From the IMG/VR virus record IMGVR_UViG_3300035682_001613, positions 1 through 34,979 of that record: a stretch of 34,979 nt of DNA, one strand, 5' to 3'. This document shows positions 1-34,979 of this stretch, one piece after another (the stretch's first letter is position 1; every line of letters starts with the position of its first letter). The translations under genes and the position numbers were made by a program. This DNA comes from a virus. The notes beneath the pieces were generated by a model, which ran no database searches, was not told the DNA's origin, and saw only the letters and a list, made by a program, of their open reading frames with translations.

Positions 1-320
1 GTAATTGTATCTAATATAGTTTCTATTTGAGTAAAGTTTACTTCCCATGCTAACTTAGGGTCTTTAGCACAAGCAGGAAAACCTACAATTGCGGCTAATG
101 GAATAATAACATCATGTATTCCTACTTCATGTCTTAATAATCTTTCATTACGAACATCACCATATATAAAATTATATTTTTTATTTGTTGTAAATTGTAA
201 TGGAGAAATTTGATTGAATGATAAGTTATCTATGACAGTAACACTATGTCCTGCGTTTAACATCTTTTCGGTAATTACTGAACCTAAATAACCTGCACCA
301 CCTGTAATTAATATTTTCAT
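1..320 (-). CDS. NAD-dependent epimerase/dehydratase, N-terminal part (truncated by window edge)
   Basis: The start codon is at 320-318 and the frame stays open to base 1, so about 106 N-terminal residues are visible and the C-terminus lies outside the window. The protein begins MKILITGGAGYLGSVI, the glycine-rich GxxGxxG Rossmann motif of the extended short-chain dehydrogenase family (nucleotide-sugar epimerases and dehydratases). An acidic residue follows at the end of beta 2 (VTVIDNLS), as expected for NAD binding, then YGDVRN and PLAAIVG, which match the usual D-V/L and H/P-LAA motifs. The stop of the LamG gene upstream overlaps this start (TAATG), so the two are translationally coupled. 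Placed after several glycosyltransferases, it probably makes or changes a nucleotide sugar used by the cassette. The exact substrate cannot be read from this fragment, and the catalytic YxxxK is not in view. Confidence 0.9.
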   Translation of the reverse strand, partial: MKILITGGAGYLGSVITEKMLNAGHSVTVIDNLSFNQISPLQFTTNKKYNFIYGDVRNERLLRHEVGIHDVIIPLAAIVGFPACAKDPKLAWEVNFTQIETILDTI

Positions 321-1030
321 TATATTAGAGTTTGTTTTATATTTGTAATATCTGCCGTTTCTAATGAGTTTCCTGCTAATAATTTATTTAATTTAATTTG
401 AATTGTTTTATTCATAAATTCTTCAATATATGCAAAATTACCATTACCACTTTTATCCCACACTTTAAATCTATTTACTTTTGTAAAATCTAAATTAGTA
501 ACTATACCTTCATTGTTTGAAACTATAAATTCAGATATTATACCATTAAAATAATATCTTTCATTAGTATCTTTTAAAAATGGATTCATTACACCAATCC
601 ATAGTGGTACATGTGCATAATCGCAGGTTTTATATTTACATTTAACCATTCGTTTTTCACCATTTACTGAAACCAAAAACATACTGATTCCTTCTACATT
701 TTGAATTTGATAAATAACTTTATATTCTTTATCATATTCAAAATCAAATTCTTCAATATGCATATCATCCGAAAAATTACCACTTTCAGGATTTGCAGTA
801 AATAATACACATTTTAATTTATTATTATCAATATAAACCCCACTATTTACTATTCCAGGTTTTGCAAAAATATATTGTTTTTTTCCATTATTTTGTGCAA
901 TAAATGTACAATTTATAATTACAGAATCGTTAAACACCGTTCCCAATAAATTAGGTCGTTTGGATGTATTGTGTTTAGATTCGTTCCATACACTGCAACA
1001 AAAAGTATCTTTAAATTCAAATAGTTCCAT
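320..1030 (-). CDS. Stand-alone LamG-like (concanavalin-type jellyroll) protein
   Basis: This 236-residue protein has no signal peptide and no catalytic domain that I can recognise. It resembles the LamG domain found inside the nearby GT7 proteins: the stretch PLWIGVMNP followed by YYFNGIISEFIVSN matches FYIGVGNP and FYFKGLIAEFAIWN in the gene at 3860-5272. It then has an LDF...VWDKSGNGNFAYIEEF tail, like the DFK...QDLSGNKNNGFIYN tail of those enzymes. The family usually binds carbohydrate or acts as an adhesive module. The start overlaps the stop of the radical SAM gene and the stop overlaps the epimerase start (both TAATG), so it is inside the cassette operon. It may be a free glycan-binding partner of the transferases or a relic of a fourth GT7-LamG gene that lost its catalytic halves. 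Confidence 0.7.
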   Translation of the reverse strand: MELFEFKDTFCCSVWNESKHNTSKRPNLLGTVFNDSVIINCTFIAQNNGKKQYIFAKPGIVNSGVYIDNNKLKCVLFTANPESGNFSDDMHIEEFDFEYDKEYKVIYQIQNVEGISMFLVSVNGEKRMVKCKYKTCDYAHVPLWIGVMNPFLKDTNERYYFNGIISEFIVSNNEGIVTNLDFTKVNRFKVWDKSGNGNFAYIEEFMNKTIQIKLNKLLAGNSLETADITNIKQTLI

Positions 1031-2421
1031 TATTTCATTTCTTTACATTTGTTATAAAAATCAGCCAATTCAGGGAATGTTTTTTCAAAATTAGTTCCCC
1101 TTCTTTTATCATGCTCACTAAAAAATTTATAAAAATCTTTTCTATGTGCCATTCTATCTTCATCATCGATTGATATAAAATAATCATAAATTCGTCTAAT
1201 CTTAACGATTTCAACATCACTAAACCCATAACAATTTACATCATCCCTTAATAATTCATAAAATTCAACTAATTGTGCTTGTTTAAATATTTCGTCCGAC
1301 CATTCTTTATCTAATATTCTAATAGATTGATGGTTTGGATATCTTAAATATGAACTATCTAATAATAATGGTTGTTTATAATATCTTAATGCGTTTGTGT
1401 GTTTTGCTTTTAGTGAATATACATCATCAATTAATTTACGATACGATGGTACTGATAATGCGTTGTATGTACTCATTATATCTACTGTCAGTCTTGGGAT
1501 ATACTGGCATAAATCATCTATTCTATCCATCAATTGATTATATACTAAACCATTTCTAACGTACTCAGCCTGTGTACCATATCCATCACAACTTGTGTAA
1601 ATAATTAATTCTTTAACTAATCCTCGATCGGATATAATTTTAAATTTTTCTCTGAATTTTTTATATAACGAATCGGGTACACCTAAATTTGAATTGATAC
1701 TTAAACATAAATTCTTATTTGGATTTGGAGAATCAATAATATAATCTAATACTTTCATAGTATCTTTATGCATCATAGGTTCACCACCTGTGATTCTAAA
1801 TGTATATAAATCTTGATACAACTCCGGCCACCATTTCCAAAATGCTTCTACATATGGATTAAATTCACTTTGTGGGATTGGTATTCTACCACTACTTACA
1901 AAATGTTCTAATCCATTAAAATTATCAGATGTTGGGTATCCACCATGTTGTTCAATTTCTTCCATCCATTTTGTTGAGAATGGTGGTGCACAATATGAAC
2001 ATTTAAAATTACAAGCATTACTGAATGAAACTTCTACATACGAAGGATTTATATTATCTCTCCAATTACTTTGTTTAATCTTTTCTAAATGTGGAAATGC
2101 CCATGGTTCAGACGATTTAAATGTTCTATCACTAAATTGATTTGAACTATCCTCTACACCCCAACAATAATCACATTCTGCCGGCTTCCCACCTTCTAAC
2201 ATTTCTCTTCTTTTTTGTTTTTTGAAGCGTGTATTATGAAGTGCGGAAGGGTCTCTATTTAATTCAGTTGTTGATACCTGATGTGTCATCGGATGGTGAC
2301 AACTATGATTATGTCCAATATGTAAATGCATTGTTACTTGCATCCATTTTGCTAAACAGAATCCTACTCCTACCGCATTTAATTGTTCTCTTACACTTTC
2401 AAATTTTTCGTAACTAGCCAT
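1030..2421 (-). CDS. Radical SAM protein (twitch/SPASM-like type)
   Basis: The 463-residue protein contains the radical SAM cluster motif CxxxCxxC at residues 137-144 (C137, C141, C144, in SNACNFKCSYC), which binds a [4Fe-4S] cluster and cleaves S-adenosylmethionine. A later FRITGGEPMMHKD is the usual GGEP motif that holds the SAM amino group. Upstream of the core is a Cys/His-rich region: C22, SCHHP around 40-44 and ECDYCWGVE at 82-90. I remember a similar N-terminal arrangement from twitch-domain radical SAM proteins of marine phages, but could not check it. C83 and C86 may help bind an auxiliary cluster. The gene is coupled to its neighbours by TAATG overlaps on both sides and sits among glycosyltransferases and LamG proteins, so it probably modifies a sugar or a peptide side chain in that pathway. 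The actual reaction is unknown. Family assignment is firm, function is not. Confidence 0.9.
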   Translation of the reverse strand: MASYEKFESVREQLNAVGVGFCLAKWMQVTMHLHIGHNHSCHHPMTHQVSTTELNRDPSALHNTRFKKQKRREMLEGGKPAECDYCWGVEDSSNQFSDRTFKSSEPWAFPHLEKIKQSNWRDNINPSYVEVSFSNACNFKCSYCAPPFSTKWMEEIEQHGGYPTSDNFNGLEHFVSSGRIPIPQSEFNPYVEAFWKWWPELYQDLYTFRITGGEPMMHKDTMKVLDYIIDSPNPNKNLCLSINSNLGVPDSLYKKFREKFKIISDRGLVKELIIYTSCDGYGTQAEYVRNGLVYNQLMDRIDDLCQYIPRLTVDIMSTYNALSVPSYRKLIDDVYSLKAKHTNALRYYKQPLLLDSSYLRYPNHQSIRILDKEWSDEIFKQAQLVEFYELLRDDVNCYGFSDVEIVKIRRIYDYFISIDDEDRMAHRKDFYKFFSEHDKRRGTNFEKTFPELADFYNKCKEMK

Positions 2422-3863
2422 TATGCTTTACAATTTATTATTACAGAATTATTACCTATTTCATCTACTGATATGAGTTCGTATTCTAAACTATTCATAC
2501 CATCGTTTTTCCAATTATACTTACCTTGTTGCATTTCTAATATATATCTTCTTTCATTTCTTGCAGTTGTTTCACCCTTTGCCCATTTATCTACACCACC
2601 AACTGTTATTAGACCTTCGGTTTGGTGTGGTAAACATTCAAACTTACCATCTCTACGGAAAGGTAAGATAGTATTATTAACTTTCAAAGTATTTTCTTCT
2701 TTTATTTCAACATCATTTATTTCGCCATGATTTCCGTTATCACTTAAATCGTTTAATACATTTCCATTTATTGAATTAAAATCATAATGTGCCACCATAT
2801 CATTCGGAAATTCCATTATTTCATTTTCTGATAAACATCTATCCCACATCATAACTTTTGCAATATCACCTTTAAACCATCTATTAACCTCATCTACTCC
2901 TACCGATGGTGTTGTTCCAATATAGTATGGTTCTGTTCCATATCTTTTTAAATACCCACTATATTCTAATGGTGATGTTGCACCTGTTCCAAATCTTGCA
3001 TCACTTTTTTTACCATTGATGTGAAGTGAAATTAATTTATTATCATCATCAACTGTCAATGTTACCCAACTCCATTGTTGTTCGTATCTCTTTGCCCATA
3101 GGTATAAAAATTCTCTTTCATTATTCCATAACATAGAAGTAAATGCTCTACTATTATTATACGATATACCCCAATCATGTCCCGGTCTGCGAAGGATTGG
3201 ATATTCACAAAATCTTCTATCTGCATCTCCAATTAAATAAATAGGAACTTTCTCCTCTTGTTGATGTGCTCTTACTAATATTGAAACCGTATGTGAACGT
3301 GAGCATAAATTTCTAATTGAACGAGATGGTTCTATTTTAACATATGATTTTAATCCATCAAAATATCCATACTTTTGGTTGGTTATATCCGGTAAATAAT
3401 GTTGTTCTGCATTACCGGTCAATACACATCTCCAAAAAAGGTCATCATCTTCCATACCCCAATCCCAATAATCGTTTGAGTAACCATTTGTTGCTTCAAC
3501 TTGTTCTTTTGTAAACAATACTGCACCACCAAAATACTCCTCATATTTAAGGTTATAATCTGTTTGAGATATTCTTACTGCTAAATGCTTAGGGTTCTCA
3601 GGATTGAACGTATAATCACAAGAACTATCCTCTGGTACCATATCTATATCATGCCATACAATATAATCACATCCATCATCAAATGCGTGTTTCGCTGCAA
3701 TGTTTTTCATCTTACCTCTATTGAATAACTTATCATCACATTGATGCGCAAAATATATTTTATGTTCAATACCTTGTTCTTCTAAGAATTTATGAACTCT
3801 AGGTGAAAACTCTTTTAAATGAGCTTCTCTATTTCTATATGGTACACATACTCCTAACTTCAT
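2421..3863 (-). CDS. GT7 (beta-1,4-galactosyltransferase-like) enzyme with inserted LamG domain, copy 1
   Basis: This 480-residue protein has the N-terminal catalytic part of the GT7 family: VPYRNREAHL near residue 8, FNRGK at 47-51, the metal-binding DID at 72-74 in HDIDMVP, YFGGAVLF at 110-117 and WDWGMEDDD at 133-141 with the full acidic quartet. The family normally continues within about 30 residues to a metal-binding His and then DGLNSL. Here a domain of roughly 200 residues (about 166-375) with a LamG-type pattern intervenes (YFDG.KSYVKI, then WVTLTV.D, YYIG, FKGDIAKVMMWD). The missing GT7 end then resumes at about 399: CLPH with His 413 in the place of the family's MIRH histidine, ARNERRY at 434-440 and DGMNSL at 454-459. 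It overlaps the next upstream copy by ATGA and the radical SAM gene by TAATG. Probable role: transfer of a hexose from a UDP-sugar to a glycan held by the LamG domain (inference). Confidence 0.85.
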   Translation of the reverse strand: MKLGVCVPYRNREAHLKEFSPRVHKFLEEQGIEHKIYFAHQCDDKLFNRGKMKNIAAKHAFDDGCDYIVWHDIDMVPEDSSCDYTFNPENPKHLAVRISQTDYNLKYEEYFGGAVLFTKEQVEATNGYSNDYWDWGMEDDDLFWRCVLTGNAEQHYLPDITNQKYGYFDGLKSYVKIEPSRSIRNLCSRSHTVSILVRAHQQEEKVPIYLIGDADRRFCEYPILRRPGHDWGISYNNSRAFTSMLWNNEREFLYLWAKRYEQQWSWVTLTVDDDNKLISLHINGKKSDARFGTGATSPLEYSGYLKRYGTEPYYIGTTPSVGVDEVNRWFKGDIAKVMMWDRCLSENEIMEFPNDMVAHYDFNSINGNVLNDLSDNGNHGEINDVEIKEENTLKVNNTILPFRRDGKFECLPHQTEGLITVGGVDKWAKGETTARNERRYILEMQQGKYNWKNDGMNSLEYELISVDEIGNNSVIINCKA

Positions 3864-5272
3864 AGTTTAACTGAAATTTTTATTGCTTTTTCTGAAAGTT
3901 TGTTACTTTCTATTTCTTTATATATGCAGGTGTTTAATCCATCTATTGATAAATCTACTATATTACCTTTCATTTCGTTGTAAAATCTTTCTTGATTTTT
4001 TCTTGTTTCTGAATGTACCCAATTATTCCCAATTGTTGAATTTGAACTATGTTTTAATGTTTTAAATTTTCCTTCTCGTCTAATTGGAACTATAATTTCT
4101 GTTTCAAATTTATCTACCAATATGTTATCTTCACAATTGTAAATAAATCCATTATTTTTATTGCCACTTAAATCTTGTATAATATCACCTTTAAAATTTT
4201 TAAAATCATAATAACATTTTAAGTATTTTGATTTATCATATTTTCTATAATCATTAATTATAGATTTGTATAATGAATTTTCATATATTTCTGTTATGTT
4301 ATCTAATTCTAATGCAATATTCCAAATAGCAAACTCAGCAATTAATCCTTTAAAATAAAATTGTTTAATATCTAATGTAGGATTACCTACACCAATATAA
4401 AAATAATCATTATCATATTCATATATTTGGTCTTTTAGTTCTTTGGTATCAATTAGTTTACCATTCATATAAAAAGAAAATATATCATCTTCTTTTGTAA
4501 TTACTAAATGTGACCATACTTCACCAATGATATCACTTTGAATAGCGGTTGAAATATTATCTTTAGTCCAAATCTCACCTTTGTATCGTTTGAATGATGT
4601 GTATGATATACCTGTGTTTCTACCTGGTATTGAAGTAATCTGATATTCATCAAACTGCTCTTTTAATGAAGTTTTACTATCTTCTGGTTTTACTTTAATT
4701 GATATTGTAAAATCACCATTAAAAATAGATGCTAAATTTTTGTAAGGAATTTTAATATAAGATTCTTTACCATCAAATTTAAAATAATTTATTAGATAGT
4801 TTTTATCGGGTATACCTACTGAAATTTTATCTAATGGTATGTTTCTCTGAATACATCTATATAATAAATCATCATCTTCAAATCCCCACCCCCAATACTC
4901 ATTAGAATATCCATTTACTAATTTGTAATCATGTACATTAAATAAAGTAACTCCACCAAAATAATCGATGAATGGTATATCTTTATTAATTTTAGATACT
5001 AAATGAATTGGTGTATCGGGATAAGAATAATCAACTCCCTTTAAAGGTAACATATCTACATCATGTAATGCAAAATAATCAAAACCTTCTTTAATTGCAA
5101 TCCTAGCTCCTACGTTTAAAAGTTTACCTCTATTAAAAGGCTTATCATCACTCTGTTCTATGACAAAGATTTTATAATCGTAATCCTTTAAATACTCTTG
5201 CATATAAGGAACGAATACTTCTAAATGAGAGGTTCTATCTCTATATGGAACTATTATTGCTAATTTTTGCAT
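3860..5272 (-). CDS. GT7 (beta-1,4-galactosyltransferase-like) enzyme with inserted LamG domain, copy 2
   Basis: This 470-residue paralogue keeps the most complete set of GT7 motifs: VPYRDRTSHLEVF at 8-20, FNRGKLLNVGA at 46-56, DVD at 71-73 in HDVDMLP, FGGVTLF at 105-111 and WGWGFEDDD at 127-135. A LamG-like domain spans about 163-330 (YFKFDGKESYIKIP, DFTISIKV, WSHLVIT, FYMNGKLID, FYIGVGNP, FKGLIAEFAIWN) with a DLSGNKNNG tail. The GT7 C-terminal part returns at about 393 with TLKH (His 408), a NQERF stretch and DGLN at 444-447. By homology it would be a Mn-dependent transferase, most likely using UDP-galactose or a related donor, acting in the cytoplasm of the infected cell. The gene couples to copy 1 by ATGA and to the 73-residue gene upstream by TAATG. 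Confident about the fold and the insertion; donor and acceptor are unknown. Confidence 0.88.
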   Translation of the reverse strand: MQKLAIIVPYRDRTSHLEVFVPYMQEYLKDYDYKIFVIEQSDDKPFNRGKLLNVGARIAIKEGFDYFALHDVDMLPLKGVDYSYPDTPIHLVSKINKDIPFIDYFGGVTLFNVHDYKLVNGYSNEYWGWGFEDDDLLYRCIQRNIPLDKISVGIPDKNYLINYFKFDGKESYIKIPYKNLASIFNGDFTISIKVKPEDSKTSLKEQFDEYQITSIPGRNTGISYTSFKRYKGEIWTKDNISTAIQSDIIGEVWSHLVITKEDDIFSFYMNGKLIDTKELKDQIYEYDNDYFYIGVGNPTLDIKQFYFKGLIAEFAIWNIALELDNITEIYENSLYKSIINDYRKYDKSKYLKCYYDFKNFKGDIIQDLSGNKNNGFIYNCEDNILVDKFETEIIVPIRREGKFKTLKHSSNSTIGNNWVHSETRKNQERFYNEMKGNIVDLSIDGLNTCIYKEIESNKLSEKAIKISVKL

Positions 5273-5493
5273 TAAGCTTCTCTTTCGGACTCTTTATCGG
5301 GTCTTGTTGATGTTCCAACTGCTTTGGTTTTAGCAATATTGTAAAACTCATTCAAATACCATTCTAATCTTGTAGACCATCCTTTGGTATCTAAATCGTA
5401 TAACCAATCACTAATGTCTTGTGTTGAGTGTGCAATACTTTCTAATGCTTTTACACCTCTTTCTTCGGTTGTTAGTTCTTTTTTTTCTGCCAT
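5272..5493 (-). CDS. Small hypothetical protein between GT7-LamG genes
   Basis: This 73-residue protein is soluble and charged, with no signal peptide or membrane segment, and I do not recognise it. It starts MAEKKELTTEERG and is probably mostly helical, with an aromatic patch in the middle (DWLYDL, RLEWYLNEFY) and a charged tail (STRPDKESEREA). Its stop overlaps the start of GT7 copy 2 (TAATG), and 12 A/T-rich bases separate it from the gene upstream, so it is cotranscribed with the transferases. It could be a small partner or chaperone of them, but nothing in the sequence shows this. Tight coupling on both sides and clean reading-frame use support a real gene. Confidence 0.65.
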   Translation of the reverse strand: MAEKKELTTEERGVKALESIAHSTQDISDWLYDLDTKGWSTRLEWYLNEFYNIAKTKAVGTSTRPDKESEREA

Positions 5494-5505
5494 TTTATTT
5501 TGTTT

Positions 5506-5901
5506 TTATTTTAAGAATTTTTTTACTGTTTCAAATGCAATTGCTTCATGTCCTTCTTTCCACACTTTCCATTCTGGAGTTGTTATATGTGTTTCTATTT
5601 CTAATAATCTTGCATCAACTTCACCTAGTCTTGTATATAATTGTTCTAATCCTTTACCAACATTTTCTCTTTCTTGTTGTAAAGAAACTTTTTCATCTTT
5701 TGTATCTAAAAAATTTATTGCGTAATCAAATGTATTAGAACCGTTAAAATGATACATTTTTAATAATGCTTCTATATTAATAATAAGTTTAGGTAAGAAA
5801 AAAGAAAAATCTCCTTTACTTTCTTTCATTACTTCTAATTCTTCCGCAATTGCTTCTAATTGTTTTACAACTAATTCGTTGTTTAATAATTGTTTTATCA
5901 T
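5506..5901 (-). CDS. Hypothetical helical protein, coiled-coil prone
   Basis: This 131-residue protein lies between GT7 copies 2 and 3. It is rich in Glu, Lys and Leu with heptad-like stretches near the N-terminus (KQLEAIAEELEVMKES) and in the second half (LQQERENVGKGLEQLYTRL, then DARLLEIETHI), so coiled coils are likely. No catalytic motif, signal peptide or transmembrane segment is visible. The start codon overlaps the stop of GT7 copy 3 as ATGA (5898-5901), so translation is coupled to that enzyme. Together with the 73-residue protein it splits the GT7 paralogue series, which suggests a cofactor or scaffold role in the same pathway. That is an inference from position only. Confidence 0.7.
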   Translation of the reverse strand: MIKQLLNNELVVKQLEAIAEELEVMKESKGDFSFFLPKLIINIEALLKMYHFNGSNTFDYAINFLDTKDEKVSLQQERENVGKGLEQLYTRLGEVDARLLEIETHITTPEWKVWKEGHEAIAFETVKKFLK

Positions 5902-7379
5902 AAAATTATTTTATACCATTCTGTATTTTTATCAAAGGTTTCTTCTTTTACCAATTTGAATTTTAAATTATTTAATCCTATCTTAGATGTTGAAAACTTT
6001 TTAGTTAATATATCATTAAAAAATATTGTACCATTTTCTATTATATCCGGGTCATATGATTTATATCGTTTAACAATATTGATATCATTGTTATGTGGTA
6101 ATGATTGAAATGTAGCTTCTATTCTTTTTGGAACTGAAATCTTAGTTGTTTTAATAATTTCATCTTTACTAATATATTCTGAATAATTACTACCCTGTGT
6201 ATTATAAATTGTGGCGTGATTGTGATTGATACTACCATCTATTACAAAGTTTTTATAGAAATTATTAAATTGATATTTTAATGTTGGTTCAAATTTTGTT
6301 TGTAACACTTTGTTTTTTACCAATCCATTTAAATAAATGTTTTTAATTTCAGTATCGGTTAGGGTGTAATCAAATATTAATAAATTAGCTAATTTTCCTT
6401 TAAATAAATTTTTACCATGCGAACCGCATCCTATATAAATTTTATCATTTGTATAATCCCACAATGGTAATTTTATATTACTAACCGAATCTATTTTTCT
6501 TTCTTCTAAAAATGTATCAACATATAAACTTAATTTGTTATTATCAAAATCAACATTTGCAACTATATGATGCCATTGGTTTGGTTTTAATTTTTTATAA
6601 TCAAAATAATATTTTTTATCTTTTCCCCAAAAATTAAATCGTAATGTACTATCTGGTTGAATTGAAATACCACTATTGAATCCGGGAAATGAAACTATAT
6701 ATTGTTCATCTTGTATAAAATCGTCAAAATTTACCCATGCTGATATTGTAAATGAATCCGTAGTTATATTTTTTAAAAACTTATTTGGTATTACTTCCAA
6801 TTGAGTTTCGCCATCGAACTTAATATAAGAAACTTTTTCTTTTTTAATTGAATCAGTTATTCTTAATTTTTCTATTTCATATTCATCATCTAATCTTGGG
6901 TAAATATATTCATTATCTAATTTAACACCAGTCTGTTCCATTCTAAATAATAAATCTAAATCTGCATATCCCCAACCATAATACTCATTAGAATAACCAT
7001 TAACTTTTTCAAAATCTTCTTTTGGGAATATTACAACTCCACCTAAATATTGTAAATAAGGTAATGTATTATCATGTACTTGAACTCTTGTTGCTAAATG
7101 TGTTGGATATTGTTTGTAAGAATAATCTGCTTTATCTGATGTAGGTAACATATCAACATCATGGAAGCAAAAATAATCATATTCATCTTTTAGTAAGTGA
7201 AATGCCGAATTACACAACTTTCCATAATTAAATGGTTTACTATCGGATTGTTCAATTACAAATATTTTATAATCAATATTTTTATCTTTTAAAAACGATT
7301 GTATATGTGGCAAGAAAATATCGAGATGCTCTCTCCTATCTCTATATGGAACTACAATAGCTAATTTATGATTACTCAT
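5898..7379 (-). CDS. GT7-like protein with inserted LamG domain, copy 3 (diverged catalytic motifs)
   Basis: This 493-residue paralogue has the same layout as the two others: a GT7 start (VVPYRDRREHLDIF at 9-22, DVD at 74-76, YLGGVVIF at 111-118), a LamG-like domain at about 185-395 (SYIKFDGETQLEVIP, SFTISAWVNF, WHHIVANVDFDNNKLSLYVD, IYIGCGSHGK, FKGKLANLLIFD) and a GT7-type end from about 414 with SLPH (His 429). Several key motifs have changed. FNRGK is FNYGK (50-54). The acidic EDDD after GWG is ADLD (139-142), so the position of the family's essential Glu is Ala. DGLN is IGLN near 467-470. The nucleotide-sugar metal site may remain, but acceptor binding or catalysis may be altered, or the protein may be only a glycan-binding partner. 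It is the first GT7 copy transcribed, with 35 bases separating it from the gene upstream. Confidence 0.82.
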   Translation of the reverse strand: MSNHKLAIVVPYRDRREHLDIFLPHIQSFLKDKNIDYKIFVIEQSDSKPFNYGKLCNSAFHLLKDEYDYFCFHDVDMLPTSDKADYSYKQYPTHLATRVQVHDNTLPYLQYLGGVVIFPKEDFEKVNGYSNEYYGWGYADLDLLFRMEQTGVKLDNEYIYPRLDDEYEIEKLRITDSIKKEKVSYIKFDGETQLEVIPNKFLKNITTDSFTISAWVNFDDFIQDEQYIVSFPGFNSGISIQPDSTLRFNFWGKDKKYYFDYKKLKPNQWHHIVANVDFDNNKLSLYVDTFLEERKIDSVSNIKLPLWDYTNDKIYIGCGSHGKNLFKGKLANLLIFDYTLTDTEIKNIYLNGLVKNKVLQTKFEPTLKYQFNNFYKNFVIDGSINHNHATIYNTQGSNYSEYISKDEIIKTTKISVPKRIEATFQSLPHNNDINIVKRYKSYDPDIIENGTIFFNDILTKKFSTSKIGLNNLKFKLVKEETFDKNTEWYKIIL

Positions 7380-7398
7380 AACTAAATGTAACGAATTT

Positions 7399-7406
7399 TA
7401 TTTATA
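7399..7406 (-). promoter_or_regulatory. Candidate T4-late-type promoter element (TATAAATA)
   Basis: The coding (minus) strand reads TATAAATA here, identical to the -10 consensus of T4 late promoters, 19 nt upstream of the start at 7379 and inside a 35-base intergenic gap. No -35 element is expected for that class. The region is very AT-rich, so a chance match is possible. If real, it would let GT7 copy 3 and the genes after it be transcribed separately from the upstream part of the cassette. Confidence 0.3.
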
Positions 7407-7414
7407 AAACCAAA

Positions 7415-8254
7415 TTAAACTGACTGAATTATTTTGAAGAGTATTCGCCATAAACTATAACCCAATACACCCGCATCTTCAATCATAAATCTCTCATCAT
7501 AAATATCAATTTTAAAATTATTTGATTTTAATGCATCGTACATTATTTGATATTCTTTTGAATAGGCATAATCTTTGTTAATATCTGCCACTGCTTTAAT
7601 TCTATCTATACAAGTTGAATCCCATTTAAAATGATGAACCTGTACATTGTATTGATTAGTTGGTGCAATTAGTGGATGATTCCAACCTTGCCATTTCCAA
7701 GTTGTTTGTCCATCTATTTTTGCATAATGTTGTCCTGGTGTAAGTTCTACCCAACCTTTCATTATACACATTTTATTTGGACATGCATTACTTAATGGAT
7801 AACGAAAACAACCTGCTAATGGAAATTGTTCAAATATGTTTACATCTTCTTTTAGTTCTGAAAATTCACCCTCTCTACCAATTCTGTCTACAAATCCACC
7901 TCTAACCATTACCCAGCCATTCGATTCACATTCATCTATAATTGTATTTAAATTTTTTGAATATACATGAAACTCATCATCATCTGATACTATCCACCAA
8001 TCATCAGGATACATCATTTTTATTTCATTATACAATTTAGTTACATATTCCCAATTGAATTTTTCTTTATAAACTCTTTTTATTATTTTTGCAGTTGGAA
8101 ATTGAGAAACAATATTATTTACTGATTCGTATAAACTTTTTCCTTCCCATTCATATACAACCACATACATTTCATCTACTAAATCTTTATAGTGATTTAA
8201 CATATGTTTTAATGTTGATGTTCTACTACCTGTAACTGTAACTAATCTTTTCAT
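7415..8254 (-). CDS. GT-A fold glycosyltransferase (family 2-like)
   Basis: This 279-residue protein begins MKRLVTVTGSRTSTLKHML, a strand-turn-helix opening seen in GT-A glycosyltransferases, followed by LVDEMYVVVYEWEG and, at 86-98, WWIVSDDDEFHVY. The DDD at 91-93 fits the DxD motif that binds the metal and nucleotide-sugar phosphates. Later segments (WVMVRGGFVDRIG, FRYPLSNACPNKMCIMKGW, HHFKWD) look like an acceptor-side half with a downstream His, as in many GT-A enzymes. There is no LamG insert, unlike the GT7 genes beside it. Its start overlaps the methyltransferase stop (TAATG), and a 35-base gap follows before GT7 copy 3. It probably adds one sugar in the glycan made by this cassette. 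Donor and linkage cannot be told from sequence. Confidence 0.75.
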   Translation of the reverse strand: MKRLVTVTGSRTSTLKHMLNHYKDLVDEMYVVVYEWEGKSLYESVNNIVSQFPTAKIIKRVYKEKFNWEYVTKLYNEIKMMYPDDWWIVSDDDEFHVYSKNLNTIIDECESNGWVMVRGGFVDRIGREGEFSELKEDVNIFEQFPLAGCFRYPLSNACPNKMCIMKGWVELTPGQHYAKIDGQTTWKWQGWNHPLIAPTNQYNVQVHHFKWDSTCIDRIKAVADINKDYAYSKEYQIMYDALKSNNFKIDIYDERFMIEDAGVLGYSLWRILFKIIQSV

Positions 8255-9009
8255 TATTTTTTTCTTACTAACGTTAATCCCGTTGATGCCGGTTTGTTTT
8301 TTTGAATACCAAAGTTAAATAAATCAAACACTTGCCATTTATTCGTATCTATTTCTTTTGCTAATTGTATCGGTCCTTTCCAATCATCAAAATCACCTCT
8401 ATCTTTAACCTCATTTGTCACTATGTATTTATCTGCGTAATTAGGGTCAGTATCGTGAATTGATATAATACCATTCTCACTCATTAATTGAGAATATAAT
8501 TCAAAATCTTCTTTTACATTTTCATAACTATGCCCTGCATCAATATGCAAATAATCAATCTTAATATCATTTAATACAAAGAAATTATGAAATGCATTTG
8601 CCGTTGTATCTGCTATAATTCTAGGTGAAAATAATCTTCTAAAAAAACTTTCTTCATTAAACCAACTTACATTACCACCAATACCATTCATTGCATCTAC
8701 AATATATGTCGTACCAATGTCACCCCAATTTTTATTATCATCCCCTTCAAATATATTTTGTGAATGTAAATCTATTCTAGCCTGTGTCATTATTCTTGGT
8801 ATAAATCCACCACCACTACCTAAACAAACACATACCTTTGCTCTCATATATTGAATTAGGGAATATATAATTAAGCCATCACCCAAATGGTCATCGGTTG
8901 CACCATGACTCCATCTATAAGGAACATTAATTAAAACTTGGTCTCCGTACTCATCTATTTCTTGATTATTAGAAATAAATTCTTTTATGTAATCTTTATT
9001 TGTTATCAT
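8254..9009 (-). CDS. Class I SAM-dependent methyltransferase (Methyltransf_24-like)
   Basis: This 251-residue protein has a glycine-rich SAM-binding loop after a beta strand (VCVCLGSGGGFIPRIM at 59-74) and the typical later motif DYLHIDAGHSYENVKEDFEL at 152-171, followed by the strand-turn ENGIISIHDTD at 178-188. The IDAGHSYE and HDTD elements are characteristic of the Methyltransf_24 group, which often methylates sugars or accompanies glycosyltransferase clusters. The N-terminus includes RWSHGATDDHLGDGLIIYSL. The gene overlaps the SGNH gene by 14 bases upstream and the GT-A gene by TAATG downstream. Inferred role: O-methylation of a sugar in the glycan, for example capping a chain. The acceptor is unknown. 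Confidence 0.8.
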   Translation of the reverse strand: MITNKDYIKEFISNNQEIDEYGDQVLINVPYRWSHGATDDHLGDGLIIYSLIQYMRAKVCVCLGSGGGFIPRIMTQARIDLHSQNIFEGDDNKNWGDIGTTYIVDAMNGIGGNVSWFNEESFFRRLFSPRIIADTTANAFHNFFVLNDIKIDYLHIDAGHSYENVKEDFELYSQLMSENGIISIHDTDPNYADKYIVTNEVKDRGDFDDWKGPIQLAKEIDTNKWQVFDLFNFGIQKNKPASTGLTLVRKK

Positions 9010-9784
9010 TTAATAAATTATTTTTATGATATAAATGTACATTTTGTAATGTATCTTTGTTTATTTTATAAATTGTATTTGGCATTAGTATTGGTTTAAT
9101 TTTATCAATATACCAATGATAATATACAATTGGATTAAAATGTAAATCTGTTTTTGAAATATAAGCCGAGTATAAATTATCTGAATCTTTGTTTAGATAG
9201 TTTTCTAACATTCCATCTAATTTAGAATCATTATTAGTTAAAAAATATTGTTTTATTTTATTTATTTCTGATTCAAACTCTAACTTCATAAAGCTAAAAT
9301 CTTTAGTTACGCTTTGCTGAAAGAAAAAATTAAATGTAATGTTTTTTTCTTTTATAAAATCTGCTAAATCGTTTATATCATTCAATGTTTTTTTAATATG
9401 TTCTAATTTATTTGGAATTGGATTAGTTAAATCAACATAATCATTTTGTAATTCTTTTGTTATCATTTTGGTTTTATCTATTGATAATATATTTCTAAAA
9501 AAATAAGTAAATTGAATTCCACAATATATTGAATCTGCATCAATTCCTTTTTCTAATAATTCTTCAATTTTATTTTTTGTTCTGTCTATTATATAATGAT
9601 TTCCTGCGGATGGTCTACCTAAATAATAAAATTTATATTCTATATTATGTTCTCGATATTCATCTTCTAAAAAATGAAACCAATTTCCATTATCTATATT
9701 AATAATTTGTTCTGGTGTTTTAGTTTTTTTTAATTCATTTGTATAATAACTAAATGAATCCCCCGCTACTATTATGTGTTTCAT
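8996..9784 (-). CDS. SGNH/GDSL-like hydrolase-fold protein
   Basis: The 262-residue protein starts MKHIIVAGDSFSYYTNE, with GDSF at 8-11 as the block I nucleophile motif of SGNH hydrolases. GRPSAGN at 56-62 gives a plausible block II/III oxyanion Gly and Asn. Near the C-terminus, TDLHFNP at 212-218 supplies Asp 213 and His 215; the family usually has DxxH, so the spacing here is one residue shorter. The central part is helical and Lys/Asn-rich. SGNH proteins in glycan clusters commonly add or remove acetyl or other acyl groups on sugars. The gene overlaps the GT-B gene (ATGA) and the methyltransferase gene (14 bases). Fold assignment is likely; whether it is an esterase or an acyltransferase is open. 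Confidence 0.65.
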   Translation of the reverse strand: MKHIIVAGDSFSYYTNELKKTKTPEQIINIDNGNWFHFLEDEYREHNIEYKFYYLGRPSAGNHYIIDRTKNKIEELLEKGIDADSIYCGIQFTYFFRNILSIDKTKMITKELQNDYVDLTNPIPNKLEHIKKTLNDINDLADFIKEKNITFNFFFQQSVTKDFSFMKLEFESEINKIKQYFLTNNDSKLDGMLENYLNKDSDNLYSAYISKTDLHFNPIVYYHWYIDKIKPILMPNTIYKINKDTLQNVHLYHKNNLLNDNK

Positions 9785-10794
9785 TTATTTAAAATATTTG
9801 TAATTTCATATATCCATTCTTCTTTACTACTATATTGTTGCAATGCTTCTTTTAATTTAAAAAAATTATATTGTCTTTCTAATTCAAAATCATTACACAT
9901 TATTTCATACATTTTATTAAATTCCTCTTTTGTATTTGCTCTATATTTGTAATCTATTTTAGGTAACCAAAATTTATTTAGAATTGGAAGTTTACCATAA
10001 TCAATTGCATTAAATATAGAATAACCAAATGGTTCGTTTACATAACATCCGTGAAATACCGTAAAGTCTAAGTTAAAGAAATTTCTGTGGTTTTCCAAAT
10101 TATATGGGTAGAATCTTACTTTTTTCAAATCTAAGTTTAATCCTTCTTTTAAATTTTCATATCCCATCCAATCCGTAATTGCATATCCTGTGTGTTTATC
10201 TAAGAAATGAAAACACTTTCTTGTTTCACTACGAGCAGCATATCCTATTTTATCTGTATTCCAACTATATTCTATATTATGATTAAACTCATAGTAATTT
10301 GGTATCTGAATACATTTCTTTTTAAAATCTTTTTGAACTAATCCATCATTACATCCTATCCAAACTATTTGTTTACATCGATTCATTACATCTTGCTCCC
10401 ATTGTAAATCCATTGTAGTAGGTAAATAAACTCTATCTAATCCTAACTCTATATTAGTATTTATAATTTCTTTGATATACGCGTGGCAAAATATTGTATG
10501 AAATTTATATTTAAACTCCCACAATTCATCTCTACGATAATAGTTGTTGTGTAAAAAATGTATTCTTCTACAATTTCTTAATAGTGGTGGTACTAATAGT
10601 GGTGTTTCTTTTGAAAATACAAATTGACAAGGAATAGATGTCGGGTCAAATCCTATTGGTTTTCTACCATCAATTAATAATACAATTGGATATTTTAAAT
10701 ATGGTACAACATTCTCTAAGAAATTATTTACCCATATATCACTACCACCCATAGGTACATTACCTGCACCTGTCGTAACTAATAAATCAAACAT
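9781..10794 (-). CDS. GT-B fold glycosyltransferase (family 4/1-like)
   Basis: This 337-residue protein opens with MFDLLVTTGAGNVPMGGSDIWVNNFLENV, similar to the donor-independent N-terminal Rossmann half of GT-B enzymes, where GGSxxW...L appears after the first strand. The C-terminal half has NEPFGYSIFNAIDYGKLPIL at 253-272, the E-x7-E-like region that binds the nucleotide sugar in GT4 enzymes. The second acidic residue is replaced: FNAID stands where many have EAMA. FHGCYVNEP just before it is also typical. No membrane segment is seen. It is the first enzyme of the cassette to be transcribed, 11 bases after the 86-residue gene, and its stop overlaps the SGNH gene. It probably acts early in glycan assembly (inference). 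Confidence 0.75.
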   Translation of the reverse strand: MFDLLVTTGAGNVPMGGSDIWVNNFLENVVPYLKYPIVLLIDGRKPIGFDPTSIPCQFVFSKETPLLVPPLLRNCRRIHFLHNNYYRRDELWEFKYKFHTIFCHAYIKEIINTNIELGLDRVYLPTTMDLQWEQDVMNRCKQIVWIGCNDGLVQKDFKKKCIQIPNYYEFNHNIEYSWNTDKIGYAARSETRKCFHFLDKHTGYAITDWMGYENLKEGLNLDLKKVRFYPYNLENHRNFFNLDFTVFHGCYVNEPFGYSIFNAIDYGKLPILNKFWLPKIDYKYRANTKEEFNKMYEIMCNDFELERQYNFFKLKEALQQYSSKEEWIYEITNILNK

Positions 10795-10805
10795 AACTTA
10801 TTTAT

Positions 10806-11066
10806 TTAACTATATGGCGTTTCACCTAATATTTCTACATCCCACAATGCTTTTACTTCATCTAAAGTTGTAATTGAACCAGACTCAATATTAGTTGCAT
10901 CTCTTAATGCTTGTTTTTTTGCACCAATTTCTGCTGCTAATGTTGCATTTCCTACTTCTAATGCTCTCATAAATTGTACATCTAAATCTTTAAAAAGAAT
11001 TTCTCTTTTTATTCTAACTTGTTTTTTATGAACATCAACTGCTCTATTTACATCTATATTTAACAT
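10806..11066 (-). CDS. Small protein, possible tail-fibre assembly/chaperone-type
   Basis: This 86-residue protein has a basic N-terminal segment (RAVDVHKKQVRIKREILF), a helical middle (QFMRALEVGNATLAAEIGAKKQALRD split by short turns) and an ending TTLDEVKALWDVEILGETPYS. The helix plus short acidic, aromatic tail is reminiscent of small phage proteins found after tail-fibre genes that help fibre assembly (RD..N and TLDEVKALWP-like endings), but I cannot match it to a named family with certainty. It lies two bases after the 96-residue gene and shortly downstream of the 1461-residue fibre gene, which favours a fibre-related role. Confidence 0.6.
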   Translation of the reverse strand: MLNIDVNRAVDVHKKQVRIKREILFKDLDVQFMRALEVGNATLAAEIGAKKQALRDATNIESGSITTLDEVKALWDVEILGETPYS

Positions 11067-11068
11067 AA

Positions 11069-11359
11069 TTAATTATTTGTATTCCAGTCAGTAAATCCGG
11101 AAGCTTTAAGTGATTTTAAAATTTTTTTATTAGTACCATATCCATCTGGATTAGAAAAATCTACTGAATACGCATCATGAAACATACTATCATATTCTGT
11201 ACTTTCTATTATTAAAAACGGATAACCCTCTGGTGTGTCATTTATTGCATCTTCAATTCCATTTAATTTATTATCACTATTAATGGTTATAAGACTTGTA
11301 CATAATTCAGATATATAGTTTGGATTGGTGTTTGGATATATTATTATATAATTTTTCAT
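11069..11359 (-). CDS. Hypothetical protein downstream of tail fibre
   Basis: This 96-residue soluble protein starts MKNYIIIYPNTNPNYISEL and ends FTDWNTNN. It has an alternating beta and helix pattern (YIIIYP, then YPFLIIESTEYD), no signal peptide, no membrane segment and no motif I recognise. It follows the fibre gene by 25 bases and is separated from the 86-residue gene by two bases, so the three are probably cotranscribed. Position suggests a fibre accessory or chaperone, but nothing else supports that. Confidence 0.6.
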   Translation of the reverse strand: MKNYIIIYPNTNPNYISELCTSLITINSDNKLNGIEDAINDTPEGYPFLIIESTEYDSMFHDAYSVDFSNPDGYGTNKKILKSLKASGFTDWNTNN

Positions 11360-11384
11360 TTTATTTTAATTTAAATTATTGTAA

Positions 11385-14300
11385 TTATGAAATTATCAAT
11401 ATTGATACAAACCTATTATCTGGTGTTTCTACTCCTAAATCCATTGTAAATCCCGTATGAAACATATTACTTATACCTGCCTGTTGAAATTGTGTAGCAC
11501 TATCCGTAGTTCTCATTCCCAAATATACACTATATGTACCTCCACCATTATAGGCACCATATGAATCCATAACTGCTTCCGCAAATGTTACCTGAAATTT
11601 ACCATAACTAATTCTAACTATACTTTCTATATTATATGCGTATGGCCACCAACTACCTTCGTAGCTAGTAAAACCGGTATTTGTATTTGGTTGAAACCAC
11701 CCATATGCTCTAGTTAAATTAAATGACCTTCCATACCCACCGAAGAACCAAGAAGTAAGAAAATTTCCGCCAGCTGCTCTATTTGCAAATGAATATTGTG
11801 CACTTCGGATATATTGTTTTTGTTTAGAACTATGCCAATCCAGTTTATCGGTTGCATTTAATACAACCAAAGTACCACCCATAATACCTGTAACCTCAGT
11901 AACTCCCTGGTCACCCAAATATGGCGGAGGTGAAGCACCATATACCGCAGGGTCATTATACATATACCAACCAGATGGCCTAATTGTTAAATATCTATTT
12001 GTGTCTTGTATAACCTGAAATCCTTGTTGGTTTATATTTGTTTTAGGTACATTAGAAATATATTGTACATTTGTTGCTGGCCAATATGCGTTAATTGTCA
12101 AATTTGCACCATAAGGAATATTATAAACTATATATTGTATTAAAAATCTAACTGCAACACCTGCGGTTAATAATTGGTTAGAAAAATATGCACCTGTTCC
12201 ATCTCTATTATATTGATTACCATATGTACCCGCAGCAAATCCACTTTGTGTTGCGTTAACATCTGCACCTTCAACAGGCCCTTCTATATATTCTCTACCA
12301 TCGTCGTTTATTAATGAATTTCCCGCAGCATCATAAATGTATGCTCTTAATCCTTGATAACCACCACCGCTACCACTACTTCCTAACCCATCATGCTTGG
12401 GAAACCAAGTTGTAAACTCATAGTATCCTGTAATAGTTGGTGTAAACCAAACTTGTTGTGACCATTGCAATGAATATGTGTTAGTTCCCGCATTGTACGT
12501 TACTGCCGTATTACCACCAGATGCTGCACCATTATTATAGTAACTTGTTTGTGCAGCTTGTGCCGGTACTACAATGTTTCCACTATCACTTCCCGAAGTT
12601 GGACTTGGCAGTGTTGGACTTGAATCTATTGTTACTTTATTTTGTCCAGCTCCATCTTTTAATTCAATATATCCAGTATTATATAAAACCGTTCTTCCAT
12701 TATTAGATGTTAAATTTGTAGAATTGATTGTCCACCCACCAACACTGCCCGCCGTTTTTGCTGCACCATTTACATTTGCTGCATCTTGAAATCCGGAGTT
12801 ATTATTTAGTAAACTAATATTTGCGCCTGTTTGTAAAGCCGATGCACCCGCTGCAGCTCCAGTGGCTACTACTGTTGCAGTTGTACCACCTATACTTGCT
12901 GCACCTGCTATTGATAAATTTCCACCCGTAAATGTAAGTTGATTTCCTAATGAAAAATTACTACTATTATCTACATAAAATCCTGTATTTGCATTGCCAA
13001 ATGTTCCAGTACCTATATAAATTTTTTGATTTGCACCATCCAAAGTTATACCATTTTGTCCTACTTTAAAAAGAGAACTAATATATCCAGCATTACCTGC
13101 AAGTACAGGGGATGAAATTGAATTTGATGTTATAAACGTTCCACTTCCCGCCGTCCAATTACCATTTGCTAATAAATTAACGGATGCACTTGCATCTGCT
13201 TTTGCTTGATTTATTGCTGCGGTTTGCGCGGCCGATGCTGCTGCAGAACCTGATGTTACGGCATTAGTTCCAATACCACTTGCAAATAATTCGGCTGCTG
13301 TTCGTGCTGAATTTGCTTTGGTTGTTGCATCACTTGCTGCAGATGCAATAGCGGCTGCCTGTGCTGCATTTGCTTTTGAAGTTGCATCACCCGAAGCAGT
13401 TGATATTGCAGTTGATTGTGCTGCATTTGCTTTTGAAGTTGCATCACCCGAAGCAGTTGATATTGCAGTTGATTGTGCTGTGCTTACATCCGTAGATGTT
13501 GCAGCGTTACCACCCGTAACAGTTATTGCACCATTTATTGTTAAAGTAGTTCCATTCCAAGATAATCCATTCGTACCTGTTCCACTTAAGAAAAAGTTAC
13601 CATTGTTAGCCATATAAGTTTTCCAATCACTTCCATTGTAATATCCTAAAAAAGATGAACCTAAATATAATCCTGCCGTAGAACCAACTAAAACTGTCGG
13701 TGGTCTATTTATTAAACCAGTTGTAGATGTAAATATGTTTGGTGCTAATGAAGTACTAACATTGTTTGCTGCATTTGAACCAGATGTTACTGCATTTGCC
13801 GCTGCTGTCTGAACCGAAGATGTTGTTGCTGCGTTTCCACCTTGAATATTAATTACACCTTGAACTTGTAATGTTCCTAATGAACTATTCCAAGCTAAAA
13901 AATTATCATTTGAACCAGTAAGATAAAAATCACCCTGATTATCCATATATGTTTTCCAACTGCTTCCACTATAATATCCTAAATAAGTTGAACCTAAAAA
14001 TAATCCATTTACCGCCGATGATGTTGTTGGTGTTTTATTTAATTTACCATTTTCATCTGTAAAAATAAATTTCTCTAAATAAGCGGATGCTGAATATACT
14101 GTAACGGATGAATTAGATACTGAACTACTAATATTTGATAATGATGCACTTAATGATGAGGATAAGGTTGATAATGATGCACTTACTGATGAACTTAAAT
14201 TAACTACACTTCCACTTACTACATTAATAGAACTACTCAATGAACCACTTACTAAATTTATAGATGCACTCACCGAGCCACTTAATGTAGATACCGATGC

Positions 14301-15770
14301 ACTTGTAAATAATGATGCTGTAAATGTTGATTGAGAAATACTACTACTTAAAGATGAACTTGTTGCGGCAATACTGCTACTTACACTTTGTGATGTTGAT
14401 GAAATACTACTACTAACTGATTGTGATAATGCAGTTAATGCCGCATTTGATGATGATGCTGAACCACTAATCAACGCCTGTGTTATGCTACTACCACCAT
14501 TAAATACTGCACTTTGTGTTACTGCAACTGGAACATAATTATTGTTTATATCATAAAATTCAAACTTAAAATTAAAAATATCATTACCTAATATAGTTGG
14601 CATTGATGTAATAAAACTAATTTCGTTTGGTGAGAATGCGGTATCTTGTGAAAGATTTAACGATATATTGCCAACGTGCCATTGATTTGTTCCAGATGAT
14701 TGTGATAAATATAAATTTGCAGTTGGTTCATCCTTTGGTATTTTAAATGCAGTTATAGTTGTTTCAAAGTTTTTAGTTGGAATTGAACCACTAAATGTTG
14801 TAATTGGAATTTCACCATTTTGAGTACCACTTATATACGCTACTAAATTTGTTGCACTTGAACCTGTATAAAATGCATCTAATTGTAATTCATATGTATT
14901 TGAACTAAGTAAATTTAATGATGATGTAAAACTGAATTTACCACTACCAGTTAATTGTAAACCATTTTCAACATTGGTTGCATCTAATACCGCATATAAT
15001 GAACTTGTATTCCAAACTTTACTTAAAGTATCAGGACCAAATGTTCCTGCATTTCCAACTACACTCCCACTTAATTCATATGTAGTTAAAAGATTTTTAG
15101 CTTCTATTGAAATATCTTGTATTAAATCATAATCCGATATATCACCTTCGGATGTTCTATATACTTTAACTCTCGCTACATCTCCGGCGAATGTATCTAA
15201 TTGATTTACAGTTATACTTGCAAATGATTGTGTTACTAACGATGCTACTTTACTACCACTTACAATTGAATATAATGGTTGTAATAATTCTGTAATTGTA
15301 ACTACCGGTCTTTTTTTAAATCTTACTCTTGTAGTGTTAGATAATGCTGGATTGATATTAACTCTACCTGTCCATTTTACATTATATTTGTTTTGCCATT
15401 CAATTGGAACACTTACATTTTTAGTATTAAGTTCACCTAAAATTGTAATTGTTGCCGGTCCAAATGCAGTTTCAGTTGGATAAACATATACTGCTACTAC
15501 TTTAGAATTACCTTCATAGTATTCGTTTGGACTACCATCTGAAAATTCATGATAAACAATATTACCAGCTGCATCTCTAATTTGTATTTTTATTTCTGAG
15601 TTTGATTGTAATAAATCAGACCCGGCGATTAGGAATGCGTTTTTACCGCCTGAAAAAGAATCAGAAAGTTCACTTATATTAAAATATTCTGAATTTATTG
15701 AAGTATCTACAATTAGTGTTTGTACTAATTCTAATTTTTCTTCAGGTGCAACTTTTATATCAACGGCCAT
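11385..15770 (-). CDS. Large repetitive tail fibre protein
   Basis: This 1461-residue protein has an N-terminal part (about 1-200) with beta segments such as FGPATITILGEL and RVRFKKRPVVTITELLQP, which look like a conserved virion-attachment module. A Gly/Ser beta region follows, then a low-complexity Ser-rich stretch (SSSISSTSQSVSSSI type), two similar modules of about 75 residues (YLGYYSGSSWKTYM and FLGYYNGSDWKTYM) each ending in GGNAAT, Ala-rich 19-residue helical repeats (AQSTAISTASGDATSKANA) and a long C-terminal beta region (about 1050-1461) rich in Tyr, Trp and Gly that may bind the receptor. This order fits trimeric phage fibres with a proximal attachment end and distal tip. The 2OG oxygenase lies upstream and small accessory genes downstream. 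The protein's Ser/Thr/Asn richness makes it a plausible target of the glycan cassette (inference). Confidence 0.85.
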   Translation of the reverse strand: MAVDIKVAPEEKLELVQTLIVDTSINSEYFNISELSDSFSGGKNAFLIAGSDLLQSNSEIKIQIRDAAGNIVYHEFSDGSPNEYYEGNSKVVAVYVYPTETAFGPATITILGELNTKNVSVPIEWQNKYNVKWTGRVNINPALSNTTRVRFKKRPVVTITELLQPLYSIVSGSKVASLVTQSFASITVNQLDTFAGDVARVKVYRTSEGDISDYDLIQDISIEAKNLLTTYELSGSVVGNAGTFGPDTLSKVWNTSSLYAVLDATNVENGLQLTGSGKFSFTSSLNLLSSNTYELQLDAFYTGSSATNLVAYISGTQNGEIPITTFSGSIPTKNFETTITAFKIPKDEPTANLYLSQSSGTNQWHVGNISLNLSQDTAFSPNEISFITSMPTILGNDIFNFKFEFYDINNNYVPVAVTQSAVFNGGSSITQALISGSASSSNAALTALSQSVSSSISSTSQSVSSSIAATSSSLSSSISQSTFTASLFTSASVSTLSGSVSASINLVSGSLSSSINVVSGSVVNLSSSVSASLSTLSSSLSASLSNISSSVSNSSVTVYSASAYLEKFIFTDENGKLNKTPTTSSAVNGLFLGSTYLGYYSGSSWKTYMDNQGDFYLTGSNDNFLAWNSSLGTLQVQGVINIQGGNAATTSSVQTAAANAVTSGSNAANNVSTSLAPNIFTSTTGLINRPPTVLVGSTAGLYLGSSFLGYYNGSDWKTYMANNGNFFLSGTGTNGLSWNGTTLTINGAITVTGGNAATSTDVSTAQSTAISTASGDATSKANAAQSTAISTASGDATSKANAAQAAAIASAASDATTKANSARTAAELFASGIGTNAVTSGSAAASAAQTAAINQAKADASASVNLLANGNWTAGSGTFITSNSISSPVLAGNAGYISSLFKVGQNGITLDGANQKIYIGTGTFGNANTGFYVDNSSNFSLGNQLTFTGGNLSIAGAASIGGTTATVVATGAAAGASALQTGANISLLNNNSGFQDAANVNGAAKTAGSVGGWTINSTNLTSNNGRTVLYNTGYIELKDGAGQNKVTIDSSPTLPSPTSGSDSGNIVVPAQAAQTSYYNNGAASGGNTAVTYNAGTNTYSLQWSQQVWFTPTITGYYEFTTWFPKHDGLGSSGSGGGYQGLRAYIYDAAGNSLINDDGREYIEGPVEGADVNATQSGFAAGTYGNQYNRDGTGAYFSNQLLTAGVAVRFLIQYIVYNIPYGANLTINAYWPATNVQYISNVPKTNINQQGFQVIQDTNRYLTIRPSGWYMYNDPAVYGASPPPYLGDQGVTEVTGIMGGTLVVLNATDKLDWHSSKQKQYIRSAQYSFANRAAGGNFLTSWFFGGYGRSFNLTRAYGWFQPNTNTGFTSYEGSWWPYAYNIESIVRISYGKFQVTFAEAVMDSYGAYNGGGTYSVYLGMRTTDSATQFQQAGISNMFHTGFTMDLGVETPDNRFVSILIIS
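13304..13480 (-). repeat. 57-bp tandem repeat inside the fibre gene
   Basis: Two copies of a 57-bp unit (13361-13417 and 13418-13474, continuing for six more bases) are identical in DNA. A third, diverged copy lies at 13304-13360. Each unit encodes 19 residues, AQSTAISTASGDATSKANA in the two exact copies and AQAAAIASAASDATTKANS in the diverged one. The identity at DNA level suggests recent duplication by slippage or recombination, which would change fibre length by whole 19-residue steps. Confidence 0.92.
13490..14043 (-). repeat. Duplicated fibre module (LGYY-WKTYM-GGNAAT)
   Basis: Two protein modules of about 75 residues, encoded at about 13820-14043 and 13490-13712, share the same series of motifs: GL(F/Y)LGS, LGYY.GS.WKTYM, a short GNF/GDF turn, L.WN and finally (I/V).GGNAAT. 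They are separated by an Ala/Asn-rich linker. DNA identity is partial, so the duplication is older than the 57-bp one. Boundaries are approximate. Confidence 0.75.
14076..14470 (-). repeat. Ser-rich low-complexity region of the fibre gene
   Basis: This stretch encodes roughly 130 residues made mainly of Ser with Leu, Val, Ala and Ile in a near-heptad rhythm (SVSASL, SLSASL, SSISQS and similar). At DNA level it is a string of imperfect repeats built on gatgcactta-type words. It probably forms a thin fibrous or coiled-coil shaft, and it offers many Ser residues that could carry sugars. Confidence 0.75.
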
Positions 15771-15787
15771 TTATAGAATGTATTTCT

Positions 15788-15795
15788 TATAAATA
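15788..15795 (-). promoter_or_regulatory. Recurrent ATATTTATA element upstream of tail fibre
   Basis: The coding strand reads GAATATTTATAAG here (TATAAATA on the plus strand), 17 nt before the fibre start at 15770. Nearby upstream bases add an ATAAATA arm, giving ATAAATA-GAA-TATTTAT, an inverted repeat. It is one of five exact copies of this element in the window's short intergenic gaps. It may be a phage promoter or initiation signal; the function is not proven. Confidence 0.4.
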
Positions 15796-15801
15796 TTCTA
15801 T

Positions 15802-16443
15802 TTATTTATTATTATATACAAATGAAGTTAAAATAGCGAATCGTTTAAAGTTATCATCTAAAACTTCGGTTACTTCATGCATTGGATTTGCTGTTGTAAA
15901 ATCTAATACTGCTAACGTACCAAACTCCGGTTTTATTGCTACATCACCATTTATAACTAATTCACCACCATACCCATCCTTATAATCTTCATTTAAATAA
16001 AGTAAAATATTACATATTTTATTTTTACTAATACCATCTTGATGTTGATTTATATAACATTGTTTATTATACATAGTATAAGATAAAGGACAATTTTCTA
16101 AATCGTATAAATCAGCAGGATAACATTCTTGTATTAAACATCTAAAAACCGCATCTTTAATAAATTCTACCTCATCTCTATCTAAAAATTTATATAAATT
16201 TTGTTCTGCGTACCAAAATTGCCATTTCTTTAATGGCGCATATTCTTTTTTTAATTCTTCTAATATTTTAAAATCCACATCATGTGTATATCCCGTCTCA
16301 CCACAAGACGTATGTGTTGCATCTCTAAACTCTATATCTTTTATTTTACTAAAAATTAGTTTTAGTTTTTCGGTTATAGTAGGATTTATCTTTGTTGTAT
16401 AATATCCTTTGGTTGTTAATTGGTTGTGTATTGTTTCATTCAT
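15802..16443 (-). CDS. 2-oxoglutarate/Fe(II)-dependent oxygenase (prolyl 4-hydroxylase-like)
   Basis: This 213-residue protein carries the 2OG-Fe(II) facial triad HxD...H: His 134 and Asp 136 (INQHQDG), then His 189 (NPMHEV). Arg 201 (NFKRFAIL) is in the position that binds the 2-oxoglutarate carboxylate. The core ICNILLYLNEDY, GYGGELVI and FGTLAVLDF strands are those of the double-stranded beta-helix of the P4H-like group. It is common in T4-like and marine phages. It lies directly upstream of the fibre gene (31-base gap) and 11 bases after the SbcCD fusion gene. The likely reaction is hydroxylation of a protein side chain or another small target. Hydroxylated residues in the fibre could provide glycan attachment sites, but this is only a suggestion from gene order. 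Confidence 0.88.
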   Translation of the reverse strand: MNETIHNQLTTKGYYTTKINPTITEKLKLIFSKIKDIEFRDATHTSCGETGYTHDVDFKILEELKKEYAPLKKWQFWYAEQNLYKFLDRDEVEFIKDAVFRCLIQECYPADLYDLENCPLSYTMYNKQCYINQHQDGISKNKICNILLYLNEDYKDGYGGELVINGDVAIKPEFGTLAVLDFTTANPMHEVTEVLDDNFKRFAILTSFVYNNK

Positions 16444-16447
16444 AGAA

Positions 16448-16463
16448 ATAAATATTATTTATA
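16448..16463 (-). promoter_or_regulatory. Palindromic TATAAATA/TATTTAT element upstream of the oxygenase gene
   Basis: On the coding strand the sequence reads TATAAATAATATTTAT: a T4-late-like TATAAATA (16456-16463) facing the oxygenase gene, 12 nt from its start. The arms ATAAATA and TATTTAT form a near-perfect palindrome around one base. The upstream end overlaps the stop codon of the SbcCD fusion gene. It could be a promoter for the oxygenase, but AT content makes chance matches likely. Confidence 0.35.
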
Positions 16464-19400
16464 TTGAATTTGAGAAAATCCATCTACTTTTTTAATCTCA
16501 ACTAATGTATCAACAATATCTCGCATTGCATCCAAGTGAGAAATGATATTAATAAAATCAAATTGTGTTTTAAGGTAATCAAACATCATAAAGATAGATT
16601 GTAAATTATCACTATCTAATGTTCCAAATCCTTCATCAATTACTAAAAAGTTTGGACGAGGTAAATTACATACATTAATAAGTGCAACTCTAATTGCTAA
16701 TCCACTTACGAATTTTTCCATACCACTACACATCTCTAATGGCCAATGTTGGTCCTCATAAACAATCCTAGCGTTCACATTTTTGCCACTCATATCAAAG
16801 ACGATACCAAACTCTACAATTTGTTGTAGGATGTTGTTAACCTCACCTTCTATCACAGGTAGAGCCTTTGCAATCAATTCGTATGAAACACCATCTCTCT
16901 TTACTGCATCTAAGTAGTATTCGTAGATTTGGAACTTTTCTTCTAAATCTTTTGCTTCTGTCATCTTATCGGTAACTGATGTAATATAAGATTGTGTTTG
17001 AACTATTTGTCCATTCATATCTAATAATCTTGCCGCTATCTCTCTTAGGTCTTTACTAACTCCCGCTAACTCTTGCTTCTTAATATCAATTTGTTCCTCT
17101 AAAGAATCGTTGTTTTGAATAGTAGTTTCATTAGCGTGGTATTTTTCTATATCTAATTCTACCGCTGTTAATTGTGCTTCATACAATTCTTTTTGAGTAA
17201 TTATTCCACTTAATTCTAAGTATGTAGTTTTATGAAGTGCTTTACCTTTTTCTAATTTAGATTTGTAATCCTCAAATTGTGAATATTGTTCTTCAATACC
17301 TTCCCAAGAATCTAAAGTTTGTTGAATACCAGTCGCATCAATCGTTGCTTGTTTAAGTGCTTCTTTCAATTCAGGTAACAATTCTTTTACTCTCATTGCA
17401 TCTTTTACAAAAGTATTATCACTACAAAACTTACAATTATGGTCATATTCATGATTATCCAAATGTTTAATTGTTTCTTCTGCGGAACTTAGATGTAATT
17501 TTGCAATATCATAAATTTTTGTAGCTTCAATTAAATCCTTTTGTTGTTGTTGATAGTTAGAATATACAACTTCTATATTAATGCCATTGAATTGTTTTTT
17601 ACCATCAATTGCAATTGTCAACTCAGCCATTACATCCATTATCTTACCAATACTTAAAGATTTGGTTTGTATAGTTGCATCGGAGCCTGTGATTTGAGAT
17701 TGTAAAGTTGATTGTTTACTTTCTAAGTCAGCAATATCTAAGTTACCATCAATAGGAACTAATTGAGCTGATAAATTAGTTATTTCTTCATTCAAATCAT
17801 CTTGTCTATCTTCGTAACCTTCTTTCTCAATTTCAAATTCTTCATACTCATCCTTTAAGGTTTCCAATTTATTTTCAGCCGTTGCTAATTCAGATGTAAA
17901 ATCAGTTCTCTTAAAGTTTCTTAATAAGACCTGAACTTCTTTAATATCTTCACTCGCTAAATCATATAACTTATCGAATACATTAATACCCATAAACTGA
18001 GCTAATAAATCCTTTCTTTCTGATTGTGATTTATCAATGAATAAAGAATTGTTTCCTTGTAAAGATAATGCAGTTAATACAAAATCTTCATACTTTCCTA
18101 AATAGCTTTCAATTACTTTATCCGTTCCTCTGCGTTCATCACCATTTAAGTTTACAATTTCACCACCCTCTATTTTCCAAAAGTTTACATCACATTTAAC
18201 CGCATCACCTTTCTTTGTAGTTTTAGCAGTTCTTTCAATAAAAAATCTTTCATCATTAATATCGAACTCTAACTTACAACTAAATGATGTTTTACGATTG
18301 TTTAGAATATTTGCTGCTTTAAATGCTCTACTACTTTTATCAAAAATACAAAAAGATAAAGCATCGAATAGAGAGGACTTACCACTAGCGTTTGGAGCGA
18401 ACACACCCATTAACCCTTTCATATTCTCAAAGTTAACGATATTATCCTCACCATAAGAGAACATATTATCAAACTCAAAACGAATTGGTTTCCAAGCTAT
18501 GTTCTTAACTAAATCATCATCGTTTAATCGTTTGTTTAGTTTATTGTTCAAATCCTCAATCTTACCCAATGTTTCATTATCCAACATATAGTTTCTACCT
18601 AAGTAATCTTTAATAAGACCGGCTTGGTATTGAGGGTCGTTCACATTACCTACATTCAACTTACCATCTTTATTACCCGTCCTTAAACGAGCCAAAGTGT
18701 CGGTACGAGTAATAGTGAACTCATCTACTTTATATTTCTTTTTAATCTCAGTAGTAACTCTCTTAATATCTGCCGCGTCAGTTTTAGATACGAACACTCT
18801 AAGACGAGGTTTCATCGGCATATCGGTTACATCTGGTACAACACCATTCTCAACGTGCAGAGTATAATAACCATAATCATTCTGAACATCTACATATTCA
18901 ACTGATAAATCCTCAACATTCCAAATAGCATAACCATGTTTGTCTAATGCCTCACCATGATTCTGTTGTATTAAAGAACCTGGATAAACTACTTTACATC
19001 CTTTTGGAGAAATCATAGTTTGTCTTCTATGTATATCACCTAATAAAGCTAAATCATATCCATCAAACATTTCTGATGTAAAATGACGAGAGGAAATTGT
19101 ATAACCAACATCCGTAGTTGCATCTAATACAGGTCCATGAAACAATGCAATATTTTTAGTATCTGATGTTAATGGTTCAAACACCCAATTCTCTTTATCA
19201 TCAAATATAGAGAACGTATCAAATCTTACACCCCCATAGGTATAACTTTGAGTATTTCTTAAATAAGTTAAATTAGGTAAATCTAATGCTTCTACAATTG
19301 GAGTTAATACATCCAACCTACCCGCATTGTTTAAGTTACAATCGTGATTTCCAGCAATTAATATAGTAGGACATAATTCACAGCACTTCTTAAGAAAATA

Positions 19401-19601
19401 ATTTATTTCATTAAGAAGCTCGGGTGACATTTCTAATTTTGCGTGAGCTAAATCTCCCGCTAAATAAATAAGAGAGTCATCAACTCCCTTACTTTTTATA
19501 TCATCAAACAATCTATCAAATACCTCTCTATATTCCTGGTGTCTTTTTAGATTTCTAATGTGAATGTCTGCAATGTGATAAATTCTCTTTAATTTATTCA
19601 T
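16455..19601 (-). CDS. SbcD-SbcC (T4 gp47-gp46) fusion: recombination nuclease and ATPase in one chain
   Basis: This 1048-residue protein joins two subunits that are separate genes in T4 and most bacteria. Residues 1 to about 340 form a Mre11/SbcD metallophosphoesterase: D12-x-H14, GD at 49-50, GNHD at 84-87, H155 in LFHGP, GDIH at 188-191 and PGSL with a later H215. Residues about 370-1048 form an SbcC/Rad50-type ATPase: Walker A in FAPNASGKSS at 401-410, a Q-loop-like SLQGNNS near 513-519, two long coiled-coil arms around a zinc-hook CKFC at 723-726, a signature-like CSGMEKFVSGLA at 958-969, Walker B FLVIDE at 985-990 with a D-loop GTLDSDN, and the H-loop SH at 1021-1022. All active residues are present. 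Expected role: end resection in phage recombination-dependent replication, with host-DNA degradation also possible. It lies 21 bases after the primase gene. I regard the single-chain arrangement as unusual. Confidence 0.92.
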   Translation of the reverse strand: MNKLKRIYHIADIHIRNLKRHQEYREVFDRLFDDIKSKGVDDSLIYLAGDLAHAKLEMSPELLNEINYFLKKCCELCPTILIAGNHDCNLNNAGRLDVLTPIVEALDLPNLTYLRNTQSYTYGGVRFDTFSIFDDKENWVFEPLTSDTKNIALFHGPVLDATTDVGYTISSRHFTSEMFDGYDLALLGDIHRRQTMISPKGCKVVYPGSLIQQNHGEALDKHGYAIWNVEDLSVEYVDVQNDYGYYTLHVENGVVPDVTDMPMKPRLRVFVSKTDAADIKRVTTEIKKKYKVDEFTITRTDTLARLRTGNKDGKLNVGNVNDPQYQAGLIKDYLGRNYMLDNETLGKIEDLNNKLNKRLNDDDLVKNIAWKPIRFEFDNMFSYGEDNIVNFENMKGLMGVFAPNASGKSSLFDALSFCIFDKSSRAFKAANILNNRKTSFSCKLEFDINDERFFIERTAKTTKKGDAVKCDVNFWKIEGGEIVNLNGDERRGTDKVIESYLGKYEDFVLTALSLQGNNSLFIDKSQSERKDLLAQFMGINVFDKLYDLASEDIKEVQVLLRNFKRTDFTSELATAENKLETLKDEYEEFEIEKEGYEDRQDDLNEEITNLSAQLVPIDGNLDIADLESKQSTLQSQITGSDATIQTKSLSIGKIMDVMAELTIAIDGKKQFNGINIEVVYSNYQQQQKDLIEATKIYDIAKLHLSSAEETIKHLDNHEYDHNCKFCSDNTFVKDAMRVKELLPELKEALKQATIDATGIQQTLDSWEGIEEQYSQFEDYKSKLEKGKALHKTTYLELSGIITQKELYEAQLTAVELDIEKYHANETTIQNNDSLEEQIDIKKQELAGVSKDLREIAARLLDMNGQIVQTQSYITSVTDKMTEAKDLEEKFQIYEYYLDAVKRDGVSYELIAKALPVIEGEVNNILQQIVEFGIVFDMSGKNVNARIVYEDQHWPLEMCSGMEKFVSGLAIRVALINVCNLPRPNFLVIDEGFGTLDSDNLQSIFMMFDYLKTQFDFINIISHLDAMRDIVDTLVEIKKVDGFSQIQYK

Positions 19602-19622
19602 TTATATTTTATTTGATAAATT

Positions 19623-20627
19623 CTATTTTATTACTGAACTACTATTAATCGTCAATAGTTTTTCTCTTAATACGCTTTCCCAACTTAAAGTTACGGAATT
19701 TTTCTGATATTTCAAAATATTTTGGAAGGTATTTTCGCCGGCATCTTTACCATCTAACTTAATGTTCCTCACCGACTTTACATATGGTTTTATTTTGTTA
19801 TATAATACCATTGCATCCTCTTGTGCATCAGAGTCTAAGCAAATATAGACATCTGGATTAGTATTTTTAATAGCACCCATTAGTGTTTTTTGAACAAATT
19901 TACCTAATAATGGTATAGAATTTCTTTTTAAAGCAATTGCATCAAATACACCCTCACATAAAGTAATAGGTTGCTTCCAATCAATTTGATTAGAAAATAC
20001 TATAACATCTTTAGATACAGGAGGATTTTTATACTTTTGTTTTTCTTCTGTAAATATACTTCTTGCTATAAAATAATTTAATTGATTCCTATTATCATAC
20101 GAAGGAACAATAATTCTACCACCATATAATCCTTTTGGACAAAATCCTATGTTATATTTAATGATATGTTTTTTAGTAATACCTCTCTGTTTAAGATATG
20201 ATATTGCATTCCTTTCTAATGGATTTGTAATACTATTTGATAATTCTAATGCTGGTTTAAATTCAGATGGTAAAAATAATTGTGATGTGTTTTCATCATC
20301 ATCTTCTGCAATCTCTGATGTAATTTTATCTAATAATTCTTTTATAGAACCACCCCAATCTTCTTTAAGTTTCTTTCTAACTTCTTCACTCATTCCACAT
20401 CTACCAATCAAATCACTTAGGTCAAAATCACTCATTCCAATTCTCTTACCTAAATACATAAGATTACCACCTGCATTACACGTCCAACAATGAAACTTAA
20501 AAGTCTTATCATTTATTTGTAGTTTAGGTTTAGCGTGATGACAAAAAGGACAATGATATGCATACTCATTTTTCTTTAGAGGTTTGCTTGGTCCTATGTA
20601 TTTATCAAAAAGTTGTATTATCTCCAT
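19623..20627 (-). CDS. DnaG-type DNA primase (zinc ribbon plus TOPRIM)
   Basis: The 334-residue protein has a zinc ribbon near the N-terminus (CPFC at 26-29, CWTC at 47-50), linked through a helical part to a catalytic core. It includes the strand GGRIIVPSYD (169-178) and a TOPRIM domain with the catalytic Glu 225 (LCEGVFDA) and the DSD metal site at 265-267 (YICLDSDAQ). It has no helicase domain, unlike T7 gp4, and is shorter than bacterial DnaG, so a separate helicase is expected elsewhere. It would make RNA primers at the phage fork. A Bacteroidota-type promoter sits directly upstream, and the start is only four bases past its -7 box. Downstream, 21 bases lead to the SbcCD fusion. Zinc-ribbon and TOPRIM residues are intact. 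Confidence 0.9.
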   Translation of the reverse strand: MEIIQLFDKYIGPSKPLKKNEYAYHCPFCHHAKPKLQINDKTFKFHCWTCNAGGNLMYLGKRIGMSDFDLSDLIGRCGMSEEVRKKLKEDWGGSIKELLDKITSEIAEDDDENTSQLFLPSEFKPALELSNSITNPLERNAISYLKQRGITKKHIIKYNIGFCPKGLYGGRIIVPSYDNRNQLNYFIARSIFTEEKQKYKNPPVSKDVIVFSNQIDWKQPITLCEGVFDAIALKRNSIPLLGKFVQKTLMGAIKNTNPDVYICLDSDAQEDAMVLYNKIKPYVKSVRNIKLDGKDAGENTFQNILKYQKNSVTLSWESVLREKLLTINSSSVIK

Positions 20628-20631
20628 ATAC

Positions 20632-20663
20632 CAAAGATATGGAAAATAGTTGGAATTACCAAA
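20632..20663 (-). promoter_or_regulatory. Bacteroidota-type promoter (TTTG-N20-TATCTTTG) for the primase gene
   Basis: Reading the coding strand, TTTG (20663-20660) is followed after 20 bases by TATCTTTG (20639-20632). This matches the known Bacteroidota -33 TTTG and -7 TAnnTTTG boxes at their usual spacing. It fills the 36-base gap before the primase gene, whose ATG starts four bases past the -7 box, so the transcript would be leaderless or nearly so. It is the only clear match to this consensus that I found in the gaps. Confidence 0.6.
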
Positions 20664-21068
20664 TTATTCTGAGAACCATTCTTCAGGTATTACCTTATCG
20701 GCATACTTAAATCCATGTTTATCACACCAATCGGCGTAAGTAGTTTTGGACTTTTTAGTTATTTTGTTCTTTGAATTGGTAAATACGAAACGAATATCTA
20801 ATGTAGGGTTTTGTTCTTTAACTAATAGATGTTTTTTTCTATCTTGTAATACAAACCTACCTTTCGTTTCTACCCTAATGTTGTTGGGTAATTTAAAATC
20901 AGGACTATATGTGTGAGGTGAGGAAGGTATAATATAATTAACCTTTTCAGTTTCGTATTCTACTTTAATTCCTTTACTCTCTATTTGTTGGGAAACGGTA
21001 TCTTCTAATCCACTCTTATAACCATTCTTCTTTGCTACCCAACCCTTTTTTGTAACTTTTTTTGTCAT
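20664..21068 (-). CDS. T7 endonuclease I-type Holliday junction resolvase
   Basis: The 134-residue protein lines up along its length with phage T7 endonuclease I (149 residues): GYKSGLEDTVSQQIESKG near the start, HTYSPDFKLPNNIRVETKGR in the middle, then DRKKHLLVKEQ, LDIRFVF and KVIPEEW near the end. The catalytic set E20, D55, E65, K67 of T7 is present as E22, D57, E67, K69, each shifted by the same two residues. The enzyme cleaves branched DNA (Holliday junctions) to resolve recombination intermediates before packaging. The gene follows the 70-residue gene by two bases and precedes the primase promoter. Such a nuclease is typical of T7-like phages; T4 uses endonuclease VII, which has a different fold. 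Confidence 0.95.
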   Translation of the reverse strand: MTKKVTKKGWVAKKNGYKSGLEDTVSQQIESKGIKVEYETEKVNYIIPSSPHTYSPDFKLPNNIRVETKGRFVLQDRKKHLLVKEQNPTLDIRFVFTNSKNKITKKSKTTYADWCDKHGFKYADKVIPEEWFSE

Positions 21069-21070
21069 TA

Positions 21071-21283
21071 TTATTTTCTAGGTGTAACCGCTTCATAGTT
21101 TTTCTTAGGAGTATATGGTGCGGTTACATTACCATTTAAATTTTTTTTCTCTAAAGCCTTTTCACTTAAATCAAATTCAGATATACCACCTAATTGTTGC
21201 TTTGGAGTAAATCCCGATGTTTTAGCATTACTATCAACTTTTGCTGCGATGCCACTTTTATTGTATGTGTCTATTATTGCCAT
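21071..21283 (-). CDS. Small hypothetical protein upstream of endonuclease I
   Basis: This 70-residue basic protein begins MAIIDTYNKSGIAAKVDSN and ends KKNYEAVTPRK. It is soluble with no recognisable domain, probably largely disordered (Gly, Asn, Ser, Pro rich) apart from a short helix (FDLSEKALEKKN). It lies two bases from the endonuclease I gene and has the recurrent ATATTTATA element 14 nt before its start, so it probably opens the transcript that includes the nuclease. The tight spacing supports a real gene. Function unknown; a small virion or DNA-binding protein would fit its composition. Confidence 0.6.
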   Translation of the reverse strand: MAIIDTYNKSGIAAKVDSNAKTSGFTPKQQLGGISEFDLSEKALEKKNLNGNVTAPYTPKKNYEAVTPRK

Positions 21284-21297
21284 TGTGTTTTGTTTTA

Positions 21298-21305
21298 TAT
21301 AAATA
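21298..21305 (-). promoter_or_regulatory. Recurrent ATATTTATA element upstream of the 70-residue gene
   Basis: The coding strand reads GTATATTTATATAA, 14 nt before the start at 21283, in a 26-base gap. It is one of five exact copies in the short gaps (on the plus strand TATAAATA). Possible phage promoter or A/U-rich initiation element. Confidence 0.4.
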
Positions 21306-21309
21306 TACG

Positions 21310-22629
21310 TTAAGTATCAAATCGAATCAAAAAGTTTACAGGAAGGTCTGGAGTTGATTTAATAGGGGTTGCTAATTTAGCTACTGCTACCATATCCATA
21401 TTATCGTCATATAAACCAATCGTTGTAATGTAAGGGGCAATAAAAGAACCCGTTGGGTCTACCGATGAATTATATTCGTATTTATCAAATCGACCACTAC
21501 CACTTAATGTAACACTCGCCGTTATATACCCAGTTGCAGTACCAATTACAGGTACATAACTACCCGATGGGAATGTATGTTCTGAATAGTAATCATTTTT
21601 TTGGTAATTATCACTATATGTAGTTTTTTTAATTCCTTCAAATGTAGTTGATATAGAACCTGTTATAACATTAGTTGCAATCGTAGCGGTTGGATTAGTC
21701 GATACATTAAATTCATCTTCACCAACAATCAATAATACTTCGTTTTCATAAATAGTAGCAGTTGATTTGTATGAACCACTAAAATTATTTAATGAATTGT
21801 ACCTTGTACCACCTAATTGTGTTAATTTTGTTATAACAATTAAACCATGTGAATAAAATACATTACCAATAGTAGGTACATCAAATATTTTCTTTTTAAA
21901 TACACCTAAAAAACTAATAGTACCCGCTTCAACATCTATTGTTAATAAATAAAAAGTTGTATTAACCTCGGTAGTTTCCTGTACAAATAATATATTATTT
22001 TCAATATCTAATGTTAATATAGTAGTTTCAACTTCATTATTATTAGCATCGTAAAATATAAATTCACCTGTTTCAATATTAATTAATTTAAAAGTATATG
22101 AACTATAATTTGATATTAAATTACCATGCCCATCATCTACAATAGTTTCATTTAATTCGTTATCATAAATGTTTATTGAAAATGGTTTTATTTGTTCGCC
22201 ATATTTTATTTGCGGTATTGCTATAACTCTTGCTCTATCTACTAATAATCTTTGTTTAGCATTATCTATTGTAGTTGTAGTTGGTTTTATATCACCATAG
22301 GATGTAAATGGATTATTAGGGTCTCTATAATACATTGTATATAGTTGATGATATAATCCCTTTTCATTTAATTCAGTAGGTGTTAGTAAATCGGTCCCAT
22401 TCGTATATTCTGCCGCAGTTAAAGTTGTGCTTCCACTATTTAATACACTATTATCTATAATTGTGTTATAATAATTTAAATTAGAACCGGTATAGAATGT
22501 TCCACTTACATAAAAATTAATATTACCATTTTCTGCAATAAAAGAACCAGTATATTGTGCAATATCCCAATTTTTATAAGCCTTAAATGGTCTTAAATTA
22601 ATATCTGATTTAGGTATTTGTTTTAACAT
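21310..22629 (-). CDS. Virion structural protein, paralogue of the protein at 22734-23954
   Basis: This 439-residue beta-rich protein has many Ser/Thr/Gly turns (SGTFYTGSNLNYY, FSGSYKST, VTLSGSGRF) of the kind seen in phage fibre and baseplate proteins. Near the C-terminus it has TTIGLYDDNMDMVAVAKLAT followed by PIK and a basic/hydrophobic end (NFLIRFDT). The neighbouring gene at 22734 has the same closing arrangement (TTVGLYNDANELIAVAKTSQ, PIAK, LLKVKLDF), so the two are paralogues at least at this end. An intrinsic terminator lies between them, and the recurrent AT element sits six bases before this start. Location within the virion is not clear; a baseplate, tail or decoration component is likely. 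Confidence 0.7.
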   Translation of the reverse strand: MLKQIPKSDINLRPFKAYKNWDIAQYTGSFIAENGNINFYVSGTFYTGSNLNYYNTIIDNSVLNSGSTTLTAAEYTNGTDLLTPTELNEKGLYHQLYTMYYRDPNNPFTSYGDIKPTTTTIDNAKQRLLVDRARVIAIPQIKYGEQIKPFSINIYDNELNETIVDDGHGNLISNYSSYTFKLINIETGEFIFYDANNNEVETTILTLDIENNILFVQETTEVNTTFYLLTIDVEAGTISFLGVFKKKIFDVPTIGNVFYSHGLIVITKLTQLGGTRYNSLNNFSGSYKSTATIYENEVLLIVGEDEFNVSTNPTATIATNVITGSISTTFEGIKKTTYSDNYQKNDYYSEHTFPSGSYVPVIGTATGYITASVTLSGSGRFDKYEYNSSVDPTGSFIAPYITTIGLYDDNMDMVAVAKLATPIKSTPDLPVNFLIRFDT

Positions 22630-22635
22630 ATCTTA

Positions 22636-22643
22636 TATAAATA
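22636..22643 (-). promoter_or_regulatory. Recurrent ATATTTATA element between terminator and structural gene
   Basis: The coding strand reads GATATTTATATAAG six nt before the start at 22629 and seven nt past the T-run of the terminator. Because a terminator is immediately upstream, this element is the best candidate for restarting transcription of the next gene. If it is a promoter, the transcript would be leaderless or have a very short leader. Confidence 0.45.
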
Positions 22644-22650
22644 TCTTATT

Positions 22651-22681
22651 AAACAAAAACCCAACTTTTTAGGGTTGGGTT
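22651..22681 (-). terminator. Rho-independent terminator
   Basis: On the coding strand AACCCAAC (22681-22674), an eight-base loop and GTTGGGTT (22665-22658) form a perfect eight-base stem, followed by TTTGTTT. It sits 52-83 bases after the stop of the gene at 22734-23954. The plus strand has a weaker T-run, so minus-strand termination is favoured. It would end or attenuate the upstream structural transcript. Confidence 0.88.
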
Positions 22682-22691
22682 CTTAATTATG

Positions 22692-22724
22692 TGTTTGGTT
22701 TTTGTCCTACGATACTCCCAAACA
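22692..22724 (-). other. Second inverted repeat before the terminator
   Basis: TGTTTGG (22692-22698) and CCAAACA (22718-22724) could pair around a 19-base loop, just upstream of the terminator in the transcript. There is no T-run directly after it. It could be part of a tandem terminator, an RNA-processing or protein-binding site, or chance. Together with the terminator it fills most of the window's longest gap (104 bases). Confidence 0.4.
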
Positions 22725-22733
22725 AATATTTTA

Positions 22734-23954
22734 TTAGAAATCTAACTTAACCTTTAATAGTAATTCTTTACTAAAAGATTTAGCGATTGGTTGAGATGTT
22801 TTAGCCACTGCTATTAATTCATTTGCATCATTGTATAAACCAACCGTAGTAGGATATACATAAGGTTCTGCTTTGAAAGTAGGGTTAGCCATTGAACCAG
22901 TTGCATCTACAAATGTAGGGTTATTAGAAAAATTAAATTCTCTATTGTTAACTCTTACAAAGTAGTGTGCCGTTGATACGTTTTCAATTCTTCTTGCTTC
23001 AAAATTTGCACCACCACTAATTGCATTAAAAAACTTATGTGAATCATATGAATCCACACCTGTTCCAGATGGAGTAATCGTTTGTGCACCTAATGTAGCC
23101 GCCAATGCGGTTGGGTTGAATACTAAAATACCATAATCAGGATAGAATTTACCAAATCCTTGTTGATTAGATGCGGTGTATGTGTTTATAACCGAATCAA
23201 TATTTTGTCCTAAATTTAATGTACCACTTACAATGTTGTACTCATTTGTACCTGCATTAGTAGTATTGAATTTTTCATTACTATTATCTATGAAAGTAAA
23301 TGAACCACTAGTTCCATTTAAAGTAATCTGCCAGTTTCCAGCATCCATTCTTTCTCTATAATTAGAACGAGCTACATTAATTACATATATTTCATCAGTT
23401 GCGTAACCATCCGGTGTACTAGATGAATAAAAATAAAAACTAGTTTCTGCCGTATCAGTTAATAAAGCTCTATATTGAAAATAAGTTGCTTTAGTTGCAA
23501 ATGTAGTATTTGGATTATTTGCGTATGTTGCAGAACCACTACCATATTTGTGTCCGTATGCTACTGAAAACTCAACAGCTGCTGAACCCGTATTAGCCGC
23601 CGCATATACATTATGATAGTAATTAGATGTTGCTGAACCACTCATACCTGCAATAGATGTAGAAGAACCGGTATAGAAAGAGGTTAAACTTCCACTACCA
23701 TTACTCCACAATCCAGTTGTTACGATTTCATTTTTAGCGGTTACAATATCAGTTGTATTGAATTTTTTATATACTGAGTTTGTTGTTACTCCAGTTTCTG
23801 CTACTAATTGCTCACCTGTTGTAAGATAAGTATTAATAATAGTAGCCAATTGATTTGTATCAATAACCCCATTAGCTGATTGCTTTTGTTGGTTAAGATA
23901 TGTTGCTAAATCATTGGTTAATTGTGTTCCGGTATTTGTACCTAAAGTTGCCAT
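22734..23954 (-). CDS. Virion structural protein, paralogue of the protein at 21310-22629
   Basis: This 406-residue protein starts MATLGTNTGTQLTNDLATYL with a helical N-terminus, then becomes Gly/Ser/Thr-rich beta structure with many Tyr (TSFYTGSSTSIAGMSGSAT, SFYFYSSSTPDGY, FGKFYPDYGILVFNP). The C-terminal TVGLYNDANELIAVAKTSQP and the end LLKVKLDF match the paralogue downstream. No enzyme motif is seen. It follows the 207-residue gene by 17 bases and is followed by the terminator, so it is the last gene of a baseplate or tail transcript. Likely a tail or baseplate component. The FNYR or DNYR type of motif seen in some fibres is absent. Confidence 0.72.
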   Translation of the reverse strand: MATLGTNTGTQLTNDLATYLNQQKQSANGVIDTNQLATIINTYLTTGEQLVAETGVTTNSVYKKFNTTDIVTAKNEIVTTGLWSNGSGSLTSFYTGSSTSIAGMSGSATSNYYHNVYAAANTGSAAVEFSVAYGHKYGSGSATYANNPNTTFATKATYFQYRALLTDTAETSFYFYSSSTPDGYATDEIYVINVARSNYRERMDAGNWQITLNGTSGSFTFIDNSNEKFNTTNAGTNEYNIVSGTLNLGQNIDSVINTYTASNQQGFGKFYPDYGILVFNPTALAATLGAQTITPSGTGVDSYDSHKFFNAISGGANFEARRIENVSTAHYFVRVNNREFNFSNNPTFVDATGSMANPTFKAEPYVYPTTVGLYNDANELIAVAKTSQPIAKSFSKELLLKVKLDF

Positions 23955-23971
23955 ATTCTTTTATTATATTT

Positions 23972-24595
23972 TTATGCTATTGTATAAGTAACTGTTACAG
24001 GTATAGTTACACTACCACCAGTTTCGTTACCAAATATAGTCAATGTTGTTGTTAATGTTGAAGTCAATGAACTATTAGGAATAAATGTAAAGGTTAATCC
24101 TTTTACAACTTCTGCAGTTGCAGTTACACTATTACTGAAAGTATTTGTTGTTGTAGTTACATTCGTTAAACCTGCACCTACTATACTACCTGCATTTTTA
24201 TTACCTAAAACCGCAGTATACCCACCATTCATATTTCCTGCTGGAGATGTTGAAGGATTAATTGGATATTGCCCACCGGTTGTTTTAGCTGAAATAATTG
24301 TTACATTTAAAGATACTTGTGGTATTCTTGTTGTGTTTTTTGGTAATGTTACTAATTTATATTTCAACGCCTGAGTTTCATCAGGTGATGCTTCTAATAC
24401 AGGTGTTTTTAAAATCGCATTATCATAGAATGCAGAACCTTTTGGATGTGCTGCATCATATAATAGGTAATCAATTTCATCATCACCTAATGCAAATTGA
24501 CTAATTGCTAAAGGTTGCCCAGCTGCTAATTTCTCTCTACCTTTTTTGGTAAGGATAGCATCGACTGTAATTGTTGTGTTATCTAAGTATGCCAT
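23972..24595 (-). CDS. Phage tail/baseplate structural protein, fibre-N-terminus-like
   Basis: This 207-residue protein begins MAYLDNTTITVDAILTKKGR. I recognise the ITVDAILTKKGRE(L/K)LA segment from N-termini of structural and fibre proteins in T4-like and marine phages. The middle (QFALGDDEIDYLLYDAAHP) extends that conserved part. The C-terminal half is beta-rich with repeated Thr (LTNVTTTTNTFSNSVTATA, SLTSTLTTTLTIFG) and ends with a TIPVTVTYTIA strand. There is no catalytic motif. It is the gene before the 406-residue structural protein (17-base gap) and follows the giant 1711-residue gene, with an AT element 19 nt upstream. It may attach other fibre parts to the baseplate, which remains an inference. 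Confidence 0.72.
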   Translation of the reverse strand: MAYLDNTTITVDAILTKKGREKLAAGQPLAISQFALGDDEIDYLLYDAAHPKGSAFYDNAILKTPVLEASPDETQALKYKLVTLPKNTTRIPQVSLNVTIISAKTTGGQYPINPSTSPAGNMNGGYTAVLGNKNAGSIVGAGLTNVTTTTNTFSNSVTATAEVVKGLTFTFIPNSSLTSTLTTTLTIFGNETGGSVTIPVTVTYTIA

Positions 24596-24614
24596 AGTTT
24601 GTTTATTATTCTTT

Positions 24615-24622
24615 TATAAATA
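24615..24622 (-). promoter_or_regulatory. Recurrent ATATTTATA element before the 207-residue structural gene
   Basis: The coding strand reads TATATTTATAAAAG 19 nt before the start at 24595, in a 55-base gap made almost only of A and T. It overlaps a short palindrome (TTTATA-TATT-TATAAA). It is one of five exact copies of the element; low sequence complexity here makes this copy the least convincing. Confidence 0.35.
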
Positions 24623-24650
24623 TATAAAATATTTTTTTGTTACATTATTT

Positions 24651-27600
24651 TTAATCTACTTCCAATATTGGTTCATTATTACCTCTACCTTGTGCAGTTA
24701 CTCTTAATGTGGTTGGATTAGTTATAAATATTTCCACCGGAGATTTACCATCTATTGTAGTAAAAGAACTAGTTACCCCATTTGCTATATAAGATGTATT
24801 TTTACTTCCTCTATAAAATAGATTTTGAGTCCCAGTATGTTTTTCTCCTTTATAAATATAATGAGATGGTAAATATCCACTTGCGGTTTGAATTGCAACA
24901 ATATCTCCATCAATTGTTAATCCTACACTTGTATTAAAATCTTGTACTATTAATTCTTGTGAATATGATGATGTTACCACATTGGTTTCACTACCACTTA
25001 TACCATTTTGATTTAATTGTGTAAGAATAGTATTTTGTTTTGTTACTACAAATGCTCTAATACCTTTTGATTTAAATGTACCATTTTCTTCATAATAATA
25101 TTTACCATATCCATTATCAAAATAAGTATTAAACCCATAATTAATATAATTATCATCCATACCAATAATTTGACCTGCATTGATTAAATCAAGTTCGGTA
25201 GTTATTGTTGCTTCATTTCTTCTATAATCAATTGAAGCGGTATAGGTAGTATATTCTCCACTTGCTATATCTATTATAATATTACCAATTGAAGCGGTAT
25301 AGGTATTATATTCACCATTAAAATTATAAACATTAGATGCCGTTAAAAATACATCATATCCTAAATTTATACCACTAATATTTTCAAGTGAACCAGATAA
25401 ACTTAAATCCGTATTTAACACATCAAACGTACTACTTACTTCCGTTATTGTAGTATCAGTAATTGTTCCTTCATATTGTTCATTAATTGCCGTTGGTTTA
25501 TTTCTTTTAACCTTACTTCTTTCTAAAAAGTGTGGTGCTATTAATAATCCCTGTGTTACTTTTGCTCTTGCCGGCATCATTTCTTTAAGATTAACAAAGA
25601 ATGATTTATCAAAAAATTTAATCAATTTAATAAAATCATAAATGTTTCTATTAGATACTCTTTCAAAATAATATTCTCTAAGTGTATCTAATTCTTTATA
25701 GGTATTTTTATAATCATCTGAAGGGTCACCAATATAATCATCCAAACTTCCACCACCCAATGATTTTGCAATATCTAAATCTAAATCTTTATTAGGTGAG
25801 AAAAATATACCAACTCTATTTGAATCCATTTTAGCGGTTTCAAATGCTTTTTTAGTTGCTCTTTTAGCGGGAGATAAATCACTAATTAATTCTTGTGATT
25901 CAAATCTAATTTTATCATTTGATAATCTATTAGCACCTGTATTTGGTAGAGTAATTGTTACATCTTTATCAATGTATTTGTAGTTCCAATGTTGTGAAGA
26001 ACTACTATTATATTGTGATGCGGTATCAAATCCACTTGCACTTACATCGTTCATATAAGTTGCAATAGGTGCTACGTTTTTAATTTTAGAAATTTCAGAA
26101 CCAGATGGATATAAAGAGTGTGGATATTCAAAATCTAATCTTAATAATAAATCTTCGGTAGAACTTTTCATTGTATTTCCTACAATAACTTCACTACCTA
26201 ATACATGTATATCAAATATAGAAGAACTTAATGCAGTTTTCCATATTCTAACTTCATCCATTTCTCCATTAAAATTACCAAATACAATTTGAGAACCACT
26301 ATTCCATGCCAATGTACCACTGCCCGTTATACTTCCTTGTTTTACAATTCTATCTTTTTCTGCATATCCATAATACGCAGTATACGCACCATTTTCATTA
26401 TTTACTAATATAGAATGAAAATTACCATCAAAAAATGAATATGCGGATGATGATAATACATTTGTTCCATTTACTTTTAATTGTAAACTACCTAATTGTG
26501 TATTAGTAGAACCACTTATAAATAATTTAAAGCCACTACCACTTACCAAATCAACAGATGCTGAATATGCTGGTTTAACTCTAAATTCAATTGATTGGGG
26601 TGACCCACTCCAACTAGATGTTAAATATGAAACAGTATTACCTATATTAAATACTAAAGTAGAACTCAATGTTTCATATGTAAACGTAGAAGGTGCTGCA
26701 TCATCTGCAACAGGTCCACCAAATTCCATTATAGTTAACATTGATTGTGGAATACCATATGAACTCATCAATGCTTTTATACCACGCTTAGACCCTTTAT
26801 GTTTTAATAAATAAGGTAAATTATTTGCAATTCTTCTCCAAATTGTTTTTGTATATTGTTCAGGAGTAATTGTATAATCATCCGCATTATTTAATACACT
26901 AACACCATCCCCATCTTGTCCAAACAAATATCCCCATAGGTTTTTATTTGAATTTAAGTTTTTAGCATCCCAACTAAATGATTCTAAATAGTTATAAAGT
27001 AATTCATCATTAATACCATATGAATTAGTTTCGGTAATCATCCTTTGGTCTGTCATACCTTTAATATAACTCCAAAGAATATCAAAGTGGTTACCCACCA
27101 TATCTAAGAACAATAAGTAATCTGAATTGTTTTCATCTTCACTTATAAATTGTGGAATATTATTTTTTAAAGCATTAAGGTTCATATTATCATAAACCGA
27201 TGCAGAATCCATAGTACCTAAATACCAATTAGTAAGTGTTGTATTTGGATTAGTAATATAAGTTGTACCATCATTACTAAATGCAGTTTCTCCACTTTCT
27301 AAATTAAATCTACCACCAGGAAAGGATTCGTAAGAAGCACTATCTGCAGTAAATACCAATGAACCACTTACTAAACTATTTTCCCAACCATCAAACCCAC
27401 TAACCAATGTAGATAATTTTTCAGAATATTTTGTTACATCCTGTATTACATTAATACTTTGAGTTTGTTCGTTTAAATAACCAATTCTATCCTCATAGTA
27501 TTCTGCTAATTCTTTTTTATATTTAAAGTTTGCTAATCTTTCAACTGCACTACTGTATTTTATAAAATTAGAAAAATTAGAATAATCTATATTAATTCTA

Positions 27601-29786
27601 TCTGTTTCTACAAAATTTTGTGAAAGTAATTTATCTACAATTTGTTGAGATGATTCACTACCACTCAATATTAAATCATCATATGATTCGTATATTGTAG
27701 ATTGTCCTTTTACATAATCTACTTCTATATTAAAGTTTGGTGCTCTTAATGGTAATGCGTTTGTTTCGGGTTTACTACTTACTACTACTCTTTGAATAAT
27801 AGGTAAAGACATTAAACGAGATACCCATAATGTATCATTCTTGTTTATATTAGCAGGTAATGCTTCATATAATTTTAATACAATACTTTTACTTATATCA
27901 CCATCTGGAATACTATTACCGACACTATCTTTTTTAAATTTAGTAAAAGTTGTATAATCTATATCCCAATTAGAAATTAATATTTCTTTATCATCAATAT
28001 CAAACGATGCTAAGTGAGATAAATATTTTTGTTCGTTTCCTAAAGATAAATTTAAATTAGCAGCAATTGCATTAAATAAATTAGTTTTTAAATCTGGTGT
28101 AGAAACATAAATACCAGCATCATCAAAATTAATTGTTATTCTTTCTATTTCACCTTTAACATTTCCATTGTAAGGAACGATTAATAAATCCAATGGTGAA
28201 TTAATTATTTTTCTATTCTTTAAATCTTTGTAGTTTAAACTAATAAAATCTTTTCCGCCAAACTTACCTAACGCAGTATTATCATCTTCTTTAGAATGAT
28301 ATATTAAAATTGTTGTTGCTAGTTTAGATTCAAACGATACCTTAAAATTAACATCACCAAACGTATAAGATGGAATATAAACATTTGTTGGATAATCAAT
28401 TTTATCAATTATCGGTGTATCAAATGTTTTAGATAATTTAATAATAACATATTGTGGGTCACCATCACCATATAAAGTAGATGAAGGAACTAATACTACT
28501 TTAAAAGAACCTTCGTTATTTAAAAAATCTTTCTTTAAATCTAATTGTAATTTAGAAAGTGCTAATGAACTTGCATTTATATCTACATTATATTGTCTAT
28601 ATGGTGTGGTTACCTTTACAAAGTCAGTATTTTTTAAACTAAAATCAACATCAATTAATTTAGAATTAGTTGGTGATGCATATATTGATTCTAAAATTAC
28701 TTGGTCTATTGTATTTGTAACCAATTCTAATAAAGGATAATCTTCTCTATCAGGTGCAACTTCTACTAATATTAAAATGTTTTTATTAAAAGTAGCCGCA
28801 TCAATATTAAAAATTGTATCATTTACAATATTAAAATCACCTAAATTTATATCAGAATTTTCATTAAATTTATCGGTATATTGCCATCTAATAGTTTTAA
28901 ATAAAAACTTATCAAACCCACTAAGTTCTATTTTAACAGGACCAAGTGTACCATTTGTATTTGTAAATCTTACTTCGTTTTGTAGTTTTGTATTAACTAC
29001 TCCGTTTAGTATATCACCAGATGTAACTTTAATATTTACTTCATTATTTAATGTATCGTTTTTGTAATTTGATATAAATTGAATAGCCTGTGTAATGGTG
29101 TTTGTAACTGCCATTGATTCTTTCACATGCTCAATATCAAATGTTAACGTATGTGTTAATGGAAATTTTAAAAATTCTCCACCTTTAACATTGCCATCCC
29201 CATCTAATTCTTGTACTAAAACCCCAGGTACCTGAATAGTTTGTATTTTTTCTACAAAACGCCCAATCGGAGTATTACCCAAATATCCCATAGTAGTTCC
29301 AGCCAATCCACTAAACCCAGTGTTTCCACCCATACCACCAAACATTGAAGAACCAAAATTAAAATTAAATACTGACTCGGTGGGTTCTGGTAAAAAATCC
29401 TGAGTAACAATGCTTTCAGGTATTGTAGTTTTTATTAATTCAAAATAATTTTTTGATTTAAAACTATCATTTATAATTGGTTTAATAAATAATGTATCAT
29501 TAATAGTATTTGAATCAATTAAAAGTGTAGAACCTTCTTGATATACATTATTTTGTACATTAAAAATAATTTGATTTTTAAATTCACTTATATTATTTAG
29601 TACTAATTTTATATCATTACCAGGTGGTGTTGTAGGAATTGGTATTTGATTACCTCCGCCACCGCCTCCGGTAAATCCACCACCACCGCCACTTCCCAAA
29701 TTAGTATCATTAAATTGGCCTCCGCCATTAACAAATAATTCATTTAGTGGAGTGTAATCAATTGAAGTTGTATCGTATGCTTGCAT
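24651..29786 (-). CDS. Giant virion structural protein with internal LamG domain
   Basis: This 1711-residue protein has a Gly-rich stretch near its N-terminus (about residues 20-50, poly-Gly interrupted by FT and N) and a long beta-rich region to about 900. A helical segment follows around 980-1030 (RRIANNLPYLLKHKGSKRG, then IKALMSSYGIPQSMLTI), which I recognise from structural proteins of T4-like and marine phages. A LamG-like domain lies at about 1030-1200 (SIEFRVKP, LQLKVNGT, FHSILVNN, IVFGNFNGEMDEVRIW). A second conserved helical segment is near 1330-1450 (DSNRVGIFFSPNKDLDLDI, FFDKSFFVNLKEMMPARAK, LLIAPHFLERSK). The C-terminal end is beta-rich and includes a small internal duplication. 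Size, baseplate neighbourhood and the LamG fold suggest a baseplate-periphery or fibre component touching host or glycan. The exact T4 equivalent is not clear. Confidence 0.8.
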   Translation of the reverse strand: MQAYDTTSIDYTPLNELFVNGGGQFNDTNLGSGGGGGFTGGGGGGNQIPIPTTPPGNDIKLVLNNISEFKNQIIFNVQNNVYQEGSTLLIDSNTINDTLFIKPIINDSFKSKNYFELIKTTIPESIVTQDFLPEPTESVFNFNFGSSMFGGMGGNTGFSGLAGTTMGYLGNTPIGRFVEKIQTIQVPGVLVQELDGDGNVKGGEFLKFPLTHTLTFDIEHVKESMAVTNTITQAIQFISNYKNDTLNNEVNIKVTSGDILNGVVNTKLQNEVRFTNTNGTLGPVKIELSGFDKFLFKTIRWQYTDKFNENSDINLGDFNIVNDTIFNIDAATFNKNILILVEVAPDREDYPLLELVTNTIDQVILESIYASPTNSKLIDVDFSLKNTDFVKVTTPYRQYNVDINASSLALSKLQLDLKKDFLNNEGSFKVVLVPSSTLYGDGDPQYVIIKLSKTFDTPIIDKIDYPTNVYIPSYTFGDVNFKVSFESKLATTILIYHSKEDDNTALGKFGGKDFISLNYKDLKNRKIINSPLDLLIVPYNGNVKGEIERITINFDDAGIYVSTPDLKTNLFNAIAANLNLSLGNEQKYLSHLASFDIDDKEILISNWDIDYTTFTKFKKDSVGNSIPDGDISKSIVLKLYEALPANINKNDTLWVSRLMSLPIIQRVVVSSKPETNALPLRAPNFNIEVDYVKGQSTIYESYDDLILSGSESSQQIVDKLLSQNFVETDRINIDYSNFSNFIKYSSAVERLANFKYKKELAEYYEDRIGYLNEQTQSINVIQDVTKYSEKLSTLVSGFDGWENSLVSGSLVFTADSASYESFPGGRFNLESGETAFSNDGTTYITNPNTTLTNWYLGTMDSASVYDNMNLNALKNNIPQFISEDENNSDYLLFLDMVGNHFDILWSYIKGMTDQRMITETNSYGINDELLYNYLESFSWDAKNLNSNKNLWGYLFGQDGDGVSVLNNADDYTITPEQYTKTIWRRIANNLPYLLKHKGSKRGIKALMSSYGIPQSMLTIMEFGGPVADDAAPSTFTYETLSSTLVFNIGNTVSYLTSSWSGSPQSIEFRVKPAYSASVDLVSGSGFKLFISGSTNTQLGSLQLKVNGTNVLSSSAYSFFDGNFHSILVNNENGAYTAYYGYAEKDRIVKQGSITGSGTLAWNSGSQIVFGNFNGEMDEVRIWKTALSSSIFDIHVLGSEVIVGNTMKSSTEDLLLRLDFEYPHSLYPSGSEISKIKNVAPIATYMNDVSASGFDTASQYNSSSSQHWNYKYIDKDVTITLPNTGANRLSNDKIRFESQELISDLSPAKRATKKAFETAKMDSNRVGIFFSPNKDLDLDIAKSLGGGSLDDYIGDPSDDYKNTYKELDTLREYYFERVSNRNIYDFIKLIKFFDKSFFVNLKEMMPARAKVTQGLLIAPHFLERSKVKRNKPTAINEQYEGTITDTTITEVSSTFDVLNTDLSLSGSLENISGINLGYDVFLTASNVYNFNGEYNTYTASIGNIIIDIASGEYTTYTASIDYRRNEATITTELDLINAGQIIGMDDNYINYGFNTYFDNGYGKYYYEENGTFKSKGIRAFVVTKQNTILTQLNQNGISGSETNVVTSSYSQELIVQDFNTSVGLTIDGDIVAIQTASGYLPSHYIYKGEKHTGTQNLFYRGSKNTSYIANGVTSSFTTIDGKSPVEIFITNPTTLRVTAQGRGNNEPILEVD
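25229..25313 (-). repeat. 28-bp direct repeat in the giant structural gene
   Basis: CAATTGAAGCGGTATAGGTA plus eight more bases at 25229-25256 recurs at 25286-25313 with one difference (27 of 28). The copies are 57 bp apart and each encodes the peptide EY(T/N)TYTASI, one strand-turn of a beta region. It is a small in-frame duplication of 19 residues. Confidence 0.8.
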
Positions 29787-29790
29787 CGTT

Positions 29791-29798
29791 TATAAATA
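29791..29798 (-). promoter_or_regulatory. Recurrent ATATTTATA element before the giant structural gene
   Basis: The coding strand reads GATATTTATAAACG, ending next to the start at 29786, and takes up nearly the whole 14-base gap after the upstream stop. With four nt between element and start, any promoter here would give a leaderless transcript, so an initiation-enhancing A/U element is an equal alternative. Confidence 0.42.
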
Positions 29799-29800
29799 TC

Positions 29801-31090
29801 CTATCTTAGATTTTCTCTTTGTTCATTTAACCCATCATTATTAAAAAGTTGCTCTCTACCCATACCACCTCCCAACCTACTATTATCAATTATTTCACCA
29901 CCAAATCCGCCACCGCCACCTCTCGGTGCATAATCAATTAAAACGGGTATTGGTTCAACTATAATTTCAGGTGTAGGCATTGGTTGCTCAACTAAAGGAG
30001 GTTCAACCGCCGGCTTCCTTTTTATAATAATATCTTCTTTAATCGGTTTGTTTGGAGTAATTATAATATTTTTATCTAATCCTGTTAATTTATCATTTCT
30101 AGTTAATCTAGAAGTAGCGATTGCCGTAGTTGTTAGCAATGATTGTAACAATTGATTATCTACTTTATTTTTCAATACATCTTTAATTGATTGTGGATAA
30201 TCTATGAATGTAATATTTTTCATATTAAAATCAATAGAATCGCTTAATCTATTTATTAACAATGTTTGAACTTGTTTTGTATTATAAAATTCATCTAAAT
30301 CCAATGGTTGCGATGATAATTGCCCATAGTTAGAATTACCTAACTTATATTCTTTACCATCAAATTGATTATACAAACTTTGTTTAAAATCTGTAAATAT
30401 TTTTTCTTTAAATGCTTTGTATTGTGAATCATTTCCAAATTTAAAATCTTTTTTTACAACTGATAACCAATTCGGTCCATGCTGTTGTATTAAATAGTTA
30501 TCAATTAAATCACTAATTTGTAATTGTATTGAATCTATTTGTTTTTGTATTGTACTTAAATTTTCTCTTAGTTCTAATGCGTTATCTATAAATGAATTAT
30601 ATCTAGAATTAATTTTGGCATTTTGTACAACATCCGTAGTTATTAATGGTTGAATACGAATCTCTGTTCTACTTGGTGAAATTTCATGTATCCAAACTCT
30701 TTGTTTTTTATCATCTAATCCAATATAGTTTTTAACAAAATTAAATACTACATTAAATTCACCATTACCATAACCTGCATCATTCACTAATTTTTCAACA
30801 TCAATATCAAATACCTTTTCTTGTGTTAATGGGTCTATATCACTCTTAAGATATTTTGTTAAATTATCTTTATGAATATATCTAACCGTCACACCATTTG
30901 TTTGTTGTAATAAGTTATTAGCTAAATCATATAATCTAAATTCAATAACATCATTTTTTGACATTCCAAAATCAGTTACATTTTTAGCTATTGTTTTAAA
31001 TACATTCAAATCTTTAGAACTAACTAATTGTGCAGTTGAATCTAAATTAAGATTAATGTTTTCAATATTTTTAAAATCTTTTATTGCCAT
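29801..31090 (-). CDS. Virion structural protein with Gly-rich C-terminus
   Basis: This 429-residue protein has an N-terminal part whose segment NGEFNVVFNFVKNYIG followed by VWIHEISPSRTEIRI is one I recognise from large phage structural and baseplate-associated proteins. A helical middle follows (about 170-340, with LSTIQKQIDSIQLQISDLID as a coiled coil), then a Pro-rich linker (KPAVEPPLVEQPMPTPEI) and a Gly-rich C-terminus (RGGGGGFGG, GGGMG). The next gene starts with another Gly-rich stretch 14 bases later. No enzymatic motif is seen. It follows the coiled-coil gene by six bases. Likely a baseplate or tail-fibre-connecting component that binds its neighbour through the flexible Gly segments. 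Confidence 0.72.
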   Translation of the reverse strand: MAIKDFKNIENINLNLDSTAQLVSSKDLNVFKTIAKNVTDFGMSKNDVIEFRLYDLANNLLQQTNGVTVRYIHKDNLTKYLKSDIDPLTQEKVFDIDVEKLVNDAGYGNGEFNVVFNFVKNYIGLDDKKQRVWIHEISPSRTEIRIQPLITTDVVQNAKINSRYNSFIDNALELRENLSTIQKQIDSIQLQISDLIDNYLIQQHGPNWLSVVKKDFKFGNDSQYKAFKEKIFTDFKQSLYNQFDGKEYKLGNSNYGQLSSQPLDLDEFYNTKQVQTLLINRLSDSIDFNMKNITFIDYPQSIKDVLKNKVDNQLLQSLLTTTAIATSRLTRNDKLTGLDKNIIITPNKPIKEDIIIKRKPAVEPPLVEQPMPTPEIIVEPIPVLIDYAPRGGGGGFGGEIIDNSRLGGGMGREQLFNNDGLNEQRENLR

Positions 31091-31096
31091 AATTTA

Positions 31097-32119
31097 TTAT
31101 TCAAATGAGTGTACTTTTACTTTAAAATTTTTATCTTCGGTTTTGCCGGCTGGGTCAATATCTTTTACTATAATTTTTAATGTTTCCTCATAATCTCTTT
31201 GTGATTTTCCCAAACCGGTCCAACCTCTTGTTCCACTAGGTACTCTACTTTGAATGGGTTTATCAAATGTAATTCGTTTTGTTTCGTTTGCTTTTAAATT
31301 AAATGGAGATTCTATTGTAAAAAAAGTTTGAGATATCGTTACTATTATATCCTTTGGTCCCGCTACTATATCAACATAATTACTACACCATGCCACTGCA
31401 TAAGGTGCAGGTCTTTCTACTTTAGCACCCTTTGCAACTAAATTAAAATCAATCGCAACACCTGCTCCACCATTTTTAGCCGGGTCTCCTTTTTCCCAAA
31501 GAATTGTAGCTAATTCACCCGTTGAAACACCACCCGCTGCTATTGCCTGTGCCTTAGCACTTAATTGTTGTGCTGCTACTTGTAAACTTGCATTCGCCTG
31601 TGCTAATAAATTATTTAAAGTATCTATTTGTTTAATTAACGCTGTTTTCTGTGCAACTAGTCCCGTATTCTCTGCTTCCAATGAAGTTCTTTCGGTTGCT
31701 TCATTTATAGCTTTAGTTAAAGATGTTGTTAAATTAGATTTTAAATCTAATGTAGTTTGTTGTATAGAACCTAATTTATTATTTAAAGCTGCATTCTGAA
31801 CTCTTAAATTATCATTATCTAAATATAAAGAACTACTATCCGCCATCAATGCCTGAACCCGTGTGTTTAATGACTCAACATCTGCTGTTAGTATATTTAC
31901 TTGAATTTGTAAATCAGCACTACGTGATAATTCTGCATCATAAATTGGTTTAGGAATTAAATCTAATCTAACTTCAGGTAATGGTTTTATAAGTTCCGTT
32001 ACTTGTAAACTAACTGATTTAGACAATTCATTACTATTGTATTGGTCTAAATATAATTTAGTAGTAATGGTTTCTTCCGTACTATTGGTTGTATCTATAT
32101 ATTTTTTAGTTAATGCCAT
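31097..32119 (-). CDS. Structural protein with coiled coil and C-terminal beta domain
   Basis: This 340-residue protein has an N-terminal stretch of about 65 residues, then a long coiled coil at about 70-195 (SADLQIQVNILTADVESLNT, LRVQNAALNNKLGSIQQT, ALIKQIDTLNNLLAQANA) and a C-terminal beta domain with a Trp/Cys-containing core (YAVAWCSNYVDIV) and a basic end (NFKVKVHSFE). Coiled-coil shafts with a globular head are common in trimeric or dimeric baseplate and short tail-fibre proteins. The start overlaps the stop of the DNRLRE-like gene at base 32119 (TAATG), so it belongs to the baseplate operon. No name can be given. Confidence 0.72.
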   Translation of the reverse strand: MALTKKYIDTTNSTEETITTKLYLDQYNSNELSKSVSLQVTELIKPLPEVRLDLIPKPIYDAELSRSADLQIQVNILTADVESLNTRVQALMADSSSLYLDNDNLRVQNAALNNKLGSIQQTTLDLKSNLTTSLTKAINEATERTSLEAENTGLVAQKTALIKQIDTLNNLLAQANASLQVAAQQLSAKAQAIAAGGVSTGELATILWEKGDPAKNGGAGVAIDFNLVAKGAKVERPAPYAVAWCSNYVDIVAGPKDIIVTISQTFFTIESPFNLKANETKRITFDKPIQSRVPSGTRGWTGLGKSQRDYEETLKIIVKDIDPAGKTEDKNFKVKVHSFE

Positions 32120-33228
32120 TATTTGTAAATATCAAATGTACCGATTTCAAAAATTTCTTCATTATTAGTATCAATTGTTTTTACAAATAATGTATAATTT
32201 CTACCAACCGGCCAATTTGTAAAGTTTAAGTTAATCATATTATTACGCAACCCCCTTAATACTTTTGTATTTGGTGAGTAATCTATAATAAATTCTTTTG
32301 TTAATGTATCTACCACCGCATAATATGCTTCATTTGGTAAATAGTATTTAACTTGATATGCAAATGTACTATTAAATTGTTTAATAGGATATAATTCTCT
32401 CGCATCTACCTTTATTGATACTTTCTGACCGTTTGTATAAGAGTCTTTTAAATTTGGTGAATAACAACGATATACCACATCATAACTACTACTAGATACA
32501 AAATTACTAATATCAATCAATGAACCACTTGTACTCGTTTCAAGATATGTTATTACTAATTTAGGTTGATATATTGTATTGGTTTCTTTTGAGAACATTT
32601 TAATACTACCATAATCAACTGAATCATTTTCTTTATCAGTAGGAAATTTAAGTATGATACCATTGTTTGTTATACTACCACTATTCCATCTTTTAACAAA
32701 TTCAGTAACATCTAAATTAATATCCTCTATTGTGTACTGGAACGATTGTGAAGATACCGATGATGTAAACCATGTACCACCAAGCCCTGTCTGAGAACCG
32801 GTCGTAAAGGGGTTAAAACTAGCTCCTTGACCCGCTACATATGTATTGTTCCAAATAGTAGAAGTATTATCTCCATTTTTATAGTACCAAGTTACACCAT
32901 TTGTTGTAAGGTTATCAAAACGAGTACCCGTACCATTCTCCCAACTTTGAGAAATTGGATATGCTTCAATATTAAATCTAGCAGCAATTTCATCTGCTTT
33001 AGTTATCTTTAATTGTAATGATGCGGTAAATGAACCACTTGGTATTGTACCATTTGCTATACTTTTAGATATTTCAGTAGTATCAAACTGAATTAAAGCT
33101 CTACTAATATCTTGTGTATCACCATAATATACTTTAGAAATTTCTAACATCTCATCTATACCAGTATTTTGGTAAGGTTGTTGTAAGTATATAGTTGCAT
33201 CTTGTGATGCTGTATAAAATAATATCAT
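32119..33228 (-). CDS. DNRLRE-like beta-sandwich structural protein
   Basis: This 369-residue protein begins MILFYTASQDATIYLQQPYQ and continues with ISRALIQFDTTEIS, ASLQLKITKADEI and IEAYPISQSWENGTGTR. This series (D-A-T-I-Y, then RALIQFD, LQL, AYPIS..W.EGTG) is the pattern of DNRLRE/disaggregatase-type domains of cell-surface proteins. A second beta domain follows from about 230 (VVYRCYSPNLKDSY), probably structural. The start overlaps the gp6-like stop (TAATG at 33228) and the stop overlaps the coiled-coil start, so it is translated together with the baseplate genes. DNRLRE folds bind carbohydrate in some proteins, so it may give the baseplate a surface-glycan contact, but here it could be purely architectural. 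Confidence 0.68.
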   Translation of the reverse strand: MILFYTASQDATIYLQQPYQNTGIDEMLEISKVYYGDTQDISRALIQFDTTEISKSIANGTIPSGSFTASLQLKITKADEIAARFNIEAYPISQSWENGTGTRFDNLTTNGVTWYYKNGDNTSTIWNNTYVAGQGASFNPFTTGSQTGLGGTWFTSSVSSQSFQYTIEDINLDVTEFVKRWNSGSITNNGIILKFPTDKENDSVDYGSIKMFSKETNTIYQPKLVITYLETSTSGSLIDISNFVSSSSYDVVYRCYSPNLKDSYTNGQKVSIKVDARELYPIKQFNSTFAYQVKYYLPNEAYYAVVDTLTKEFIIDYSPNTKVLRGLRNNMINLNFTNWPVGRNYTLFVKTIDTNNEEIFEIGTFDIYK

Positions 33229-34979
33229 TATAATGCTCTCCCTTTAATATCTTTCCCTGGATATTTTAATTCAAATATAGAAGGGTCTAATGATGGATAA
33301 ACAATTTTGTTTTTAGTTGCTTCTACTATATTGTAAGAATATTGTGAATATATAGTTCCACTTGCATCCACCAAATTTACAATCTCAACTTTAGGAACGG
33401 ATGAAACACCCGATACATTTGCGATTTCTAATTCTAATTCACTTATATTAATTGGTTGAGACATTTTCCATTTTGTAATATCAAAATAATTTGCAATTGC
33501 TTGTGTACAATTTAAAACTACTTCTCTTTTATTATAATTTGAAAATACAGTTATGTCAAAGTTAATTCCTATATTAACTACATATCCATCTATAATGTTA
33601 ATCGCATCTGTCATCAATCTAAATTCTTCTAAATACGTTTTTAAATTTTGTTTAATAGTAGAATTTAATATACTTAATTTACCATTACTATCATATCCCA
33701 ATAAATACAAATTAATTGCGAATGGATTACTCTCCACTGCAAACGTTTGTTTAGTTTTTAAAAATACATCCAATGCATCTATAATTTCAGTATCAGATGA
33801 TTTTTGTAAGTTTTTAACTAATCCAATAAAATCTTTTTTAACCGATGGGTTTCTTAATAATTGTTGTGCGGCTCCCGTATCTATATTACCATCTTGTTCA
33901 ACATACGCTTTTGCAATACTACCAAAAATTGGGTCCATTGCTAATGTTCTTACTTCGTAATCTTTTTTAGTTACTGCTCTATTTTGTGCACCAAAGTTTG
34001 CAATTGCATTTTCTCTAATTTCTTCTAATGTTTCATTACCTCTACCACCACTAGCAGCTTGTAAATTCTCAACACCTAATGAACTTCTACTTTGTTGATA
34101 AGTAGGTAAATCTATATCAGATATTGCTAATATATCTTCATTAAATGATACAAAATTTATTTGTGTCAATTCACCACTTGATACATTTGATAATAAACCA
34201 CCACCCGCTAAATAAGTAACGGTTAACGTTGTATTTGCCGGCGCTATACCATATGTGTTTGTTTTTAAAAAATTAGAAGGGTCAAATGATTCACCCATTC
34301 TATTAATGGAATTATTTAATCCCAATCCTACATTTTTTGTATTTGGTACTAATAATTCATCTGGTGTAGATGCGTTTCCACTACCAAATCTTAATTCAAT
34401 ATTTTGTTCATCTATTAATCTAGTTGTAAATCTTCTAGCGGTTTTTTGCAATTTCAAAAGATATTTAGGTGCTTCTGGTGTATGAGAAAGTTTAGGTTCT
34501 GCATATTCTGAATTTGGTGCTTTTATATAAACTAATTCTTGTGCCAAATATGGAACTTCATAATATATATTTTCGTTTGCATCAATTACTTTTTCTATTT
34601 TAATAAAATTTGTACTATTAACACTAACAATTGGATTTGGTTTAAATTCTCCTAAATCAAATGTTTGTGTGTATCTAGTTGCACTTATAGCCGTTACTGT
34701 TTTTGTTACTAAATATAGTAATGGTTCACCTGTACCACTTGCTGTTTGGAATACTGTAATTTCTCTATTATTAGGGTCTGCAAAATCAACTATATCGGTT
34801 GTTATAAATTGTATATTTGGAAATGACTTAGAAGCAACCGTCATTCCTTCATTTATTTTTAGATAATATCTTTCATCGGGTACATATTTATCTGCTGCAC
34901 CCAATGCAACAACAGTTTGGTATAACGTTAAAGTAGTAGCTGCCGGCGATGAAATTTTGGGTTTATATCCTAAGTTTTG
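33228..34979 (-). CDS. T4 gp6-like baseplate wedge protein (5' end outside the window)
   Basis: The frame is open to the last base, giving about 583 visible residues. A possible TTG start at 34904 would miss the 25 codons upstream (QNLGYKPKISSPAATTLTLY, then QTVVA), which are clearly coding, so the gene begins beyond the window. Encoded near 33950-34050, GGRGNETLEEIRENAIANFG followed by AQNRAVTKKDYEVR is a well-conserved stretch of the gp6 baseplate wedge / baseplate J family. Further C-terminal beta domains follow (GYVVNIGINFDITVFSNYNK, ISELELEIANVSGVSSVPKV), where gp6 dimer contacts and ring formation occur. In T4, gp6 with gp25 and gp53 holds the wedges together and triggers sheath contraction, which indicates a contractile tail. 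It overlaps the DNRLRE-like start by TAATG. Confidence 0.88.
   Translation of the reverse strand, partial: QNLGYKPKISSPAATTLTLYQTVVALGAADKYVPDERYYLKINEGMTVASKSFPNIQFITTDIVDFADPNNREITVFQTASGTGEPLLYLVTKTVTAISATRYTQTFDLGEFKPNPIVSVNSTNFIKIEKVIDANENIYYEVPYLAQELVYIKAPNSEYAEPKLSHTPEAPKYLLKLQKTARRFTTRLIDEQNIELRFGSGNASTPDELLVPNTKNVGLGLNNSINRMGESFDPSNFLKTNTYGIAPANTTLTVTYLAGGGLLSNVSSGELTQINFVSFNEDILAISDIDLPTYQQSRSSLGVENLQAASGGRGNETLEEIRENAIANFGAQNRAVTKKDYEVRTLAMDPIFGSIAKAYVEQDGNIDTGAAQQLLRNPSVKKDFIGLVKNLQKSSDTEIIDALDVFLKTKQTFAVESNPFAINLYLLGYDSNGKLSILNSTIKQNLKTYLEEFRLMTDAINIIDGYVVNIGINFDITVFSNYNKREVVLNCTQAIANYFDITKWKMSQPINISELELEIANVSGVSSVPKVEIVNLVDASGTIYSQYSYNIVEATKNKIVYPSLDPSIFELKYPGKDIKGRAL

Follow-up and report, generated by a model that had tools for sequence, protein, structure and literature searches.

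Three phage GT7-family proteins with a LamG domain predicted to interrupt the catalytic domain just ahead of the lid

Glycosyltransferases joined with a lectin domain are known from the GT27 GalNAc-transferases and from GT54 MGAT4A, where the lectin domain has another fold and is attached at the C-terminus rather than inserted into the catalytic domain. In these families, the lectin domain has been tied to activity or specificity (PMC4432651, PMC9296478). The phage proteins described here likewise combine a glycosyltransferase with a lectin domain, and the animal enzymes that they resemble are B4GALT1 and B4GALT7 of CAZy family GT7. The lid of B4GALT1 moves during catalysis and has been studied closely. 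In the human enzyme, it comprises residues 338-365 (PMC6198961). Among phages, the T4-like pelagimyophages carry a host recognition cluster in which cassettes of glycosyltransferase and radical SAM genes lie near the tail-fibre genes; GT8 is reported there as the most represented glycosyltransferase family, and the text of that paper makes no mention of LamG, galactosyltransferase or lectin (PMC7029224).

We analyzed a window of 34,979 nucleotides, positions 1 to 34,979 of the IMG/VR virus record IMGVR_UViG_3300035682_001613, which comes from an uncultured aquatic phage. The window contains three GT7-LamG ORFs, all on the minus strand: A (2421-3863), B (3860-5272) and C (5898-7379). Unlike the animal B4GALTs, the encoded proteins lack both the membrane anchor and the stem and start directly at the catalytic domain. 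In each, Pfam finds GT7N (PF13733, 67.5-88 bits, cut-off 27), then the front of GT7C (PF02709, 57.7-69.1 bits, cut-off 23), then Laminin_G_3 (PF13385, 42.2-82.1 bits, cut-off 27.6), all above the curated cut-offs, with E-values for the GT7 start between 9e-16 and 6e-25. A first-pass annotation had placed three GT7 genes here, with LamG in the middle of each gene and the GT7 end after it, and Pfam, our profiles and AlphaFold2 (AF2) models of B and C all bear this out. Its description of the genes as tandem holds for A and B, which overlap by four bases, but two small ORFs (5506-5901 and 5272-5493) lie between B and C. The motif strings that it gave as common to all three are exact in B, except for the end, DGLNTC, whereas A (YRNR, DID, FGGA, WDWGMEDDD, DGMNSL) and C (FNYG, LGGV, YYGWGYADLD, IGLNNL) deviate. 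An assembly artefact was ruled out because many contigs show the same N-LamG-C architecture. The features of the locus are collected in Table 1.

Table 1. Features of the GT7-LamG locus, with positions in the window.
Feature	Position	Strand	Evidence
A, GT7 N-terminal part, residues 1-152	3408..3863	-	YRNR, FNRG, DID, WDWG-EDDD; Pfam GT7N 1.2e-18, GT7C 2.5e-19; B4GALT1 3.7e-30
A, inserted LamG, about residues 153-402	2658..3407	-	Laminin_G_3 1.1e-10; approximate boundaries, set by aligning with insert-free GT7s
A, GT7 C-terminal part, residues 403-480	2424..2657	-	RRDGKFECLPH ... DGMNSL; in the C-part alignment matching insert-free GT7 C-ends
B, GT7 N-terminal part, residues 1-149	4826..5272	-	YRDR, FNRG, DVD, YFGGV, WGWG-EDDD; Pfam GT7N 1.2e-21, GT7C 1.1e-16; B4GALT1 3.8e-30; AF2
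B, inserted LamG/pentraxin-like domain, about residues 150-397	4082..4825	-	Laminin_G_3 1.4e-17; fold match PAPP-A LamG Z 22.6, 4dqa Z 22.4, PTX3 Z 19.2
B, GT7 C-terminal part, residues 398-470	3863..4081	-	RREGKFKTLKH ... DGLNT; packed against the N part in the AF2 model
C, GT7 N-terminal part, residues 1-155	6915..7379	-	YRDR, FNYG, DVD, YGWG-ADLD; Pfam GT7N 5.5e-25, GT7C 9.3e-16; AF2
C, inserted LamG, about residues 156-418	6126..6914	-	Laminin_G_3 5.9e-23; PAPP-A LamG Z 21.6
C, GT7 C-terminal part, residues 419-493	5901..6125	-	RIEATFQSLPH ... IGLNNL; AF2/VIA: one predicted GT-A domain over 1..493
Standalone LamG-like protein, related to the inserted LamG and nearest to that of C	320..1030	-	C-paralog LamG HMM E 8.3e-7; general Lam HMM 2.4e-5; Pfam search without match
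Radical SAM protein NF033640 (twitch domain), operon partner	1030..2421	-	4.1e-97; same single-linkage cluster in 68/74 loci
GT2-like protein, operon partner	7415..8254	-	Glyco_tranf_2_4 0.0029, below cut-off; cluster in 65/74 loci
Methyltransferase (Methyltransf_24), operon partner	8254..9009	-	3.4e-10; cluster in 64/74 loci
Small conserved ORF, 73 aa in window, directly upstream of B	5272..5493	-	cluster in 59/74 loci
Nucleotide-sugar epimerase/dehydratase, N-terminal part, cut by contig end	1..320	-	clusters with L011:2108-2950 (Epimerase 5.4e-44, phrog_540 1.1e-53)

We asked whether the residues after LamG belong to the GT7 domain. Alternatively, each protein could be a truncated GT7-LamG fusion with a C-terminal tail unrelated to GT7. 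Several observations point that way: in all three proteins the GT7C profile match ends at position 64-65 of 78 at the latest, the tail alone matches B4GALT1 in the PDB with an E-value of only 0.02, and Foldseek local alignments extend over about 150 residues only, corresponding to the N part. Against it, an HMM built from the C-terminal 73-78 residues identified them as GT7, with matches to the ends of bacterial and viral GT7s that lack the insert (best E 1.8e-9); 16 of 17 insert-free GT7s outscored the best of 1,020 shuffled decoys, and the 17th lay among the decoys. When the C part was aligned by hhalign to the insert-free alignment, the C-ends were in register (98.3% probability, E 2.5e-14). 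AF2 models of B (pLDDT 94.6, pTM 0.90) and C (92.7 and 0.85) were compared by VIA with B4GALT1, the superposition that the first-pass annotation had proposed. The B model aligned with 1nf5_B over 208 residues at 1.8 A (Z 27.1), spanning model residues 1..470, and the C model over 214 residues at 1.9 A (Z 28.0), spanning 1..493; B also matched 4irq_A (Z 26.9, 1.9 A over 204 residues). The two-piece match to B4GALT1 rests on VIA, because the Foldseek alignments cover the N part only. In both models the C part packs on the N part with LamG looped out. Neither result that would have refuted the first-pass annotation, a C part that fails to pack or one that is not GT7 by profile, was obtained. We therefore rejected the non-GT7 tail, an extremely improbable reading given the C-part HMM, hhalign and the B and C superpositions. 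Profiles for A, B and C and models for B and C indicate that the two GT7 pieces are predicted to fold into one GT-A domain, the same fold as in the animal enzymes.

In A, B and C, an insert of about 250 residues (248-263) precedes the lid, so that the catalytic domain is interrupted, unlike in solved GT7 members. On B4GALT1 coordinates, with numbering inferred from the VIA ranges, the N-part alignment stops at 330 and the C-part alignment begins at 346, and the insert site corresponds to human residues 330-335, immediately ahead of the lid. B4GALT1 runs on from residue 330 to the lid, while the phage proteins carry the inserted residues there. Alignments and models place LamG, by prediction, after the Trp-loop helix and ahead of the lid (long loop). 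B has DxD, YFGG, W-G-E-D-D, the lid His and DGLN in common with B4GALT1 and B4GALT7, and its His 408, within RREGKFKTLKH, aligns with the metal His of the lid. Insert-free GT7s from bacteria (L235-L247) and, after a deeper search, from three viral contigs (L187, L197, L207) have contiguous N and C parts without LamG, with a contiguous 'G-[YF]-x-x-L-x-[HN]' and a DGL-type C-end; at the lid His position, 9 of 15 aligned sequences have His, five Asn and one Arg. Because 17 insert-free homologues have the uninterrupted form, we treat the interruption as a variant feature of GT7. The insert-free viral contigs encode LamG elsewhere in one of three cases and a Gp23 capsid gene in two of three.

The architecture recurs in many related phages; the first-pass annotation had suggested looking for it among metagenomic phage proteins. 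A first retrieval yielded 165 complete N-LamG-C ORFs in 72 of 74 sources, the window included, and the insert was present in every complete ORF with both GT7 ends (165/165). Pooling both retrievals gave 364 complete N-LamG-C ORFs and none that was complete with the N part and without LamG; the second retrieval re-fetched many contigs of the first, and the 364 therefore partly repeats. The pooled set also held two broken pairs, both from the same contig. In a single partial ORF (L109), the insert was too diverged for the LamG HMM that we used.

We constructed quick trees of the GT7 and LamG parts. In the GT7 tree, the 89 insert-bearing rows fall on one side of a branch and the 17 insert-free rows on the other (SH-aLRT 85%), and the three paralog groups of the GT7 tree recur in the LamG tree. 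One ancestral insertion before a triplication fits these trees, in line with the insertion and later duplication that the first-pass annotation had supposed, though the insert branch reaches only 85% SH-aLRT. Three independent insertions are not favoured, because the tree needs one change and the LamG tree repeats the three groups. Several insert-free rows sit on long branches in the GT7 tree.

The LamG domains in the models of B and C match PAPP-A, 4dqa (BACOVA_03559) and pentraxins with Z-scores of 17-22. In PAPP-A, 4dqa and PTX3, whose fold the B insert shares, these domains are free-standing or terminal. A circularly permuted LamG was considered because a D-F ... D-L-S-G-N stretch sits at its C-end, and it was dropped, as pentraxins align over the same range. 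In 1,339 of 1,345 pairs compared within a paralog group, LamG has changed more rapidly than the GT7 part, and its median identities within paralogs are 24-38%; this may reflect changing ligands but is also consistent with relaxed constraint. LamG could be a structural spacer or a module for dimerisation, with no ligand of its own, that persists because the proteins tolerate the insertion. It is the less conserved half within each paralog, and human residues 328-334, which overlap the insert site, lie near the homodimer interface in a model (PMC6198961). Yet the insert is retained in all 165 complete ORFs despite identities that low, and the LamG residues that are retained across the A paralog include Y-P-I, G, D, N-N-S-R-A, W, Y-x-W-x-K and W. 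Counting against a lectin-guided reading, few LamG positions in the window's proteins are common to 85% of the group: 30 in A, which is the least diverged group, and 11 each in B and C. We consider a spacer unlikely, and prefer a LamG that would lie on the acceptor side of the active site and hold the acceptor.

We next examined whether the proteins retain the catalytic residues of GT7, taking the catalytic Asp to be the equivalent of bovine D318 and the donor-choice Tyr that of bovine Y289 as numbering labels. In the window, A, B and C each have the DxD, the lid His and the catalytic Asp. Among 90 representatives (B numbering), conservation was D71 in 85, D73 in 86, Y104 in 85, E132 in 80, D133 in 88, D135 in 88 and H408 in 82. 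One could suppose that the proteins are no longer enzymes but lectins or scaffolds with a dead GT-A fold. At least one of D71, D73, D133 and H408, residues of the metal site or the base, is lost in 7 of 23 C representatives, which means that some copies cannot be GT7-type enzymes, and the L047/L051 pair sits on a branch of length 2.5. All four residues are nevertheless kept in 39/39 B and 26/27 A representatives, the sole A exception being an ORF without its start, as well as in 16/23 of C. A dead fold across the family is therefore very unlikely. The Tyr found at the donor-choice position in 85 of 90 representatives suggests a Gal donor; the human residue, Tyr285, has been named for donor specificity (PMC6198961).

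The three genes belong to a conserved glycan operon (Table 1). Tail-fibre genes adjoin the family genes in at least 22 of 74 loci, an epimerase-type gene accompanies the family in 27 of 74, and a cytidylyltransferase-like gene, whose similarity to heptose adenylyltransferase is below cut-off, in seven. A crude 19-residue Kyte-Doolittle scan of the window's operon proteins revealed no clear transmembrane stretch: the highest mean was 1.38 among the complete proteins at 320-10794, and the cut epimerase reached 1.81 in its Rossmann start. Most likely, A, B and C are soluble, lectin-guided putative galactosyltransferases that build a phage-encoded glycan, with donor, acceptor and target as we infer them here. 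A and B would transfer galactose from a UDP-sugar to a sugar acceptor with Mn2+, while LamG would bind the growing glycan, or its carrier protein, and present it to the active site; from its position at the N-terminal base of the lid, LamG binding could also influence how the lid closes. C, whose acceptor site is altered, might form a different linkage or act as a partner subunit. All three would be cytoplasmic and would act together with other products of the operon, namely its GT2-like protein, methyltransferase, radical SAM protein and nucleotide-sugar epimerase. Their glycan would be attached to fibre or baseplate proteins of the phage itself or, with slightly lower likelihood, to the host surface.

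If the host surface is the target, galactosylation of the O-antigen or another envelope glycan would block co-infection, and LamG would recognise a host glycan. Modification of the host O-chain has been argued for pelagimyophage glycosyltransferases, many of them in the tail-fibre region (PMC7029224); two full-length copies lie on one family contig that was assigned to the bin of a Pelagibacterales MAG; and the epimerase-type and cytidylyltransferase-like genes that accompany the family would suit such a role. However, no membrane protein, flippase, polymerase or lipid-carrier transferase was recognised among the operon proteins examined. Soluble enzymes can still act on cytoplasmic lipid-linked precursors, and the search covered only some of the neighbours, so this does no more than weaken the host-surface target, which we regard as quite possible if short of probable. 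To the whole reading, in which GT7 was split once by LamG and lectin-guided glycan synthesis in the operon serves a virion or host target, we would give an even chance.

A tentative and rather improbable extension is that LamG is a built-in acceptor reader: on binding the product or acceptor glycan, it would switch the enzyme by opening or closing the mobile lid, at whose base LamG is connected to the catalytic domain by both of its ends. The three paralogs, with different LamG domains and one altered catalytic site, would then act in order on a defined phage glycan. If true, the enzyme would be under the control of a lectin housed in its own catalytic domain. A lectin at the lid base offers a natural test of wiring acceptor recognition into lid motion, and possibly a template for galactosyltransferases with chosen acceptors.

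In aquatic phages, of which many are T4-like, the family marks out a conserved glycan operon, and searches of open-licence PMC papers brought up no description of this operon or of the GT7-LamG architecture. Gp23 is encoded in 11 of 22 longer family contigs, chosen from 73 loci. The window encodes a baseplate wedge protein 37-38% identical to those of Flavobacterium phages immuto and Microcystis phage Mel-JY01; no glycosyltransferase is named among 33 features, most of them hypothetical, around the baseplate gene of Mel-JY01. Foldseek against BFVD returned GT7-only and LamG-only viral proteins, and none with both was recognised among the matches listed, many of which are unnamed. Against 50,697 phage records, B (E 1e-5) and A (E 1e-3) had no match, nor did window positions 1-25000 by megablast. 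Among known phages, no match was found for the GT2-like protein or for a neighbouring ORF from L044. The GT7 part of B gave weak matches only, to phage Babsiella at E 0.9. For the radical SAM protein, two Vibrio phages (4e-6) were the only matches among known phages. On plasmids, the only match covered 31% of B, in seven Azospirillum replicons.

The GT7 paralogs A, B and C share one domain order, in which Pfam profiles, all above curated cut-offs, place Glyco_transf_7N first, then the front of Glyco_transf_7C and then Laminin_G_3. In each, the Glyco_transf_7C match stops at or before position 65 of 78 in the profile, and the match to human B4GALT1 covers the first 150 residues of both B and A (E about 4e-30). 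Sequence identity is 35% between A and B and 31% between A and C; two small ORFs separate C from B. Reading the sequences, we found the exact GT7 motif strings that the first-pass annotation had listed for all three genes in B; those of A and C vary.

Features of the window, a virus record of 34,979 bases
Feature	Position	Strand	Length (aa)	Remark
Paralog A	2421-3863	minus	480	
Paralog B	3860-5272	minus	470	
Paralog C	5898-7379	minus	493	
LamG-only protein	320-1030			downstream of radical SAM gene
Radical SAM protein	1030-2421			twitch domain; most constant operon partner
Small ORF	5272-5493		73	immediately before B; kept in 59 of 74 loci
SGNH-like by eye	8996-9784			AGDSFS start; no convincing family match; in 5 operon-set loci
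Large protein	11385-15770		1,461	close to glycan operon; no confident family match
Large protein	24651-29786		1,711	near baseplate gene; weak sub-cut-off LamG match, residues 1057-1188

The annotation had also proposed that LamG interrupts the GT7 domain, whose missing C-terminal end follows it, and three lines of sequence evidence bear this out. First, alignment shows that in insert-free GT7s the Trp-loop helix leads to G-[YF]-x-x-L-x-[HN] in about 20 residues, with the lid position occupied by His in 9, Asn in 5 and Arg in 1 of 15 aligned proteins. In the phage proteins a similar stretch occurs only after LamG, the counterpart in A and B being R-R-x-G-K-F-x-x-L-x-H. Second, an HMM of the C part (the GT7 piece after LamG) matched the C-ends of insert-free GT7s with a best E of 1.8e-9; 16 of these 17 proteins outscored all 1,020 shuffled decoys, and the other ranked among them. 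Third, hhalign placed the C part in register with the insert-free C-end (98.3%, 2.5e-14). Searched alone against the PDB, the C part reached B4GALT1 at just 0.02, via the DGLN region. The GT7 split in the phage proteins is real.

Structure prediction agrees, as the AF2 models of B (pLDDT 94.6, pTM 0.90; 90-row alignment) and C (pLDDT 92.7, pTM 0.85; 55-row alignment) match B4GALT1 across both GT7 pieces. Superposed by VIA, B aligned with 1nf5_B over 208 residues (Z 27.1, 1.8 A, model range 1..470) and C with 1tvy_A over 214 (Z 28.0, 1.9 A, 1..493); Foldseek, aligning B locally to these B4GALT1-type proteins, covered only about 150 columns. In the model, the inserted domain of B resembles PAPP-A LamG (Z 22.6, 3.0 A, 205 residues) and the pentraxin PTX3 (Z 19.2, 3.1 A, 190 residues), and it shares the fold of 4dqa, a Bacteroides carbohydrate-binding protein (Z 22.4, 2.4 A, 204 residues).

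Aligned to human B4GALT1 (6fwu), the N part stops at residue 330 and the C part begins at 346; this numbering is inferred from VIA ranges, and the exact join is approximate. When H408 of B is placed on the metal-binding His of the lid, the mobile long loop of the catalytic domain, the insert falls at about 330-335. The human lid is described as residues 338-365, and its movement as shifting Met340 and His343 to form the Mn2+ site (PMC6198961). On this inferred numbering, then, the lectin is attached to the base of the lid, on its N-terminal side. For a dimer model, the same source suggests partner-subunit residues 328-334 as a possible aid to acceptor binding.

We next considered how widespread the architecture is. 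With B as query we retrieved 73 viral loci, which with the window hold 165 complete N-LamG-C ORFs across 72 of 74 sources. Adding loci found by the GT7 part of B gives 364, a count not independent of the 165, as contigs overlap between the two retrievals. Alongside these 364, the two retrievals contained no complete ORF with an N part and without LamG. The exceptions are one partial ORF (L109), whose insert is too diverged for the LamG HMM used, and a pair of ORFs that end after N-LamG, the C part being in an ORF of its own; this pair is one contig retrieved twice (L048 and L146; paralog A, L048:5465-6878), probably broken by a frameshift. A deeper viral profile search matched 536 stretches, 524 of them relatives; the best 80 of the 524 (75 loci) contained 164 N-LamG-C ORFs, 5 further ORFs with a weak second N match within LamG, including A, B and C, and three complete insert-free ORFs (L187, L197, L207). 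Among genome contigs at least 597 stretches matched, and the matches listed gave 17 loci: 13 insert-free, one fragment and three with the full architecture, from a Pelagibacterales MAG (two copies, L232), a Fibrobacter MAG (L233) and a bacterium (L234). Some of these three may be phage contigs placed in bins. B and A had no match among 50,697 phage records. By sequence, fold and active site the proteins are GT7; the domain insertion appears to be undescribed, as searches of open-licence papers turned up no GT7-LamG architecture.

The annotation's proposal of an ancestral insertion followed by duplication is consistent with two trees. In a GT7-part tree of 89 insert-bearing representatives (90 minus one broken ORF) and 17 insert-free proteins, the insert-bearing rows fall on one side of a branch, requiring one change (SH-aLRT 85), and form paralog clades A (27), B (39) and C (23). 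The LamG tree likewise splits into A, B and C, needing only the minimum number of changes (97, 91 and 92%). Gene order C-B-A is conserved: counting loci cut by contig ends, the 74 loci show C-B-A in 29, B-A in 34, C-B in 4, C in 3, A in 1, B in 1 and none assigned in 2. The simplest history is a single insertion, then triplication, with C lost or absent in some. In 1,339 of 1,345 within-paralog pairs, divergence is faster in the LamG part than in the GT7 part. The inserted LamG closest to the LamG-only protein is that of C (E 8.3e-7), and this protein, with similar ORFs elsewhere (e.g. L025:10298-11134), could be a donor of the inserted LamG or a freed copy.

Across the 90 representatives (B numbering), D71 is kept in 85, D73 in 86, Y104 in 85, W129 in 76, E132 in 80, D133 in 88, D135 in 88 and H408 in 82. 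Among these are what we take to be the counterparts, in position and role, of bovine D252, D254, Y289, W314, D318 and H347. The metal-site and base residues, D71, D73, D133 and H408, are intact throughout the A and B groups, except in one A ORF without its start. The C group has an altered acceptor region (R48 to Tyr in 21/23, D134 changed in 23/23, E132 in 10/23), and 7/23 lack D71, D73, D133 or H408. C relatives that lost metal-site or catalytic residues and kept the insertion (L047, L051, L067, L069, L025, L026, L050) may be non-catalytic lectin partners. The C of the window itself still has both D-x-D and the lid His, as well as a D133-type base.

Single-linkage clustering of flanks up to 6 kb in the 74 loci recovered a shared operon: radical SAM (68 loci; several consecutive copies in L020, L021, L022 and L024), GT2-like (65), methyltransferase (64), a small 76-aa ORF (59), a 337-aa protein without Pfam match (37) and a nucleotide-sugar epimerase type (27), which has many sub-cut-off NCBIfam matches, including GalE. 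Gp23 capsid genes occur in 11 of 22 longer family contigs tested and in 2 of 3 contigs bearing an insert-free viral GT7.

A, B and C are shown here to be one family, with a GT7 fold split around LamG, conservation of the catalytic residues and a common operon; the best-supported reading is that they are soluble, lectin-carrying, putative galactosyltransferases making a phage glycan. UDP-Gal would be the donor, and LamG would bind the acceptor and might be coupled to the lid. The glycan would be directed at the virion or at the host surface. A pelagimyophage study (PMC7029224) prefers host O-chain modification for the comparable region. We rate the virion slightly higher, because the operon lies beside tail-fibre genes in many loci (22/74, flanks up to 6 kb) and because no membrane or lipid-carrier step was recognised among the operon proteins examined; a crude scan of the window's operon proteins picked out no clear membrane segment. 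PMC12619734 cites records of phage enzymes glycosylating virions in Mycobacterium phages, and itself describes putative glycosyltransferases of large aquatic phages.
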